64,000 bases of DNA from Streptomyces fradiae. GTDB lineage: Bacteria > Actinomycetota > Actinomycetes > Streptomycetales > Streptomycetaceae. Where the stretch lies: assembly GCF_041270065.1 (NCBI RefSeq), contig NZ_CP065958.1:5456001-5520000 (forward strand), written 5' to 3'. Both the position numbers and the translations under genes were made by a program. Below the pieces are notes generated by a model. It was not told the DNA's origin, ran no database searches, and saw only the letters and a list, made by a program, of their open reading frames with translations. Positions 1-64,000 of this stretch are shown here, piece by piece (the stretch's first letter is position 1; each line of letters begins with the position of its first letter).

Positions 1-3000
1 CAGTCGACGTTGGTCTTGGTCCAGCTGGTGCCGAAGGAGACGTCGCCGTTGAGCGAGTTCGCCGCCAGCTTGATGGACTCCAGGTCGACGCTGCCGGCCA
101 CCGCGCCGGGCTTGCCGTGGCGGACGTACATGTTGCCGTTGTCGGTGTTGCGCCAGAGCAGGTCGGGCGTGCCGTCCTTGTTCATGTCCGCGATGTTGAC
201 GATGTCACGCGGTGCCCACGCGGTGCCCTCCATCAGCGTGGCGGCCTGGAAGGCGCCGCCGGTGTAGCCGGAGAGCACCCAGAAGGCGGTCCCGGCCCGC
301 AGCGCGAGGTCGGGGTGCTTGTCGCCGGTGATGTCACCGACGGCCTTCAGCTGGGTCCAGGTGGACGGCGCGGGCGCGTTCGACGGCAGGCGGACCTTCA
401 TCCGCTGGCCGACGTCGAAGGAGCCGTAGCCGTCGCCCGGGTAGAGCCAGAAGCCTCCGTCGGGGGTGACGGCGAAGAGGTCCGTCGTGCCGTCACCGGG
501 GTAGGCGTCCTGGTAGTGCGCGATCAGCGCGGCCTTGCCGGTCGTCGCGTCGTACCAGTGCCCGGTCGGGTTGAGCACCGGCTTGCCGTCGGCGCCCATG
601 GTGTACGAGGCGGACAACTGGCTGTACAGCTCGCCGCCCGGCTGGCCCGTGCCGCCGACCGGCGCGCCCGGGTACGTCCGCAGGGTGCCGTCGGCGTTGA
701 TGACCAGCAGGTCGGGCGTGCCGTCGCCGCCCGTGTCACCGGGGGCGTCCTCGCTCTCCTTCGGCGGGACGTAGGTGGTGTAGTCGGTCCGCACGCTCGG
801 GTTGCCGAGGCTGTCGTAGGCGTAGACCTGGAGCGTGTTCGGGCCGGCGTTCAGCGGCTTCAGGGCGGACACGGTGGCCAGGCCGTTGGCATCGGCGTTG
901 ACCGTGACCGGGGTGACGCCGCCCCAGGCGTACGTGAACTTCACGGCGCCGGGGGACTCGAAGGTGATGGGCCCGGTCTGGCCGAACTTCACGGTCGCCC
1001 AGGTGGCGCCGTCCGAGGTGGCCTTGAGGAACACGTCACTTTCGACGATGGGCTGGGACGGGCCGCTCGGGTCGACCGTGATCCGGCAGGGCTCGGTGCC
1101 CGGCGGGTAGTTGGTGGAGGTCGCGCCGGCCGAGTCCTGGCCCATCGCGTCCCACGAGAACGTGGTGTTGGCGGTGATGTCCTTCAGGAGCGGGTCGGTG
1201 ACCGGAATGGTCAGTGAGGCGGTGCCGCCGCTCGCGCCGATCGTCACGTACGTGCCGGCCGGGACGGTGCCACCGGTCTTCCAGAACCGGAAGCGGACCT
1301 TGCTCATGTTGTTGTCCGGGTCCGTGGCGGTGACCTTGAGCGTGATGTTGGTCTTGCCGACCGTCACGCCCGCGCCGGGGCCGGGCGTGCAGGCGCCGCC
1401 GGGGGTCGAGGTGCCGTTGTAGGGCTCCTTCGGGTTGCGGTTGTAGACGGCCTCGACGGTCGCGGACGTCGCCCGGAACTTGCGCCAGGTCTGGGTGTCC
1501 GACTCGCTGGTGGCCCGCATGCCCATGGTGAGCGTCGAGTAGCCCTTGTCGGTGACGTACTGGGCGGCGGACTTCACGTTGAAGGCCTCGTACGCGTCCG
1601 GGCACGAGGTCGACCAGCCGTGCGCGAAGGACTTGCGCTGGATCTCGGCGGACCAGCTCGGCTGCGCGTTCCACGTCGTGCCCGAGGAGATCGAGCCGGT
1701 GCGCCACAGCTGCATCTCACGGTCGGTGCAGGACCAGGAGTGGTTGTTGAGCACCTTGAAGGTCGCGCTGGTGATCTCCGCGCCCTTGATGCTGCTGGAC
1801 CAGTCCATCCGCCAGAAGGAGCGGGCGGTGCCGCCGGTGTCGGACTCGTGGCCCACGCGGGCGTCGGAGGTGCCGGAGGAGAAGTTGGTGCCGTTGTAGA
1901 AGCTCGTGCTCGGGTACGGCTTGTAGGCCACCGTCCACGCGTCCCAGCCGGTGTTCAGCGGCGGGTCGACGAACAGCGGGTACGTGACGTCCTTGCGGGC
2001 GGTCAGGCCGGTGGCGGCGAAGCCGAGGCCGAGCCGGGCCGCGTGGGTGTTCTCGCCGGCCAGGGCGATCGGCAGCGCGGCCGATTGGGCGCCCGGCTCG
2101 ATGCCGGTGAGGCCCGACAGCTTCAGCACGTCGGCCGGGGTGGCGACGGCCGTGCGGTTCGGGGTGCCCGGGGGCAGCTCGGGGTCACGGCCACTGGAGT
2201 CCCAGGCGAACGGGGTCGGGATCGAGCCGACCTCCTTGCCGGCCTTGTCCAGAACCTGGACCCGGCTGGCCTTGCGGTCCTGCCTGAACACGGCGGTGGT
2301 CGAGCGCAGCCCGTACGTGACGGTCTGCAGCGCCTCCTGCCGTGCCGCCTCGGGGGACTTGACGATGAGCACCTGCGCCATGCCGCCCTCTTCGCGGGCC
2401 ACGAGCAGCAGGTCGACCCCCGGCAGCACCTCCGAGTACAGCGCGCGCGGTCCGTCGAGCACCGGCTCGGGCAGTGCGCCCGGCCAGGTGTAGGCGACCG
2501 TGTGCCCGTCGAGCTCCACCTCGGCGAGCACCGTCTCGCCGGGTGTCTCGACGCGGGCGAACGAACGGTCGGCACGGGGCTTTTGGGCGTTTCCGCTCGC
2601 GAAACGGACCGGAACGGCCGGATTCGCGGGCGCGATGCCGAGGCCCTTGGGGGCCTTGGCGCTCCGCCTCAGACGATTGTCGATCGGGGCCCACTCGCCC
2701 TCGGCGTTCCTGGCCCGGGTCGGCGCGGCCGTGACCCGGGTCTTGAACTGCCCGTCAGGCAGCGCCCAGGTCAGCGCGGTGGCGGTGGTCGCCGTGTCGA
2801 CGAGCACCTGCTTGCGGGTGCGCAGGGCCTCGGTCATCGCGGCGGCCTCGTCGCGCGGACCGGTCGAGGCCCGGGTGGCGTCGGTGGCGCCACCGGCGGT
2901 GGACGGGGAAGAGCCGCCGGGCTGCCACCAGGGCAACAGGGCGGCGGTCAGGGCGGCCAGGACGAGGCCGAGGGTCAGGGACAGCCGCGTGCGCGTGCGC

Positions 3001-3035
3001 ACGAAGGGGCTGAGATATCGGGGCGGCGCGGTCAC
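1..3035 (-). CDS. Secreted DNRLRE/FG-GAP repeat protein, copy A (3' end cut by window edge)
   Basis: The frame is open from a GTG at 3035 to the window edge, giving 1,011 codons without a stop. The start is the exact counterpart of copy B, and the first residues (MTAPPRYLSPFVRTRTRLSL) match it. A basic N-terminus is followed by one hydrophobic segment (about residues 15-37), as in a signal peptide or signal anchor. The middle resembles a DNRLRE region: 'FVDP', then a run ending in 'TARSFWRMDWSS', then 'SGTTWNAQPSW'. The C-terminal third has FG-GAP/VCBS-type repeats of the form GDGTPDLL, GDKHPDLAL and NKDGTPDLLWR, which normally build a calcium-binding beta-propeller. It is divergent from RHS toxin gene A. 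I infer a cell-surface or secreted partner of the toxin; no enzymatic motif is visible. Confidence 0.88.
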   Translation of the reverse strand, partial: MTAPPRYLSPFVRTRTRLSLTLGLVLAALTAALLPWWQPGGSSPSTAGGATDATRASTGPRDEAAAMTEALRTRKQVLVDTATTATALTWALPDGQFKTRVTAAPTRARNAEGEWAPIDNRLRRSAKAPKGLGIAPANPAVPVRFASGNAQKPRADRSFARVETPGETVLAEVELDGHTVAYTWPGALPEPVLDGPRALYSEVLPGVDLLLVAREEGGMAQVLIVKSPEAARQEALQTVTYGLRSTTAVFRQDRKASRVQVLDKAGKEVGSIPTPFAWDSSGRDPELPPGTPNRTAVATPADVLKLSGLTGIEPGAQSAALPIALAGENTHAARLGLGFAATGLTARKDVTYPLFVDPPLNTGWDAWTVAYKPYPSTSFYNGTNFSSGTSDARVGHESDTGGTARSFWRMDWSSSIKGAEITSATFKVLNNHSWSCTDREMQLWRTGSISSGTTWNAQPSWSAEIQRKSFAHGWSTSCPDAYEAFNVKSAAQYVTDKGYSTLTMGMRATSESDTQTWRKFRATSATVEAVYNRNPKEPYNGTSTPGGACTPGPGAGVTVGKTNITLKVTATDPDNNMSKVRFRFWKTGGTVPAGTYVTIGASGGTASLTIPVTDPLLKDITANTTFSWDAMGQDSAGATSTNYPPGTEPCRITVDPSGPSQPIVESDVFLKATSDGATWATVKFGQTGPITFESPGAVKFTYAWGGVTPVTVNADANGLATVSALKPLNAGPNTLQVYAYDSLGNPSVRTDYTTYVPPKESEDAPGDTGGDGTPDLLVINADGTLRTYPGAPVGGTGQPGGELYSQLSASYTMGADGKPVLNPTGHWYDATTGKAALIAHYQDAYPGDGTTDLFAVTPDGGFWLYPGDGYGSFDVGQRMKVRLPSNAPAPSTWTQLKAVGDITGDKHPDLALRAGTAFWVLSGYTGGAFQAATLMEGTAWAPRDIVNIADMNKDGTPDLLWRNTDNGNMYVRHGKPGAVAGSVDLESIKLAANSLNGDVSFGTSWTKTNVD

Positions 3036-3314
3036 GGCGGTCTACTCCCGTGGGAACCAGGCGGATTGAGGACAGCACAGACAGCCCCGGTCGGCAGGCC
3101 GCGGGGCAGAAGGCGCGCACACGGTCACACATGCGAAGGACGGCGTCCATGTATGAAGGTTTTATGAATCCGTTACGCGAAGGTGGAACCGATGCGACGC
3201 GGCGTCAACTGGGTCTGGTTTAGGGCTTTCATGGGGCTGTATTGGCCGTGATCGGCAGAAAGGCCCCAACTCTCTGATTGGGCGTCGGTGAAATGGAATG
3301 ATCCATTTCGCCCT

Positions 3315-3328
3315 GTGACGCAGATCAC
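3315..3328. promoter_or_regulatory. Crp-like palindrome upstream of RHS toxin A
   Basis: GTGACGCAGATCAC is a GTGA-N6-TCAC palindrome of the form bound by Crp-family regulators. Copy B has the same half sites with a different N6 core at almost the same distance from the toxin start (150 versus 151 bp). Conservation of the half sites with a changing core suggests a real operator. Assignment to Crp is inference. Confidence 0.5.
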
Positions 3329-3358
3329 TCATATCTCCTTCCGGGACTCGGACCGATC

Positions 3359-3388
3359 TTGAAATCCGCTCCGGGCATGACAGAGAGT
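3359..3388 (+). promoter_or_regulatory. Candidate promoter of RHS toxin gene A
   Basis: TTGAAA and GAGAGT are separated by 18 bp. Copy B has TTGATA-N18-GAGAGT at the same place. The Crp-like site is centred about 73 bp upstream of the implied transcription start, which would suit activation from a distance. The -10 match is weak. Confidence 0.35.
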
Positions 3389-3395
3389 GCGCACG

Positions 3396-3417
3396 CACAC
3401 GCCTGGTCAGGCGTGTG
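3396..3417 (+). promoter_or_regulatory. Leader hairpin before RHS toxin A
   Basis: CACACGCCTG and CAGGCGTGTG form a perfect 10-bp stem with a 2-nt spacer, followed by T-rich sequence (CTCTTTGGTGTTTT). Copy B keeps an imperfect version. It could be a 5' stabilising hairpin or a terminator-like attenuator about 60 nt before the start codon. Confidence 0.4.
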
Positions 3418-3477
3418 CTCTTTGGTGTTTTCGCACCTCGTCCGTTGTCTGAATTGCCAGGGTGGGAGTCGACGCGT

Positions 3478-6400
3478 ATGCGTGCTTCAGGTCCGCTGTC
3501 ATGGCTGGGGCGAGGACGCCCAGCCTTGACAGAGTCACAACGACGGCGCCGGCGGCGAAGCCGCGCGGCGATCGTCCTTCTGTTGTCCTCGACGTTGACG
3601 GTGACGAGCCTGGGCGGGCAGGCGCTCGCCGTCCCCGGCCCGGGCATGAGCCGTGAGGAGTCGATCTCCCAGGTCGATCTCCCGGACCTGCCGACGGCCA
3701 CCACGGCAGAGGGCGACGTGGCCGCGGACAAGGCGCTCACCCTGGCTCCGCAGGTCCCGGTCGACCCGTACGCCCCCGCCAACACCGCGGCGTGGACCTC
3801 GGGCACCGGTAACGCCACGCTCTCCGGGACCAGCGCGCCGGGCACCACCGTGCCGGTCACCAACAACCTGCCGGTCGCCATCGGCGTGCCGGAGGGCGGG
3901 GACCCCGCCGCGCTCGCCGGTGACTGGACCGTGGGCGTGGCCCCGCAGACGACCTCGCAGGACGCGGGCGTCTCCGGCATCGTCATGAAGCTCACCCCGC
4001 CGGCCACGGTCGATCCGAACGCCGAAGTGGCGATCAGCATCGACACCACCGGCTTCGCCGACCTGTACGGGCCGCAGGCCGCCGACCGCTTCGGTCTGAT
4101 GCTGCTCCCGGACTGCGTCTACTCGTCCCCGACCACCGGCGACTGCGCCGACGGCGGCGGTACGGAGCCGATGTCGTTCTCCGACGCGGACAAGGACGTC
4201 AAGAACGGCAAGAAGAACTTCCAGCGGCTGCGCAGCTCGGTGAAGACGGTGGCCGCCAAGGACGCGCCCACCAAGTCCACCGCGGCCAAGAGCGCCAAGA
4301 CGCGCAAGATCCTCAGCGGCAGCATCCCGGTCTCCAGCCTCGTCGGCGAGGGCTTCGTCCCCTCCAGCGCGACCAAGGCCTCCTACCGGGACGGCGTCCA
4401 GCCCGCGGTCTCCGCGAACGGCGGCGCCGCCGTCGGTGGCCTCGACACCGGTTCGTCGGTGTCCGGTGACTTCACGGCCTCGCCGCTGCTCTCCTCGGGC
4501 GCCTGGTCGGCGGGCTCGTCCTCGGGCGCGTTCACCTACTCGTACGACATCCAGGTGCCGGAGACCGCCGGCGGTCTGATGCCGAAGGTCAACCTGGCGT
4601 ACTCCTCGCAGTCCGTCGACGGCCGCACCTCGTCGACCAACAACCAGGCCTCCTGGATCGGCGACGGCTGGGACTACAACGCGGGTTCCATCACCCGTAC
4701 GTACGCCAACTGCCGCCAGGACTCCAAGAAGGCCGGCTCCAACAACTCCACGCACCGCACCGCGGACCTGTGCTGGGGCTCCGAGAACGCCACCCTCTCG
4801 CTCGGCGGCATGACCACCGAGCTGGTGTGGGACGCCACCAAGGCCAAGTGGTTCACCGCCAACGGCGACGGCTCCACCGTCCAGGTGATCAAGGGCGAGG
4901 CCACCGGCAACGGCGCCAAGGACGGTGAGTACTGGGTCGTCACCACCAAGGACGGCACCAAGTACCACTTCGGCAAGAACAAGCTCCCGGGCTGGTCCGA
5001 CCACGGCACCGCCGCCGACGACCCGACCACGGACTCCGTCCTGACGGTCCCCGTCTACGGCAACCACAGCGGCGAGGACTGCTACAAGGGTCCGACGACC
5101 ACCGACTGGACCAACTCCTGGTGCACGCAGGGCTGGCGCTGGGGCCTCGACTACGTCGAGGACGTCCACGGCAACGCCATGTCGCTGTGGTGGAAGAAGG
5201 ACCAGAACTACTACGCCCGCAACTTCAACTTCAAGGCTCCGGTCGTCTACGACCGAGACGGCTGGCTCGACCACATCTACTACGGCCAGCGCAGCGACAA
5301 CATCTTCACGGCGACCGCCCCGGCCCGGGTCGGCTTCACCGTCGCGGAGCGCTGCTACACCGTCGGCACCGTCACCTGCACCGAGGCCAACTTCACCTCG
5401 AAGGACCCCGGCCAGTACCGGCCCTGGTTCGACACCCCGGCCGACCTGCGCTGTGAGGCCGGCAAGAAGTGCTGGAACGCCGGCCCGTCCTTCTGGACCC
5501 GCAAGCGCCTCGACAAGATCCAGACCTCGGCCCAGCGGCGCACCGACACCACGGCCCGCCAGGTCGTCGACGACTACCAGCTCACGCAGAGCTTCGCCAC
5601 GCTGAAGACCGGCCCCAACACGGCCCTGTGGCTGGAGTCCGTCCAGCGCACCGGCTACGCCCGGAACGGCTCCACCGACGCGAAGGTCACGCTGAACCCG
5701 GTCCGGTTCGAGTCCAACGCCGAGGACATGCCGAACCGCGTCAAGGCGTACCACCCGGAGCGCCCCGGCTTCTCCCGGCTGCGCATCGTCCGCGTCGTCA
5801 ACGAGTACGGCGGCGAGACCATCGTCCGCTACAAGCCGATCGAGGGCGACTGCGCGACCGGACAGAACCTCCCGACGAAGACGGACACGGCGGCCCTGAA
5901 GGCCAACAGCCGGCTCTGCTACCCGTCGTACTGGAACCCGGACCCCGAGGTCGAGGACATCGACTGGTTCCACAAGTACGTCGTGGACACCGTCGAGGAA
6001 CTGCCCAACATCGACGGCAGCTTCGCCACCAGGACCGAGTACGAGTTCAAGAGCCCGGCCTGGAAGCTCGCCGAGGCGGAGTTCACCAAGAAGTCCACCC
6101 GGACGTACTCGCAGTTCGCCGGCTTCGAGCAGACCACGGTCCTCACGGGCCCGGTCGTCGAAGGCACCCCGGACGCTCCCGGCCAGCGCTCCAAGGCCGT
6201 GACCCGCTTCTTCCGGGGCATGGGCGACACGGTGCCCGTCACGGACATCACGGGCGCCGAGATCGCCAAGGACCGCGAGCCCTTCGCCGGCCGGATCGCC
6301 GAGGAGCTCACCTACCTCGACTCCACGAAGGCCGACACCGACTGGCTGTCCCGCTCCATCACCAAGCCCGAGGCCACCGAACTCGCCAAGCGCGACCGCG

Positions 6401-9400
6401 ACGACGGCCTGACCCCGCTGCGGGCCTGGCGGGTCACGGAGCCCGAGGAGATCGCGTACACGAAGTCGTCCGGCACGAACACCGACGACACGCGCACGGT
6501 GCGCACGGTGAAGACGTCGACGACGTACGAGCCGACGTACGGGCTGCCGACTCTGGTGGAGTCCCTCGGTGACACCGGGAAGACCGGTGACGAGTCCTGC
6601 ACCAAGTCGGAGTACGTCCACCAGACGGCGAAGAACCTGATCGGCCTGAGCAAGCAGGTCCTGGTGTCGCCGACGCTCTGCGCGAACGCCAACTGGGCGG
6701 ACTACGGGTCGCTGAGCAGCGGCAGCCGCACGGCATACGACGGTACGGCCTATGGCACCGCGCTCGGCGGCACGTCCCGGGGTCTGGCCACCGAGTCCTG
6801 GACGCTCAACGGCAGCGGGACCGGCTTCCAGACGACTGGCACCCGGGAGTTTGACGCCGTCGGCCGCGTGGTCAAGCAGACCCCCGCGGACCAGTTGACC
6901 CAGCAGACCCCCAAGTCCGAGACGATCAGCTACGCGTCCGAGGGCCCGGCCACGGGCCAGGTGTTCAAGGTCACCTCGACCAATGTGCTCGGGCACACCC
7001 AGATCCAGGAGCTGGAGCCGGGTCGCTCGGTCACCGTCAAGACGACCGACGTCAACGGATACGTGAGCCAGGCCGTGTACGACCCGATGGGCCGGCTGTC
7101 CGAGGCGTGGGCCCCGGGCCGTACGCCGGGCAGCGGCATAGCGGACTTCCGCGCGGTCTACACGATTCCGGCGGAGGAGACCGACCCGACCGACGCGAAC
7201 ATCAAGATCCGTAAGCCTCCGTACGTCACCACGTACGCGCGGGGCTACGAGGACCGGATCGAGACCTCCGTCACCCTCTACGACGGCCTCGGCCGCGAGC
7301 GGCAGAAGCAGGAGGAGGCCGATAACGGCGCCGGCTGGCTGATCACCGACACCCTGCACAACACGTCGGGTGAGGTCTACCAGACGAACAACGCCTACCT
7401 GACCAAGGAGGCCACGCCGGGCGAGCTGTTCACCCCGCTCTCCGACACGGCCGTCCCGAACATCACGCGCTACGACTACGACGGTCTCGGCCGCGTAGTG
7501 AAGGAGACGCCGTACCTCAAGTGGGTCGACCCGGTCACCACGGAGTCCTTCTCCAAGGCCTACGAGGACCGTGCCGTCCGCTACGAGTACGGCGAGGACT
7601 GGTCGAAGGTCGTCCAGCCGCAGGGGGACTCGTCCTACCGCGTCTGGACCGACGCGCTGGGCCGCACCACCCGCACGGACACCTTCAACCCGGCGGCCCC
7701 CGGCGGGTTCACGTCGACCCGCTACGAGTTCGACCCGCACGGCCAGCTCGTCAAGGCGACTGCGTCGGCCGACCAGACCCATCCGTGGACGTGGACGTAC
7801 AACCACGACGGTCAGGTGGAGACGGCGACCGACCCCGACGCGGGCACGAGTCGTAATACGTACGACGCCTTCGGCCGTGTCCTGACGACCGAGAACGCCC
7901 GCGGTGTCAAGGTCTGGAACGGCTACGACGAGCTGTCGCGGCCGAAGGAGGCACGTGAGAACGACGCCGCCGGCAAGCTGCTGTCCTCGTTCACGTACGA
8001 CACCGTCTCGGGCGGCAAGGGCATGCCCGCCACTGCCACCCGCTACACCGACGGCGAGGCGTACACCCAGGCGGTCAACGGCTACACAAAGGAGTACCAG
8101 CCGACCGCGACCACGCTGACCCTGCCGCAGTCCATCGTCGACACCTGGGGTTTCAAGAAGGACTACAGGTACGACTACACGTACAACGACCGCGGCATGC
8201 TGGACGAGACCACCCTTCCCGAGGTGGGCAAGTTCGGCTCGGAGAAGCTGGTCGTCCGCTACAACAAGGACGGCAAGCCGCTCTCCATCTCCGGCAAGGA
8301 CTGGTACGGCTCCGAGACCACCTACGACGCGTACGGCCAGGTGCTCCGCTCCACGCTCGGTGCCCAGCCGTACCGCGTGTGGACGCAGAGCTCCATCGAC
8401 GAGTCCAGCGGTGAGCTCATCGAACACTCGGTCTACCGCGAGAAGGGCTCCAACGACCCCGCCACCGACAAGAGCGTCGTCGGCGGCAACCTCGTCTCGA
8501 ACCGGGCCTACAGCTACGACCCGGCCGGAAACATCACGTCGATCCAGGAGAAGTCTGACGGGATTGCGGAGCGTCAGTGCTTCGTCTACGACCCCATGGG
8601 GCAGCTGAAGTCCGCCTGGACCGCCAAGGACCAGACGAGCTGCGTCAACCCGAGGAACCCGGACGGCTCGCTCAACAAGAACGCGGACGGCACGCTCCGA
8701 GTCGCCGCGGGCGCGGACAACTCCGGTTACTGGCAGGAGTACGAGTACGACCTGCTCGGCAACCGCACCAAGCTGACCGAGAACGACCTCACGGGCGACA
8801 CCACCAAGAACGCGGTCAGCACGTACGCGTACGGCAAGAACGCCGCCAAGGACCAGCCGCACACGCTGACCAAGGTGTCGAAGACCCTCAAGACCCCGGC
8901 CGGGGCACAGATCACGTCCGAGGCCACCCGGCTCTACGAACTCACCGGCGAGACCAAGACGATCACCTCGGTCGAGAACGGCGACAAGCAGGACCTGACC
9001 TGGACCTATGACGGTCAGGTCGACCGGATCACCGGAGCGGGCACCGGCGGCAAGACCCCGTACGTGGGTCTCGGCCAGAAGTGTCTGGACCTGAAGTCGG
9101 GTCTGGGCGCTGCCGGCCAGCCGATCCAGCTCTACGCCTGCAACACCTCCGTGGCGCAGAACTTCAAGTTCACGCCCACCCCGGGCACGGCGACGGCACC
9201 GCAGACCGACGCCGACCGGGGCGCGCTCTCGGTGAACGGCACGTGGTGTCTCCAGCCCGCCGCCAACACGGCCGGGTCGGCGCTCCAGATCCAGAAGTGC
9301 GACGGCTCCGCCGCACAGGAACTGAAGCGCAACGCGGCTGGTCAGCTGACCCACATCGCCTCCGGCCTGTGCCTCGCGGTGCAGGGCGCGGCGAACGTGA

Positions 9401-11556
9401 ACGCGACGCCGATCGTGCTCGCCACCTGTGACGCGGCCCAGGCCGCCCAGCAGTGGCTGCCGCAGAACGACACCCGTCACATCTACGGCCCCGACAACGC
9501 CCGCCTGCTCACCATCAAGGGCAAGCAGGCGACCCTCCACCTGGGCGAGGCCGAGGTGACTGTCCAGCAGGGCGGCGTCCTCGTCAACACCCAGCGCACC
9601 TACGGGGTCCCGGGCGGCGCGGTCATGCGCTACGCCTACGGCACCGGCTCGGAGACGCTGGTCGCCCAGACCACGGACCACCAAGGCAGCGCGTACACGG
9701 AGGTCGCCCTCTACGGCGGTCAGTCGGTGCGCATTCGCAAGCAGGATCCCTTCGGCAACGAACGCGGCACCGCCGGTGCCAACCTTCAGAACCACAAGGG
9801 ATTCCTGGGCAAGACCCGGGACGACGCCTCCGGCTTCCAGCCGCTGGGTGCTCGCTTGTACGACCCGGTGGTCGGACGCTTCCTGTCCGCCGACCCGGTG
9901 CTCGACCTGAACGACCCGCTGCAGTCCAACGGGTACGCGTACGCGCAGAACAACCCGGTCACGTATTCCGACCCGACCGGACTGGCGATCAGCCTGACGG
10001 CCTCGGAGAAGGCCGCGGCCCTCGCCGGCGCGGGCCTGTCCGCAGCTCAGGTCGCACAGGCACAGGCGATGCAGGGCAAGTCCCTCACCTCGGTCATCCT
10101 GGCTGTGGCCTGGGAGACGCTGAAGGACTTCATCGGCATCAACGACGCCATGGCCTGCTTCGGCGGTGACATGTGGTCGTGCGTCAGCATCGCCGTCGAC
10201 GCCATTCCGTGGTCGAAGCTGGGGAAGATCCCGGCCGTCATCAAGGCGGTCAACCGCACCATCGAGGCCATCAAGGCCTTCAAGGCCGCGAAGCGGGCGG
10301 CGGAAGCGGTCCTCAAGGCGGCCAAGGCGGCCGAGGCGGCAGCGCTACGGGCCAAGAAACTGGCCATCGAGAAGGCCAAGAAGGAGGCCGCGCAAAGAGC
10401 CAAGAAGAAGGCAGCCGAAGCGGCCAAGAGAAAGGCCGACGCGGCAGCCGCAGCGAAGCGGAAGACAGGTAACCCTGTCCACAAGCAGGCCCAGGCCAAG
10501 GCCGCGCCGAAGGCCTCCTCGCACCCGAGTGCGGGCAAGAGCGGTGGTGGCAAGAGTTCCGGCGGCAAGAGCTCCGGGGGCGGTGGCGGCGGCAAGTCCG
10601 GCGGCTCCTCCCGCAGCAACGGCGGCAGCAGCGGTGGCGGCGGCTCCGGCAAGGCCGACGGCGACAGCAGCGGCAGTGGCGGTTCCTGTCCCGTCAACAG
10701 CTTCGTGCCCGGCACGAAGGTACTGATGGCCGACGGTTCCACCAAGCCGATCGAGAAGGTGAAGGCCGGCGACAAGGTCGTCGCGACCGATCCGAAGTCC
10801 GGTGAGCCCGTCGTCGAGACGGTCACCGCGGAGATCAAGGGTCAGGGCCTCAAGCACCTGGTCAAGGTCACGATCGACCTCGACGGCAAGAACGGCTCGA
10901 AGACGGCCCGGATCACCGCTACCGCCGGCCACCCCTTCTGGGTCCCCGAGCTCGGCAAGTGGGTCGATGCCACCGACCTCGAGTCCGGCGAATGGCTCCA
11001 GACCAGCGCAGGCACCCACGTGCAGGTCGCCGCGATCCAGCGGTGGACCGCGCAGGACGCGACGGTCCACAACCTGACCGTCTCCGACCTGCACACGTAC
11101 TACGTGCTGGCGGGTGCCACCCCGGTCCTGGTCCACAACGCCAACCTTCCGCAGGTCTGTGGTCCGGTCACGGAGAATACGCACTACGCCGATGTCGAAG
11201 TCTTCGACGCCGACGGAACCCAGATCGACTCGTATTCCCTTCGGAGCGGTGCCACCACCCCGGAGGAGGCGGCCATTGGTGTGGGACGCGCACGGCAGGC
11301 GGTCCACACCGAGAACCGAGCGGCGCGCGCAGCCGGCGGTGCGCCCATGATCAAGGACACGGTCATTCAGGACGACCCCTTCTTCATGGCCAGTCCTGTT
11401 CCTGACGGCGGACGGGTGAGAATTACCGGCACCAAGCCGCCATGTGGGCCCTGCCAGGCGCAGATGAGGACTTCAGCAGAGGACACGGCCTCGACCTTTG
11501 AATATCTGTGGCCTGATGGAAATGGTGGAATGAACATCTTCTCGACGGACGGGTAG
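3478..11556 (+). CDS. Giant RHS/YD-repeat polymorphic toxin with HINT domain and deaminase-like tip (copy A)
   Basis: The protein is 2,692 aa. The ATG at 3478 follows GGGAG and is conserved in copy B. An Arg-rich N-terminus with a hydrophobic stretch (about residues 28-50) looks like a secretion signal. YD/RHS repeats fill the body. A ricin-type beta-trefoil lectin (about 1862-1996, with QKCLDL and QQWLP motifs) interrupts them. The RHS core (LGARLYDPVVGRFLSADP) starts near 2123, followed by an Ala/Lys-rich linker and a Gly/Ser-rich linker. The HINT domain runs from S2408 (SFVPGTKVLM) through 'TAGHPFWVP' to 'VLVHN' at N2554. The last 138 residues are the toxin: H2610-T-E2612 and P-C2656-G-P-C2659 match the HxE...PCxxC zinc site of the cytidine-deaminase fold. 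By analogy the RHS shell encloses the toxin and HINT releases it. Nucleic acid deamination is inferred. The HINT begins with Ser rather than Cys. The downstream immunity gene is the expected antidote. Confidence 0.9.
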   Translation: MRASGPLSWLGRGRPALTESQRRRRRRSRAAIVLLLSSTLTVTSLGGQALAVPGPGMSREESISQVDLPDLPTATTAEGDVAADKALTLAPQVPVDPYAPANTAAWTSGTGNATLSGTSAPGTTVPVTNNLPVAIGVPEGGDPAALAGDWTVGVAPQTTSQDAGVSGIVMKLTPPATVDPNAEVAISIDTTGFADLYGPQAADRFGLMLLPDCVYSSPTTGDCADGGGTEPMSFSDADKDVKNGKKNFQRLRSSVKTVAAKDAPTKSTAAKSAKTRKILSGSIPVSSLVGEGFVPSSATKASYRDGVQPAVSANGGAAVGGLDTGSSVSGDFTASPLLSSGAWSAGSSSGAFTYSYDIQVPETAGGLMPKVNLAYSSQSVDGRTSSTNNQASWIGDGWDYNAGSITRTYANCRQDSKKAGSNNSTHRTADLCWGSENATLSLGGMTTELVWDATKAKWFTANGDGSTVQVIKGEATGNGAKDGEYWVVTTKDGTKYHFGKNKLPGWSDHGTAADDPTTDSVLTVPVYGNHSGEDCYKGPTTTDWTNSWCTQGWRWGLDYVEDVHGNAMSLWWKKDQNYYARNFNFKAPVVYDRDGWLDHIYYGQRSDNIFTATAPARVGFTVAERCYTVGTVTCTEANFTSKDPGQYRPWFDTPADLRCEAGKKCWNAGPSFWTRKRLDKIQTSAQRRTDTTARQVVDDYQLTQSFATLKTGPNTALWLESVQRTGYARNGSTDAKVTLNPVRFESNAEDMPNRVKAYHPERPGFSRLRIVRVVNEYGGETIVRYKPIEGDCATGQNLPTKTDTAALKANSRLCYPSYWNPDPEVEDIDWFHKYVVDTVEELPNIDGSFATRTEYEFKSPAWKLAEAEFTKKSTRTYSQFAGFEQTTVLTGPVVEGTPDAPGQRSKAVTRFFRGMGDTVPVTDITGAEIAKDREPFAGRIAEELTYLDSTKADTDWLSRSITKPEATELAKRDRDDGLTPLRAWRVTEPEEIAYTKSSGTNTDDTRTVRTVKTSTTYEPTYGLPTLVESLGDTGKTGDESCTKSEYVHQTAKNLIGLSKQVLVSPTLCANANWADYGSLSSGSRTAYDGTAYGTALGGTSRGLATESWTLNGSGTGFQTTGTREFDAVGRVVKQTPADQLTQQTPKSETISYASEGPATGQVFKVTSTNVLGHTQIQELEPGRSVTVKTTDVNGYVSQAVYDPMGRLSEAWAPGRTPGSGIADFRAVYTIPAEETDPTDANIKIRKPPYVTTYARGYEDRIETSVTLYDGLGRERQKQEEADNGAGWLITDTLHNTSGEVYQTNNAYLTKEATPGELFTPLSDTAVPNITRYDYDGLGRVVKETPYLKWVDPVTTESFSKAYEDRAVRYEYGEDWSKVVQPQGDSSYRVWTDALGRTTRTDTFNPAAPGGFTSTRYEFDPHGQLVKATASADQTHPWTWTYNHDGQVETATDPDAGTSRNTYDAFGRVLTTENARGVKVWNGYDELSRPKEARENDAAGKLLSSFTYDTVSGGKGMPATATRYTDGEAYTQAVNGYTKEYQPTATTLTLPQSIVDTWGFKKDYRYDYTYNDRGMLDETTLPEVGKFGSEKLVVRYNKDGKPLSISGKDWYGSETTYDAYGQVLRSTLGAQPYRVWTQSSIDESSGELIEHSVYREKGSNDPATDKSVVGGNLVSNRAYSYDPAGNITSIQEKSDGIAERQCFVYDPMGQLKSAWTAKDQTSCVNPRNPDGSLNKNADGTLRVAAGADNSGYWQEYEYDLLGNRTKLTENDLTGDTTKNAVSTYAYGKNAAKDQPHTLTKVSKTLKTPAGAQITSEATRLYELTGETKTITSVENGDKQDLTWTYDGQVDRITGAGTGGKTPYVGLGQKCLDLKSGLGAAGQPIQLYACNTSVAQNFKFTPTPGTATAPQTDADRGALSVNGTWCLQPAANTAGSALQIQKCDGSAAQELKRNAAGQLTHIASGLCLAVQGAANVNATPIVLATCDAAQAAQQWLPQNDTRHIYGPDNARLLTIKGKQATLHLGEAEVTVQQGGVLVNTQRTYGVPGGAVMRYAYGTGSETLVAQTTDHQGSAYTEVALYGGQSVRIRKQDPFGNERGTAGANLQNHKGFLGKTRDDASGFQPLGARLYDPVVGRFLSADPVLDLNDPLQSNGYAYAQNNPVTYSDPTGLAISLTASEKAAALAGAGLSAAQVAQAQAMQGKSLTSVILAVAWETLKDFIGINDAMACFGGDMWSCVSIAVDAIPWSKLGKIPAVIKAVNRTIEAIKAFKAAKRAAEAVLKAAKAAEAAALRAKKLAIEKAKKEAAQRAKKKAAEAAKRKADAAAAAKRKTGNPVHKQAQAKAAPKASSHPSAGKSGGGKSSGGKSSGGGGGGKSGGSSRSNGGSSGGGGSGKADGDSSGSGGSCPVNSFVPGTKVLMADGSTKPIEKVKAGDKVVATDPKSGEPVVETVTAEIKGQGLKHLVKVTIDLDGKNGSKTARITATAGHPFWVPELGKWVDATDLESGEWLQTSAGTHVQVAAIQRWTAQDATVHNLTVSDLHTYYVLAGATPVLVHNANLPQVCGPVTENTHYADVEVFDADGTQIDSYSLRSGATTPEEAAIGVGRARQAVHTENRAARAAGGAPMIKDTVIQDDPFFMASPVPDGGRVRITGTKPPCGPCQAQMRTSAEDTASTFEYLWPDGNGGMNIFSTDG

Positions 11557-11571
11557 GGATCACTTCACCGG

Positions 11572-11615
11572 GCTCCTGCCGGACAGTCTTCTCACAGGGC
11601 TGCTCCGGCAGGAGC
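11572..11615 (+). terminator. Terminator-like hairpin between toxin A and its immunity gene
   Basis: GCTCCTGCCGGA and TCCGGCAGGAGC form a perfect 12-bp stem around a 20-nt loop, 16 nt after the toxin stop. The tail after the stem is only TTT, so termination may be partial. It would lower read-through into the immunity gene or require that gene to have its own promoter. Confidence 0.55.
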
Positions 11616-11643
11616 TTTGCCATGTGGAGGTACGATTTCCTCC

Positions 11644-11958
11644 ATGGACACTCTGCGAGACGAGATGCGTTGCGGGATCTGCGGTCAGCCGATGAATGCC
11701 CATGGCGACCATAAGCAGCACCATGACGACAAGCCCGCCCGAAAAGGAAGTCGTGTCGCGTATGTCGTCGTAGAGCTGCGCGGGGCCACTGCCCATTTCC
11801 AGGCGGCCGATGACCCTGGTCGGACGTTCAAGACCGGTGCCACCGACCTCGCGGGACAACTGGGAATTGATGTATCCGACCTTGTGGGCCGCTCGTACAC
11901 CTGCTGGGTGGAGCCCACCGAATACGGCGTCATTCGAAGCGACTTCAAACTCGCCTGA
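11644..11958 (+). CDS. Putative immunity protein for deaminase-like toxin A
   Basis: This small protein is 104 aa and starts at ATG 11644. GGAGG lies 13 nt upstream, and an in-frame TTG at 11617 is a weaker alternative. The N-terminus has a Cys-x2-Cys pair followed by His residues (CGICGQPMNAHGDHKQHH), which suggests a small metal-binding knuckle, and the rest looks like a compact alpha/beta domain ending in DFKLA. I do not recognise a named family. Its place directly after the toxin tip, and its lack of similarity to the small gene after toxin B, support a dedicated antitoxin role. That role is inference from position. Start uncertainty affects only the first nine residues. Confidence 0.7.
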   Translation: MDTLRDEMRCGICGQPMNAHGDHKQHHDDKPARKGSRVAYVVVELRGATAHFQAADDPGRTFKTGATDLAGQLGIDVSDLVGRSYTCWVEPTEYGVIRSDFKLA

Positions 11959-12002
11959 CGTGATGTGCCAGATGTGATGTGCGGAACGCCCGGCCGAGGG
12001 GC

Positions 12003-12087
12003 TGCCGCCCCTGACGTCCGTGCGGTTGGCCTCCGCGTCCTCGACGACGACCGCGACCGCGACGGCGGGCTGGGCGGAGTCGGTGGC
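12003..12087 (-). pseudogene. Fragment of the penicillin-binding-protein gene at the duplication junction
   Basis: On the minus strand this reads DSAQPAVAVAVVVEDAEANR followed by TD, the same as the C-terminal part of the intact PBP2 gene at about 24,250-24,330. Nucleotide identity is about 90% over 80 bases. There is no start, and the frame runs out of similarity on both sides. The intact gene lies just after module copy B, so this scrap is what is expected if the module plus the PBP 3' end was duplicated and the PBP part then decayed. Confidence 0.8.
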
Positions 12088-12126
12088 CGCAGCGGCCGGT
12101 GGTGCCGTCTGCGGAGCGCACGGAAA

Positions 12127-12172
12127 GGGGTGAGCCCCCGGTGCCGGGATTCCGGCACCGGGGGCTCACCCC
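12127..12172. terminator. Strong bidirectional terminator between modules A and B
   Basis: The two 21-bp arms (beginning GGGGTGAGCCCCCGG and ending CCGGGGGCTCACCCC) are perfectly complementary around a 4-nt loop. It lies between the convergent immunity A gene and FG-GAP gene B. Confidence 0.9.
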
Positions 12173-12193
12173 TTGCTCACGGGAGCGGACGCA

Positions 12194-15100
12194 TCAGCCG
12201 AAGGACTTGATGCCGTTCCAGTTGGAGGACAGCACCGTCTTGACCGGCGCGTTGGTGTTGGTGGTGGACGGGTAGTACAGGGAGATGTGGCCGTCGGACG
12301 CGAACCGGGCCCAGATGTCCGGGACACCGTCGCCGTTCACGTCCGGGATGCCGATCGCCGTGGACACGTTGGCCTCGGTCCAGCTGGTGCCGTAGGCCAC
12401 GTCGCCGTTGAGCGAGTTGGCCGCAAGCATCAGGGAGTTGAGGTCGACGCTGCCGGCCACGGAGCCCGGCTTGCCATGGCGGACGTACATGCTGCCGGCG
12501 TCCAGGTTGCGCCAGAGCAGGTCGGGCGTGCCGTCCTTGTTGATGTCCGCGAGGTTGACGATGTCACGGCGCGCCCAGGCGTCCGAGTTCATCAGCGTCG
12601 CGCTCTGGAACGAGGCGCCGGTGTAGCCCGAGAGCACCCAGAACCCGCCGCTCGCGGTGCGCAGGGTGAGGTCGGGCAGCTTGTCGCCGGTGATGTCGCC
12701 GATGGCCTTCATCTGCAGCCAGGTCGACGGCGCCGGGGCGTTCGACGGGAGGCGGATCTTCAGCCGCTGGTCCACGTTGAAGGTGCCGTAGCCGTCACCC
12801 GGGTACAGGTAGAACGTGCCGTCGGGGTCCACCGCGAACAGGTCGGTGGAGCCGTCGCCGGGGTAGACGTCCTGGTAGTGGGAGATCAGCGCCGCCTTGG
12901 TGCCGTTCCACCACGGGGTCTTCGGCGCGAGGACCGGCTTGCCGTCGGTGCCGATGGTGTACGAGCCGGTGAGGCCGGCGTACAGCTCGCCGCCCGGGGT
13001 GCCCGGGTAGGAGAAGAAGTTGCCGTTGGCGTCGATGATCATCAGGTCCGGGACGCCGTCACCGCCGACGTCCATGGGGCCGTCCGCGGTGTCGCGGGGC
13101 GGGACGTAGGTGGCGTAGTCGGTGCGGGCACTGACGTTGCCGACGGAGTCCAGGGCGAAGACGTGCATCCAGTTCGGGCCGGCGTGCAGCGGCTTGAGAC
13201 CCGTGACGGTGAGGGAGCCGTTGGTGGCGGCGACGTCGACGTAGTTGACGCCCTCCCAGCCGTAGCGGAACTTGGCCGCGCCGGTGGAGGTGAACGTCAT
13301 GGAGCCGGTGGAGCCGAACTTGACGGTGGCCCAGGTGGCGCCGTCGGAGGTGGCCCGCTTGAACTCGTTGCTGGTCACGGCCGGCGGCGGCGGAGCGGAG
13401 CCGTCGATGGTGACGGCGCAGTTGTCCGCGGTGTTCGCCGGGAAGTAGCTGGAGGAGAGGCCGCCGGAGTCCTCGGCGCGCACGGCCCAGAAGTAGGTGG
13501 CCTTGTCCACCAGGGTGGTCGACGCGATCGTGGTCGAGGCGTAGCCGCTGGAAAGGTTGGTGGCCAGGGTGCCCGCCGGGACGGCGTCGCCCTTCTTCCA
13601 GAACTTGAAGCGCAGGCCCAGGAGGTTGCCGTCGGGGTCGGTGGCCTTGGCCTTCAGGACCAGGTTGGTCTTGCCCATGGTCTGGCCCGGGCCGGTGGCG
13701 CTGACGACGCAGTCGAGCCCGTTGATCTCACCGTCGGTGGGCTCGGTCGGCGGGCGGTTGTAGTCGACCTCCAGGACGGCGGACTTGGCCGTGAACTTGC
13801 GCCAGGTGTACGAGTCCGTCTCCGTGGTGGCGCGCAGGCCGAAGGTGATGTTCGACCAGCCGCCGTTCGCGGCCGACTGCGCGGCGCTCTTGACGTCGAT
13901 GGCCTCGTAGGCGTCCGGGCAGGACGAGGAGTAGCCGTGCGCGAAGCTCCATCGCTTCAGCTGCGTCGACCAGGACGGCTGGGCGTTCCAGGTCGTGCCG
14001 GAGGAGATCGAGCCGGTCAGGTAGAACTGGAACTCGCGGGTGGAGCAGGACCACGAGTGGGTGTTGTTCACCTTGTAGACGGCGCGGGTGATCGTCGCAC
14101 CCTTGAGGGAGCTGGAGAAGCCCATGCGCCAGAAGGACCGGGCGGTGATGCCGGTGTCGTTCTCGTGGCCGACGCGGGCCTCGGACGTGCCACCGCTGTA
14201 GTTGGTGCCGTTGATGTAGTTGGAGTTGGGGTAGTTCTTGACCACGAGCGCCCAGGCCGCGGTGCCGGGGTTGATCGACGGGTCGACGAAGACGGGGTAC
14301 TTCACGCCGGTCCCGGACAGCAGGCCCGTGCCCGCCACGTCCAGCTCGATGCGGGCGGCGCCGGTGCGGTCGCCGTCCAGGGCGACGGGCAGCTGAGCGG
14401 CCTTGGTGCCGGGCTCGACACCGGTCAGGCCGGACAGCTTCAGCACGTCCGCCGGGGTGCCGGTGGCGGTGCGCTGTGTGGTGCCGGCGGGGAGCTCGGT
14501 GTCGCGGCCGTTCGAGTCCCAGGCGAAGGGCGTCGGGACGGCGGCGATCTCCTTACCGGCCTTGTCCAGGACCTGGACACGTCCGTGCTCGGGGTCGTTG
14601 TGGAAGGTGGCCGTGGCGGACCGGAGCCCGTAACCGACCTTGGCGAGGGCCTTGTTCTTGGCGGCCTCGGGCGTCTTGACGATCAGGAGCTGGCCGAAGC
14701 CGCCCTCCTCGCGCGCGATCAGCAGCAGGTCGACGCCGGGCAGTACCTCGGGGTAGAGCGCGCGGGAACCGTCGAGCACCGGCTCGGGCAGGGTGCCCGG
14801 CCAGGTGTAGGCGATGGTGTGGCCCTCGAACTCGACCTCGGCCAGCACGGTCTCACCGGGCTGCGGGGCGCGGGCGTACGAGCGGTTGGCGCGTGAGGCG
14901 TCGGCGCTGCCACTGGCGAACCGTACGGGCACGGCACCGTTCACCGGTGCGATGCCCAGTCCACGGGGCGCCTTTGCGGAACGCTTCAGCGTGTTGTCGA
15001 TCGGGGCCCAGTGGCCCTCGGCGTTCTTCGCCCGCTGGGGCAGCGCGTGCGTCTGGGTGCGGAGCTGACCGTTGGGCAGGGCCCAGGTCAGAGCCGTGGC

Positions 15101-15352
15101 CGAGGTGGCCGTTTCGACGAGTACCTTCTTGCCGGTGCGAGCGGCCTCGGCCACCGCGGTGGCCTCGTCCTTCGGGCCGGTCGACGCCTGCTTGGCGTCC
15201 ACCGCCCCGGAACCGGTGGTCGTGGGCGGGGTGGAGGGCTGCCACCAGGGCAACAGGGCAGCGGTCAGGGCGGCCAGGACGAGGCCGAGGGTCAGGGACA
15301 GCCGCGTGCGCGTGCGCACGAAGGGGCTGAGATATCGGGGCGGCGCGGTCAC
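12194..15352 (-). CDS. Secreted DNRLRE/FG-GAP repeat protein, copy B
   Basis: The complete protein is 1,052 aa with a GTG start, and is the full-length counterpart of the first gene in the window. It has a positively charged start, then a hydrophobic segment (about 17-37) and a Pro/Thr-rich linker, as in an exported or signal-anchored protein. A DNRLRE-like segment lies near 350-500 (YPVFVDPSINPG, ARVGHENDTG, SGTTWNAQPSW). Two fibronectin-like segments follow. The last 290 residues hold FG-GAP/VCBS repeats (GDGVPDLM, GDKLPDLTL, NKDGTPDLLWR, GDGVPDIWAR), which predict a calcium-stabilised beta-propeller. The gene is divergent from RHS toxin B, as copy A is from toxin A, so the two products probably act together at the cell surface. 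I see no catalytic motif. Confidence 0.9.
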   Translation of the reverse strand: MTAPPRYLSPFVRTRTRLSLTLGLVLAALTAALLPWWQPSTPPTTTGSGAVDAKQASTGPKDEATAVAEAARTGKKVLVETATSATALTWALPNGQLRTQTHALPQRAKNAEGHWAPIDNTLKRSAKAPRGLGIAPVNGAVPVRFASGSADASRANRSYARAPQPGETVLAEVEFEGHTIAYTWPGTLPEPVLDGSRALYPEVLPGVDLLLIAREEGGFGQLLIVKTPEAAKNKALAKVGYGLRSATATFHNDPEHGRVQVLDKAGKEIAAVPTPFAWDSNGRDTELPAGTTQRTATGTPADVLKLSGLTGVEPGTKAAQLPVALDGDRTGAARIELDVAGTGLLSGTGVKYPVFVDPSINPGTAAWALVVKNYPNSNYINGTNYSGGTSEARVGHENDTGITARSFWRMGFSSSLKGATITRAVYKVNNTHSWSCSTREFQFYLTGSISSGTTWNAQPSWSTQLKRWSFAHGYSSSCPDAYEAIDVKSAAQSAANGGWSNITFGLRATTETDSYTWRKFTAKSAVLEVDYNRPPTEPTDGEINGLDCVVSATGPGQTMGKTNLVLKAKATDPDGNLLGLRFKFWKKGDAVPAGTLATNLSSGYASTTIASTTLVDKATYFWAVRAEDSGGLSSSYFPANTADNCAVTIDGSAPPPPAVTSNEFKRATSDGATWATVKFGSTGSMTFTSTGAAKFRYGWEGVNYVDVAATNGSLTVTGLKPLHAGPNWMHVFALDSVGNVSARTDYATYVPPRDTADGPMDVGGDGVPDLMIIDANGNFFSYPGTPGGELYAGLTGSYTIGTDGKPVLAPKTPWWNGTKAALISHYQDVYPGDGSTDLFAVDPDGTFYLYPGDGYGTFNVDQRLKIRLPSNAPAPSTWLQMKAIGDITGDKLPDLTLRTASGGFWVLSGYTGASFQSATLMNSDAWARRDIVNLADINKDGTPDLLWRNLDAGSMYVRHGKPGSVAGSVDLNSLMLAANSLNGDVAYGTSWTEANVSTAIGIPDVNGDGVPDIWARFASDGHISLYYPSTTNTNAPVKTVLSSNWNGIKSFG

Positions 15353-15631
15353 GGCGGTCTACTCCCGTGGGAACCATATGGATGGGGACAACACAGAGAG
15401 CCCCGGACGGCAAGCCGCGGGGCATAAGGCGCGCACACGATCACACATGTGAAGCATTGCGTCTACGCGTGAAGAATTTATGAATCCGTTACGCAAACAT
15501 GGAAGGTGCTTGACGAAGCGTCAACGAAGCCCGGTTCGCGGCATTTCGGGACCGTAATCGCCTGTGATGGGTCGACTTCGAATGATCTGTCTGGCGCGTC
15601 GTCACTGTGCCGGTCCGCGCGACTTCATCCC

Positions 15632-15645
15632 GTGATCGAGATCAC
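15632..15645. promoter_or_regulatory. Crp-like palindrome upstream of RHS toxin B
   Basis: GTGATCGAGATCAC fits GTGA-N6-TCAC. It is the counterpart of the site in copy A, with the half sites kept and the core changed. Confidence 0.5.
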
Positions 15646-15676
15646 TTATCCCGGCTTTACGTGGCTGCCGGCGATC

Positions 15677-15706
15677 TTGATAAGTGCCCGGAGCATGACA
15701 GAGAGT
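15677..15706 (+). promoter_or_regulatory. Candidate promoter of RHS toxin gene B
   Basis: TTGATA-N18-GAGAGT is conserved with copy A in sequence, spacing and distance to the start codon. Confidence 0.35.
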
Positions 15707-15795
15707 GCGCACGCACGCGCCTGAGCCAGACGTGTGCCTTTTGGTGTTTCCGCACCTCGTCCGTATCGAAGTTGCCAGGGTGGGAGTCGACGCGC

Positions 15796-18700
15796 ATGCG
15801 TGCTTCAGGTCCGCTGTCATGGCTGGGGCGAGGACGCCCAGCCCTGACAGAGTCACAACGACGGCGCCGGCGGCGAAGCCGCGCGGCGATCGTCCTTTTG
15901 TTGTCCTCGACTCTGACGGTGACAAGCCTGGGCGGGCAGGCACTCGCCATCCCCGGCCCGGGCATGAGCCGTGAGGAGTCGATCTCCCAGGTCGACCTGC
16001 CGGACCTGCCCAAGAACACCGAGGCCGCCGGCGACGAGACGGCCGACACGAAGCTGAGCCTGGCCCCGCAGGTCCCGGTCGACCCGTACGACCCGAAGAA
16101 CGCGGTGCCGTGGACGGCCGGCGTGGGCACGGCGCCGCTCGAGGCGACCGACGCGCCGGGCACCATGAAGGCGGTGTCGGGCGATCTGCCGATCGCCATC
16201 GGCGTGCCGGAGGGCGGGGACCCGGCGACGCTCGCCGGTGACTGGACCGTCGACCTGCAGACCCCCGTGGAGTCCCAGGACGCGGGCGTCTCCGGTCTGA
16301 TCATGAAGGTCACGCCGCCGGCCGGCGTGGACCCGGCCGCCCAGGTCGCGCTCAGCGTCGACACCACCGGCTTCGCCGACCTCTACGGCCCGCAGGCCGC
16401 CGACCGGTTCGGTCTCGTGCTGCTGCCCGACTGTGTCATCGACGGCATGGGCGTGGGCGACTGCGAGGCCGACCCGAGCACGCAGACCATGGCCGGCTCC
16501 GACGGCTCCGAGACCGAAGGCAAGTTCGAGCGGCTCCGCTCGACGGTCGAGACCGTGGCCGCCAAGGACGCGCCCACCCACACGAAGACCGCCAAGTCGG
16601 CGAAGACCCGCAAGATCGTCACCGGCACCATCCCGGTGGGCAAGCTGCTCGCCGAGGACGCCGACAGCAAGGCCGAGGGCGCCGACGGTGCTTCGGCGAA
16701 CAAGGCGTCGTTCAAGACGGCCGGCGCGACGAGCGGTTCGGGCGCGGTCGGCATGATGGACACCGGTTCCTCGGTGTCCGGTGACTTCACCGCCTCCCCG
16801 CTGCTGTCCTCCGGCGCCTGGTCGGCCGGCTCGTCCTCGGGTGCCTTCACGTACTCGTACGACGTGCAGGTCCCGGAGACCGCCGGCGGTCTGATGCCGA
16901 AGATCTCCCTCGGCTACTCCTCGCAGTCCGTCGACGGACGCACCTCCGCCAGCAACAACCAGGCCTCCTGGATCGGCGACGGCTGGGACTACAACCCGGG
17001 CTCCATCACCCGGACGTACAACAACTGCCGCCAGGACTCCAAGAAGGCCGGCTCCAACAACTCCACCCACCGCACGCCGGACCTGTGCTGGGGCTCCAAC
17101 AACGCCACCCTCTCGCTCGGCGGCATGACCACCGAGCTGGTGTGGGACGCCACCAAGAACAAGTGGTTCACCGCCAACGGCGACGGCTCCAAGATCGAGC
17201 AGGTCACGGGCCAGAGCACCGGCAACGGTGCCAAGGACGGCGAGTACTGGATCGTCACCACCAAGGACGGCACCAAGTACCACTTCGGCAAGAACCGTCT
17301 GCCGGGCTGGTCCGACAAGGGCACCCCCGACACCGCCGACGACGACCCGACCACCAAGTCGGTGCTCACCGTCCCGGTGTACGGCAACCACGCGGGCGAG
17401 GACTGCTACCAGGGTCCGACGGTCGAGGACTGGAAGAAGTCCTACTGCAACCAGGGCTGGCGCTGGGGCCTCGACTACGTCGAGGACGTCCACGGCAACG
17501 CCATGACGCTGTGGTGGGACAAGGACCAGAACTACTACGCCCGGAACCTGTACTTCAAGGGCCCGGTCGTCTACGACCGCGACGGCTGGCTGGACCACAT
17601 CTACTACGGCCAGCGCAAGGACAACATCTTCAGCGCGACGGCTCCGGCCCGCGTCGGCTTCACCGTCGCGGAGCGCTGCCTGGACGCGGTGAAGTGCACC
17701 GAGGCCAACTTCACCTCGAAGGACCCCGGCAACTACAGAATCTGGTACGACACCCCGGGCGACCTCCGGTGTGAGAAGGCCAAGATGTGCTGGAACGCGG
17801 GTCCGACCTTCTGGTCCCGCAAGCGCCTGGACAAGATCCAGACCTCGGCCCAGCGCCGCACCGACACCGAGGCCCGCCAGGTCGTCGACGTCTACCAGCT
17901 CAAGCAGAGCTTCGCGGAGCTGCGGACCGGCCCGAACACCGCCCTGTGGCTGGAGTCCGTCCAGCGCACCGGCTACGCCCGCAACGGCTCCACCGACGCG
18001 AGCGTGTCGCTCAACCCGGTGCGGTTCGAGCCCAACGCCGAGGACATGCCGAACCGCGTCAAGGCGTACCACCCGGAGCGCCCCGGCTTCTCCCGGCTGC
18101 GCATCGCGCGCGTCATCAACGAGTACGGCGGCGAGACCATCGTCACGTACAAGACGCCCGACGCGAACGACCCGACCGGCCAGACCAACGACTGCGCCAC
18201 CGGACAGAACCTCCCCAGCAAGACGGAGACGGCAGCACTCAAGGCCAACACCCGTCTCTGCTACCCGTCGTACTGGAACCCGGACCCCGAGGTCGAGGAC
18301 ATCGACTGGTTCCACAAGTACGTGGTCGAGTCGATCGAGGAACTCCCGAACGTCGACGGCGCCTTCGCCACCAAGACGGCGTACGCGTACAAGAACCCCG
18401 GCTGGAAGCTCGCCGAGGCCGAGTTCACCAAGAAGTCGACCCGCACGTACTCGCGGTTCGCGGGCTTCGAGCAGACCACGGTGCTCACCGGCACCGAGGA
18501 CCCGGCCATCGGCAGCAAGCAGTCCAAGGCCGTCACCCGCTTCTTCCGCGGCATGGGCGACACCGTGTCCGTGAAGGACATCACGGGCGCCGAGATCGCC
18601 AAGGACGCCGAGCCCTTCGCCGGCCGCATCGCCGAGGAGCTCACCTACTCCAACGCGACCGACGCCGACACCGACTGGCTCAGCCGCTCCATCACCAAGC

Positions 18701-21700
18701 CCGCGGCGACCGAACTCGCCCGGCGCGACCTCGGCGACGGCCTGAGCCCGCTGCAGGCATGGCGCGTGACGGAGCCCGAGGAGATCGCGTACACCAAGTC
18801 GTCCGGTACGAACACGGACGACCCGCGTACGGTGCGCTCGGTCAAGACGGTGACGACGTACGACTCGACGTACGGTCTGCCGACGCTGGTGGAGTCGCTC
18901 GGTGACACCGGGAAGAGCGGTGACGAGTCCTGCACCAAGCTGGAGTACCTGCACGAGACGACGAAGAACCTGATCGGTCTGTCGAAGCAGGTGCTCAACT
19001 CGCCGACGACGTGCGCGAGCGCCAATTGGGCGGACCTGTCGACGCTCAGCGGCGGTGCTCGTACCGCTTACGACGGCACCGCCTACGGCACAGCCCTCGG
19101 CTCCACCAGCCGCGGCCTGGCCACCGAGTCGTGGCTGCTGAACGGCGCAGGCACCGGCTTTCAGACCGCCGGCACCACCGGCTTCGACGCTATCGGCCGT
19201 GTGACCAGGGAGACCGACCCGGACGGCAAGTCGTCCACGCTCACGTTCGACCCGCCCACCGGGCAGGTCTTCAAGGTCACGACCGCCAACTCGCTCGGTC
19301 ACACGCAGGTTCAGGAACTGGAGCCGGGCCGCGCGGTCACCCTCAAGACGACCGACGCGAACAATCTCGTCAGCGAGGCCGTGTACGACCCGATGGGCCG
19401 GCTGGCCGAGGCGTGGGCCCCGGGCCGTACGCCGGGCAACGGCGTGCCGGACTTCCGTGCGGTCTACACCATCCCGGCGGAGGAGACCGACCCCACCGAC
19501 GAGAACATCAAGATCCGTAAGCCTCCGTACGTCACCACCTACTCGCGTGGCTACGAGGACCGGATCGAGACCTCCGTCACCCTCTACGACGGCCTCGGCC
19601 GTGAGCGTCAGTCGCTCGAAGAGGCCGACAACGACGCCGGCTACCTCGTCACCGACACGCTCTACAACAGTTCCGGTGAGGTCTGGCAGACCAACAACGC
19701 CTACCTGACCAAGGAGGCCAAGCCGGGCGAGCTGTTCACGCCGCTCTCCGACACGGCCATCCCGAACATCACGCGCTACACGTACGACGGTCTGGGCCGT
19801 GTGCTCCAGGAGACCCCGTACATGAAGTACGTGGACCCGAGCACCCAGGAGACCATCTCCAGGGCGTACCCGGAGCGGGCCGTCCGTTACGAGTACGGCG
19901 AGGACTGGTCGAAGGTCATCCAGCCGGAGGGCGACTCGTCCTACCGCGTCTGGACCGACGCGCTGGGCCGCACCACCCGCACGGACACCTTCAACCCGGC
20001 CGCGCCCGGCGGGTTCACGTCGACGCGCTACGAGTACGACTCGCACGGACAGCCGGTGAAGGCGACCGCCTCGGCCGACCCGACGCACCCCTGGACGTGG
20101 ACGTACGACCACAACGGGCGGATGCAGACGGCGACCGACCCGGACTCGGGCACCACCCGCACCGAGTACGACGCCCGGGGCCGTGTCCTCACGACGACCA
20201 ATGCCCTTGGAAGCAAGGTCTGGAACGGCTACGACGAGCTGTCGCGGCCGACCCAGCAGCGTGAGGACAGTTCCACCGGCAAGCTCCTGGCCGACTTCAC
20301 GTACGACACCGCTCCGGGCGGCAAGGGCATGCCCGCCACCGCCACCCGCTACACGGACGCGCTGGCGTACACGCAGAAGGTCAACGGCTACACGAAGGAT
20401 TACCAGCCGACCTCGACCACCCTCTCCCTGCCGCAGTCGATCGTCGACACCTGGGGCTTCGCCAAGGACTACACGTACGACTACGCGTACTCCGACAACG
20501 GCATGCTGAACGAATCCACCCTTCCCGCGGTGGGCAAGTTCGCCAGCGAGAAGCTGGTCGTCCGCTACAACAAGGACGGCAAGCCGGTCTCGATCTCCGG
20601 CAAGGACTGGTACGGCTCCGAGACCGTCTATTCGCCCTACGGCCAGGTGCTCCGTTCCACCCTCGGTGCGCAGCCGTACCGGGTGTGGACGCAGAACTCG
20701 TACGACGAGGGCAGCGGTGAGCTCAAGGAGCAGTCGGTCTACCGAGAGAAGAACGACGCCAGTCTCGTCGGCGGCAACCTGGTCTCCAACCGGGCGTACA
20801 CCTACGACCCGGCCGGCAATGTCACCTCGATCCAGGAGAAGTCCGTCGGGATCGAGGAGCGCCAGTGCTTCGTCTACGACCCGATCGGGCAGCTGAAGTC
20901 CGCCTGGACCTCCAAGGACCCGGCGACGCAGAACTGCACCACCCCGAAGAACGCCGACGGCACGCTCAACGTGGCCGCCGGCCCGGACGCCTCCGGCTAC
21001 TGGCAGGAGTACGAGTACGACCTGCTCGGCAACCGCACCAAGCTGACCGAGAAGGACCTCTCCGGCAACACCGCCAAGGACGCCGTCAGCACCTACGCGT
21101 ACGGCAAGGCCGACGGCAGCCAGCCGCACTCGCTGACCAAGGTGTCGAAGACCTACACCACCCCCGCGGGTGCGCAGGTCACGGCCGAGGCCACGCGTCT
21201 GTACGAGCTGACCGGCGAGACCAAGTCGATCACCTCGGTCCAGAATGGCGACAAGCAGGACCTGACCTGGACGTACGACGGCAAGGTCGACCGGATCACC
21301 GGCCAGGGCACGGGAGGCAAGACCCCGTACGTGGGTCTCGGCCAGAAGTGCCTCGACCTGAAGTCGGGTCTTGCGGCCGCCGGTCAGCCGATCCAGCTGT
21401 ACCAGTGCAATGCCACGGTCGCGCAGAACTGGCGCTTCACCCCGGCCCCGGGGCAGACGGACGCCAACCTGGGCACGCTGTCGGTCTACGACACCTGGTG
21501 CGTCCAGCCGGCGGCCAACACCGCGGGCTCCGCGCTCCAGGTGCAGAAGTGCAACGGCACCACCGCGCAGCAGGTCAAGCGCAACGCCTCCGGTCAGCTG
21601 ACCCATGTCGCCTCCGGCCTGTGCCTCGCGGTGCAGGGCGCGGCGAACGTCAACGGCACCGCGATCGTGCTCGCCACCTGCGACGCGGCCCAGGCCGCCC

Positions 21701-23775
21701 AGCAGTGGCTGCCGCAGAACGACACCCGTCACATCTACGGCCCTGACGGCGAGCGCCTGCTGACCATCCAGGGCAAGCAGGCCACGCTGAACCTGGGCGA
21801 GGCGACGGTCACCGTCCAGCAGGGTGGTGTCCTGGTCCGCACCGAGCGCACCTACGCGAGCCCCGGCGGCGCGGTTCTGCGCTACGCCAACGGCACGGGT
21901 GGCGACGCGCTCAACGCGCTCGCCATGGACCACCAGGGCAGCGTGTACGCGGAGGTCGCCCTCTACACCGGCATGCCGGTGCGGGTGCGCAAGCAGGACC
22001 CGTTCGGCAACCAGCGTGGCGCCGACACGGCCGGTCAGAACCTCCAGAACCACAAGGGCTTCCTGGGGAAGGACCGGGACGACGCCTCCGGATTCCAGCC
22101 GCTGGGTGCTCGTCTGTACGACCCGGTGGTCGGGCGCTTCCTGTCCGTCGACCCGGTGCTCGACCTGAACGACCCGCTGCAGTCCAACGGGTACGCGTAC
22201 GCGCAGAACAACCCGGTCACGTATTCCGACCCGACCGGTCTCGCGATCAGCCTGACCGCTTCGGAGAAGGCTGCGGCCCTGGCCGGCGCGGGTCTGTCCG
22301 CAGCTCAGGTTGCGCAGGCGCAGGCGATGCAGGGCAAGTCCCTCACCTCGGTCATCCTGGCTGTGGCCTGGGAGACGTTGAAGGACTTCATCGGTATCAA
22401 CGACGCCATGGCCTGCTTCGGCGGTGACATGTGGTCCTGCGCGAGCCTCATCATCGACGCGATTCCGTGGACGAAGCTCGGCAAGATCCCGTCCGTCATC
22501 AAGGCGGTCAACCGCACCATCGACGCCATCAAGGCGTTCAAGGCGGCCAAGCGGGCGGCGGAAGCGGTCCTGAAGGCAGCCAAGGCCGCCGAGGCAGCCG
22601 CGCTGAGGGCCAAGAAACTGGCCATTGAAAAGGCCAAGAAGGAAGCTGCTCAAAGAGCCAAGAAGAAGGCGGCAGAAGCCGCCAAGAGACGAGCCGACGC
22701 AGCGGCCGCCGCGAAGCGGAAGACGGGTAACCCCGTCCACAAGCAGGCCCAGGCCAAGTCAGCACCGAAGTCCTCCTCCCACCCCGCATCCAGCAAGGGT
22801 GGCGGAAGCAAGAGCTCCGGCGGTGGAGGCGGCGGCAAGTCCGGCGGCTCCGCGCGTAGTAAGGGCGGTTCCAGCGGAAGCGGTGGCTCAGGCAAGGCCG
22901 ACGGCGGTGGCGGCGAGCGCGGCGACGGCGGCGGCGACGGCGAAACCTGCAACAGCTTCGTGCCCGGCACGAAGGTGCTGATGGCCGATGGCTCCACCAA
23001 GCCGATCGAGCAGGTGAAGGCCGGCGACAAGGTCGTCGCGACCGACCCGAAAACCGGGGAGACCCGGGTCGAGACGGTCACGGCCGAGATCAAGGGCCAG
23101 GGTCTCAAGCACCTGGTCAAGATCACGATCGATGTCGACGGCAAGACCGGTGAAAAGACGGCTCAGATCACCGCGACCGACGGTCACCCGATCTGGGTCC
23201 CCGAGCTCGGCGACTGGATCAAGGCCACCGACCTGAAGTCCGGCCAGTGGCTCCAGACCAGTAGCGGCACGCTTGTCCAGGTCACCGCGGTCCGGCGCTG
23301 GACGGCCCAGACCGCCGTTGTTCACAACCTCACCGTTTCCGACCTCCACACCTACTACGTGGCGGCGGCCAGCACTTCTGTCCTGGTTCACAACTGCGGT
23401 AGCGGAAGCTCCAACAGCGGTAGCTCAGGCAGCGGAGACAGCGGTGGCGGCAACAGCGCGGAGTCCTATTTCAGTGCCTACCCCAGGGAGTTTCTGGATC
23501 AGGCGGCGAAGTATGGCAAGGCTGGAGTCCGTGAGCTTCCGGATGGACGCTTCCGCTTCTACGGCGAGGTAGCCGTGGCTCGTACGCCCGGCGAGATGCT
23601 TGGGCGCCGGTTGGTTCGTGAGTGGAACCCTGCAACGGGCGCCACTCGCATCTGGCACGAGACTGTCGACCATGCCGGACGAGTGAGAATTGTTCGACCG
23701 GACGTGAACGTGACAGGCGGGACCAAGGTGCACTACGTGTTCGACGCCCTGGGCAATTTCACGGGTACCTTCTAG
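15796..23775 (+). CDS. Giant RHS/YD-repeat polymorphic toxin with HINT domain and unassigned toxin tip (copy B)
   Basis: The protein is 2,659 aa, with the same start context and domain order as copy A. An Arg-rich signal-like N-terminus is followed by YD repeats, an internal ricin-type lectin (from about residue 1845), the RHS core, an Ala/Lys coiled linker and a Gly/Ser linker. The HINT domain runs from S2387 (SFVPGTKVLM) through 'TDGHPIWVP' to 'VLVHN' at N2533. The 126-residue tip starts with a Gly/Ser spacer and then a compact domain rich in Arg and His (WHETVDHAGRVRIVRPDVN, then TKVHYVFDALGNF). This pattern recalls short ribonuclease-type bacterial toxins, but I cannot name the family with confidence. 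No HxE/CxxC deaminase motif is present. The chassis is probably homogenised with copy A while the tip was exchanged. The immunity gene starts 2 nt after the stop. Confidence 0.9.
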   Translation: MRASGPLSWLGRGRPALTESQRRRRRRSRAAIVLLLSSTLTVTSLGGQALAIPGPGMSREESISQVDLPDLPKNTEAAGDETADTKLSLAPQVPVDPYDPKNAVPWTAGVGTAPLEATDAPGTMKAVSGDLPIAIGVPEGGDPATLAGDWTVDLQTPVESQDAGVSGLIMKVTPPAGVDPAAQVALSVDTTGFADLYGPQAADRFGLVLLPDCVIDGMGVGDCEADPSTQTMAGSDGSETEGKFERLRSTVETVAAKDAPTHTKTAKSAKTRKIVTGTIPVGKLLAEDADSKAEGADGASANKASFKTAGATSGSGAVGMMDTGSSVSGDFTASPLLSSGAWSAGSSSGAFTYSYDVQVPETAGGLMPKISLGYSSQSVDGRTSASNNQASWIGDGWDYNPGSITRTYNNCRQDSKKAGSNNSTHRTPDLCWGSNNATLSLGGMTTELVWDATKNKWFTANGDGSKIEQVTGQSTGNGAKDGEYWIVTTKDGTKYHFGKNRLPGWSDKGTPDTADDDPTTKSVLTVPVYGNHAGEDCYQGPTVEDWKKSYCNQGWRWGLDYVEDVHGNAMTLWWDKDQNYYARNLYFKGPVVYDRDGWLDHIYYGQRKDNIFSATAPARVGFTVAERCLDAVKCTEANFTSKDPGNYRIWYDTPGDLRCEKAKMCWNAGPTFWSRKRLDKIQTSAQRRTDTEARQVVDVYQLKQSFAELRTGPNTALWLESVQRTGYARNGSTDASVSLNPVRFEPNAEDMPNRVKAYHPERPGFSRLRIARVINEYGGETIVTYKTPDANDPTGQTNDCATGQNLPSKTETAALKANTRLCYPSYWNPDPEVEDIDWFHKYVVESIEELPNVDGAFATKTAYAYKNPGWKLAEAEFTKKSTRTYSRFAGFEQTTVLTGTEDPAIGSKQSKAVTRFFRGMGDTVSVKDITGAEIAKDAEPFAGRIAEELTYSNATDADTDWLSRSITKPAATELARRDLGDGLSPLQAWRVTEPEEIAYTKSSGTNTDDPRTVRSVKTVTTYDSTYGLPTLVESLGDTGKSGDESCTKLEYLHETTKNLIGLSKQVLNSPTTCASANWADLSTLSGGARTAYDGTAYGTALGSTSRGLATESWLLNGAGTGFQTAGTTGFDAIGRVTRETDPDGKSSTLTFDPPTGQVFKVTTANSLGHTQVQELEPGRAVTLKTTDANNLVSEAVYDPMGRLAEAWAPGRTPGNGVPDFRAVYTIPAEETDPTDENIKIRKPPYVTTYSRGYEDRIETSVTLYDGLGRERQSLEEADNDAGYLVTDTLYNSSGEVWQTNNAYLTKEAKPGELFTPLSDTAIPNITRYTYDGLGRVLQETPYMKYVDPSTQETISRAYPERAVRYEYGEDWSKVIQPEGDSSYRVWTDALGRTTRTDTFNPAAPGGFTSTRYEYDSHGQPVKATASADPTHPWTWTYDHNGRMQTATDPDSGTTRTEYDARGRVLTTTNALGSKVWNGYDELSRPTQQREDSSTGKLLADFTYDTAPGGKGMPATATRYTDALAYTQKVNGYTKDYQPTSTTLSLPQSIVDTWGFAKDYTYDYAYSDNGMLNESTLPAVGKFASEKLVVRYNKDGKPVSISGKDWYGSETVYSPYGQVLRSTLGAQPYRVWTQNSYDEGSGELKEQSVYREKNDASLVGGNLVSNRAYTYDPAGNVTSIQEKSVGIEERQCFVYDPIGQLKSAWTSKDPATQNCTTPKNADGTLNVAAGPDASGYWQEYEYDLLGNRTKLTEKDLSGNTAKDAVSTYAYGKADGSQPHSLTKVSKTYTTPAGAQVTAEATRLYELTGETKSITSVQNGDKQDLTWTYDGKVDRITGQGTGGKTPYVGLGQKCLDLKSGLAAAGQPIQLYQCNATVAQNWRFTPAPGQTDANLGTLSVYDTWCVQPAANTAGSALQVQKCNGTTAQQVKRNASGQLTHVASGLCLAVQGAANVNGTAIVLATCDAAQAAQQWLPQNDTRHIYGPDGERLLTIQGKQATLNLGEATVTVQQGGVLVRTERTYASPGGAVLRYANGTGGDALNALAMDHQGSVYAEVALYTGMPVRVRKQDPFGNQRGADTAGQNLQNHKGFLGKDRDDASGFQPLGARLYDPVVGRFLSVDPVLDLNDPLQSNGYAYAQNNPVTYSDPTGLAISLTASEKAAALAGAGLSAAQVAQAQAMQGKSLTSVILAVAWETLKDFIGINDAMACFGGDMWSCASLIIDAIPWTKLGKIPSVIKAVNRTIDAIKAFKAAKRAAEAVLKAAKAAEAAALRAKKLAIEKAKKEAAQRAKKKAAEAAKRRADAAAAAKRKTGNPVHKQAQAKSAPKSSSHPASSKGGGSKSSGGGGGGKSGGSARSKGGSSGSGGSGKADGGGGERGDGGGDGETCNSFVPGTKVLMADGSTKPIEQVKAGDKVVATDPKTGETRVETVTAEIKGQGLKHLVKITIDVDGKTGEKTAQITATDGHPIWVPELGDWIKATDLKSGQWLQTSSGTLVQVTAVRRWTAQTAVVHNLTVSDLHTYYVAAASTSVLVHNCGSGSSNSGSSGSGDSGGGNSAESYFSAYPREFLDQAAKYGKAGVRELPDGRFRFYGEVAVARTPGEMLGRRLVREWNPATGATRIWHETVDHAGRVRIVRPDVNVTGGTKVHYVFDALGNFTGTF

Positions 23776-23777
23776 CC

Positions 23778-24029
23778 ATGGACGAGACATTCATCGAGGC
23801 GCGAAGGCTCCTGGCCGGATTGATTTCCGGCCAGGTGGACCGGGCGGAAGCTGCCGACTGGGCAATGGAGAAAATCAGGGACGAGAGTGCCGACTACTCC
23901 TCCAATGCTGTCCTGTGGACGCTTTTGGATCGGTTGGCAGGTGCAGATCTCAAACAGTCGCCGGAGTCCTACCTTCACGGTGTCGAGGACTTCGAAGCGT
24001 GGCTGACTGATGCCGATGCCCCGCTGTAA
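23778..24029 (+). CDS. Putative immunity protein for toxin B
   Basis: The protein is 83 aa and starts at an ATG 2 nt after the toxin stop, so translational coupling is likely. It is acidic and predicted to be helical throughout (FIEARRLLAGLISGQVDRAE, WTLLDRLAGADLK, DFEAWLTDADAPL), like the small helical immunity proteins of colicins and contact-dependent systems. It shares nothing visible with the immunity protein of module A, as expected if each protein matches its own toxin. The family is not recognised and the function is inferred from position. An upstream extension of the frame exists but lies inside the toxin gene. Confidence 0.72.
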   Translation: MDETFIEARRLLAGLISGQVDRAEAADWAMEKIRDESADYSSNAVLWTLLDRLAGADLKQSPESYLHGVEDFEAWLTDADAPL

Positions 24030-24053
24030 CTTGATGTAACTCGAAACATGTGT

Positions 24054-24084
24054 GGCCCCGCCGGAGAGCGCTTCCGGCGGGGCC
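24054..24084. terminator. Terminator between immunity B and PBP2
   Basis: GGCCCCGCCGGA and TCCGGCGGGGCC form a perfect 12-bp stem with a 7-nt loop between convergent genes. Confidence 0.8.
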
Positions 24085-24167
24085 ATCGTGATGTCTGATG
24101 GCAGTCGTTGGGGCCGCGGCAATCATCGTGTGCACCAGCGACTGCCGAGATCGGCTGATAACCGGAG

Positions 24168-25646
24168 CTACCGCCCCCGCGCCTCCGCCTCCAGCCGCAG
24201 CCCCTCCTCCATGACCGCCTTCGCGATCGGGGCCGCGCTGCCGCCGCCGCTGATGTCCGTGCGGTTGGCCTCCGCGTCCTCGACCACGACGGCGACGGCG
24301 ACGGCCGGCTGGGCGGAGTCGGGGGCCTGGGCCCAGGCGATGAACCAGGCGTAGGGGGTGCCGGTGTTGCCGAGGCCGTGTTGGGCGGTGCCGGTTTTGC
24401 CGCCGACGCGGGCGCCGGGGATGGCGGCGTTGGTGCCGGTGCCGTCCTCGACGGCGCGGATCATGAGGTCCTGGAGGCGGGTGGCGGTGGAGGGGCGCAT
24501 GGCCTGGCGGTAGGTGCGGCGGGCCGGGGTGTCGATGGTGGTGCCGGCGGAGGTGGTGGTGCGTTCGACCAGGTGGGGGGCGGCGATCTCGCCGTTGTTG
24601 GCGACGGCCGCCGCGACCATGGCCATCTGCAGCGGGGTGGCCGCCGTGTCGAACTGGCCGATGGAGGAGAGGGCCAGCTGGTCCTCGGACATATCGGTGT
24701 CGAAGTTGGACTTGGCCACCCAGGACGGGATGCGCAGCCCCGGGTCGTTGAAGCCGAAGTTGCCGACCGTGCCCACCATGTCCGCGAGGCCGACCTTCAC
24801 CCCGAGGCCGGCCATCACCGTGTTGCAGGACCACTGGATGGCGTACGCGAGGGAGGCGTTCGCGCAGCCGGTGGCCTCGTTCGGGAGGACCTGGCGGGTG
24901 CCGGGGAGGATGAAGGGGTCGGGTGTGTCGGTCGGGGCGTCCGGGTCGGTGACGGCGCCCGTGTCCAGGGCGGCCGCCGCCGTCACGATCTTGAAGGTGG
25001 AGCCCGGCGGGTACGTCTGCCGGATCGCCCGGTCCAGCATCGGCTGGTTGGGGGAGGTGTTGAGCCGCTGCCACGCCTCCGCCACCGCCGGGCCGGTGCC
25101 GGACAGGACCCCCGGGTCGTACGAGGGCGAGGAGACGAGCGCCAGGATCCGGCCGCTCGACGGCTCGATCGCCGCCACCGCGCCCCGCTTGCCGTCGAGG
25201 CCGCGGTACGCCGCCTCCTGCATCCGGGCCCGGATGGTGGTGACCACGTCGCCGCCGGGCTGCAGGCCGCGGCTGACGTCGTTCCACAGGGGGAGCGGGG
25301 CGAGCATCGGGTCTGTGCCGGACAGGACGGCGTCCTCGGCGTCCTCGACCAGCGTCGTGCCGTACGTCTGCGAGGCGTAGCCGGTCACCGGCGCGTACAA
25401 CGGCCCCTGGGTGTACGTGCGTTCCCAGCGCAGCTGCTGCCGGCTGTCGCGCGAGCCGGTCACCGGGCGCCCGTCCACCAGGATCTCGCCGCGCGGCTGG
25501 CCCCAGCGGGTGATCGCGACCCGCCGGTTCGCCGGGTTGTCGTCGTACGAGTCGGCCTCGAAGACCATCACCCGGGCCGCGTTCACCAGCAAAGCCACGA
25601 GCAGGAGGAAGCACAGGGCCGCGGCCCGCCGGATGTACCTGATCAC
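24168..25646 (-). CDS. pbpA: Class B penicillin-binding protein (PBP2/PbpA type)
   Basis: The peptidoglycan transpeptidase is 492 aa. An N-terminal membrane anchor (about residues 8-24, AALCFLLLVALLVNAARV) precedes an extracytoplasmic dimerisation region and the transpeptidase domain. The three active-site motifs are present: SxxK (PPGSTFKIV), SxN (WSCNTV) and KTG (GGKTGTAQHG). The GTG start overlaps the stop of the FtsW gene as GTGA, so the two are translationally coupled. FtsW/RodA glycosyltransferases and their cognate class B PBPs normally work as a polymerase-crosslinking pair. In Streptomyces such extra pairs act in growth or sporulation septation; which one applies here cannot be told. 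A decayed scrap of this gene also lies at about 12,003-12,087. Confidence 0.95.
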   Translation of the reverse strand: MIRYIRRAAALCFLLLVALLVNAARVMVFEADSYDDNPANRRVAITRWGQPRGEILVDGRPVTGSRDSRQQLRWERTYTQGPLYAPVTGYASQTYGTTLVEDAEDAVLSGTDPMLAPLPLWNDVSRGLQPGGDVVTTIRARMQEAAYRGLDGKRGAVAAIEPSSGRILALVSSPSYDPGVLSGTGPAVAEAWQRLNTSPNQPMLDRAIRQTYPPGSTFKIVTAAAALDTGAVTDPDAPTDTPDPFILPGTRQVLPNEATGCANASLAYAIQWSCNTVMAGLGVKVGLADMVGTVGNFGFNDPGLRIPSWVAKSNFDTDMSEDQLALSSIGQFDTAATPLQMAMVAAAVANNGEIAAPHLVERTTTSAGTTIDTPARRTYRQAMRPSTATRLQDLMIRAVEDGTGTNAAIPGARVGGKTGTAQHGLGNTGTPYAWFIAWAQAPDSAQPAVAVAVVVEDAEANRTDISGGGSAAPIAKAVMEEGLRLEAEARGR

Positions 25647-27043
25647 GCCGCGTCCTCCGCGATCGGGGCGATCACACCCGTGTCCGCCATGTCCGGGCGC
25701 GGCGCCCGCGCCGAGTCCGAGACCCGCACGAGCAGCGCCACGATCACCCAGTTGGTGACGACGGACGAGCCGCCCTGCGCGAGGAACGGCATCGCCATGC
25801 CGGTCAGCGGGATCAGCCCCATCACCCCGCCCGCGATGACGAAGACCTGCAGCGCCAGGATCGAGGCCAGGCCGACGGACAGCAGCCGCCCGAAGGGGTC
25901 GCGCAGCGCGAGCCCCGCCCGGTAGCCGCGGGCGACGAGCAGCGCGTACAGCAGGAAGAGCGCGGTGAGGCCGACCAGGCCGAGCTCCTCGCCCGCCGTC
26001 GCCAGGATGAAGTCCGACTTGGCGGCGAAGCCGATGAGCACCGAGTGCCCGAGGCCCAGACCCGTGCCCAGCATCCCGCCCGCCGCGAACGCGAACAGCG
26101 ACTGCGCCAGCTGCCCCGGCCCGTCGCCCGCGCGGATCGAGGCGAAGGGGTCCAGCCAGTCCTGCACCCTGCTGTGCACATGCGGTTCGAGCGAGCCGAC
26201 CAGGAAGGCGCCGGCCGCGGCGAGCAGCAGCCCGACCGCGATCCAGCCGGTGCGGCCGGTCGCCACGTACAGCATGATCACGAAGAGGCCGAAGAACAGC
26301 AGCGAGGTCCCCAGGTCCCGTTCCAGGACGAGGACGCAGACGCTCAGGCCCCAGATCGCCACGATCGGGCCGAGCACCCGGCCGGTCGGGAATTGCAGCC
26401 GCCAGATCTTCCGCCCGGTGTAGGCGAGCGCGTTGCGGTTGGCGGCCAGGTAGGCGGCGAAGAACACCGCCAGCAGGATCTTGGCGAACTCGCCCGGCTG
26501 GAAGGACAGTCCGCCGATCCGGATCCAGATCTTCGCCCCGTTCACGGCGGGGAAGAAGATGGGCAGGATCATCAGCGCGAGGGCGGCGGTGACGGAGAGA
26601 TAGGCGTAGCGCTGCAGCACCCGGTGGTCCTGGATCACCAGCACCACCACGATGAAGAGTCCGACCCCGACGGTCGACCAGACCAGCTGGGTGGGCGCGG
26701 CGATGTCGGCCGCCGACTCCAGGTCGAGCCGGTAGATCAGCACCAGACCGAACCCGTTGAGCAGCACCGCGATCGGCAGCAGCAAGGGATCGGCGTACGG
26801 GGCGCGCAGCCGTACGGCGAGATGCGCGAGGAGCGCGAGCGTGCCGAGCCCGGCACCGTAACGGGCGGCGTCCGGCGGTACGGCTCCGTTGCGGGCGAGC
26901 CCGACCTCCGCGTACCCCAGGACCGAGATCAGGACCGCGCCGACCAGCAGCGAGAACTCCACACCGCGCCGCTTCGGGACCCGGACCCCGGGCGGGGGCG
27001 CGTCCCTGATGTCCTTCGCGTCCGTCGGCGGCGGTGCGGTCAT
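25643..27043 (-). CDS. FtsW/RodA/SpoVE family lipid II polymerase
   Basis: This SEDS-family glycosyltransferase is 466 aa. It has a short cytoplasmic N-terminus and about ten to twelve hydrophobic segments. The hallmark late region is present: 'NWVIVALLVRVSDSARAP' follows 'GLIPLTGMAMPFLAQGGSS', which matches the conserved G-(L/I)-x-P-x-T-G-(L/M) and FxSxGGSS-like signatures. An upstream TTG (27,052) is possible, but ATG 27,043 fits better. It forms an operon with the coupled PBP2 gene. The sensor-kinase gene ends 86 bp upstream in the same direction and may be co-transcribed. The protein should polymerise lipid II into glycan strands at the membrane. Confidence 0.93.
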   Translation of the reverse strand: MTAPPPTDAKDIRDAPPPGVRVPKRRGVEFSLLVGAVLISVLGYAEVGLARNGAVPPDAARYGAGLGTLALLAHLAVRLRAPYADPLLLPIAVLLNGFGLVLIYRLDLESAADIAAPTQLVWSTVGVGLFIVVVLVIQDHRVLQRYAYLSVTAALALMILPIFFPAVNGAKIWIRIGGLSFQPGEFAKILLAVFFAAYLAANRNALAYTGRKIWRLQFPTGRVLGPIVAIWGLSVCVLVLERDLGTSLLFFGLFVIMLYVATGRTGWIAVGLLLAAAGAFLVGSLEPHVHSRVQDWLDPFASIRAGDGPGQLAQSLFAFAAGGMLGTGLGLGHSVLIGFAAKSDFILATAGEELGLVGLTALFLLYALLVARGYRAGLALRDPFGRLLSVGLASILALQVFVIAGGVMGLIPLTGMAMPFLAQGGSSVVTNWVIVALLVRVSDSARAPRPDMADTGVIAPIAEDAA

Positions 27044-27129
27044 GGACCGCAACGTAGCAAGCAGTAAGCCTTATGTCCCTTTTGTGTGACGGTGTGCCGC
27101 GGTGTGCCGCGTTCGGGGCGTCCGGGGCG

Positions 27130-28530
27130 TTACGCCTTCGCCGGGTCCTCGGGGGCCTCGGGCTCCTCCGGGTCCTCCTGCTCCTCCGGCCCCTCGTCGT
27201 CCGGCTCCGCGAGGCGTACGTACTCCGGCAGCGTCAGCCGCGCCACCGCACCGCCGCCCTCGTCGTCCTCCGGCGCGTTGGCGAACACCAGCTCCGCGCC
27301 GATCACCTCCGCCTGCCCGACCGCGATGGTGAGCCCGAGCCCGTGGCCCTTGCCGCCGCTCTCGGTGCGGAACCGCTGCGGGCCGGCCGCGAGCAGATAG
27401 TCCGGAAAGCCCGCGCCGTGGTCCCGCACCGTCACCACCGGCCCGTCCACCGACAGGACCACCGGCGCCGCGCCGTGCCGGTGCGCGTTCGCGACCAGAT
27501 TGCCGAGCACCCGCTCCAGACGCCGCTTGTCCGTCTCCACGGTCGCGTCCCGCACCATCCGCACCTCGGTCACGGTGCCCGAGGTGCTCGCGGCGGCGCG
27601 CACCACCCGCTCGGCCAGCGGCCCGAGGTCGTGCACGGCCAGGTCGACCCGCTCGGTGCCCGCGTCGAGCCGCGAGATCTCGAGCAGGTCCTCGGTCAGC
27701 GCCCGCATCGTCCGCACCCGGTCCCGTACCAGCTCCGACGGCCGTCCCTCCGGCAGCAGTTCGGCCGCCGCGGACAGCCCGGTCAGCGGGGTGCGCAGCT
27801 CATGCGCCACGTCCGCCGTGAAGCGCTGCTCGCTCTGCAGCTTGCGCTGGAGCGAGGAGGCCATCGTGTCGAGCGCCCCGGAGACCGTGGCCACCTCGTC
27901 GAGGGGGCGGGAAGGGTCCTTGGTACGGGGGTCGTTGACGCGCGCGTCCAGGTCGCCGGCGCTGATCCGGCGCGCCACCGTCGCGGTCGCGTGCAGCCGC
28001 CGGGTGACCCGGGTGACGGCGAACGCCCCGACGAGCAGGGTGGCCCCGATGGCGAGCACCGACGAGCCGAGGATCGAACGGTCGAGCCGGTCGATCGTCG
28101 CCGCGCTCTGCGTGTAGTCGATGCGTACGGCCAGGGCGCGCCCGTCCGCCGGACCCGCCGCCCACATCGTCGGGCGCCCCTCGAAATCCGCCACCATCGT
28201 GCCCCGCTCGCCGCCCGCCGCGAGCGCCCGCAGCGAGGCGGGCAGGCCCGCCGGGTCCACCCCGGCGAACCGGGGCAGCGGCTCGCCCGACTCGTACAGC
28301 CGGCCGACCTCGTCGAGCCGGGCCAGCGCCTTGTCCCGGGAGTCCCGCACGGTCTGCCCGGCCACCGACACGTGCACGAGCACGCCGAGCAGCGCCGCGA
28401 GCGCGCAGCACATCACGGCGATGAAGACGGCGGCCTTGAAGGTGAGCGTCGCCGTCCAGGCGGGCTGCCGCGGCATCCGACGCCGGGCGCCGCCGCTCCC
28501 GGCTGCGCCGGCGCCCGGGGCCCGGCTCAC
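27130..28530 (-). CDS. Membrane sensor histidine kinase, no adjacent response regulator
   Basis: The protein is 466 aa. A transmembrane segment (about 33-58) is followed by an extracellular sensor region, a second membrane segment (about 155-175), a HAMP region (VARRISAGDLDARVND) and the kinase core. The H box is DVAHELRTPLTGL. The N box is NLVANAHRHG and the ATPase G motifs are DHGAGFP and GHGLGL. The C-terminus is an unusual Glu/Pro/Asp tail (EEQEDPEEPEAPEDPAKA). The GTG start overlaps the lipoprotein stop (GTGA). Such kinase-lipoprotein pairs recall CseC/CseA of the SigE envelope-stress system, but no response regulator lies beside it here. Envelope sensing is therefore inferred from the cluster, and the partner is unknown. 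Confidence 0.9.
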   Translation of the reverse strand: MSRAPGAGAAGSGGARRRMPRQPAWTATLTFKAAVFIAVMCCALAALLGVLVHVSVAGQTVRDSRDKALARLDEVGRLYESGEPLPRFAGVDPAGLPASLRALAAGGERGTMVADFEGRPTMWAAGPADGRALAVRIDYTQSAATIDRLDRSILGSSVLAIGATLLVGAFAVTRVTRRLHATATVARRISAGDLDARVNDPRTKDPSRPLDEVATVSGALDTMASSLQRKLQSEQRFTADVAHELRTPLTGLSAAAELLPEGRPSELVRDRVRTMRALTEDLLEISRLDAGTERVDLAVHDLGPLAERVVRAAASTSGTVTEVRMVRDATVETDKRRLERVLGNLVANAHRHGAAPVVLSVDGPVVTVRDHGAGFPDYLLAAGPQRFRTESGGKGHGLGLTIAVGQAEVIGAELVFANAPEDDEGGGAVARLTLPEYVRLAEPDDEGPEEQEDPEEPEAPEDPAKA

Positions 28531-29426
28531 GGGCCGCCCTCGGAGGCGTCGGGCGCGAGGTCCGCGGTGGGCCCGGGCGAGGGGCTGCCGGAGGCCCCCG
28601 GCGGAGGTACGGCGCGGGGGGCCGGGGACGCGGTGGGGCTGACGAGGTCCGGTGCGGGGACGGTCGAGGCGCCGGGGCCGCGCGGTTTGACGCGGACGAT
28701 CTCGTCACGGGCCGGCAGCATCGTGCGCTGCTGCTCGTCCCAGGACCAGGCGGTCCGGTACTCGTAGCCCGGGATCCCGGCCGAGCTCGCCCGTACGATC
28801 AGGTCCCGGCCGGCCAGCTCGATGCTCACCACCTGGTCGACCGTGGACATGATCCGGGTCAGCCCGTCGTTCTCGGCGAGATAGACGCGCAGGCCGAGCT
28901 GCTGGTCGGGCATGCGAATGCCGATGATCAGTTCGTCCCGCCCGTTGCCGGTGAGGTCGCGGTAGTACGGGGTGAGGAGGGGGCAGTTCTTACGGGCGGC
29001 GCTGTCGGGGCTGTCGGCCGGGGTGGTGGTGCCGGTGGTGCCTCTGGTGCCGGCGGGGCACTTCTCGATGGCCCGTACGGTCTCCTCGTACAGCCCGTCC
29101 TGCCCGGACCGCGCGTCCTCGTGCCCGCGCACCTCGGCCTGGACGACGGCGACCGGGTCGACCGAGCGCACGTCGTTGTCCCGGACCTCGATGCCGGGGA
29201 CCCGCTCCGTGGTGTTCTCGCCGTAGTCGATCGGCGGATTGGTCGCGGGCGGCAGATCCGGCCAGAGCCGCACCGGCCCGACGGCGCCGGGCGCGCGCCC
29301 CGCGCTCTGCAGCTCGCCCTGCCCGCCGCAGCCGGCGAGCAGCACGCCGAGCAACGCGGTGAGGGCGAGCACGCCGACGGCACCGCCCGCGGCGGTGATG
29401 ACGGCGATCGGCCGCCGGCGGCGCAT
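28527..29426 (-). CDS. Lipoprotein coupled to the sensor kinase
   Basis: The protein is 299 aa from ATG 29,426. A GTG 6 nt further upstream is possible but sits only 4 nt from the AGGAG ribosome-binding site. The signal sequence ends in a lipobox (GVLLAGC, then GGQGE), so the protein is predicted to be lipid-anchored outside the membrane. The central part includes 'YYRDLTGNGRDELIIGIRM', an FG-GAP-like motif, and a CseA-like layout. The C-terminal tail is rich in Pro, Ala and Ser. The stop overlaps the kinase start, so the two are almost certainly made together, and the lipoprotein probably tunes the sensor's response. That last point is inference by analogy with CseA/CseC. Confidence 0.85.
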   Translation of the reverse strand: MRRRRPIAVITAAGGAVGVLALTALLGVLLAGCGGQGELQSAGRAPGAVGPVRLWPDLPPATNPPIDYGENTTERVPGIEVRDNDVRSVDPVAVVQAEVRGHEDARSGQDGLYEETVRAIEKCPAGTRGTTGTTTPADSPDSAARKNCPLLTPYYRDLTGNGRDELIIGIRMPDQQLGLRVYLAENDGLTRIMSTVDQVVSIELAGRDLIVRASSAGIPGYEYRTAWSWDEQQRTMLPARDEIVRVKPRGPGASTVPAPDLVSPTASPAPRAVPPPGASGSPSPGPTADLAPDASEGGP

Positions 29427-29469
29427 TCCCACGCTGCTCCTGTGTGTGTCCGGTGCTACGTCACCACCG

Positions 29470-30147
29470 CTACTTCACCAGGTCGGCGAAGAGGATGATG
29501 TTGTCGGTGCGGTGACCGTCCCGTACGGGTCCGCCGCAGGTGATGAGGCGCAGCTCGGGACGCTCGGTCTTCCCGTAGACCTTATTCGTAGGGAAGTCCT
29601 TTTTGTCTACTTGCTGGATCTCCCGGACCGCGAACCGGGCCGTCGAGCCGTCCGCCCGACCCACCTCGATGAGGTCCCCGGTCCGCACGCCGGCGACGTC
29701 GCGCAGGAGGGCCGGGCCGCGCGCCGTGTCGTAGTGCGCGACCAGCACCGCGGCCCCGCGCTCGCCCGGTGTCACGCTCCCGGTGTACCAGCCCGGCTGC
29801 TCCGCCTGCTCCTCCGACGGCACCTGCATCTCCCGATCCGCGTCGAGCCCGAGCCGCAGCACCGGCCCGGCGTCCACCCCCGCAGACGGTACGACCAGGC
29901 GGGTCGGTTCCGAGGCCGCCATGGGTGGAGCGGCCTTGTCGCGCCCGGCCGGCGCCACCGTCACATTCCGTACGACCACGTCGGGCGCCGTAGCCGTAGC
30001 CGTAGCCGTAGTCGTATGCGTTCCAGCCCCTGCCGCGCCCCCGCAGGCGAGCAGCCCGCCGCCGACGGCCAGCGCGAGCGCGCCCCCGGCGAGGGCGGCG
30101 CGGCGGCGGGCGGGGCGGGACGGGGGCGCGGTGCGGGCGCGGGGCAT
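29470..30147 (-). CDS. Class F-like sortase
   Basis: The protein is 225 aa. An N-terminal hydrophobic signal anchor (about 18-42) precedes a Thr/Ala-rich linker encoded by a (GCCGTA)n tract near 29,990-30,010. The sortase domain carries the catalytic His (VLVAHYDTARGP), Cys (LRLITCGG) and Arg (GHRTDNIILF) in the usual order. The length and the single short domain fit the actinobacterial class E/F group and not class A or B. No LPxTG-type substrate gene lies next to it. The lipoprotein gene follows 43 bp downstream, so co-expression with the envelope cluster is likely. It would attach proteins to peptidoglycan, though the natural substrates of class F enzymes are poorly known. Confidence 0.9.
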   Translation of the reverse strand: MPRARTAPPSRPARRRAALAGGALALAVGGGLLACGGAAGAGTHTTTATATATAPDVVVRNVTVAPAGRDKAAPPMAASEPTRLVVPSAGVDAGPVLRLGLDADREMQVPSEEQAEQPGWYTGSVTPGERGAAVLVAHYDTARGPALLRDVAGVRTGDLIEVGRADGSTARFAVREIQQVDKKDFPTNKVYGKTERPELRLITCGGPVRDGHRTDNIILFADLVK

Positions 30148-30285
30148 GACGGACTCCGATCCGGGCGGCTGGGCTGGTCGCGACTGCCGACTGCTGACTG
30201 CCGACTAGTGACTGCTGACCGGATACGAAGGTAAATGTCCGATTTTGCGATTGTGTAACAGTGGGCCGACGGTGAGCACTCGGCT

Positions 30286-32403
30286 TCACACCGCGCGGCG
30301 CTCCAGCTGCGACAGGGCCGCCCGGCACAAGGTCAGGAGCTTCTCGTCGTCGTGCACGTCGTGCGAGCCCGCGCCGTCCTCGCGTGCGTTGTGGCGCCGC
30401 CGCCGGGACAGCTCCGCGCGGATCGCGGGCTCCGCGCCCGCCGCCGCCGGACCCATCTCCGCCAGGCACTCCGCCACGGCCACCCGGGTGTGACGGTTCT
30501 CCTCCCAGGCCGCGAGCAGCACCGGCAGGGTGTCCACGGAGTCGCCCGTCACCCGCCACAGCGCCGCCGCCGATCGCACCCGCACCCACAGCTCCCGCGC
30601 GCCGAGCCCGGCCCGCAGGGCCGGCGCCGTCCGTGCCGCCGCCGGGCCGATGGCGCCCAGGGAGAGGGCCGCCGCACACCACTCTTCGCCCGAGGTGCCC
30701 GGCCGCAGCCACTGGTCGAGGGTGTCGAGCGCCTCGTCCAGCGAACCGTCGAGCGCCCACACCGCGCGCGCCGCCATCGCCGAGACCGCCGCCGACGGCG
30801 AGGCGAGCAGCCGCCGCGCGTCCGGCAGCGCCTCCCGGGCCGCCGGGCCGAACGCCGTCAGCGTGCGCAGACACGCCTCGTGCACCCAGTCCCGCCGGTT
30901 CGCGGGCGCCCCGCGCAGGACGCGCAGCACCTCCGGCAGCGCCTGCGCGCCCCGTACCGACCCCAGCGCGAACAGCAGCGGCGCCGCCCGGTCGTACAGC
31001 AGGTCGTCGAGCTCCACCTCGGCGAGCCGGCGCCGCAGTACGGGGGCGAGCGGCAGGGCCGCCGGGCCCAGCGCGTCCACCGCGTACAGCAGCTCCCGCC
31101 GCACCTCGCGCTCCTCCTCCAGGGCGCGGGCGAGCAGCGGGATCGCCCGCGAGTCGCCCGACCGGGCGAGCGCGAGCAGCGCGCCGCCCCGGCCGGCCCG
31201 CGCGCCAGGCCCCCGGTTCACCCCGGTCGCGCCTGTCGCCCCGGTCGGCCCGCTCGCCCCGGCCGTCAACCGGGCGGCGAGCGCGTCGGCCGAGGGCGCG
31301 GCCAGCTCGAAGAGGCGCTCAAGGAACGACGTGGCCGCCTCGCGCAGCCGCGGCTCCGGGTCGCCCAGCTGCGCCCCGACGAGCCGCACCACCTCGTCGT
31401 ACCGCCCGCGCCACACTCGTATCAGACCGCCACACAGCCAGATGGCGTCCGAACGCTGCCCCCAGTCGGGGCTGCGCAGCTGGGCCAGGATGAGCGCGAT
31501 GCGGTCGTCGACCCGGTCGTCGAGGGCGGTGTGCAGGGTGCGGAGGAGCTCCTCGGTCCAGGGGGTGGGGCGGCCCGTCGAGTGTTCTTCGAGGAGTTCG
31601 CGGACCTGCCCGACGAGGGTGGGGGCGGCGGCCGTACGGGCCGGTTCCGCGGGGACGTCGGCGGGCGCCGTGCGCACCTCGTCGAGCAGCACCGTCACCC
31701 GCTCCACCACGTCGTACGGGATCTCGGCGGGCGCCACCCGGGCGAGCTGCGCGAGCGCGGCGAGCCGCAGACCCGGCGCCTGCGCGACCCGCGACAGCCA
31801 GTCCAGCCACTCCACTGTCTCGGCGCGCAGCGACTCGTGCCGCAGCGCGATCCGCCCGAGGGCGGCGACGAGCGCGAGCCGTACCTCCGTGTCCCGCTCG
31901 ATCGTCAGCCGCTCACGGAGCAGTTCGAGTACGTGGACGGGGTCGCCGTGCAGCGAGGCGAGCGCGCACGGCGCCGCGAGCCGCACCTCGGGGTCGGGGT
32001 CGTGGACCAGGCCGAGGAAGACGTCGGCGCCGGCGGCGACGGCGGCAGCGGCCATCGCGTAGTTCGCCGCCGGGGTGAACTCGGCGTCGTCCGGGTCGAG
32101 TTCGTCCAGCTCCTCGTCGCCGCAGAGGTCGATGCCGCCGATGCTGGTGAGCAACTCCACGATGCCGCCCCGGTCCTGGACCGTGGGGTCGGCGACGAGT
32201 TCGAGGAGGAAGGGGATGCAGGCGAGGGTCGAGTCGTAGACGTCGCCCTGGTGGTGGACGGCTCCGTACATGCCGTCGAGGGCGTTCTCGCGCTCGGCGG
32301 GATCCGCGGAGGCGAGCCCCCGCAGCAGCTCCGGCACATCGTCGGCGGGGCCGTAGGCATGGCCCAGCGAGGCCCAGTCGACCTCCTCGATCCCCGTCAG
32401 CAT
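30286..32403 (-). CDS. HEAT-repeat protein
   Basis: The protein is 705 aa from ATG 32,403 (MLTGIEEVDWASLGHAYG). The frame extends further upstream, but that part is Cys-rich and unlikely. The whole length is alpha-helical repeats of HEAT/PBS type, such as 'DPEVRLAAPCALASLHGD', 'GLRLAALAQLARVAPAEI' and 'ELWVRVRSAAALWRVTGDS'. These build a curved protein-binding solenoid. There is no signal peptide or catalytic motif, so it is probably cytoplasmic. It is downstream of the ligase gene in the same direction across a 322-bp gap. Function is unknown. Confidence 0.85.
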   Translation of the reverse strand: MLTGIEEVDWASLGHAYGPADDVPELLRGLASADPAERENALDGMYGAVHHQGDVYDSTLACIPFLLELVADPTVQDRGGIVELLTSIGGIDLCGDEELDELDPDDAEFTPAANYAMAAAAVAAGADVFLGLVHDPDPEVRLAAPCALASLHGDPVHVLELLRERLTIERDTEVRLALVAALGRIALRHESLRAETVEWLDWLSRVAQAPGLRLAALAQLARVAPAEIPYDVVERVTVLLDEVRTAPADVPAEPARTAAAPTLVGQVRELLEEHSTGRPTPWTEELLRTLHTALDDRVDDRIALILAQLRSPDWGQRSDAIWLCGGLIRVWRGRYDEVVRLVGAQLGDPEPRLREAATSFLERLFELAAPSADALAARLTAGASGPTGATGATGVNRGPGARAGRGGALLALARSGDSRAIPLLARALEEEREVRRELLYAVDALGPAALPLAPVLRRRLAEVELDDLLYDRAAPLLFALGSVRGAQALPEVLRVLRGAPANRRDWVHEACLRTLTAFGPAAREALPDARRLLASPSAAVSAMAARAVWALDGSLDEALDTLDQWLRPGTSGEEWCAAALSLGAIGPAAARTAPALRAGLGARELWVRVRSAAALWRVTGDSVDTLPVLLAAWEENRHTRVAVAECLAEMGPAAAGAEPAIRAELSRRRRHNAREDGAGSHDVHDDEKLLTLCRAALSQLERRAV

Positions 32404-32725
32404 GCAGGCCGCCGCCTTCCCCGTGAGCGCTGTACCAGGCAGCAAGTGTGCACCAACGCACCCCGCACAAGGCCCCACCGGCCGGACGCGGTCCCGCGAG
32501 CCCGGTGCGGCCGCTCGCTTTGCGCCATCCGCAGGTCCGCCGGGAGCCCCGGCGGACCCCCGCCCGGCCGTTCCGGAGCCCCCGCGCGCCCCCTTCCCCG
32601 GCCTCCCGGCCCGCCCCGCGCCCGCTGGACATGCGCACTTGTGCGCCGGAGTGCGCCCCGGGCGCCCCGCGACCCCCGTCCGGGGACTTTGTCCTGAACG
32701 GAACGGAGCAGAGCGGCCGCCGGGT
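32404..32725. other. Gap between HEAT-repeat gene and DNA ligase gene
   Basis: About 320 bp with no convincing gene, very rich in CCG/CGC. I see no clear terminator or operator. It should hold the promoter of the HEAT-repeat gene. Confidence 0.4.
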
Positions 32726-34753
32726 TCAGGCCAGGGGGCGCGGTTTCGGTGGCCGGGGGAGGGGTGGTCGGGTCAGGGGGTGTGGGGGGCGGGGTTGGGG
32801 TCCGGGTCCGGGGTTGGGGCTGGGGTCCGGGTCAGGGGGACCCGAGTCTGAGCCGGCGCCCGGGGCGGAGTCCGGGGCGGCGTCCCGGTCGAGACCGGGG
32901 GCGGCCTCGGGATCGGGATCCGCGGCGGGGTCCGGATGGGGGTTGGCGCCCGGAGGACCCGAGCCCGAGTCTGTGCCCGGGTCTGTGCCCGGGGCCGGGG
33001 CGGCCTCCGGGTCGGCGTCCGGGGGACCCGAGTCCGAGTCGGGGTCCGGGGCTGTGTCCGGGTCGGGGTCAGGATCCGGGTGCCGGTCCGGGGCGGGGCC
33101 GGGGGCGGCCTCGGGATCGGGGTTCCCGGCGGGGTCGCGGTACGGGTTCGGGTCGGGGGCGGAGTCCGGGTGACCCGAGTCCGAGTCGGCGCCCGGAGCA
33201 GTGTCCGGGCCTGTGTCCGGGTCGGCGTCCGGGTCCAAGGGGTCGAGGTCGGGCCAGGGTTCCGTCTCCCGTACGCGGATGAAGCGGGCGGTGTCCTGGC
33301 GGCCGGCGATGACGCGCAGCTCGACCGTCACGGGCGCGGCCAGGGGCCGTACCGGCCCGTGCTCGGGATGCTCGACCGGATCGGCGGCGACCCCGGCCTC
33401 GGCCGCCGGCCCGGCGACCTCGTGCGCCTGCTGTCCGGTGAGCCGCGGCGCCGTCCGCAACTCGCGCCCGTCGGGCAGCCGGACGAGCAGCGCGTGCGGC
33501 CGGCCGGGCGGCCCGAAGAGCCCGACGAGCCGGGCGTCGACGGTGTCCGAGTGCCGGACCTTGCGCCAGGCCCAGGTGCCGCCCGGCCGGTACGCAGAGT
33601 TCCAGGCCTTCGCCACCACCCCCTCGACCCCGGCCGCGCGCAGCGCGTCGAACCAGTCGCGGGCGGTCGCCTCGTCCTCGGTGGCGAGCACCCGCTGGAG
33701 CGGCGGCCCGGTGTCGGCAAGGGCGGCGCCGAGCAGTTCCCAGCGTTCTCGCAGCGGCCGGGCGCGCAGGTCGTGGCCGGGGAGGGCGAGCAGGTCGAAG
33801 GCGATGTACGAGACGGGGATGCCGGCCCGCTCACGGTCCCGGTGCGAGCGCAGCAGGTCGGTGAAGCTCAGCCGCCCGTCGCGGTACGCGCACAGCTCGC
33901 CGTCCAGGACGATCCCGGGTGGCAACCGCTCGCCCAGATAGGCGGCGATCCCGGGGAACTCCGGCGCCAGGTCGCGCCGGGCCCGGGACTGCAGGAACAC
34001 CTGCCCGCCGTCGAGCACGAACGCGAGGGCGCGGAAACCGTCGAGCTTGAGGGAGTACTGGTACCCGCCCGGAACCTCGCCCTGCCGGGGCAGCACGTCG
34101 GCGGCGCGCGGCCGCATGACGTCGACCGGCGGCCGAAGAACAACGTCGGGGCCGGATCCCGGAGTTGGGCCAGGGCCCGGGTCAGGGTCCGCGGCGGAGC
34201 CTGTGGCTCTCGGGCCGGGGTTGGGGTCAGGTTCGGGGTCCGGAGTCGGGTCAGGGCCAGAGGCGGAGTCTGCGGCGGAGCCTGCGGCCTCCGGGCCGGA
34301 TCCGGCGGCACGGCCCGGGTTTGACCCAGGGCCGAGGCCAGGTTCGGGGTCGGGAGTCGGGGCAGGGGCCGAGGCGGGGCCTGCCCCGCCCGGGTTCGGC
34401 CCGGGGCTGGGTTCGGGGTCCGGGCCAGGGGCCCGGGCGGTGCCGGCCTCGGCCGTGGGGCCGCGGGCAGGGGCTCGGCCCGGATCGCGGTCCGGGTACG
34501 GCTGAGGGCCCGGCCCCCACCCCGTACCGCCACCTGCAACTGGACCCGTACCCGCGCCCGTACCCACATCCGCACCGGCACCGGCACCGGCACCGGCACC
34601 GGCACCGGCACCGGCACCGGCACCGGCACCGGCACCCGCCCCCGAACCCGGCCCGCGGCCCGCACCGGCACCCGCCCCCCCGGCCCGCGGCCCGCACCGG
34701 CACCCGCCCCCCCGAACCCGGCCCGCGGCCCGCACCGGCACCCGCCTCCGCAC
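32726..34753 (-). CDS. ATP-dependent DNA ligase with long low-complexity flanks (LigD-type ligase domain)
   Basis: The frame codes for 675 aa. The recognisable ligase is only the middle (nucleotides about 33,240-34,160). It has the adenylation motif KLDG (YQYSLKLDGFRALAF), 'VLDGELCAY', 'SYIAFDLLALPG', 'EGVVAKAWNSAYRPG', a 'WRKVRHSD' lysine motif and an OB-fold part ending near 'DTARFIRVRETEPW'. On both sides it runs into Asp-Pro, Glu-Pro and Gly-Ala repeats that look nothing like a normal ligase. The start is unsure: GTG 34,753 and GTG 34,567 both lie inside the repeats, and no closer start precedes the conserved 'RPPVDVM'. The frame is the same as the polymerase gene upstream, separated by one TGA and a poly-C tract. 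It should seal double-strand breaks with Ku and the polymerase domain. Confidence 0.8.
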   Translation of the reverse strand: MRRRVPVRAAGRVRGGGCRCGPRAGGAGAGAGRGPGSGAGAGAGAGAGAGAGAGAGAGAGADVGTGAGTGPVAGGGTGWGPGPQPYPDRDPGRAPARGPTAEAGTARAPGPDPEPSPGPNPGGAGPASAPAPTPDPEPGLGPGSNPGRAAGSGPEAAGSAADSASGPDPTPDPEPDPNPGPRATGSAADPDPGPGPTPGSGPDVVLRPPVDVMRPRAADVLPRQGEVPGGYQYSLKLDGFRALAFVLDGGQVFLQSRARRDLAPEFPGIAAYLGERLPPGIVLDGELCAYRDGRLSFTDLLRSHRDRERAGIPVSYIAFDLLALPGHDLRARPLRERWELLGAALADTGPPLQRVLATEDEATARDWFDALRAAGVEGVVAKAWNSAYRPGGTWAWRKVRHSDTVDARLVGLFGPPGRPHALLVRLPDGRELRTAPRLTGQQAHEVAGPAAEAGVAADPVEHPEHGPVRPLAAPVTVELRVIAGRQDTARFIRVRETEPWPDLDPLDPDADPDTGPDTAPGADSDSGHPDSAPDPNPYRDPAGNPDPEAAPGPAPDRHPDPDPDPDTAPDPDSDSGPPDADPEAAPAPGTDPGTDSGSGPPGANPHPDPAADPDPEAAPGLDRDAAPDSAPGAGSDSGPPDPDPSPNPGPGPQPRPPHPLTRPPLPRPPKPRPLA
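34573..34632. repeat. (CACCGG)10 microsatellite in the ligase 5' region
   Basis: There are ten perfect 6-bp units. In the ligase frame they encode Gly-Ala repeats, so changes in copy number would keep frame. Confidence 0.95.
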
Positions 34754-34760
34754 CCGCCCC
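34654..34760. repeat. Three imperfect repeats of about 38 bp upstream of the ligase
   Basis: The motif CGGCCCGCGGCCCGCACCGG followed by CACCCGCC occurs three times in a row with small length changes. Together with the neighbouring hexamers and the poly-C tract it makes about 250 bp of unstable sequence. Confidence 0.75.
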
Positions 34761-34764
34761 CCGG

Positions 34765-34823
34765 CCCCCCCCCCCCCCCCCCCCCCCCAACCCGAACCCG
34801 CCCCCCCCCCCCACCCCCCCCCC
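34765..34823. repeat. Poly-C tracts (24 C, 12 C, 10 C) between ligase and LigD polymerase genes
   Basis: There is an uninterrupted run of 24 C, then AACCCGAACCCG, then runs of 12 and 10 C split by one A. Such runs slip in replication and are also a common source of assembly error, so the lengths given may not be exact. Confidence 0.85.
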
Positions 34824-34834
34824 GCCCCCGCCGC

Positions 34835-35728
34835 TCACGGCACCGGCCCCGCGGCCGACGGGTCGAACAGCGGGGCGAGCAGCTCGCCGTACGTCTCCAG
34901 GCGCGGCCCGATCGAGTCAAGGAGCAGGACCAACCGCTCCGGCGCGCCGCTCTCGGCGGTGTCGGCGACCTCGTCCCAGGTCACGGGGGCGGAGACGGAC
35001 GGCAGCGGGCGGGCCCGCAGGGTGTAGGGGGTCGCGGTGGTCTTGGCGGCGGCGTTCTGGCTGTGGTCGACGAAGACCTTCCCGGGCCGCAGGGCCTTCG
35101 CCATCCGGTGCACGACAAGCCGCGGCAGCTCCGCCTCGGCATCGACGGCGAGCCGGCGCGCGTACGCCGACACCTCCTCCGACGGCGTCGGCGTGACCGG
35201 AACCAGCAGGTGGAGCCCCTTGGAGCCGGAGGTCTTCGCGTACGCCGTGAGACCGTCCGCCGCCAGCCGTTCCCGCAGGTGGAGGGCGACCCGGCAGCAC
35301 TCGACGACGGTCGCGGGCGGCCCCGGGTCGAGGTCGAGGACCAGCCGGTCGGCCACGGCGGGCGCGCCGGCCCGCCACTGCGGCGTGTGGAACTCGACGA
35401 CCAGGTTCGCCGCCCACATCAGCGAGGCCAGGTCCTGGACCATGACCTGCCGGGCGCGCGGGGCGTCGGAACGAGGCACCGGCGTGGTCTTCACCCAGGC
35501 GGGCGTGCCGGGCGGCGGGTTCTTGGTGAAGAAGAGCTGCCCGTCCGGGCCGTCCGGGTAGCGCAGGAAGGAGACCGGCCGGTCCCGCAGATGGGGCAGG
35601 ATCGCGGGCCCGACGGTGGCGTAGTAGTGCAGCAGCTCGCCCTTGGTGGTGCCGGTGGCGGGGTGGAGGACCTTGTCCAGGTTGCTGAGGGACAGCCGGC
35701 GCCCCTCCACCTCTGTGATGGGCGTCAT
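34835..35728 (-). CDS. LigD polymerase/primase-domain protein of NHEJ
   Basis: The protein is 297 aa, the usual size for the stand-alone polymerase domain of LigD (archaeo-eukaryotic primase fold). It starts MTPITEVEGRRLSLSNLDKV and shows 'LDLDPG', which holds the metal-binding Asp pair, and 'KTSGSKGLHLLVPV' with the conserved His/Lys region, plus 'KVFVDHSQNAAAKTTATPYT'. It fills gaps at broken ends held by Ku and feeds them to the ligase. The ku gene is divergent, with starts 75 bp apart, so one regulatory region serves both. The ligase frame follows downstream in the same phase. Confidence 0.93.
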   Translation of the reverse strand: MTPITEVEGRRLSLSNLDKVLHPATGTTKGELLHYYATVGPAILPHLRDRPVSFLRYPDGPDGQLFFTKNPPPGTPAWVKTTPVPRSDAPRARQVMVQDLASLMWAANLVVEFHTPQWRAGAPAVADRLVLDLDPGPPATVVECCRVALHLRERLAADGLTAYAKTSGSKGLHLLVPVTPTPSEEVSAYARRLAVDAEAELPRLVVHRMAKALRPGKVFVDHSQNAAAKTTATPYTLRARPLPSVSAPVTWDEVADTAESGAPERLVLLLDSIGPRLETYGELLAPLFDPSAAGPVP

Positions 35729-35802
35729 ACGATGAGAATCCCACGGATATCGGGACGTATCAGTACATACAGGGCAAGCCGCCGGCGCGAAGGGGATGAA
35801 GC

Positions 35803-36870
35803 GTGCGATCCATCTGGAACGGAGCCATATCCTTCGGCCTGGTCAGCATCCCGATCAAGCTGGTCAACGCCACCGAGAGCCGGTCCGTCTCCTTCCGCCA
35901 GGTGCACACCGAGGACGGCGGCCGCATCCGCTACAAGAAGGTGTGCGAGCTGGACGGCGCCGAGGTCACCCAGGCGGAGATCGGCAAGGCGTACGAGGAC
36001 GCCGACGGCACCATGATCCCGATCACCGACGAGGACCTGGCCGCGCTGCCCCTCCCGACGGCGAAGACGATCGAGATCGTGGCCTTCGTCCCGGCCGGTG
36101 AGATCGACCCGCTCCAGATGGACGCCGCGTACTACCTCTCCGCCAACGGAGTGCCGGCCGCCAAGCCGTACACCCTGCTGCGCGAGGCGCTGAAGCGCAG
36201 CGACAAGGTGGCGGTCGCGAAATACGCCCTGCGCGGGCGCGAGCGGCTCGGCATGCTGCGGGTCGTGGACGACGTGATCGCCATGCACGGGCTGCTCTGG
36301 CCGGACGAGATCCGCGTCCCGGAGGGCGTGGCCCCGGAGACCCCGGTGACGGTGCGGGAGGCCGAACTTGACCTGGCCGACGCCCTGATGGCCACCCTCG
36401 GCGAGGTCGACATCTCGTCCCTGCACGACGACTACCGCGAGGCCGTCGAGGAGATGATCGCCGCGAAGGCGGAGGGCGGCGCGGGCGTCGCCCCGCCGGA
36501 GCCCGAGACGGGCGGCGGCGGCCAGGTCATCGACCTGATGGCGGCCCTGGAGAGCAGCGTCCGGGCGGCGAAGGAGGCCCGGGGCGAGGCGGCGCCGGTC
36601 ACGGAGCTGCGCCCGCGGAAGCGGACGGCGGCGGCGACGCTGAAGGAGACTGGCGCGAAGAAGTCGACGGCGAAGACCGCGGCGAAGAAGACGGCGGCGG
36701 CGCCGGCCCGGAAGTCGACCGCGCAGAAGACGCAGCCGGCCAAGACGCAGCCGGCCAAGACGCAGCCGGCCAAGAAGCAGCCCACGCCCGCCAAGAAGAC
36801 GACGGCGAAGAAGTCCACCGCGAAGAAGGCCACGGCGAAGAAGACGACGCCGCACAAGCGCACGGCCTGA
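35803..36870 (+). CDS. ku: Ku homodimer protein for non-homologous end joining
   Basis: The protein is 355 aa. The GTG start follows AAGGGG. The Ku core (residues about 1-260) includes MRSIWNGAISFGLVSIPIKL, then 'SVSFRQVH', 'RIRYKKVCELDG' and 'VAVAKYALRGRERLGML', which are standard for bacterial Ku70/80-like proteins. The C-terminus (about 265-355) is a Lys/Ala/Pro/Thr tail with repeated KKxTAKK and a QPAKT triple repeat. Such basic tails bind DNA in many actinobacterial Ku proteins. The product threads onto broken ends and recruits the LigD polymerase and ligase encoded on the other strand. The stop codon lies inside the first unit of an 18-bp tandem repeat. Confidence 0.96.
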   Translation: MRSIWNGAISFGLVSIPIKLVNATESRSVSFRQVHTEDGGRIRYKKVCELDGAEVTQAEIGKAYEDADGTMIPITDEDLAALPLPTAKTIEIVAFVPAGEIDPLQMDAAYYLSANGVPAAKPYTLLREALKRSDKVAVAKYALRGRERLGMLRVVDDVIAMHGLLWPDEIRVPEGVAPETPVTVREAELDLADALMATLGEVDISSLHDDYREAVEEMIAAKAEGGAGVAPPEPETGGGGQVIDLMAALESSVRAAKEARGEAAPVTELRPRKRTAAATLKETGAKKSTAKTAAKKTAAAPARKSTAQKTQPAKTQPAKTQPAKKQPTPAKKTTAKKSTAKKATAKKTTPHKRTA

Positions 36871-36968
36871 CCCGTCCGCACGGCCTGACCCGTCCGCACG
36901 GCCTGACCCGTCCGCACGGCCTGACCCGTCCGCACGGCCTGACCCGTCCGCACGGCCTGACCTGTCCG
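36861..36968. repeat. Six 18-bp tandem repeats starting at the ku stop codon
   Basis: The unit CACGGCCTGACCCGTCCG occurs six times (one base changed in the last) plus a partial seventh copy. The first unit contains the ku TGA. A slip of whole units would leave Ku intact. Confidence 0.95.
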
Positions 36969-37068
36969 CACGGCCTGAACCCGCCCCCTGGCAGACGAGT
37001 TCGACCGTTCGACCGTCACATACGTGTACGGTCGGGGCCGGACCGGAAGGACGGGGGGCCACCGACCA

Positions 37069-37767
37069 ATGCGCGCCGATGCCTGGCTGCTGGAACTGAA
37101 CGAAACCGCAGAAGCGCCGTCGCTCGCCCCGCCCTTCCTCGACCAGGGCGTCCTCGACGAGCGGGAGCGCCGGCGGGCGGCGGCGTTCCTGCGGCCCGCC
37201 GACCGCGTGCTCTACGTCGCCGCGCACGTCGCGCTGCGCACCGTACTCGCCGGTCTGCTCGGCGAGCGGCCGGCGGACCTGGAGTTCACGCGCGAACCCT
37301 GCCCGTGCTGCGACGCACCCCACGGCCGGCCCGCCCTCGCGCTGCCCGGGCCCCCGCTGCACTTCTCTCTCTCGCACACGCGCGGCCGGGTGCTGATCGC
37401 CACCGCGCCGGTCCCGGTCGGCGCGGACGTCGAACTGCGCCCCGAGCCCGCGGCCGTACGGGAACTGGTCGCCGTCCTGCACCCGGCCGAGCGGGCCGAG
37501 GTCGGACCGGACGGCGATGCCGCCGCCTTCGGGCGGATCTGGGCGCGCAAGGAGGCGTATCTGAAGGGGCTCGGCACAGGCCTCGGCCGGGCCGCGCACC
37601 TGGACGACCTGAGCGCGGCGGCGCCCGCGCCGGCCGGCTGGAGCCTGTACGACCTGCCCTGCGGCCCGGCCCACGACGCCGCCCTGGCGCTGCGCGCCCC
37701 TGCCGCGCTCGCCGAACCTCCGTCGGTGCACCGTCTGTCGGCGACGGCGGAGCTCATCGTTCCGTAA
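37069..37767 (+). CDS. Sfp-type 4'-phosphopantetheinyl transferase
   Basis: The protein is 232 aa from ATG 37,069. It shows the family motifs 'VGADVEL' (the GxDxE metal-binding motif) and 'FGRIWARKEAYLKGLGTGL' (the WxxKEAxxK motif). The N-terminal half has 'RRRAAAFLRPADRVLYVAAHVALR', typical of the Sfp/EntD branch, followed by a Cys-rich patch (CPCCDAPHGRPAL) near the CoA pocket. It converts apo carrier proteins of polyketide or peptide synthases to the holo form using CoA. No carrier-protein gene lies in the window, so it probably serves clusters elsewhere. Confidence 0.92.
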   Translation: MRADAWLLELNETAEAPSLAPPFLDQGVLDERERRRAAAFLRPADRVLYVAAHVALRTVLAGLLGERPADLEFTREPCPCCDAPHGRPALALPGPPLHFSLSHTRGRVLIATAPVPVGADVELRPEPAAVRELVAVLHPAERAEVGPDGDAAAFGRIWARKEAYLKGLGTGLGRAAHLDDLSAAAPAPAGWSLYDLPCGPAHDAALALRAPAALAEPPSVHRLSATAELIVP

Positions 37768-38023
37768 CCTCCCGGCCGCCCCTCCGACGCCCCTCCGACG
37801 CCGCTCAGACCCCCTCCGGCGCCCCTCGGTCACCCCTATCTCCACCCTCATTGACCCTTGGAGCGGTCAGCTCGCCGTATAGCGGACGGAGTTGGCCGCC
37901 CTTCGGACAACGGTTGGTCAAATCCTTGTTGCATACCTGTCAATCAGGCCTGCTCGCTGGCACGCTCGCACCCGCACCACCCCCCACATGAAACCCCCAC
38001 GCTTCATCAGCGAAGGAGCCCGC

Positions 38024-39601
38024 GTGACCCGCCAGCAGTCCTCGCGCCGTACCTCTCGTACCACCGCCCGAGCCGCCGCCCTCATCGCGTCCGCCGCCAT
38101 GGTCGTCGTCGGAGTCCAGACCGGATCCGCCAGCGCCGACGCCCAGCGCGAGGCCGGCGCGACCGCGCTCGTGCTCAGCGGTGCGCAGCGCGCCGCCGCC
38201 ATCCAGGAGGCCCAGGGCGGAGCCGCCGCCACCGCGAAGGCGATCGGCCTGTCCGACCAGGAGAAGCTGGTCGCCCGCGACGTCGTCAAGGACGCGGACG
38301 GCACCGTCCACACCCGCTTCGAGCGCACCTACCAGGGCCTGCCGGTGCTCGGCGGCGACCTGGTCGTGCACCAGAAGAAGAACGGCGCCCGTTCCACCAC
38401 CAAGGGCACCAACGCCCGCATATCCGTGGCCACCACGAAGGCCGCCGCCGCCCCGGCCGCCGCTGCCGCCGCCGACGCCCGCAAGGTGATCTGGGCGGCC
38501 GACGGCAAGCCCGCCCTCGCGTGGGAGACCGTGGTCCACGGCACGCAAGCCGATGGCACCCCGAGCGAGCGCCACGTCATCACGGACGCCACCTCCGGCA
38601 AGGAGCTCTACTCCTACGAGGCCATCGAGACCGGCGTCGGCAACACCCAGTACAGCGGCCAGGTCACCCTCGGCACCTCCGCCGGCTACACCCTGACCGA
38701 CGCCACCCGCGGCGGCCACAAGACGTACAACCTCAACGGCGGCACGTCCGGCACCGGCACGCTGTTCACCAACAGCACCGACACCTGGGGCAACGGCAGC
38801 GCGAGCAACCCGGAGACCGCGGCCGCCGACGCCCACTACGGCGCGGCCGTCACCTGGGACTTCTACAAGAACGAGCTCGGCCGCAACGGCATCCGTGGCG
38901 ACGGCGTCGCCGCCTACAGCCGGGTCCACTACGGCAACGCGTACGTCAACGCCTTCTGGTCCGACCAGTGCTTCTGCATGACCTACGGCGACGGCACCAA
39001 CAACACCAAGCCGCTGACCTCGCTCGACGTCGCCGGCCACGAGATGTCCCACGGCCTGACCGCCTCCACGGCCGGTCTCAACTACCGTCGCGAGTCCGGC
39101 GGCCTGAACGAGGCCACGTCCGACATCTTCGGCACCTCGGTCGAGTTCTACGCCAACAACGCCTCGGACACCGGTGACTACCTCATCGGCGAGAAGATCG
39201 ACATCCGCGGCAACGGTACCCCGCTGCGCTACATGGACAAGCCCAGCAAGGACGGCAACTCCGCCGACTACTGGTCCAGCGGCGTCGGCCGTCTCGACGT
39301 CCACTACTCCTCGGGCCCGGCCAACCACTTCTTCTACCTGCTGTCCGAGGGCAGCGGTGCCAAGACCCTCAACGGCGTCAGCTACAACTCCCCGACCTAC
39401 GACGGCTCCACCGTCACGGGCATCGGCCGCCAGAAGGCCTACAAGATCTGGTACAAGGCCCTGACCACCTACATGACCTCCTCCACGGACTACGCCGGCG
39501 CCCGCGCCGCCACCCTGTCCGCCGCCACGGACCTCTACGGCGCCGGCAGCGCGGAGTACAACGCGGTCGCCTCCGCCTGGAAGGCGGTCAACGTCAAGTA
39601 A
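38024..39601 (+). CDS. Secreted M4-family zinc metallopeptidase (thermolysin/griselysin type)
   Basis: The pre-pro-protein is 525 aa. GTG 38,024 is chosen because GAAGGAG lies 6 nt upstream; the frame extends to an ATG at 37,988 without a good site. A twin-Arg-rich signal peptide with hydrophobic core (AALIASAAMVVVG) ends near ASA. An FTP/PepSY-type propeptide follows. The catalytic domain has HExxH (AGHEMSHGLT), the downstream zinc Glu (GGLNEATSDIFG) and the catalytic-His region (LDVHYSSGPANHFFYLLSEG). The enzyme is exported and self-activates by removing the propeptide. It stands alone, ending in a strong bidirectional terminator. Confidence 0.95.
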   Translation: MTRQQSSRRTSRTTARAAALIASAAMVVVGVQTGSASADAQREAGATALVLSGAQRAAAIQEAQGGAAATAKAIGLSDQEKLVARDVVKDADGTVHTRFERTYQGLPVLGGDLVVHQKKNGARSTTKGTNARISVATTKAAAAPAAAAAADARKVIWAADGKPALAWETVVHGTQADGTPSERHVITDATSGKELYSYEAIETGVGNTQYSGQVTLGTSAGYTLTDATRGGHKTYNLNGGTSGTGTLFTNSTDTWGNGSASNPETAAADAHYGAAVTWDFYKNELGRNGIRGDGVAAYSRVHYGNAYVNAFWSDQCFCMTYGDGTNNTKPLTSLDVAGHEMSHGLTASTAGLNYRRESGGLNEATSDIFGTSVEFYANNASDTGDYLIGEKIDIRGNGTPLRYMDKPSKDGNSADYWSSGVGRLDVHYSSGPANHFFYLLSEGSGAKTLNGVSYNSPTYDGSTVTGIGRQKAYKIWYKALTTYMTSSTDYAGARAATLSAATDLYGAGSAEYNAVASAWKAVNVK

Positions 39602-39620
39602 CACCGATCGCCCATGAAAC

Positions 39621-39661
39621 GGGGCCGTACGGCAGGATGGGCAGTCCTGCCGTACGGCCCC
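39621..39661. terminator. Bidirectional terminator after the M4 protease and the Roh-type operon
   Basis: A perfect 17-bp stem (GGGGCCGTACGGCAGGA with its complement) and a 7-nt loop lie between convergent genes. Confidence 0.9.
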
Positions 39662-39682
39662 GCGGTCGTTCCCCCGCCCCGT

Positions 39683-40417
39683 CTACAGCAGCTCCGCCGC
39701 CTGGCGCAGCAGCTTCTCGTAGATCTCCGGGCGGTCCTCGTCGATGTACGGGTAGCCCGTGCCGAAGCCTCCGTTGATCCAGCGGGCCCGGATGCCCGGG
39801 TTGGCCGCGTCCGTGCCGTCGTGGAGGAAGACGTGCGGGCTGCAGTTGACGCGGCCGTCGCGGGCCGAGTCGTACTGGGACATGATCGCCGGGCGGGCCG
39901 TGCCGCTGTCGAGGGCGGCGGCGAGGAGGTCGACGTCCACCGCGCCGGTCTCCTCCGCGACCTCCAGGATCACGTGGCGCTGCGAGATGCAGCGGCCCTG
40001 CGCCCAGAAGGCGCGGCGCAGGGCGCGGTCGAGCTGTTCGCTGGCGTGCCAGCTCTGGGACTTGGCCGCGTGGACGGCCTCCAGGGCGGGCAGGGTGGTC
40101 ACCGGGTAGGTCCAGTCCGGGCCCTGCCAGAGCTGCCAGCCGGCCTCGGGCTCCAGGGAGCCGAGGACGGAGATCTCCGAGTCGACGCCCGGGCGGGCGT
40201 TGACCTCGCGGTTGAACAGCTCCAGCGGGAAGGCCCGGAAGTCGAACCAGACCCTGCCCTCCAGGCCGAGCCGCCGCCGCGTCTCGTGCAGCCGGTGCAC
40301 GGCGACATGGGCGAAGGAGCAGTTGAGGTCGGTGTAGACGGCGATGGTGTCGGGCGCGGCGGGCAGCCGCGGGTCGGTGGTCGTCGTTTCGGGTACGACG
40401 TCGGGCGTGGATGTCAT
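39683..40417 (-). CDS. DsbA-like thioredoxin-fold protein
   Basis: The protein is 244 aa and starts at an ATG that overlaps the multicopper oxidase stop (ATGA). The fold is that of the DsbA/FrnE/2-hydroxychromene-2-carboxylate isomerase group: an early strand 'IAVYTDLNCSFAHVAVHRL', a helical insertion, and a late 'HVFLHDGTDAAN' segment. The usual CxxC is reduced to CSFA, so the second Cys is missing, and a dithiol oxidase role is unlikely. A glutathione- or mycothiol-dependent isomerase or reductase role is more plausible. It is the last gene of the seven-gene operon. No signal peptide is seen. The role in the pathway is unknown. Confidence 0.8.
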   Translation of the reverse strand: MTSTPDVVPETTTTDPRLPAAPDTIAVYTDLNCSFAHVAVHRLHETRRRLGLEGRVWFDFRAFPLELFNREVNARPGVDSEISVLGSLEPEAGWQLWQGPDWTYPVTTLPALEAVHAAKSQSWHASEQLDRALRRAFWAQGRCISQRHVILEVAEETGAVDVDLLAAALDSGTARPAIMSQYDSARDGRVNCSPHVFLHDGTDAANPGIRARWINGGFGTGYPYIDEDRPEIYEKLLRQAAELL

Positions 40418-43400
40418 GGGCCCTCCTCTACGCGGATCAGTCCCCACCAGCCCTCGCTGACACCCCAGTGCATGTTGCTGGTGCGGTACAGATGGTCGCC
40501 CGGATGCTGCGCCCGGAAGCGCACCGTCCGGGTGCTTCCGGAGGCCAGCGCGCCGATCGTCGACACGTACCAGCCGAGGCCGGTCTCCGAGGCGTCCCAC
40601 ACCTGCCCGTGCACCGTGAAGCCCTGGTTGCGCATCCGGTGCGAGCCGATCGCCAGATGGACGGCCACCTGGTCGCCGGGACGGACGGTCAGGAGCGGGG
40701 TCGGCGGCTCCGGGTCGGACAGCACCGGGTCGAGCGGGTGCAGGGCCGCGGTGCGGTAGTTGTACGCCTTCTGGCCGGCGTCGTCCGGGCTGTCCGAGAA
40801 CAGGTCGGTGACCGGCTGGGTGAGGTCGCCGTCGTGGTAGAGCCGCAGCCCGTCCTGCGTGACCAGGACCAGTTCCCGTACGGGTTCGGCGTGCGGCCGG
40901 CGGACCACGGCCCGCTCGCCGGTCCACCGCTCCCGGCCGGTGTCCGGGTCGTACGGCGTGGCGTCGGCCTCCTCCACGACGAGCACGCCCACCAGGCCGC
41001 GCCGCGGATGCGAGATCACGTCCGCGTGCGAGCGCAGCAGCACCACGCCCGGCTCGCCGGCGAACCAGCGGTAGGTCCGCGAGGATCCCGGCTTCACCGT
41101 CGAGTCGGAGTTGCGGCCGACGTGCGCGCCGTCGTCCGTCCGCACGTCGAAGTCGAGCAGGGTGGGGTGCAGCGAGACCCGGCCGGAGACCGTACGGGCT
41201 CCCGGGTCGGCCTCGTTCATCAGCCGCGGGTCCAGCGGGCTGGCGGGCGGCGGCCCGTCCAGCTCGTTCACGAGGGTGACCTCCACCCACTCGCCGGCCC
41301 GGCAGCGCAGCACCAGCGGGCCCTCCTCCGGGCCGCCGTCCCCCTCGGCGCTGAACACGAGCCCGTACGGGTCGGTGCGCAGCGGGCTGTACTCGATGAC
41401 CTGGGAACGGGCCCGTACGGTGTGCCGTCGCACCCGGCGGCGCGGCGGAAGCGGCACCGGTGCCGGCACCGGCGCCGGGTGCCCCGGCCTCAGCAGCGGC
41501 GGCAGGTCCGCCTGCGGGCGCTCGTGCAGCCGCAGCAGACCCCAGCAGCCCAGCCACAGGTCGTTGCCCGCGCTGAACGACCACAGGTGGTCGCCGGCGC
41601 TCAGCGTCGGGGCGAGCCGCATCTGGGCGACGTTCGAGATGCCGAAGGTCTGCTGGTTGCGCCAGGCGGTGTCATCCCGGCCCGCCCACTCCCGCCAGCG
41701 CGCCCCGGAGATCGTGAAACTGTGCTGGAGGTCGTGCGAGCCCTGCACGACGTGCACGCGCAGGTCCTCGCCGGGGTAGCCGCGAAGCAGCGGCGTGCCC
41801 GGGTCGCCGTGTTCGGCGCTGGAGAACCAGTGCGCCGGGTCCCCGCCCCGCTCGGACAGCGGCTCGCTGCGGTAGTTGACGCCCATCACGCCCTGGTCGT
41901 CGGGCGCGCCGGGGGCCGGCGGCGGATTGATCGGCCCGCCGTGGTCGCCGTGCCCGTGCCGCACCATCGGCACGAAGTCGCCGATGGCCAGGACCAGTTC
42001 GCGGTGCGACGTGCCGTCGGCGAGCTTGACGACCGCCTGCGTACCGCGCCGCAGCTCCTTGCCGTGATCCTCCGGCGACACCCAGGTCGCGCCCTCCGGC
42101 TCCGCCATCAGCGCGCCGAACAGGCCGTGCCGCTGGCGGTAGTTGGCGAGCAGATGGTCATGGAAGAGGACGGTGCCGAACTCCTCGTCCACGTACCAGC
42201 GGTAGGTCCACGAGTTGTACTGCCCGAACGCCTCCTCGCCCTGGTCGGCGGTCGTGGTCGCGGACAGGTAGTTCCAGCCCACCGCCGAGCCGTCGGAGAC
42301 CAGCGGGTCGTACTTCACCAGGTGGGTGTGCAGGCCGAGTTCGGGCTGGAAGGGCAGCGGCGCGTCGAACGCCGACTCCTTCTGCGGGCCGGGCGGCAGG
42401 GCGTTGGTGAGGGTGAGTTCCAGCACCTCGCCCTTGTTGGCGCGAATGACCAGCGGCTCCAACGTCCGCTCGCCCGCCGCCAGTTGCCGCTTGAACTGCT
42501 CCAGGCCGCCGGCCTCCTCGATCTCCTCGGCGAGGACGTAGAAGTGGGCGTTGTGGTCGTGCCAGGTCGTGGCGTGCTCGTCGGTCGGGTCCCCGTGGTA
42601 GTAGAGCGTGCCGTTGGTGACGACCAGGTGGAAGCGGCGTACGGGCGCGTCCGCCGGCCCGATCTTCGTGAAGGCCTCGCCGGGCTGCGGGTCGTCCACG
42701 AACGCGGCGAGCTCCAGGGGAGTGGGCTCCCGGCCCATGCCCGGCGGCTGGAGCGGGGTCCGCGGCGGCCGCGGGTTCTTCTGCGGGAAGGTCGCCGACT
42801 GGGTGATGAAGCCGGGGAAGCCGGGCCGCTCGGGCGTCGGCTCCGGCGGTGCCGCACGGTGGGGGAGCGGTACGAGCGCCTGCACGGGCCGCCCGTCGGG
42901 GTAGTGACCGGTGCCGTCCTGGAGGGTGTCGAAGATCCGGAACAGGCCCCACATGCCCATGTGGAAGTGGACGTACATGTGGCAGTGCCAGATCGAGTCG
43001 CCGACCGCGCCCTGCTTCGACCCGAGACCGCCGATGAGTTCGAGGGTCATGGCCTCCTGCGGGCCGATGCTGACGGAGTCGACGATCGGCGCGTTCTCGT
43101 CCTCCGCGCGCACCCGCCACTGGTGCAGGTGGGTGTGGAAGACATGAGTGTCGCGCATGCCGCCGTGGACAAGCCGGATCACGGTCGGGTCGCCGGAGTA
43201 GCCGCGCAGTACGGGCGTCGCCGGGTCGCCGAACAGCCAGGAGCTGTGGTGCATCTCCTCGCCGATCATGGCGTCGCGGACCGGGTCGATCTTCCCCTGC
43301 TCCAGGAGCTGGTGGTAGCGGTACATCCGCCACTCCATCGGCTCGATGCGGTGGTTGACCGGCAGCATCGCGTTGTTGAGCGGGGTGAGGTCGTCGATCG

Positions 43401-44259
43401 TGTCGGAGGTGCCGGGCCGGAGCGCCGGGGCGCCGGTGGCGGAGGGGCGGTAGATGCCGGTGTCGGCGGCCGGAGCGGAGGCGTCGGCCACGGCGGCGAG
43501 CGCGTGCCCTTCGTGCCCGCCCTCGCCGCTCCCGCCGCCGTGCCCGCCCCCGTGCCCCGGCATCGGCGGCGGCGTCACCGGGTTGTCGTTGCTCGGGTAC
43601 TCCATCATGAAGACCACGAACTCGCGGAAGCTGCGGTCCGGGAGGTGGACGTCCGCGTACAGGCCGGTGGCCAGCGGTCCGCCCGTCTCCGGGTCGGTCC
43701 AGGTCGCCTCCGGCGCCTCGACCACCACCGCGCCGACCATGCCGTGGCTCTGCGAGCCCTCGCCCCGCGCGTCGGACATGTCGCCGAAGTGGAACACGCC
43801 CTCGTGCTCGCACAGCCACTCGTACACCCGGGTGTCGCCCGGCGCCACGCTCGTGTCCGGGTTCGCGCCCGCCGCCAGGCCGTCCATCGTGCGCACGTCG
43901 TACCGCACACCCTGCAGGGTGATGCCGGCCCGCCGCGAGAGCTCGTTGGTCAGCCGCACCCGCAGCCGCTCGCCGCGCCGGACCCGCAGGACCAGCGGGC
44001 GGGCGAGCGGGTGCGGACCGGGCACCAGCTCGGGGTGTTCCAGATAGCTGGGGAACGGCTGCGGCCAGGAGGCCGCGAGCTCCCGCAGCTCCGGCGCGTC
44101 CGAGGCGAGCGTGTAGAGCGCGCCGTTGCGGTCGTGGTCGCCGAAGGCGTTGTACGCGATCGGGACGTTGAGGGCCACGACGTCGTACGTACGGACCGGC
44201 CGCCCGTGCTCGTCCGGGTGCCGCTCCGTCGCCGCCGCCGATGCTGTGCTGTTCGTCAT
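40414..44259 (-). CDS. Very large multicopper oxidase
   Basis: The protein is 1,281 aa, more than twice the size of a typical three-domain laccase, and appears to contain several cupredoxin domains in tandem. Copper motifs are clear: 'HVFHTHLHQW' (HxH), 'SIWHCHMYVHFHMGMWGLFRI' (the HCHxxxHxxxGM type 1/type 3 signature), and a second set 'TTWHDHNAHFYV' with 'VLFHDHLLANYRQRHGLFGALM'. A His/Gly-rich loop (MPGHGGGHGGGSGEGGHEGH) may collect copper. The C-terminal third keeps the fold but has lost most ligands. There is no signal peptide, which is unusual for this class. ATG 44,259 is chosen; the frame runs on upstream but only as overlap with the next gene. It is the sixth gene of the operon, and a one-electron or phenol-type oxidation is inferred. 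Confidence 0.88.
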   Translation of the reverse strand: MTNSTASAAATERHPDEHGRPVRTYDVVALNVPIAYNAFGDHDRNGALYTLASDAPELRELAASWPQPFPSYLEHPELVPGPHPLARPLVLRVRRGERLRVRLTNELSRRAGITLQGVRYDVRTMDGLAAGANPDTSVAPGDTRVYEWLCEHEGVFHFGDMSDARGEGSQSHGMVGAVVVEAPEATWTDPETGGPLATGLYADVHLPDRSFREFVVFMMEYPSNDNPVTPPPMPGHGGGHGGGSGEGGHEGHALAAVADASAPAADTGIYRPSATGAPALRPGTSDTIDDLTPLNNAMLPVNHRIEPMEWRMYRYHQLLEQGKIDPVRDAMIGEEMHHSSWLFGDPATPVLRGYSGDPTVIRLVHGGMRDTHVFHTHLHQWRVRAEDENAPIVDSVSIGPQEAMTLELIGGLGSKQGAVGDSIWHCHMYVHFHMGMWGLFRIFDTLQDGTGHYPDGRPVQALVPLPHRAAPPEPTPERPGFPGFITQSATFPQKNPRPPRTPLQPPGMGREPTPLELAAFVDDPQPGEAFTKIGPADAPVRRFHLVVTNGTLYYHGDPTDEHATTWHDHNAHFYVLAEEIEEAGGLEQFKRQLAAGERTLEPLVIRANKGEVLELTLTNALPPGPQKESAFDAPLPFQPELGLHTHLVKYDPLVSDGSAVGWNYLSATTTADQGEEAFGQYNSWTYRWYVDEEFGTVLFHDHLLANYRQRHGLFGALMAEPEGATWVSPEDHGKELRRGTQAVVKLADGTSHRELVLAIGDFVPMVRHGHGDHGGPINPPPAPGAPDDQGVMGVNYRSEPLSERGGDPAHWFSSAEHGDPGTPLLRGYPGEDLRVHVVQGSHDLQHSFTISGARWREWAGRDDTAWRNQQTFGISNVAQMRLAPTLSAGDHLWSFSAGNDLWLGCWGLLRLHERPQADLPPLLRPGHPAPVPAPVPLPPRRRVRRHTVRARSQVIEYSPLRTDPYGLVFSAEGDGGPEEGPLVLRCRAGEWVEVTLVNELDGPPPASPLDPRLMNEADPGARTVSGRVSLHPTLLDFDVRTDDGAHVGRNSDSTVKPGSSRTYRWFAGEPGVVLLRSHADVISHPRRGLVGVLVVEEADATPYDPDTGRERWTGERAVVRRPHAEPVRELVLVTQDGLRLYHDGDLTQPVTDLFSDSPDDAGQKAYNYRTAALHPLDPVLSDPEPPTPLLTVRPGDQVAVHLAIGSHRMRNQGFTVHGQVWDASETGLGWYVSTIGALASGSTRTVRFRAQHPGDHLYRTSNMHWGVSEGWWGLIRVEEGP

Positions 44260-44303
44260 CCTTGGTGAACTCCCCCGTGGTGATTGGTTGTTGTGCTGGA
44301 CGG

Positions 44304-45629
44304 CTAGTCGGGCGGGGCGGTTTCGGCGGTGCCGGTGCTGTGATCGAATTCGGCCACCACCCGGGTGCCGGAGAGGACCCGCCCCTTCCACGTGTACGTC
44401 TGGCCGAAGGGGCTCCCGTCGCGGCCCGCCGCCCGGGCCAGGGTCATCGCGATCCGGTCGCCGCGCCGCACCCGTACCGGCCGCCCGATCGGCAGATAGC
44501 AGTGCTTCCAGCTGTCGGAGGTGGTGCGGCCCGCGATGTCGTCGCCGGAGATGTCCAGCGAGACGGTCTCGGAGAGCCGGGCGGCGAAGTACCCCTTGAA
44601 GCCGGTGAGCACGCCGTCCCGCTGCACCGTGTAGACGAGCGGCACGTCGTACGAGGTCGGGGTGGCCTCCGGCCGCTCGGGCTCGTAGCGGCGGACCAGC
44701 CGGGGCGCGGCGAGATGCCCGGCGACCGGCAGGATCACGTCGTAGTACAGCGCGTACGGGTCCTTCGCGCCGCGCGCCGCGAGCAGGGCGGCGAACGCCT
44801 CCGGCCCGCCCGCGTCCCGCGGCCCCTCGCCGGTCAGCTGCGCGTGCGCCTCCTCGGCGGCCACCGGCACCAGGAAGCTGTCGACGACCCGCGGCAGCAT
44901 GAGGCCGCCGGGGCGCAGGAACCGTTCGCGGGCGTCGTCGAGGATCGCGGAGAAGTTCTCGTTGTCGGCGAGGTTCCCCATGATCTCGGAGATGACGATG
45001 TCGACCCGCTCGGGCAGCTCCAGGTCGAAGGAGAGGCCGAGAAGTGGCTCGAACCGGTCGGCGAAGCCGGCCGCGTCGAGCCGCTCGACCGCCGCGTCGA
45101 GGACCTTCTCGTTGAGGTCGATGCCGTAGACCTTGGCGGCCCCGGCCTCCAGGGCCCACATGGCCAGGATGCCGGTGCCGGTGCCCAGGTCGAGGACGGT
45201 GTCCCCGGGGCGTACGGCCTCGGTCACGGCGGTCTTGAAGGCCGCCATGCGCAGGTCGTCGCCGAGCATCAGCTCATGGAACTCCTCGCCCCAGTCGAGC
45301 AGTTGCTCCGAGGCGGGCAGCCAGACCTCCTCGGCCCGGTAGTAGCCGGGCCAGACGCCCGCCCGGTACACCGGCAGCGCGTCCTCGGTCGGGCCGCCGG
45401 CCGGGCAGCCGGTGGCCAGGTCGAAGGCGCTGTGGTGCAGCGGGCAGCTGATCCGCAGCGTCCGCGGGTTGACGTAGCCGTGCACGAGCCGGCCCTTGCG
45501 GTGCGGGCAGGAGGCGCCGACGACGAACTCCTGCCCGGCGACGCGGACCCGGAGCCGGTCGCCGGGGAGCTCTTCGAGGGCGGGCTCGCGGGGCGGTCCG
45601 GGGGTCCTGTTCTCATCGGGCGCGCTCAT
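44304..45629 (-). CDS. Fusion of an N-terminal Rieske domain with a PRMT-like methyltransferase
   Basis: The protein is 441 aa. Residues about 20-100 form a Rieske [2Fe-2S] domain: C41-P-H43 and C62-P-L-H65 give the CxH...CxxH ligand set. Residues about 110-441 are a SAM-dependent methyltransferase with motif I 'VLDLGTGTGILAMWALEAGA' and acidic 'GIDLNE'. The loop 'SEIMGNLADNE' resembles the double-E loop of protein arginine methyltransferases. The C-terminal barrel (SWKHCYLPIGRPVRVRRGDR, then IAM) is also PRMT-like. PRMTs bind guanidinium, and the operon appears to work on arginine-derived guanidines or 2-aminoimidazole, so methylation of such a group is plausible. What the Rieske centre does here is not known. 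The start overlaps the RohS-like stop (ATGA). Confidence 0.88.
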   Translation of the reverse strand: MSAPDENRTPGPPREPALEELPGDRLRVRVAGQEFVVGASCPHRKGRLVHGYVNPRTLRISCPLHHSAFDLATGCPAGGPTEDALPVYRAGVWPGYYRAEEVWLPASEQLLDWGEEFHELMLGDDLRMAAFKTAVTEAVRPGDTVLDLGTGTGILAMWALEAGAAKVYGIDLNEKVLDAAVERLDAAGFADRFEPLLGLSFDLELPERVDIVISEIMGNLADNENFSAILDDARERFLRPGGLMLPRVVDSFLVPVAAEEAHAQLTGEGPRDAGGPEAFAALLAARGAKDPYALYYDVILPVAGHLAAPRLVRRYEPERPEATPTSYDVPLVYTVQRDGVLTGFKGYFAARLSETVSLDISGDDIAGRTTSDSWKHCYLPIGRPVRVRRGDRIAMTLARAAGRDGSPFGQTYTWKGRVLSGTRVVAEFDHSTGTAETAPPD

Positions 45630-46525
45630 GCCACCGCCCCGCCGGCCAGCTCCCGAGCGCGGGCCACGGCCGCGTCGAAGGCGCCGCCGATCAGCCCGGA
45701 GAGCAGCCGGGCACCGGTCCACAGCCGCGCCGGATCGAGGCCGTGCGCCGCCTCGTACTCCTTGATGGCCAGCTGCATCTCCTGCATGTGGAAGGTGTCG
45801 ATGTGCAGGTGCTCGGTGTAGTAGCGGCCGTGCGCGATGCCGAGCCGCTCGCAGGCCCGCGCCTGGTAGGTGAAGGCGTCCGGGATGGAGGCCTCCAGAT
45901 AGGCGAGGGCGCCCAGGAAGTACTCGACGTGCGGGGCGCGCTGGGTGAGCCAGTAGAAGACGTTGAGGAACTGGAAGGTCTCGTCCGCGGTGGTGTCGAC
46001 GAAGTGCTCCGGCTCGGTCGGCAGACCCAGCTCGGCCAGGAGCAGCCGGTAGAGCTGGGAGTGCGCCTGCTGGAGGTTTCCGCAGCCGAACTCGTCGATG
46101 AGAACCCGCATCACCGCCATCTGGGACTTGATCGGCAGCCGGGGCACGGCGGGGAAGAAGTTCTGCGCCTCGGTCAGCCCGTCGAGCGCGAACTCCCGTA
46201 CCACCAGGGTGAATTCCTCGCGGGTCGCCTCGTCGGCCAGGTACGTGCCGGCCGGGCTCGGCTCGCGCTCCTCGGCGAGCAGCCCGTCGAGCAGCCGCTG
46301 CCAGGCGGCCCGGTCGGGCACCGGCTCGCCGGCCGCCTCGACCGAGTCGATCAGGGGCAGGATCCAGCCCTTCTCGATCTCCTCGACCCGCGCGAGCAGC
46401 CGGGAGTCGAGACGCGAACGGTTGAGTCGGAACAGCTCGCGGTGCGCCGATTCGGCGTCGGCCCCGGCCTCGCCGGGGCGGGGGCCGGGTATGCGGTCTG
46501 TCGTCGTGGTGGTGGCTGCCTTCAT
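45626..46525 (-). CDS. RohS-like haem-oxygenase-fold diiron N-oxygenase
   Basis: The protein is 299 aa of the iron-containing redox (HDO) family. The ligand pattern can be read directly: E119, E145, H155 (E-x25-E-x9-H), E211, and H239-x3-D243-x2-H246 (in YYTEHLHIDTFH). This is the layout of SznF-type N-oxygenases. In the azomycin pathway RohS oxidises the amino group of 2-aminoimidazole to the nitro group using O2. The neighbours match that pathway (PLP enzyme, DapA-like lyase, fourth small gene), so 2-nitroimidazole formation is the best guess. The diiron family also includes alkyl-chain and lysine-cleaving enzymes, so the substrate is not proven. It overlaps genes on both sides by 4 nt. Confidence 0.85.
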   Translation of the reverse strand: MKAATTTTTDRIPGPRPGEAGADAESAHRELFRLNRSRLDSRLLARVEEIEKGWILPLIDSVEAAGEPVPDRAAWQRLLDGLLAEEREPSPAGTYLADEATREEFTLVVREFALDGLTEAQNFFPAVPRLPIKSQMAVMRVLIDEFGCGNLQQAHSQLYRLLLAELGLPTEPEHFVDTTADETFQFLNVFYWLTQRAPHVEYFLGALAYLEASIPDAFTYQARACERLGIAHGRYYTEHLHIDTFHMQEMQLAIKEYEAAHGLDPARLWTGARLLSGLIGGAFDAAVARARELAGGAVA

Positions 46526-47319
46526 CCCCCGACCTCTCCCGTGTCCACGGTCCGGTCCGTCTCCAGCACACCGCGCTCGTAGAGCGCGGTCTTGACCCGT
46601 ACGTACCAGTCGTCCTCCTCCAGGCCGTACCGCTCCACGGCCTCGGTCAGCCGCGCGGCCGGGTCGTCGAGACGGCCCGCGAACAGGTCGGCGCACAGCG
46701 CCGGTTCGAGGTTGGCGAGCGCCACCACGTACCCGTCGACGGCCCCGGACTCGAGCAGCAGGTGCTCGAGACCGGCGTAGACGCGGGCGCCGGGCGCGGC
46801 CTCGACGAGCCGCCGGGTGAAGGCGGAGCTGCCGGAGGAGTCCTTGACGCCGACCACCGACGGCAGCTCGCAGATGCGCAGCAGCGTCTCGAAGTCGGCG
46901 CAGTTGTCGGCGACTTCGGTGCCGTGGTACGCGACGACCGGGAGCCCGGCGCGGGCGTCGAGCTCGGCGAAGTGGCGGTGGATCTGGTCCTGGCTGACGC
47001 CGGAGCCGTACGGGGTGGTGCTGACCAGCCCGTTCGCGCCGAGGTCGGCGGCGACCCGGGCCCGCTCCAGGACCTGGTCCGTGGTGGGGCGCAGCACGCC
47101 GGCGAGGACGGGCAGGCCGCCCGCGTGCTTCACGGTCGCCGTGAGCATGGCCTCCCACTGGCGGTCGGTCAGCCACCGGCCCTCGCCGGTGCTGAGGTTG
47201 GGCAGCAGGGCGTCGACGTGCGGACGGATGCTGTCCAGCAGCCGGGCGACCCCGCTCTCGGAGACCTCTCCGGTCTCCGAGAGCGGCGTCACCAGGGCCG
47301 CGATCACTCCCTGGAACAT
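46522..47319 (-). CDS. RohR-like retro-aldolase of the dihydrodipicolinate synthase family
   Basis: The protein is 265 aa, a (beta/alpha)8 barrel of the DapA/NAL superfamily. The Schiff-base Lys is K159 (VVGVKDSSGS) and the pocket Tyr is Y131 (VVAYHGTE). The early 'ALVTPLSE' and 'NLSTGEG' also match the family (the usual GTTGE is changed to STGEG). DapA-fold enzymes form or cleave bonds to pyruvate. In the azomycin route RohR cleaves 4-hydroxy-2-ketoarginine to guanidinoacetaldehyde and pyruvate. The gene lies between the RohQ-position gene and the diiron oxygenase, starting 1 nt after the former and overlapping the latter by 4 nt. A true lysine-pathway DapA is unlikely in this setting. Confidence 0.85.
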   Translation of the reverse strand: MFQGVIAALVTPLSETGEVSESGVARLLDSIRPHVDALLPNLSTGEGRWLTDRQWEAMLTATVKHAGGLPVLAGVLRPTTDQVLERARVAADLGANGLVSTTPYGSGVSQDQIHRHFAELDARAGLPVVAYHGTEVADNCADFETLLRICELPSVVGVKDSSGSSAFTRRLVEAAPGARVYAGLEHLLLESGAVDGYVVALANLEPALCADLFAGRLDDPAARLTEAVERYGLEEDDWYVRVKTALYERGVLETDRTVDTGEVGG

Positions 47320-47320
47320 C

Positions 47321-47878
47321 TCACGCTCCCTCGGGCAGGGACGGGGGAAGGGGCAGGCGCAGGGCCAGTGACGTGCGGTAGAGCCGCTCCAGCGGCTCGG
47401 GGAAGGAGGGCTCCGGCGCGCCGGCCGACCGGGCGGCCACCGTGCGGACCGGAAGCCCTCCGAAGGTGTCCAGGCGCGGGCCTGCGGTGTGGAGCAGGCC
47501 CTTGCGATGGATCACCTGGGCGAGCAGCAGCCGGTCGGTGAACGGCAGCCGCGCGGGCAGGCCGGAGTCCTCGGCGAGGGCGAGCTGCGCGTCGGCGGGC
47601 TCGTACCCCTCCCGGCTGATGTCCATGACCGTGTGGAGGTGGTCCATGAACGGGTAGTAGAGGTCCTGGAGTTCGCGCGAGTAGCCCCAGATGACGTCGT
47701 CGCAGCGACCCACCTGCTCCAGGCTCATCGTCACCCGCCCGCCGAGCCGTTCCACGAAGAACGCCTTGCAGGCGATGCGGATGTCGTCGTCGGCGCTGTT
47801 CATGCCGAGGAAGAGATCGGCGTCGATGAACGGCTCGGCGTCGTCGAGGGGTGTCGTGCTGGTCGTGTCAGCCGGCAT
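47321..47878 (-). CDS. Small protein in the RohQ position of the Roh-like operon
   Basis: The protein is 185 aa with no signal peptide or membrane segment. Its start overlaps the end of the PLP enzyme gene by 11 nt. Visible features are an acidic N-terminus ([20 protein letters not shown]), then '[20 protein letters not shown]', '[20 protein letters not shown]' and a Leu/Pro-rich C-terminus. The first strand with its Asp residues faintly recalls a PIN-like fold, but I would not assign nuclease function. In azomycin clusters the fourth enzyme, RohQ, helps close guanidinoacetaldehyde to 2-aminoimidazole, and this gene stands where such an enzyme is expected. The match is by position, not by a motif I can prove. 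Confidence 0.6.
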
Positions 47879-49034
47879 AGCGGTCCAGCACCTCCCGCAG
47901 GCGCTTCATCGCCCCGGCGAACATCTCCGGCTCGCGGGCCAGGGCCATCCGGATGTAGGGCTCGCCCTTGCCGGGCTCGTTCCAGAAGAAGAAGCGACCC
48001 GGCAGCACGTACACGCCCTCGCCGCGCAGTTCGCGCTGCAGCTCGGTCGCGGTCAGCTCGGGGTGCCGGATCTTCGCCCAGGCCACGCTGGTCTTGGCGA
48101 CCGGCTCCTGGTACTCCAGGATCGTGCCGGCCAGCGCCTCCTTGACCGCGGCCCGGTTGACGTCGAGGAGGTCGCGGACCGAGGCCATGCCGTCCTTGGC
48201 CGAGTTCTCTATGTACTCGGCCAGCATGTTGAGGACGAAGGGCGAGACGTTGAGCAGGACGCTGGTGTGCAGGTTGTACACGTCCTCCTTGATGTCGTCG
48301 CTGGCGGTGAGCATCGCGGCCTTGGCGTCCTGCACGGGCCAGGTCTTGCCGGTGTCCTCGATGACCAGGTAGCGGACGCCGGAGTCCTCCAGGAGCTCGT
48401 ACACGTCGAAGCGGGCGAGCTCCTCGTCGTACAGCGTGAAGGAGGCGAAGCAGAAGTCGATGACCAGGAGCTTGTCGTGGTCCTTGCAGTACCGGACGAC
48501 CTCCTCAAGGCCCCGGCGGCCGTGCGACATCAGGCTGAAGCCGGTGGGGTTGTTGGGGTCGACGAGGAAGAGCGCGTCGGTGCGGACCCGGCGCTTGAGC
48601 TCGGTGTAGATGCGGTCGACGTCGTGCAGCGCGGACTCGTCGATCGGGTAGAGCGGCACGCCCATGTTCGACAGCACGTCGTGCAGGTTGTCGAAGCAGG
48701 GCTCGACCAGGGTCACGGCCATGCGCTGCCGCTTGAGGTACATCGCGACGACCATGGTGGAGATGGACGCCGCGTACGACAGCAGCGTCTTGTTCTTCTC
48801 GAGCGCGGTGGGCTGGCGGTGGAGGCGGAAGAAGGCCTCGGTGAAACGCTGTTCGTAGGTGGCCTGGAGCCCTTCCTCGGCCTCGTACCACAGTTGCGGC
48901 AGCCGCTCGACGATCCCGTGCTGGGAGGCGGACTGGCGCTGGTGGGTGTGGGCGTCGGCGAGGTTGAACTCGGTGCGGAGCGCCTGGATCTCGTGCTGGG
49001 TCAGGTCCAGGAAGGTGTCGGCGTGCACGGTCAT
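47868..49034 (-). CDS. RohP-like PLP-dependent arginine oxidase (aminotransferase fold)
   Basis: The protein is 388 aa of fold-type I. Key residues are the PLP Lys K230 ([13 protein letters not shown]), the Asp that holds the pyridine nitrogen D193 ([10 protein letters not shown]) and the Asn in '[10 protein letters not shown]'. GGAGG lies 5 nt before the ATG. RohP and its relative MppP look like aminotransferases but use O2 to turn L-arginine into 4-hydroxy-2-ketoarginine. The operon context (DapA-like lyase and diiron oxygenase) supports that reaction rather than simple transamination. The N-terminus is polar, as in MppP, where it closes over the active site. This is the first gene of the seven-gene operon. 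Confidence 0.85.
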
Positions 49035-49215
49035 GGTTCCTCCGGTCGTACGGCGTACGGATGAGGAGCACGGGCGGGTGGGCGGGCGGGCGCATGGCGG
49101 CGCCGGCCGGTCCGGCTCGTGCTCAAGAGGATTTCTCGTTGCAGGCCGCGGCCTCGGGGCACGCGGGAACCGTCCATGCGGACGGGGCTGCGGGTGCGGC
49201 GATGTCCTAGGGATG

Positions 49216-49235
49216 TCCTAGGGACGTCCCTAGGA
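49216..49235. promoter_or_regulatory. Perfect 20-bp palindrome upstream of the Roh-like operon
   Basis: TCCTAGGGACGTCCCTAGGA equals its own reverse complement. Further half sites (GATGTCCTAG just before it, ATGTCCTACG just after it) extend the array. This has the size and symmetry of a TetR-family operator, and a TetR gene begins 410 bp away. Confidence 0.6.
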
Positions 49236-49525
49236 ATGTCCTACGGAACGGTGGAGTGAATGCGTCTGCGGGAGGAGGTCGAAGGGCTCCTGCCGGATCG
49301 CGTTACAGCCATGATTACCCCCGTAAACGGACTGCGGTCCGATTGGGGACTCTGTCACAGTCGGCGGCGGCGGTACAAGCGGCTCGCCAAGGAGTGGGCC
49401 ATCTTCTGGACGCCGGTTGCGCGATGGTCATATGGCCGTCGCACGATGGTCGGTTTGCGGTCGGACGGGGGCGGACGGGTGATCGGTCCGAGGGTCGGTC
49501 GGTGGGCGCTCCGTGCTCGGGTCAT

Positions 49526-49555
49526 GGCGCCACGGCGCCACGGCGCCACGGCGCC
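49526..49555. repeat. Short tandem repeat (GGCGCCAC)3.75
   Basis: Three 8-bp units plus 6 bp, in the leader of the TetR gene. No function is evident. Confidence 0.8.
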
Positions 49556-49644
49556 GCGACGGTCCGGCCTGGACCATTCCCCGTACACTGCACCTACGCC
49601 GCCCCCGCTCCGACATCCCCACGGAGAAAGAACCGAGGCCCCGC

Positions 49645-50271
49645 GTGCAGAACCTCTCGCCCGCGCCCTTGCCCTGCGCGCCCTTGCCCTGCGCCCTGCA
49701 CGAGCCGCCGGCCGAGCGCTCGGACGCCGCGCGCAACCGGCTGCGGATCCTCGCCGCCGCCCAGAAACTCTTCGACCGGCGCGGTGTGGCGAACGTGTCC
49801 ATGGACGCCATCGCCGCCGCGGCCGGCGTCGGCAAGGGCACGCTCTTCCGCAGGTTCGGCAGCAAGGCAGGGCTGGCCGCCGCCCTGCTCGACGCGCAGG
49901 ACAGCCGCCTTCAGGAGCGCATCCTGCACGGCCCGCCACCGCTCGGCCCGGGCGCTCCGGCGGCGGCGCGCGTCACCGCCTTCTTCGGCGCCTACCTGGA
50001 CCTTCTGGACGAGAACCTGGAGCTGGTACGGCTCTCGGAGACGGCCGCGCCGGGCGCGCGCTACCAGATAGGTTCGTACGCCTTCTGGCGCGTGCATCTG
50101 ACCATTCTGCTCCGCGAGGCTTGTCCGGATCTCGACGCCGACTGTGGCGCGCATCTGCTTCTCGCGCCCCTGGACTCCGACCTCCAGCACGCGCTGCGGA
50201 AGGGCGAGTTCGACGGCGAACGGATCCGGGGCGCGCTGCTCGCCCTGGTGGCCCGGATCACCGGCGCCTGA
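49645..50271 (+). CDS. TetR-family transcriptional regulator
   Basis: The protein is 208 aa from GTG 49,645; the frame continues upstream but only through repeat DNA. The N-terminal DNA-binding domain is typical: 'RNRLRILAAAQKLFDRRGV', then 'VSMDAIAAAAGVGKGTLFRR', then 'FGSKAGLAAALLD'. The C-terminal ligand domain is helical and includes 'FFGAYLDLLDENLELVRLSE' and 'REACPDLDADCGAHLLLAPL'. It diverges from the Roh-like operon and could control it, or an unseen target, through the TCCTAGG palindrome array. That link is inference. Confidence 0.92.
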   Translation: MQNLSPAPLPCAPLPCALHEPPAERSDAARNRLRILAAAQKLFDRRGVANVSMDAIAAAAGVGKGTLFRRFGSKAGLAAALLDAQDSRLQERILHGPPPLGPGAPAAARVTAFFGAYLDLLDENLELVRLSETAAPGARYQIGSYAFWRVHLTILLREACPDLDADCGAHLLLAPLDSDLQHALRKGEFDGERIRGALLALVARITGA

Positions 50272-50287
50272 GCGCGTGGCGCGAGGC

Positions 50288-50327
50288 AAGGGCCTCGGCC
50301 GTGCGAGCAGGCACGACCGAGGCCCTT
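50288..50327. terminator. Bidirectional terminator between TetR and YceI genes
   Basis: AAGGGCCTCGGCCGTGC pairs with GCACGACCGAGGCCCTT with one mismatch, around a 6-nt loop between convergent genes. Confidence 0.85.
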
Positions 50328-50348
50328 CGTGGCGCGGGCGTCAGGAGG

Positions 50349-50918
50349 TCAGTTCTCCTTGATCGCCTCGAGCTCCAGGGACAGCTCGATCTCCTTGGAG
50401 ACGAGGATGCCGCCGGAGTCCAGGACCATGTTCCAGGTCAGGCCCCAGTCCTCGCGGTTGACCTTGCCGTGGGCGGAGAAGACCGTACGGTCGTTGCCCC
50501 ACGGGTCGCGGGCGTGGCCCAGGTAGTCGACCTCCAGGGTCACCGGCTTGGTGACGTCCTTGATGGTGAGGTCGCCACTGAGCGTGCCGCGCTTGCCGTC
50601 CCAGGTCACCCGGGTGGAGGTGAAGGTGGCCTTCGGGAACTTCTCCACGTCGAAGAAGTCGCCCGAGCGCAGGTGGTCGTCGCGGGTCTGGTCGCCGCTG
50701 TCCACGCTCGCCATGTCGATGACGGCGGTGACCTTGCTGTCCTCCGGCCGCTCGCCGATCTCGATGGTGGCGTCGACGCCGGTGAACCGGCCGCGGACCT
50801 TGGTCAGCATGAAGTGGCGACCGAGGAAGCCGACCTCGGCGTGGCCCGGGTCGATCTTCCAGGTGCCGACGGCGGGCAGCTCCACGCCGTCGACGGTACG
50901 AGTCGGGGAAGTGGTCAT
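50349..50918 (-). CDS. YceI-family lipocalin-like protein
   Basis: The protein is 189 aa, a single YceI domain: 'GTWKIDPGHAEVGFLGRHFM', 'KVRGRFTGVDATIEIGE', 'SVDSGDQTRDDHLRSGDFFD', 'KFPKATFTST' and 'DYLGHARDPWGNDR'. The beta-barrel binds isoprenoid-like or other amphipathic molecules. There is no signal peptide, so it is cytoplasmic, unlike the periplasmic Gram-negative members. It lies 48 bp after the rhodanese gene in the same direction and is probably in one operon with it under the divergent MarR regulator. Its ligand here is unknown. Confidence 0.93.
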   Translation of the reverse strand: MTTSPTRTVDGVELPAVGTWKIDPGHAEVGFLGRHFMLTKVRGRFTGVDATIEIGERPEDSKVTAVIDMASVDSGDQTRDDHLRSGDFFDVEKFPKATFTSTRVTWDGKRGTLSGDLTIKDVTKPVTLEVDYLGHARDPWGNDRTVFSAHGKVNREDWGLTWNMVLDSGGILVSKEIELSLELEAIKEN

Positions 50919-50966
50919 GTCAGTCGCGTCCTCTGTTCGGAGGTCGGAGGTCGGAGACCGGCGGTC

Positions 50967-51296
50967 TCAGGCGCCGGACTCGGTCGGCAGGCCGGCCTCG
51001 ACCCAGTCGGCCTTGCCCTCGTAGTACTCGCGCACGTCGGTGTAGCCGAGCTCCACCAGACGCTCAGCGGCGATGCCCGAGTTGGGGCAGGGGCCGTCGG
51101 CGCAGTAGGTGACGATCGCCGCGTCCTTGTTCGGGAGCAGGGTCGGGGAGAGCTCGTCCACCTGGTCGAGCGGCAGGTTGAGGGCGCCGGGGAGGTGCTT
51201 GTCGGCGTAGTACGACAGCGGCAGCGCCTCGACGACCGTCACCAGGCCCTCGTCGATCTTCTTCTGCAGCTCGTCGCGGGTGATCTTCTGGACCAT
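50967..51296 (-). CDS. Rhodanese-like sulfurtransferase
   Basis: The single-domain rhodanese is 109 aa. The active-site loop is YCADGPCPNSG with Cys at the sulfur-accepting position, followed by the helix 'GIAAERLVELGYTDVREYYEG'. The N-terminal 'ITRDELQKKIDEGLVTVVEA' and 'HLPGALNLPLDQ' are standard. It may transfer sulfane sulfur or sense reactive sulfur or redox state. It is the first gene after the MarR operator region and is likely co-transcribed with the YceI gene. Confidence 0.92.
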   Translation of the reverse strand: MVQKITRDELQKKIDEGLVTVVEALPLSYYADKHLPGALNLPLDQVDELSPTLLPNKDAAIVTYCADGPCPNSGIAAERLVELGYTDVREYYEGKADWVEAGLPTESGA

Positions 51297-51319
51297 GTCC
51301 GTGCCTCCAGCATGAGTGG

Positions 51320-51366
51320 TTAATCAGTGCGTCCGCACACACATTAATCAATGCGTGCGCACGCAC
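51320..51366. promoter_or_regulatory. Duplicated MarR-type operators
   Basis: TTAATCAGTGCGTCCGCAC and TTAATCAATGCGTGCGCAC are direct repeats spaced 24 bp apart. The second contains the perfect palindrome TGCGTGCGCACGCA. They sit between the divergent rhodanese and MarR genes, where a self-regulating MarR protein would bind. Confidence 0.65.
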
Positions 51367-51390
51367 GCAAGTCCCGTTACACTCGTCCCT

Positions 51391-51846
51391 GTGAACGAAG
51401 GTGAGCACCGACTCGAGGCCTGGCGAGCACTGCTTCTCGCCCACAGCGCCGCCGTGCGCGCCATCGAGAGTGATGTGGCGCGCAACGGCACCATCCCGCT
51501 GACCTGGTACGACGTCCTCCTGGAAGTCAGGAGCGGCGGCGACCAGGGCCTGCGCATGCAGGAGGTCGCCGAACGGGTCGTCCTCAGCCGCACCCGGGTC
51601 AGCCGCCTGGTCGACGAGATGGCCCGATCAGGCCTGGTCACCAAGCGCCCGGACCCCACGGACAAACGCGTCACCTGGGCCACCATCACCGAAGCCGGCC
51701 GCGCCGCCATCCACGCCACGGCCCCCGCCTACATGGCCGGCATCTGGGAACACTTCTCCCGCCACCTCACCGACGACGAATCCACCACCATCGCGGAGGC
51801 CCTCTTCCGCGTGGCCCACGCCCAACAGGAACTCCGCCTGGGCTGA
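51391..51846 (+). CDS. MarR-family transcriptional regulator
   Basis: The protein is 151 aa from GTG 51,391. The winged helix-turn-helix core is clear: 'LTWYDVLLEVRSGGDQGLRM', 'EVAERVVLSRTRVSRLVDEM', 'ARSGLVTKRPDPTDKRVTWA', with the wing Asp-x-Arg motif (DPTDKR). The ends are helical and form the dimer. It probably represses itself and the rhodanese-YceI operon through the duplicated operator and responds to a small molecule or oxidant. Only one Cys-free core is seen, so direct thiol sensing is unlikely. Confidence 0.93.
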   Translation: MNEGEHRLEAWRALLLAHSAAVRAIESDVARNGTIPLTWYDVLLEVRSGGDQGLRMQEVAERVVLSRTRVSRLVDEMARSGLVTKRPDPTDKRVTWATITEAGRAAIHATAPAYMAGIWEHFSRHLTDDESTTIAEALFRVAHAQQELRLG

Positions 51847-51962
51847 CCTCCGCGGATCGGGTACGGGACGTGACTGGTGGTGAGTCGGGTGACGTCACCT
51901 CCGTAGGACGTCGCGAGGATGGCAAGATCGGGAAGCGAGGCGCGTCGTCCGGGGGAGGGCCA

Positions 51963-53687
51963 GTGGGAAGTCATCTGCGTGTCGGTGAGGTGTTCCGATC
52001 TGCCCGGAACCGCGACCCCGCCGTGGTGCTCATCGACGGCTATCCGAACCTCCATCACGTCACGGCCTCCGAAACCCTCGCTCAGGTTCAGCTCAGCAAG
52101 GGCATCAATCCGACCGCGAAGGTCAAAGCACCTGGCGGGCGGCGCCGACCGTGCATCCTGATCCGTTCCAGCCTCTGGAAGGCCGGTACGGCCGAGACTC
52201 CCTGGCACGATTCGTTCGACCTCGACAACAACCGCATCAGCTACTTCGGGGACCACAGGGTCGACCACACGGTCCCCGTGGGAACCACGCAGGGCAATGC
52301 GGTGCTGCTGGAGGCGATGGCGGAACATCGGGGTCTCACGGCAGAGCAGCGGGCACTGGCCGCACCGCTGTTGGTCTTCTCCTCGGTGTCGCGCAACGGG
52401 ACGCACAAGGGATACGTCGAGTTCTGCGGTGTGGCCGTCATCGAAAGCGCCGTGGAGATCGAGCAGCAGGCGCGGGGCGTGTCCTTCCCCAACTACCGCT
52501 ACGACCTGTCGGTCCTGGACCTCAGGTCTGAGAACGACCGGGTCGACTGGGCTTGGATCGAAGCTCGCGGCAATCCTGATCTCTCGGCCGATGAGACGCT
52601 CGAGCTCGCGCCACGCTCCTGGCGCGAGTGGGTGGAGCGGGGAGACGTGGTTCGACCCGAGGGGCATGGTCGCGTGGCCGTGCCTTCGCTTCTCTCGCCC
52701 CGCGGGCCGAGTGGACCTGCTCCCGATCCTGCCTCCGTCGCATCGGGCCCGTCATCCGCCGAGCTGACGGTGAGCACGCTCATGGACAGGTTGAGGAACC
52801 TCAGGGTCCACACAAGAAACGGCCGGCCGAGCAGGCACAAGCCGTTGGCTCTGCTGTGGGGCATCTCCAGGGTCGCCGCGGGCAAGTCACACCTTGCGCC
52901 ATGGCACGAATTCCGCGACGAAGTGGGGGAGATACTGTCCGAGTTCGGCCTTCCCGACTCCTCCGTCACCCCCGAATATCCGTTCTGGCATCTCCGGACG
53001 AGCCAACTGTGGGGCGTCCACGGCCTTCCGTCCGGCCAGGCCGTCGCGGCTCATGCCGCAACGTTCGACCGGCTCAATCCCACCGGTGGCGTGACCGAAC
53101 AGGCCGAGCATTTGTTGCGGGACCCCTTCGTGCGATCCCAGGCCGTGGCCGTCCTGCGGGAGACCTACCTGGCCGACATCGATCAGCACGCGCTGATGGA
53201 ACGGCTCGGATTGGCCGGCTACGAAAGTGCGAGCGGCGTCGACCAACTCGAAGAGGACCAGGCGACAGAGTGGGGCCCGGCCCCACGACGCACAACCTCC
53301 TCCTCCCGCGTCGTCCGCGACACCGCCCTGACGGCCAGGGTGAAGAAGCTGCACGGCGACCAATGCCAGGTCTGCGACCTACGGCTCGCGACTCGCTTCG
53401 GCACGTACAGCGAGGCCGCACACATCCGCGGTCTCGGCCGGCCACACAACGGTCCCGACGAACAGTCCAACCTGCTTGTCCTGTGCCCGAACCACCACGT
53501 CCAGTTCGACACCCTGGCGATCTACGTCGACGCCGAGGGCACCGTTCGTTCCACCGCGGACGACACCACCATCGGCCGCCTCCGCCGGCACCCCGCCCAC
53601 AAGATAAAAGAGGCCCACCTTCGCTATCACCGCGCACTCTGCGGCAGGGACACGCCCGACCCGACCCCTTCGAACACGACTCCCTGA
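51963..53687 (+). CDS. HNH nuclease with ScoMcrA-like sulfur-binding segment (type IV restriction candidate)
   Basis: The protein is 574 aa. GTG 51,963 has GGGGGAGGG just upstream; an in-frame GTG 93 nt earlier lacks this. Residues about 1-220 form a domain I do not recognise (DGYPNLHHVTASETLAQVQL, 'NNRISYFGDHRVDHTVPVG'). Residues about 275-360 resemble the sulfur-binding domain of ScoMcrA: 'RHKPLALLWGISRVAAGKSH' and 'EYPFWHLRTSQLWGV'. The C-terminal HNH nuclease has 'HGDQCQVCDLRL', 'SEAAHIRGLGRPHNG' and 'LLVLCPNHHVQFD', which gives the Cys4 zinc site and the catalytic His. ScoMcrA cuts phosphorothioate- or methyl-modified DNA, so this is likely modification-dependent restriction. It lies just outside the integrated element. 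Confidence 0.85.
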   Translation: MGSHLRVGEVFRSARNRDPAVVLIDGYPNLHHVTASETLAQVQLSKGINPTAKVKAPGGRRRPCILIRSSLWKAGTAETPWHDSFDLDNNRISYFGDHRVDHTVPVGTTQGNAVLLEAMAEHRGLTAEQRALAAPLLVFSSVSRNGTHKGYVEFCGVAVIESAVEIEQQARGVSFPNYRYDLSVLDLRSENDRVDWAWIEARGNPDLSADETLELAPRSWREWVERGDVVRPEGHGRVAVPSLLSPRGPSGPAPDPASVASGPSSAELTVSTLMDRLRNLRVHTRNGRPSRHKPLALLWGISRVAAGKSHLAPWHEFRDEVGEILSEFGLPDSSVTPEYPFWHLRTSQLWGVHGLPSGQAVAAHAATFDRLNPTGGVTEQAEHLLRDPFVRSQAVAVLRETYLADIDQHALMERLGLAGYESASGVDQLEEDQATEWGPAPRRTTSSSRVVRDTALTARVKKLHGDQCQVCDLRLATRFGTYSEAAHIRGLGRPHNGPDEQSNLLVLCPNHHVQFDTLAIYVDAEGTVRSTADDTTIGRLRRHPAHKIKEAHLRYHRALCGRDTPDPTPSNTTP

Positions 53688-53763
53688 AGCCGCAGCCTCC
53701 ACGCCCACGAATAGGCCCCGGCCCCGACATACGGCGGCTCGGGGCGGCATCCGGCTGCACATG

Positions 53764-53811
53764 CAACAAGACCCCGTCCTCAGCGTTTCCGCTGACGGCG
53801 GGGTCTTGTTG
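53764..53811. terminator. Terminator next to attL, probably the original tRNA-Arg terminator
   Basis: CAACAAGACCCCG pairs with CGGGGTCTTGTTG, and an inner TCAGCG/CGCTGA stem with a TTTC loop completes the hairpin. It lies downstream of the tRNA 3' half left at attL, on the same strand as the tRNA, so it probably terminated the tRNA before the element inserted. Confidence 0.8.
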
Positions 53812-53824
53812 GCACTTCCTGCGA

Positions 53825-53872
53825 AGTGCCCCCGGCAGGATTCGAACCTGCGCACACGGCTCCGGAGGCCGT
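53825..53872. other. attL: displaced 3' half of tRNA-Arg
   Basis: These 48 bp, starting AGTGCCCCCGGCAGGATTCG, are identical to 61,456-61,503 inside and beside the intact tRNA-Arg gene. They cover the T arm, variable region and the anticodon side only, and the sequence diverges right after GGCCGT. This is a classic attachment-site remnant and not a second tRNA. Confidence 0.9.
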
Positions 53873-54089
53873 CGGCTCTTGAAGTGAACACCTTGCTCTG
53901 AGCTGCACGGACGCCAGGGCAGGCTGACTGGTACTTGCACTTCACTCGCTGCTCACTCGCAGTCCAGGCATCAGGACTGCCAGTGCTTCGTGTCGCGCGA
54001 GCTGCCTGGCCAGCTCGCGCGAAGCCGGACACACCTCTGAGGGGATCGCTATCGTGGTCTGTACGTAAGTGACTCTAAGGGGGGTCTGA

Positions 54090-55646
54090 GTGGTTTCGTC
54101 GTTTCTTGCCGACTTTGCTGGGATGTGGCGACGGCCCGTCCAGGATTACGAGCGCGGGGTCTCTGAGTACCTCGTCGTCTTGGATACGAATGTGCTTCTT
54201 GAGCTGTACCGCTTCACCTCGAACGCCCGCAATGAGCTAATCAATGTTCTCGACGGAGTGAAAGATCGCCTTTGGATTCCTCATCAGGTCGGGAAGGAGT
54301 ATTACGGCCGAAGGGTCGATGCGATTAAGGAACATCTTGACCTCTACGCCTCCGTGCCGAATGCGCTACGTGAGGCAGAATCCAAGGCGCTTCAAGAACT
54401 CAACAAGTTTGCGCGACGCTGTTCAATCCCTGGCGATGAAAGAGAAAAGCTCACTCAACCGCTAGAGGCTGCCTTCAAGGGAGTCATCGAAGATATCAAT
54501 AAGCGCAGTGAGTCGTTCGACCTGGATTTGGTTAAAGTGGTCACGAATGACCCGGTTCTTGCCGCGCTGGCTGGAATTCTAGACGGAAGAACGGGGGGTC
54601 CATTCACTGATCAGGAGGTCGAGGAATTTAAGGAGAAATTCAAAGAGAGGGTAGAGCAGGGAATTCCCCCAGGGTTCGAAGATGCGCGGAAGTCGGAAAA
54701 TGGGCATGGTGACTTCTTTGTTTGGGAGCAGCTCCTTCGTGAGGCGGAAAAGCGAAAGTCTTCGGTCATATTCGTAACGAACGATGAGAAGAAGGATTGG
54801 GTCCATAAACAAGCTGGCCTCGTAGTGGGACCCAGGCCGGAGTTGATCGCTGAATTCCAGGGGAGGTGCGGAGAGGACTTCCTTCTCGTGAATCTGGCGC
54901 TCTTCCTGAAGGTCGCTAAGGGGAAGCTGGGCGCGGCAATTAGTGCTTCCACGGTGGCTCAAGCCGAGAGCGCAGACCTGCGTCGCGTTGGTGGTTTCGA
55001 AGAAGAGTACGTGCTTCCTCGTGATGAGTACGATGCCCTCATCGCGGCTCTGACCGCCGAGTATCGCAGGGTGGCCAATGAGGCGCGATTGGGGAAGTCT
55101 GCAAGAGGGGACGCAGGTCGAGCCCACAGGGAGGGCGGTTACCTGATCAAGATAATTGACAATCTCTCTAATGGTAACGGTGCCGACTTCGGGGAGAACG
55201 GTGATGTGACGGTTACCATGACACCCCGTCAGTGGGCTTACGTTCAGCGAATCGCCACCGTCGCTTCCAATAGGGATCGGCGCATTAATCTCGATTCGCT
55301 TCCCGGGAATTCCTTTACTGGGCGCGCGATGCGACTAAGGCGCGAGTTGGCGTTCCTTGAGCGAGAATATCATCAAGCGCGGGCATTGGAAATTGAAGCT
55401 GAGACGCGGTTGATTGAATCCCGGGCGCGTGAGGAGGTAATGGAGAGAGAGGTCGCTGAATCTGAATTTCAAGGCGCTCGTTCCATGGCTGCCGACCTGC
55501 AGCGGCAGATTGCCCACGTTCGGGCAGATCTTGAAAATGTGCAGGCTAGGATCGAGGCTGGCAGGGAGCGCTGGAGAGCAGTGGACCTGCAGGCGGCTGA
55601 TGGTGATGCAAATCGTGACCTTCGATACGAGGAGCGGGGCCCGTGA
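54090..55646 (+). CDS. PIN-like (PIN_8/DUF4935 type) protein with C-terminal coiled coil
   Basis: The protein is 518 aa with noticeably lower GC than its neighbours. The N-terminal half is a PIN-like nuclease fold: 'LVVLDTNVLLELYRFT' with the first acidic residue at D32, 'LWIPHQVGKEYYGR', a helical insertion, then 'GHGDFFVWEQLLREAE' and 'VIFVTNDEKKDWVH', which carry the later acidic residues. The C-terminal 110 residues are a long Glu/Arg-rich coiled coil (RRELAFLEREYHQARALEIE and on). Related PIN_8 proteins are often found in defence and mobile contexts, so an RNase or DNase effector is plausible but unproven. The gene ends in a GTGA overlap with the broken GntR gene. Confidence 0.8.
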   Translation: MVSSFLADFAGMWRRPVQDYERGVSEYLVVLDTNVLLELYRFTSNARNELINVLDGVKDRLWIPHQVGKEYYGRRVDAIKEHLDLYASVPNALREAESKALQELNKFARRCSIPGDEREKLTQPLEAAFKGVIEDINKRSESFDLDLVKVVTNDPVLAALAGILDGRTGGPFTDQEVEEFKEKFKERVEQGIPPGFEDARKSENGHGDFFVWEQLLREAEKRKSSVIFVTNDEKKDWVHKQAGLVVGPRPELIAEFQGRCGEDFLLVNLALFLKVAKGKLGAAISASTVAQAESADLRRVGGFEEEYVLPRDEYDALIAALTAEYRRVANEARLGKSARGDAGRAHREGGYLIKIIDNLSNGNGADFGENGDVTVTMTPRQWAYVQRIATVASNRDRRINLDSLPGNSFTGRAMRLRRELAFLEREYHQARALEIEAETRLIESRAREEVMEREVAESEFQGARSMAADLQRQIAHVRADLENVQARIEAGRERWRAVDLQAADGDANRDLRYEERGP

Positions 55647-56092
55647 CCGACTCCAGCCCGCGTGACACCTACCTGGCCGATCGCTGCGGTAATTCGAGAG
55701 AAAATTGAGCACGGAGAGCTGGTTGATTCCTTTCCATCAGAAGGGGAACTTGGGCGGACGTTTGGTGTTGCTCGCAACACGATTCGTCGTGCGCGCTGAA
55801 GAGGCTTGCAGCCGAGGGGGTGCTCGAATCCGAACCAGGGGTCGGTTGGCGCGTCCGTCGAGACGGCGACCGTCGATCGCTTACTCAGCGGATGGTTGAC
55901 CTCATCATGGAGGAATCCCTTGCCGTCGGTGATGCCTACCCATCTGAGGCGAGGCTCTGTGAACGCTTCGCGGCATCCCGCACGGCAGTGCGCCGTGTGC
56001 TGGCGCGAATGGAGGGAAACGGCTTGCTCGGCACCGTGCATGGGAAGGGGCGTACGGTACGTGCCCTCCCAGGTTCGTCCGCGCACCCGTAG
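55643..56092 (+). pseudogene. Frameshifted GntR-type regulator with two winged-helix domains (KorSA-like)
   Basis: The start GTG overlaps the PIN gene stop. The frame first reads MTDSSPRDTYL and then hits a stop at 55,706. A +1 shift near 55,676 gives a perfect GntR wing (IAAVIREKIEHGELVDSFPS and on to RNTIRRA), and a 2-nt insertion near 55,793 (GCGCGCTG for GCGCTG) returns to the first frame. The second helix domain then reads through to 56,092. The two changes cancel in length but break the first domain. Either the gene is dead or two sequencing errors occurred. A shorter GTG start at 55,820 could still make the second domain alone. The closest known role is the repressor of pSAM2-like elements. 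Confidence 0.8.
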
Positions 56093-56103
56093 CCTTGGCG
56101 ACC

Positions 56104-56670
56104 ATGGGGCTTACCGAGTGGGCGTACTCGCTCTCCGAATCGATGTTGTCCGAGCCGCTGCCGCGTCGTTGGGCACACTCCCTCGGCGTCGCCAAGCGGG
56201 CTCGGTCTCTGAACCCGATCCTCGGCGCCGACGCCGAGCTGCTGGAGGCCGCGGCCGTACTGCACGACGTCGGGTACTCGCCGGCCATCGCGACCACCGG
56301 CTTCCACCCGCTCGACGGGGCCCGGTTCCTGCGGGACCAGGAGGGCGCCGACGAGCGTGTGTTGCGGCTCGTGGCGCATCACTCCTGTGCGCTCCTGGAG
56401 GCCGAGGAGCGAGGACTCCGGCAAGAGCTTGAGACTGAGTTCGAGCTTGAGCGGCACGAGCTGGTGGACGCGCTGATCGTCTCCGACATGACGACGACAC
56501 CAGACGGCGGGCACACCACCCCGATCGCCCGACTGGACGAGATCGTGCAGCGATACGGGCCGGACACCATCGTGGGGCGCTTCATTCAACGCGCGGCGCC
56601 CGAGATCTACGCCGCCAATGAGCGGGTTGAGCGCTTGGCTGCTGCCGCGGCCGGCGCTCAGCCGAGGTAG
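56104..56670 (+). CDS. HD-domain phosphohydrolase
   Basis: The protein is 188 aa from ATG 56,104. The HD signature is complete: first His in 'PRRWAHSLGVAKRA', His-Asp in 'AAVLHDVGYSPAI', further His in 'GFHPLDGARFL' and 'LVAHHSCALLEAEE', and the last Asp in 'LIVSDMTTTPDGG'. Such proteins hydrolyse phosphate esters of nucleotides. HD and Nudix genes often travel together on actinobacterial integrative elements, and this one ends tail to tail with the Nudix remnant, overlapping by 13 bp. It looks intact and may still act in nucleotide clean-up; the substrate is unknown. Confidence 0.88.
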   Translation: MGLTEWAYSLSESMLSEPLPRRWAHSLGVAKRARSLNPILGADAELLEAAAVLHDVGYSPAIATTGFHPLDGARFLRDQEGADERVLRLVAHHSCALLEAEERGLRQELETEFELERHELVDALIVSDMTTTPDGGHTTPIARLDEIVQRYGPDTIVGRFIQRAAPEIYAANERVERLAAAAAGAQPR

Positions 56671-56963
56671 GGCTCCCGCCGCGACTCGTCCAGGCCGTGC
56701 CGGATGCGCAGCATCATGGACGGATGGATGTCCAGGTCTTCGAGGTCCGCTGGGTTCACCCAGCGGACCTCCTTTGATTCGCTGCTCGTGCGGAGGGTTC
56801 CGCCGACCGGGTGGGCCCGGAAGCAGATGGAGAACTGCTGGCGGACCTCACCGTCGTCGTACGCCAAGACGTGGTCCGGGTCCGTGTAGAGGCCGACGAT
56901 GTTGTCCACCTCCACCTCCACCTCCATCCCCGTCTCCTCCCGGACTTCCCGGACCGCGGCGGT
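56658..56963 (-). pseudogene. 5'-truncated Nudix hydrolase
   Basis: The C-terminal two thirds of a Nudix protein remain: 'TAAVREVREETGMEVEVEVD' keeps the REUxEExGU half of the Nudix box, followed by 'DDGEVRQQFSICFRAHPVGG' and 'SKEVRWVNPADLEDLDIHPS'. The first half, including the Gly-rich part of the box, is gone. At about 56,963 the sequence changes to the replication-gene remnant on the other strand. An accidental ATG at 57,026 keeps an open frame, but the product would lack the active site. Confidence 0.82.
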
Positions 56964-56964
56964 C

Positions 56965-57609
56965 GGCTTCCGGAAGATCGACCCCGACCCCGTACCGGCG
57001 ACCATCGGGGCCACGTACGAGCGCAACGTCTACGCGCTCACGCTCAGGCTCGCGGACTGGACCGACCCCCTCGTTGTCCAGGTGGGCCCCGAAGCAGACG
57101 CGGCCCTCAAGGCGTACGCCGAGCGTCTGGAGCCGCAGCTCCGCACCAAGGGCGGGCGCCTCGGGCACATCGGGAAATGGGCGGGGAAGCTCGTGGGCGC
57201 CGCGGCCCGCATCGCTGGTCTGCTGCACCTCGCCGAGCACATTGACGGCGGTACCAAGACTCCGATCAGCGCGACCACGATGGCCGCCTCGATCGAGCTG
57301 GCCGAGTATTTCGCCGCCCACGCCCTGACCGTCTTCGACCTCATGGGCGCCGACGCCACCCTTGCTCGCGCCCGCAGCCTGCTGGCCGTCCTGGAGGACA
57401 ACGGCTGGGAGAGCGTCAGCCGTCGCGACCTCTTCGCCAAGCTCTCCCGCTCCGAGTTCCCCACCATCGCCGAACTGGAGCCGGTCGCCGCCGTCCTCGA
57501 GGAGCACGGCTACCTCCGCAGCGAGACCCCGCCCCGCACCGGCAAACGGGGCCGACCGCCGGGGCCCCTCTACCTCATCCACCCGAGCGTCCGCGAGCCC
57601 AAGGCATGA
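56965..57609 (+). pseudogene. 3' remnant of a DUF3987-type replication/primase-helicase gene
   Basis: Only the last 210 or so codons remain: 'YERNVYALTLRLADWTDPLV', 'RLGHIGKWAGKLVGAAARIA', 'GLLHLAEHIDG', ending 'RPPGPLYLIHPSVREPKA'. This is the C-terminal part of the large DUF3987 proteins that replicate actinomycete integrative elements. The N-terminal catalytic part has been deleted together with the start of the Nudix gene; the break is at about 56,963. An ATG in the antisense of the Nudix gene keeps an open frame but makes a hybrid with no sense. Confidence 0.8.
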
Positions 57610-57736
57610 GCCTCCCCTCCTGCCCGCGCAAGGGACCCCCGCCGCACAAACCGCAGAATCCTCGGAGCGTCTGCGCCCACCTGCGGCAACCACCCCAGCA
57701 CCTCCAACGCCGCAGGTCAGACACCGGATTCGCAGC

Positions 57737-57763
57737 TTTCTGCGGTTTCTGTGGTTTCTGCGG
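57737..57763. repeat. Three 9-bp tandem repeats before xis
   Basis: TTTCTGCGG, TTTCTGTGG and TTTCTGCGG follow one another exactly. They lie in the 193-bp gap between the replication remnant and xis and could be iterons or Xis-binding sites. Confidence 0.7.
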
Positions 57764-57802
57764 CGCCCCGCCCTGTCTTCGGTAGCTGGTCTAGGAGGAC
57801 CC

Positions 57803-57994
57803 GTGTCCGCGACGCGTGACGAGATGCTCACGATCCCCCAGGTCGTGGAGGAGATCGGAGTGCCCCGAGCCACCTTCTACCGGTGGCGTCAGCTCAAGAA
57901 GGGCCCGAAGGCCATCAAGCTCCCGAACGGCGCGGTCCGCATCCGTCGCTTGGACCTGGAGCGCTGGATCGAGACCCTGGAGGAAGCCGCGTGA
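57803..57994 (+). CDS. xis: Excisionase (small helix-turn-helix Xis)
   Basis: The protein is 63 aa. GTG 57,803 has AGGAGG 4 nt upstream and is preferred over the internal ATG. The sequence is a MerR/excisionase-type helix-turn-helix: 'MLTIPQVVEEIGVPRATFYR', then 'WRQLKKGPKAIKLPNGAVRI' and 'RRLDLERWIETLEEAA'. It should bind att DNA and steer the integrase to excision. Its stop overlaps the GTG of the integrase gene (GTGA), the usual coupled xis-int order. Confidence 0.9.
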   Translation: MSATRDEMLTIPQVVEEIGVPRATFYRWRQLKKGPKAIKLPNGAVRIRRLDLERWIETLEEAA

Positions 57995-59441
57995 CCTATC
58001 GCAAGTCCAGCAAGACCCCGGGCGCCCGCCCGTTTCGGGGGACCTGACTCTCTCCACGGACGTACGGGTCTGGAAGGTCAACCAGGTGCGGAGCAAGAAG
58101 GCCCCGTACCAGACCCGCTGGACGGTCGCCGGAAAGGTGAAGGCCGCTAGCTTCGCCACCGTGGCTCTTGCGGAGAGCCGCCGGTCCGAGCTGTGGCAGG
58201 CAATGCGGAAGGGCGAGGCGTTCGACGTGGCGTCCGGCCTGCCGGAGTCGGAACTCCGGGCGGCTGCCGCGAGGGAGAACGAGAAGCCCGATCCGTCGTG
58301 GTGGGACTTCAGCCGTGAGTACATGGCGAGCCGATGGCGTACGGCGGCGGCGAAGACACGCGAAGGGCTGGCCGACAGCCTTGCCACGGTGGCGCTCGCG
58401 ATGGTGGAGGACGGCAAGAAGGCGCCCACGCCGGAGGAGACGCGGCTCGCGATGCGGTGGGCGGTCGTGCCGGCGCACCAGGAAGAGGAGCCGCCCGCGG
58501 AGTTTGTGGCGGCGTGCGCGTGGCTCCGGGCGCGATCGTTGCGGCTCTCGGCCCTCACTGACCCCAAGGTGGTTCGAGATGTCCAGTACCGGCTCTCGTT
58601 CAAGCTGGACGACACCCCAGCAGCGGGGGAGACCTACAAGCGCCGACGTCGCGGCTTCAACACGGCCATGGAGTACGCCATCGAGTGCGGGTACTTAGAG
58701 GAGAACCCGCTCGCGGGGGTGAAGCGCGCGGGGGCCACCAAGGGGGACGTCGTGGACCCCCGTGTCCTGGTCAACACAGTCCAGGGTGACCAGCTCCTCA
58801 CGGCCGTCTCGTATGTGGGCTCCGTCCACCGGAACCGCGGGCGGCGACTCGTCGCCTTCTTCGCCTGCCAGCTCTACGCGGCGATGCGGCCGGCCGAGAC
58901 GGTGGGGCTCCGGCAGAAGGACTGCTACCTGCCCGAGAAGGGATGGGGGACGCTCACCCTCAAAGAGTCCCGGCCGGTGTCCGGCAAGCGGTGGACAGAT
59001 TCGGGGCAGCGCCACGACAAGCGCGGGCTCAAGTCTCGGGAGCCCGAGGCGGATCGCCCCGTCCCGATTCCTCCGACACTTGTCGCCATGCTCCGCGCGC
59101 ACAAAGCGGAGTTCGGCACGGCGAAGGACGGTCGGCTGTTCGCCAACGAGCGGGGCGCCGTGCTCGGGACGTCCAGCGACTGGAGGGTCTGGCAGGAAGC
59201 CCGCCCGATTGCCCTGCCGCCGGACAAAGTGGAATCCCCGCTCGCCCACCGTCCGTACGACCTGCGGCACACCTGCATTACCAACTGGCTGAACGCGGGC
59301 GTTCCTGGCGCCGAGGTAGCCCGTCGAGCGGGCAATTCACCCGAGGTCATTCACCGCCGCAATGAGGGCTGCATCGACGGCCATGAAGAAGTCAACAATT
59401 CGAAGATTGAACGAGCTATGGGGTGGACCGAGCGAGTGTAA
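57991..59441 (+). pseudogene. int: Tyrosine-recombinase integrase, frameshifted and lacking its nucleophilic Tyr
   Basis: From the coupled GTG the frame reads MTYRKSSKTPGARP and then meets a stop at about 58,045. The rest of the integrase (LTLSTDVRVWKVNQVRSKKA onward, about 465 aa) is in the -1 frame, so one base is missing near 58,031-58,035. The body is otherwise complete: SAM-like domain, first catalytic Arg in 'YAAMRPAETVGLR', and box II in 'RPYDLRHTCITNWL'. At the nucleophile position relatives have V-Y-A-K-C-I-D-G, but here the sequence is R-N-E-G-C-I-D-G, so the Tyr codon appears to be AAT (59,361-59,363). A later in-frame GTG near 58,087 could make a shortened protein. Integration and excision are probably lost. 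Confidence 0.8.
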
Positions 59442-59512
59442 CTAGTCGGAGAGTGGCGACCTTCTGAGATTTGGAACTCTCTTGGACGGTCGCCATCGTC
59501 CTCCCTCTTCTG

Positions 59513-60367
59513 TTACGTGGAGTCCGCCCGTCTAGCCCAGAGATCATTCAGGCGATCTCTTTCGCGGTCGTACATCCATTTGGGAATTGGAGGTGCACCG
59601 GCCGTGGTGACTCGATAGTCACCATAGATGGCGAGGATCGTCCCGAGCTTCTCCTCCCTCAGTTCCTCTTCGGAGAGCGAGGATAGCGAGTCAAGGCGGA
59701 TGTCGAGGCGTTCGCTTTTGGCCTCGGCAGATTTCCAGGACCGAACTTCGCCGAGTTGGGTCAGTGCTGCACCGGACGCTAGAACGGCCACCAAGATTCG
59801 GGCGAGAATGAGATTGCCGTCTCCGGAGGTGAGCGGGATCGCGACAAGGATCATGGCGAGCGTTGCCCCGAAAGATACCCAAAGGAGTCGGGCGTAATGG
59901 GCCGCCGTCTTCTGGTACTGATGCATGTTCCAGAAGGAATTTTCTTGGAGATTATCGCAGAGTCTTCGCAAGCCAATCGGTGCATTGCTTGCGTAGTAGT
60001 CTGATGTGGCTGGCTCTGTTGCCTGGCTGGGCACTCTGGGAGTGACGCGACTGAGCCATTTGTTGAGCTCAAGTCGTTCTGCTGGGGTGCCTAGTGCGTT
60101 TAGGGAGAGTCCGTGAGTCCTCCCCTCTTCGCCAGCGCTGTGGAGACTGCCAGCCTTGTCTCGGGCCAGCCATGAGCTGACCTGCACGACAAGAGCCAGC
60201 AATGCAGGGATGTAGGTGTATGGGTTGGAGATGAAGATTGAAACTATGCTCAAGGCGAAGGTGGCAACAGGTAGCCTGCGGCTCCACTTGTAATATTTGT
60301 TTGCCTTGACGAGCTGGTCATCAGCCAGACCGATGACCTCAAGCGATGACAGCTGTGAATTCGTCAC
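59513..60367 (-). CDS. S-4TM-type membrane effector of a CBASS-like system
   Basis: The protein is 284 aa. The GTG start has GGGGGAGGG about 8 nt upstream and lies 29 nt inside the CD-NTase gene. Two pairs of membrane segments are seen: 'LPVATFALSIVSIFI' with 'YIPALLALVVQVSSWL', and 'LLWVSFGATLAMILVAIPL' with 'ILARILVAVLASGAALT'. The soluble part between them has 'APIGLRRLCDNLQENSFWNM'. This layout fits S-4TM proteins, predicted pore-forming effectors that open when a nucleotide signal is made. Pairing with a CD-NTase in one overlapping transcript supports it. Expected action is membrane disruption during phage infection, leading to abortive defence. Confidence 0.82.
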   Translation of the reverse strand: MTNSQLSSLEVIGLADDQLVKANKYYKWSRRLPVATFALSIVSIFISNPYTYIPALLALVVQVSSWLARDKAGSLHSAGEEGRTHGLSLNALGTPAERLELNKWLSRVTPRVPSQATEPATSDYYASNAPIGLRRLCDNLQENSFWNMHQYQKTAAHYARLLWVSFGATLAMILVAIPLTSGDGNLILARILVAVLASGAALTQLGEVRSWKSAEAKSERLDIRLDSLSSLSEEELREEKLGTILAIYGDYRVTTAGAPPIPKWMYDRERDRLNDLWARRADST

Positions 60368-61148
60368 CGAACACCCTCCCCCATAGCTCGCTTGATTTCT
60401 GGAAATTGCCCGAGGTCTGCTCGCCGTAGGCCTCTCGGGCTAGCCTGTTGAAGTCCAGCAATGCTGTCTGCGCTAGTGGACTTCCATCGATCTGGTGTCT
60501 GATGGATTCAGAGAACTCGACTACTGCCCGCGAGAGTTCTGGAATCTCCCTAGGGAACGCCCGATAGGCGGCAAGCTCGATCTCGTGAGACGGAATCGGC
60601 TGGTCGTGTGTTTTGCTCCACCACTTGCACAGGCGGATCAATCGCTTGAAATCTTCCCCGAGTAGCTTGGTAGCCTCTCGGATTCTTCTGTTCTGCGCTT
60701 CAGGTGCGTATATTTCCCATCCGTCCTGGCGGGCAGTTGGGATCCGGTACTCTTCGTCACCCTCGGCGTTGATGCCGAGGTGAACTGAGGCGAGGACATC
60801 CACGACTCCGCCGTCCACATGTGTGACGCGGACAGCGTTCTCAGATACCTGTACGTCCGGCTCCATCTCTCGCAGTATTTGTGCGACAGCGGAGACCAGC
60901 GCTGCGGGCTCTGAATGGGCAAGTTGATCCTCGGGTTCGATGACAGCCACGATGTCAACATCCGAGAATTTTCGAATGGCTGTAGATCTCACCATCGACC
61001 CCGTAATGAGACACTCTCGCACTTCGGATCGCTGCTCGATTCTTCGGGAGAGGCTCTGTCCCTGTTCTAGGGCGTTTAGTTTCTCGCTGTCTGAAAGTGT
61101 GATGCGCTGGAGGAAGGCCTCAAACTGGTATGTGATCTGGTCAGTCAT
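60339..61148 (-). CDS. CD-NTase (SMODS-type nucleotidyltransferase) of a CBASS-like system
   Basis: The protein is 269 aa from ATG 61,148; no strong ribosome-binding site precedes it, and the longer frame is unlikely. The nucleotidyltransferase core is clear: G50-S51 with T56 in 'GSMVRSTAIRKFSDVDIVAV', the metal pair D63-x-D65, and the third Asp D117 in 'GGVVDVLASVHLG'. The helical C-terminal half (RLIRLCKWWSKTHDQPIPSH and on) matches the OAS-like arrangement of CD-NTases. On infection it would make a cyclic oligonucleotide that activates the S-4TM partner. The product cannot be predicted. No Cap2/Cap3 or HORMA/TRIP13 genes accompany it, so this would be a minimal type I system. Confidence 0.85.
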   Translation of the reverse strand: MTDQITYQFEAFLQRITLSDSEKLNALEQGQSLSRRIEQRSEVRECLITGSMVRSTAIRKFSDVDIVAVIEPEDQLAHSEPAALVSAVAQILREMEPDVQVSENAVRVTHVDGGVVDVLASVHLGINAEGDEEYRIPTARQDGWEIYAPEAQNRRIREATKLLGEDFKRLIRLCKWWSKTHDQPIPSHEIELAAYRAFPREIPELSRAVVEFSESIRHQIDGSPLAQTALLDFNRLAREAYGEQTSGNFQKSSELWGRVFGDEFTAVIA

Positions 61149-61457
61149 TTCGAGAAGAGCATTCGAGTCCCGTGGCGTGATGCTTAGATGCGGATCGGAC
61201 CACAGTGTGCCGCACGTTGGCGCCTGACACAGCGACTCCCTGTCGTTCGACCGCGGGTCGTGCAGCCGACGTTGCGTGCGTGGGGGTGGGGGGGCTGGGC
61301 AAGCGATGGGCGCCGGCGCCCTCACGCTCCCACTCGCCACTCACTCGCGATCAGTGACACACAACGACAGAGACCCGGACTCAGTGGGACTGAGTCCGGG
61401 TCTCTGTGTTTGGCACTCTCGCTGGTCAGCGGGTTGATCACGCTGTCCGAGCTGGAG
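61149..61457. other. Spacer between the CBASS genes and tRNA-Arg
   Basis: About 310 bp with no gene. It should hold the promoter of the CD-NTase gene and contains the terminator at 61,368-61,406. A G-rich stretch lies near 61,283-61,305. Confidence 0.55.
61368..61406. terminator. Terminator downstream of tRNA-Arg, supplied by the element
   Basis: CAGAGACCCGGACTCAGT and ACTGAGTCCGGGTCTCTG are perfect 18-bp arms with a 3-nt loop. It terminates the leftward tRNA transcript in place of the displaced original one beside attL. Confidence 0.88.
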
Positions 61458-61503
61458 TGCCCCCGGCAGGATTCGAACCTGCGCACACGGCTCCGGAGGC
61501 CGT
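61456..61503. other. attR: 3' half of the rebuilt tRNA-Arg
   Basis: This is the second copy of the 48-bp repeat. It overlaps the tRNA gene from its 3' end to the anticodon stem, so the element restores a working tRNA on insertion. Confidence 0.9.
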
Positions 61504-61529
61504 TGCTCTATCCCCTGAGCTACGGGGGC
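61458..61529 (-). tRNA. tRNA-Arg (anticodon CCG)
   Basis: Read on the minus strand: acceptor GCCCCCG pairs with CGGGGGC, the D arm is GCTC...GAGC, the anticodon stem ACGGC/GCCGT frames the loop CTCCGGA with anticodon CCG, and the T arm contains GGTTCGAATCC. Discriminator base A; no CCA is encoded. It lies at the right end of the integrated element, whose att site overlaps its 3' half. Confidence 0.95.
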
Positions 61530-61687
61530 TTCACCGCTTGTCGCGGCGACGGGAAGAACACTACCAGCTCTCGGAGTGTGCCTGTGAACAGGTATTTCCG
61601 GGGCGTCACCGGGGTGGGGGTCCCTCGCACGGGTCAGAAGTGGGCAAAAGCCGGACGCAGTGGCTGCGCGGGTCCTACTCTCGAGGT

Positions 61688-62167
61688 GTGTCAGGCGTGT
61701 CCGGGCGGGTGCTGGTTGTGGATGACAACCGGGTGATCCGCCAGCTGATCAGGGTCAATCTCGAACTCGAGGGGTTCGAGGTGGTGACCGCGGCCGATGG
61801 TGCCGAGTGTCTGGATGTCGTGCATGAGGTCTGTCCTGATGTCGTCACCCTGGACGTCGTCATGCCCCGGCTCGACGGGCTGAAGACCGCCGCGCGGCTG
61901 CGGGAGGATCCGCGGACCAGGGATCTGCCGGTGGCGATCATCAGTGCCTGTACCGAGTACGACACGGACGGCGGCGGCCTCTCCGAAGTCGACGCGTTCC
62001 TCGCCAAGCCCTTCGAGCCGGCCGAGCTCGTGCGGGTCGTACGGCAGCTCATGCACCGCGAGCGGCGCGGGCCGCGGGACGGTGGGGGAGCGGGCGGTGG
62101 GCAGGGGCAGGACGGCGCCGAGGAGCCGCCCGCAGTGAGTTCGAGCCGCTGCGCCGGAGAGGCCTGA
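61688..62167 (+). CDS. Single-domain response regulator
   Basis: The protein is 159 aa from GTG 61,688; a GTG 9 nt later is also possible. The receiver domain is complete: acidic pair in 'VLVVDDNRVIR', phospho-acceptor Asp in 'VVTLDVVMPRLDGL', a conserved switch residue in 'VAIISACTEYD' and the Lys in 'AFLAKPFEPAELV'. No DNA-binding output domain follows, only a Gly/Glu-rich tail, so it acts by protein contact. No kinase lies next to it. It is part of the conserved chromosomal run leading to lysA. Confidence 0.92.
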   Translation: MSGVSGRVLVVDDNRVIRQLIRVNLELEGFEVVTAADGAECLDVVHEVCPDVVTLDVVMPRLDGLKTAARLREDPRTRDLPVAIISACTEYDTDGGGLSEVDAFLAKPFEPAELVRVVRQLMHRERRGPRDGGGAGGGQGQDGAEEPPAVSSSRCAGEA

Positions 62168-62390
62168 GTCGAGAGGACTGAGTCCCGAAGTCCGACCCAG
62201 GCCTGGCGCGGTACCGGGCAGGAGCTGAGACCGGGCTCGCCTCAGCCCGGCACCGTGCAGGGCCTGAGCAGGGGCAGACCCCAGGCCCTAGTGCCGGTGC
62301 GGACCCGGGCCCGGCCCCGCGCCCGCCCCCACCGCCCACATGCCGAAACCCGTTCGCGTTCGTACCCCCCTCCTCCCCTAGGCTTGTCCC

Positions 62391-63434
62391 GTGACCCCCG
62401 CGGACCTCTCCCTCACCGTGCTGCACGCCGTGCGCCGTGCGGTCGACGAGGGTGCGTTGCGGGTCGAGGTGCCCGCGCGCGTCAAGGTCGAGCGGCCCCG
62501 GCCCGGCGGCACCGGTGATTACGCGAGCAGTGTCGCGCTCGGGCTCGCCCGGCCCGCCGGGCTGGACGCCCGCGCCGTCGCCGCGATCCTGAAGGAACGG
62601 CTCCACGACAGCCCCGGCGTCCGCTCCGTCGACATCACCGGGCCCGGGTTCCTCAACTTCACGCTGGACGGCGACAGCCGGCAGGAGCTCGTACGGGACA
62701 TCCTGCGGCGCGGTGCGGAGTACGGGCGGCGCGGGCCCAGCGGGGCCGTCGCCCAGCCGGTCCACCGCGCCGACGTCCGCGCCGCCGTCACCGCCGATGC
62801 CGTACGGCGGATCCTCGTCTCCCAGGGGATCCTCGTCCGGGTCGCCTGCGAGGACGCCGCCGACCCCGACTGGGCCCTGCTCGGCGCGAGCCCCGAGGTC
62901 GAGCACGCCCGCGGGCGGCTGACCACCGACATCGCGCCCCTGCCCGTCCCCTTCGGCGCCGCCGAGCTCTACCGCCGCCTCGGCCGCGACGCCGCACGCT
63001 GGGGACTCCTCGCCGCCGCCGGGCACGACCACGCGAGGCTCGGTGACGAGCTGCTCCACCAGCACGAGGACAACCCCCTCTTCCGGGTGCGCTACGCCTA
63101 CTCCCGCACCCGCGCCCTCACCCGCAACGCCGAGCAGCTCGGCTTCCGGAGCGAGCCGGGGGAGACCGACGACGCCGACGACCTCCTCACCCTCCTCGGC
63201 GACCACCCCGACGTCCTCGCCTCCGCCGCCCGCCACCGCGCCCCCGACCGGGTCGCCCGGCACCTGGAGGGGATCGCCGACGCGGTCCTCGCGTATCAGC
63301 ACACCGTCCTGCCCCTCGGCGACGAGAAACCCTCGGCCGCCCACCGCTCCCGGCTCGCGCTCGCCGAAGCCGCCGGGACGGTGCTCGCCGGTGGCCTCTC
63401 CCTGCTCGGCATCAGCGCACCCGACCAGATCTGA
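62391..63434 (+). CDS. ArgS-related anticodon-binding protein (NrtL-like)
   Basis: The protein is 347 aa. It has the N-terminal additional domain of arginyl-tRNA synthetase ('GDYASSVALGLARPAG', 'GPGFLNFTLDGDSRQELVRD') and the C-terminal DALR anticodon-binding domain ('NPLFRVRYAYSRTRALTRNA' onwards). The middle catalytic part, with the HIGH and KMSKS motifs, is missing. It cannot aminoacylate. Such proteins are kept upstream of lysA in Streptomyces. The stop is 13 nt before the lysA start, so they share a transcript. A role in tRNA-Arg binding or regulation is inferred. Confidence 0.88.
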   Translation: MTPADLSLTVLHAVRRAVDEGALRVEVPARVKVERPRPGGTGDYASSVALGLARPAGLDARAVAAILKERLHDSPGVRSVDITGPGFLNFTLDGDSRQELVRDILRRGAEYGRRGPSGAVAQPVHRADVRAAVTADAVRRILVSQGILVRVACEDAADPDWALLGASPEVEHARGRLTTDIAPLPVPFGAAELYRRLGRDAARWGLLAAAGHDHARLGDELLHQHEDNPLFRVRYAYSRTRALTRNAEQLGFRSEPGETDDADDLLTLLGDHPDVLASAARHRAPDRVARHLEGIADAVLAYQHTVLPLGDEKPSAAHRSRLALAEAAGTVLAGGLSLLGISAPDQI

Positions 63435-63447
63435 AAGACGCAGAGAC

Positions 63448-64000
63448 ATGAGCCGTTCCGCCCACCCCGCCGGGCCCCGCCACGCCGACGTCCTCCCCGA
63501 GGGGCACTACTCCGCGCCCCCCGCCGACCTCAACCGGCTCGACCCCAAGGTCTGGTCCCGGACCGTCGAGCGGGACGAGCAGGGGCAGCTCACCGTCGGC
63601 GGGCTCTCCGTGACCCGGCTCCGCGAGGAGTTCGGCACCCCCGCCTACTTCCTCGACGAGGACGACTTCCGCGCCCGCTGCCGCGCCTGGGCCGACGCCT
63701 TCGGCAAGGACGCCGACGTGTTCTACGCGGGCAAGGCCTTCCTCTCCCGCGCCGTCGTGCGCTGGCTCAAGGAAGAGGGGCTCAACCTCGACGTCTGCTC
63801 CGGCGGCGAGCTCTCCACCGCCCTCTCCGCCGGCATGCCGGCCGAGCGCATCGCCTTCCACGGCAACAACAAGAGCACGGACGAGATCCACCGCGCGGTC
63901 GAGGCCGGCGTCGGGCGGATCGTGCTCGACTCCTTCCAGGAGATCGTGCGGGTCGCGCACATCGCGCAGTCCCTCGGCAAGCGGCAGCGCGTGCAGATCC
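63448..64000 (+). CDS. lysA: Diaminopimelate decarboxylase (cut by window edge)
   Basis: The first 184 codons of LysA are present; the gene continues past the window. The PLP lysine is in 'DVFYAGKAFLSRAVVRWLKE', followed by 'LDVCSGGELSTALSAG' and 'IAFHGNNKS', all typical of the alanine-racemase-fold decarboxylases. The enzyme converts meso-diaminopimelate to lysine, the last step of lysine synthesis. It follows the ArgS-related gene by 13 nt. Confidence 0.95.
   Translation, partial: MSRSAHPAGPRHADVLPEGHYSAPPADLNRLDPKVWSRTVERDEQGQLTVGGLSVTRLREEFGTPAYFLDEDDFRARCRAWADAFGKDADVFYAGKAFLSRAVVRWLKEEGLNLDVCSGGELSTALSAGMPAERIAFHGNNKSTDEIHRAVEAGVGRIVLDSFQEIVRVAHIAQSLGKRQRVQI

Follow-up and report, generated by a model that had tools for sequence, protein, structure and literature searches.

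The window, as we call the whole 64,000-nucleotide stretch of DNA analyzed here, carries on its minus strand a run of seven genes, the first four of which are identified by sequence and gene order as rohP, rohQ, rohR and rohS of the azomycin (2-nitroimidazole) pathway. On balance, we favor reading the run as an azomycin (roh) locus of a methyltransferase-bearing clade, in which the additional genes would serve electron donation, self-protection, methylation and oxidation.

All seven frames are open, with plausible starts and tight spacing: from rohP to the DsbA-like gene, the gaps measure −11, +1, −4, −4, +44 and −4 bases. The initial annotation had described seven leftward genes with overlaps or very short gaps, and both this layout and its domain assignments agree with our data (Aminotran_1_2; DUF6190; DHDPS; Haem_oxygenas_2; Rieske, methyltransferase and PRMT5_C; Cu-oxidase; DSBA). 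A divergent gene for a TetR-family regulator (49513..50271, plus strand; PF00440, 60 bits), possibly of the roh cluster, has an uncertain start, since the TetR domain begins only at residue 79. Similar TetR genes lie near roh in several architectures among the related loci.

The Roh core

RohP (388 aa; 47868..49034, minus strand), a predicted O2/PLP-dependent arginine oxidase, scored 671 bits against PDB 6c3a, a chain named only "Uncharacterized protein" that we take to be RohP of S. cattleya. MppP, the PLP-dependent arginine hydroxylase of enduracididine synthesis, shares its fold and family but gave only 222 bits, and ordinary aminotransferases gave ~30 bits or less; against the NCBIfam MppP model, the protein reached 200 of 450 bits. 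Its closest match is thus RohP, ahead of MppP and the aminotransferases, as expected of an azomycin cluster. RohQ (185 aa; 47321..47878, minus strand) is a DUF6190 protein (PF19689, 208 bits) and by homology a cyclodehydratase, a role given in the accessible part of PMC10724926; in the 21 compared roh loci, its gene is flanked by rohP and rohR. RohR (265 aa; 46522..47319, minus strand) is a DapA-fold retro-aldolase (PF00701, 95 bits), with a best-segment identity to its positional counterpart of 41–83% across these 21 loci and 33–56% in five further loci; its best match among the other DapA-fold proteins of the same genome reached 71 bits and 32% identity. This distance and the RohP scores rule out an ordinary aminotransferase paired with DapA. 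RohS (299 aa; 45626..46525, minus strand), a haem-oxygenase-like diiron N-oxygenase, matched PF14518 with 119 bits and the PbrRohS structures 9pfw and 9pfx with 198 and 193 bits, respectively. With the RohQ, RohR and RohS homologues adjacent and in the order P-Q-R-S, the comparison bears out the initial assignment of the first four genes to the Roh set.

The accessible text of PMC10724926 describes in vitro azomycin synthesis by just the four proteins P, R, Q and S, a RohS assay with PMS plus NADH as the artificial electron source, and in vitro azomycin formation by the RohS of K. azatica. Azomycin synthesis had been credited to S. cattleya in the initial annotation; the available part of PMC12713392 instead assigns a rohPQRST azomycin cluster to Streptomyces eurocidicus, and one to Pseudomonas. 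Like the window, the rohPQRST cluster has homologous P, Q, R and S in order plus a fifth gene, but the window differs in joining Rieske and PRMT domains in one protein and in having genes for a copper oxidase and a FrnE-like protein downstream. Azomycin from a Streptomyces is also reported in PMC12511057, in the accessible part of which we found no mention of roh, a genome or a gene cluster.

A Rieske motif next to rohS

Gene 5 (44304..45629, minus strand) encodes a fusion of a Rieske [2Fe-2S] domain (residues ~17–90; PF00355, 35 bits; CPH...CPLH motif) and a PRMT-fold methyltransferase domain (residues ~97–435). A Rieske motif lies directly 3' of rohS in 29 of 30 related loci, as it does in the window, and the 30th has a frame-broken Rieske copy. 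This pattern, which comes from the present comparison and not from a published cluster definition, places the Rieske half within the roh core and apart from tailoring, as judged from sequence. Its neighborhood and near-universal linkage suggest that the domain is most likely the electron donor to RohS; by position, not by comparison with a RohT sequence, it is probably RohT.

In locus L032, a lone Rieske gene is followed by genes for an NCS1 permease and a Fer2/NAD-binding reductase. Relatives of the permease occur in 13 of the 17 methyltransferase-free loci and relatives of the reductase in 10; the seven loci without a reductase relative count against electron transfer from the Rieske domain to RohS. 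A literature search on azomycin and Rieske proteins returned one paper, the accessible Rieske passages of which are unrelated, and a search on RohT gave no azomycin title among the matches listed.

The PRMT-fold domain and its fusion

A SAM motif, a double-E loop and a THW loop are the hallmarks of PRMTs. The first two are present in gene 5: DLGTGTG was invariant in all 18 aligned proteins, as were the two glutamates of the double-E loop (SE...E), and the double-E pattern was found in 13/13 methyltransferase-bearing loci. The region of the THW loop has no THW; it contains an invariant SxSWKH, which the alignment to PRMTs is too weak to place. A predicted model (mean pLDDT of 83.6) had PRMT5, PRMT6 and PRMT1 as its best Foldseek matches and showed the overall PRMT fold with its C-terminal barrel; TM-scores normalized to target length reached 0.81 for PRMT1 and PRMT8.

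Strong PRMT matches (at least 541 bits) were confined to 9 of 295 Streptomyces genomes, all nine among the 22 roh-bearing ones. The Rieske-PRMT fusion is not peculiar to the window strain, since it recurs in eight other loci of the genus, one of which (G009) has a TGA inside the methyltransferase match; it was also found in gammaproteobacterial and Burkholderia proteins from databases. Locus L051 has Rieske and PRMT as separate genes. An apparent Rieske-PRMT-FrnE triple fusion of 668 aa in L045 is weakened by a methyltransferase match covering query residues 13–374 only and by a long branch in the methyltransferase tree, which make a frameshift likely.

The MnxG-like multicopper oxidase

The sixth gene (40414..44259, minus strand) encodes a MnxG-like multicopper oxidase of 1281 aa, in which no signal peptide was seen by eye. 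The manganese oxidase MnxG belongs to the same large multicopper oxidase family and is the nearest relative among solved structures (9bxa, 710 bits). The protein was not assigned to MnxG proper, as it scored 210.7 bits against an NCBIfam MnxG model with a cut-off of 3100. As in a catalytic multicopper oxidase, the four HxH motifs and the type 1 site HCHxxxHxxxxM are kept, in 20/20 of the homologues nearest to it out of 117 aligned. In 9bxa, Ala replaces the second His of this site, whereas the site of the window oxidase is complete.

The oxidase-free group is nested among oxidase-bearing loci in the RohPRS tree but not in the methyltransferase tree; a single gain of the oxidase and its loss from that group are both conceivable. 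A literature search on azomycin and multicopper oxidases found no paper.

The FrnE-like protein

The last gene (39683..40417, minus strand) encodes a protein of 244 aa with a FrnE/DsbA fold (PF01323, 45 bits). FrnE of D. radiodurans came first among its best Foldseek matches, which include the HCCA isomerase and kappa-class glutathione transferase fold; the window protein differs from these in having the single-cysteine motif CSFAH in place of CXXC and a second invariant Cys in CSPH. CSFA replaces CXXC in 17/17 sequences, CSFAH and the CSPH cysteine being invariant, which rules out a CXXC disulfide reductase of the DsbA type.

FrnE-like genes also occur in methyltransferase-free roh loci. In the three roh-free genomes that carry a strong copy (at least 279 bits), the gene adjoins genes for a TetR regulator and a YdcZ exporter, and the two proteobacterial roh loci examined have instead a glutathione-transferase gene ahead of rohP. 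Three points weigh against a protective role: the three roh-free loci may be leftovers of roh clusters since lost; a fourth, weaker roh-free copy in G219 (241 bits) is without CSFAH and has no TetR or YdcZ relative nearby; and the contig of the roh-positive L030 contains no FrnE-like gene. The absence of CXXC, the occurrence in methyltransferase-free loci and the TetR and exporter neighbors in roh-free genomes together give the protein a protective look; thiol-dependent self-protection, not tailoring, is its probable role.

Distribution of the gene set

The same seven parts stand in the same order in L049, L050, L051 and L053, which argues that the order is not due to chance. L047 has the first six genes up to a contig end, with the other end of the oxidase and the DsbA-like gene on L177 of the same genome; in L052, rohQ gave no match and the locus breaks off within the oxidase. 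A scan of contigs gave at least 79 loci, 14 of which were checked for roh genes, with five positive. Plasmid matches gave no lead.

The oxidase is absent from five of the eight methyltransferase-bearing loci among the 21 compared, and the FrnE-like gene is not confined to methyltransferase-bearing loci. The initial annotation had proposed product tailoring by the last three genes, a reading that the comparison supports only partly. The Rieske half falls to the core and the FrnE-like gene looks protective, leaving the PRMT-fold domain and the copper oxidase as the sole remaining tailoring candidates.

Proposed pathway and alternatives

As known for their homologues, RohP, RohR and RohQ would convert L-arginine to 2-aminoimidazole, and RohS would oxidize this to 2-nitroimidazole. 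The Rieske domain would pass electrons to the RohS diiron site. The PRMT-fold domain would most likely N-methylate a guanidine-type molecule of the pathway, either 2-aminoimidazole or an earlier intermediate, while the oxidase may be a clade-specific oxidant and the FrnE-like protein would provide thiol-based protection. Azomycin itself would then be a main product, possibly accompanied by a methylated one.

The locus may also make something else than azomycin. Azomycin could be a mere intermediate, with the PRMT and the copper oxidase converting it or 2-aminoimidazole to a distinct methylated or oxidatively coupled product. The preserved SAM motif, double-E loop and copper motifs speak for this, as does the tight run that both genes form with roh in Streptomyces and a Pseudonocardiales locus. 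We nevertheless consider it rather unlikely: the same parts recur in a locus of Streptomyces albireticuli, where Rieske and PRMT are encoded separately. As this species is, we assume, closely related to S. eurocidicus, the classical producer of azomycin, the additional genes by themselves argue only weakly for an undescribed product. A literature search on S. albireticuli and azomycin found no paper. The oxidase-free methyltransferase-bearing loci also weigh against it, as does K. azatica, the RohS of which yields azomycin in vitro (PMC10724926, accessible part) and which has a PRMT protein (P0039, known here without genomic context) 66% identical over 76% of the query.

The streptozotocin system likewise combines a PRMT-like enzyme with a haem-oxygenase-like N-oxygenase acting on an arginine-derived guanidine. 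SznE is its PRMT-like enzyme, to which the likeness is by description only. SznF, its N-oxygenase (PMC13274452, accessible part), gave 46 bits with the window RohS and has a cupin domain, according to its PDB title, that was not found in RohS. By analogy, a guanidine nitrogen might be methylated before or during N-oxygenation, yielding an undescribed N-methylated or copper-oxidized nitro-, nitroso- or azo-imidazole. RohS would then receive its electrons from the Rieske domain within one complex that also holds the methyltransferase; this scheme is rather unlikely.

Still less probable is a service role, in which RohS or some other protein is the target of the PRMT, and the oxidase deals with metal (Mn, Fe or Cu) or oxygen for the RohS cofactor. 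The fusion of the PRMT to the likely electron donor and the oxidase's proximity to MnxG fit this idea, but the 17 methyltransferase-free loci manage without PRMT and oxidase, and the in vitro synthesis described in the accessible part of PMC10724926 used the four core proteins only. A decayed or silent locus without a product is very improbable given seven open, tightly spaced frames and the conserved motifs of gene 5 and the oxidase.

Should the Rieske domain prove to be the electron donor to RohS, it would be the missing partner of an enzyme for which PMS and NADH served as electron source in PMC10724926. Methylation of 2-aminoimidazole or an intermediate by the PRMT domain would amount to a small-molecule use of the arginine methyltransferase fold in nitroimidazole synthesis. 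The grouping of FrnE-like, TetR and YdcZ genes in roh-free genomes suggests a protection module.

The azomycin core of the cluster

The seven leftward genes proposed by the initial annotation (minus strand, 39683–49034) are all present, in a genome of 7.88 Mb assembled as one contig: rohP, rohQ, rohR, rohS, a Rieske–methyltransferase fusion, an MnxG-like copper oxidase gene and an FrnE/DsbA-like gene. Successive genes are separated by -11, +1, -4, -4, +44 and -4 bases, and with such spacing a single transcript is likely.

By sequence and order the first four proteins correspond to the azomycin (2-nitroimidazole) enzymes, and the PLP enzyme and the lyase stand apart from their ordinary relatives. 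RohP scored 671 bits against PDB 6c3a, which we take to be S. cattleya RohP, 222 bits against MppP and about 30 or less against ordinary aminotransferases. RohQ is a DUF6190 protein (208 bits), RohR has the DapA fold, with the best other DapA-fold match in the genome at 71 bits and 32% identity, and RohS scored 193 bits against PbrRohS, 198 bits against a second such chain and only 46 bits against SznF. A 2019 paper by Hedges and Ryan is reportedly on the azomycin pathway. As described in PMC10724926, 2-aminoimidazole is formed from L-arginine through the action of RohP, RohR and RohQ, and azomycin is then produced by RohS in the presence of PMS, NADH and iron; PMC12713392 gives the S. eurocidicus cluster as rohPQRST and reports that deletion of rohPQRST abolished azomycin in Pseudomonas DF41. 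Azomycin is a well-grounded prediction for the core product, supported by homology.

Distribution of roh loci and the Rieske protein

Using RohQ (PF19689) as a marker, we found roh loci in 22 of 295 genus genomes and in 6 of 345 class-sample genomes (two of the six already in the genus set). Neighbourhoods were read in the 21 other genus genomes and the four new class-sample genomes. Eight of these 25 loci, picked independently of it, carry the PRMT-type methyltransferase, and three of the eight also carry the oxidase; across the genus sample, window included, the counts are 9/22 and 4/22 roh genomes. At least five further roh loci (L051–L055), among the matches listed from a scan with the methyltransferase as query, bear it by construction.

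The last three genes had been proposed to tailor the product. The Rieske half of the fusion leaves this scheme, since a CxH...CxxH motif lies immediately 3' of rohS in 29 of 30 loci; in the thirtieth (L036) pieces of the motif are scattered over different frames. The fusion itself occurs in the window and eight genus loci. At the Streptomyces albireticuli locus (L051) the Rieske protein is a separate 96-aa gene followed by a 361-aa methyltransferase, and in L052–L055 the Rieske-motif frame likewise stops ahead of the methyltransferase. At L032, which lacks the methyltransferase, genes for an NCS1 permease and a Fer2/NAD-binding reductase come after the Rieske gene. Anywhere in the stretch read, permease relatives occur in 13 and reductase relatives in 10 of the 17 methyltransferase-free loci, and in 11/11 and 10/11, respectively, of the closest group (L031–L033, L036, L038, L039, L042–L044, L046 and L134). 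On this linkage, the simplest reading places the Rieske protein within a small electron chain to RohS, but the seven methyltransferase-free loci without a local reductase must use another one. Judged by where its gene lies, the Rieske protein would correspond to RohT.

The FrnE-like protein

The FrnE-like protein, too, probably falls outside tailoring and is better read as putative protection against the reactive product. CSFAH and CSPH are invariant in all 17 roh copies, and no CXXC was found among them. Its predicted structure (mean pLDDT 81.7) matches FrnE best, followed by a DsbA-like protein, HCCA isomerase, kappa glutathione transferase, DsbM and others. The gene lies within the stretch read in 25 of 28 actinobacterial loci; L047 and L052 reach contig ends first, and L030 is without it. 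Copies scoring at least 279 bits occur in 24 of 295 genomes; three of these lack roh, and the other 21 account for all but one of the 22 roh-bearing genomes. In the three without roh (L173–L175) the gene sits beside TetR-gene and YdcZ-exporter relatives, and roh genes were not found within the 20 kb read; a fourth copy, with a lower score of 241 bits (L176), lacks CSFAH and has no TetR or YdcZ relative nearby. The TetR, YdcZ and CSFAH-type genes possibly form a stand-alone protection module, or the three loci could be remnants of lost roh clusters. L174 has an additional ODP-type metallo-beta-lactamase relative.

Two proteobacterial roh loci have a glutathione-transferase gene ahead of rohP, a possible counterpart of the FrnE-like protein. 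Two roh loci outside the genus (L135, L136) each have two FrnE-like genes, one 59–60% and one ~73% identical to that of the window. At L045, a single 668-aa frame (5792–7798) joins Rieske, methyltransferase and FrnE-like domains and is probably a frameshift product.

The methyltransferase and the copper oxidase

Only the methyltransferase and the oxidase remain candidates for tailoring. DLGTGTG and both double-E-loop glutamates are invariant in 18/18 aligned methyltransferases, and the double-E loop pattern is found in 13/13 domain-bearing loci; a THW loop was not evident in the aligned proteins, where the alignment to PRMTs is weak. Along most of the domain's length, the predicted structure (mean pLDDT 83.6) matches PRMT5, PRMT6 and PRMT1, and such a fold would fit the guanidine or cyclic guanidine of all roh substrates. 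Nine of 295 genus genomes gave matches of at least 541 bits, and roh is present in each of the nine; a further match in G263 is a Rieske gene only, and seven genus genomes gave weak matches (85 to 104 bits). In the class sample at 1e-30 the window's own genome alone was matched; absences are soft, since these searches score few candidates per genome at first pass. Numerous relatives of the methyltransferase in the protein database lack a Rieske domain.

The oxidase scored 710 bits against MnxG (9bxa); we do not name it MnxG because it reached only 211 bits against a cut-off of 3100 with the NCBIfam model. In an alignment of 117 homologues, its copper motifs are conserved throughout the 20 nearest sequences and in the majority of the remaining 97, of which 92, for example, have the type 1 Cys. 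MnxG-type matches occur in six of 295 genus genomes, four in roh loci and two (G086, G263) elsewhere, so the family has other roles. The oxidases outside roh in these two genomes (L157, L158, L163, L164) are ~55–57% identical to that of the window, and in G263 the oxidase contig differs from the roh-locus contig.

In a quick RohP+RohR+RohS tree (31 rows), the 12 actinobacterial methyltransferase-bearing loci lie together on one side with an SH-aLRT of 100; the 17 methyltransferase-free loci occupy another, with an SH-aLRT of 94, under the star threshold of 95. The oxidase-free group is placed differently in the methyltransferase tree, so the oxidase may have been either gained or lost.

YceI, rhodanese and MarR genes adjoin the cluster (50349–51846); among the 21 other genus loci, YceI and MarR relatives accompany 8/8 methyltransferase-bearing versus 0/13 other loci. 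The window also holds two very long plus-strand frames (3415–11556, 2713 aa; 15607–23775, 2722 aa), separated by a minus-strand frame of 1052 aa.

In the available parts of open-access papers, a search for azomycin with Rieske, methyltransferase or multicopper oxidase returned nothing on these genes. The locus is that of a known antibiotic, enlarged by genes specific to its clade, and the methyltransferase and the oxidase, as candidate tailoring enzymes, are its interesting part.
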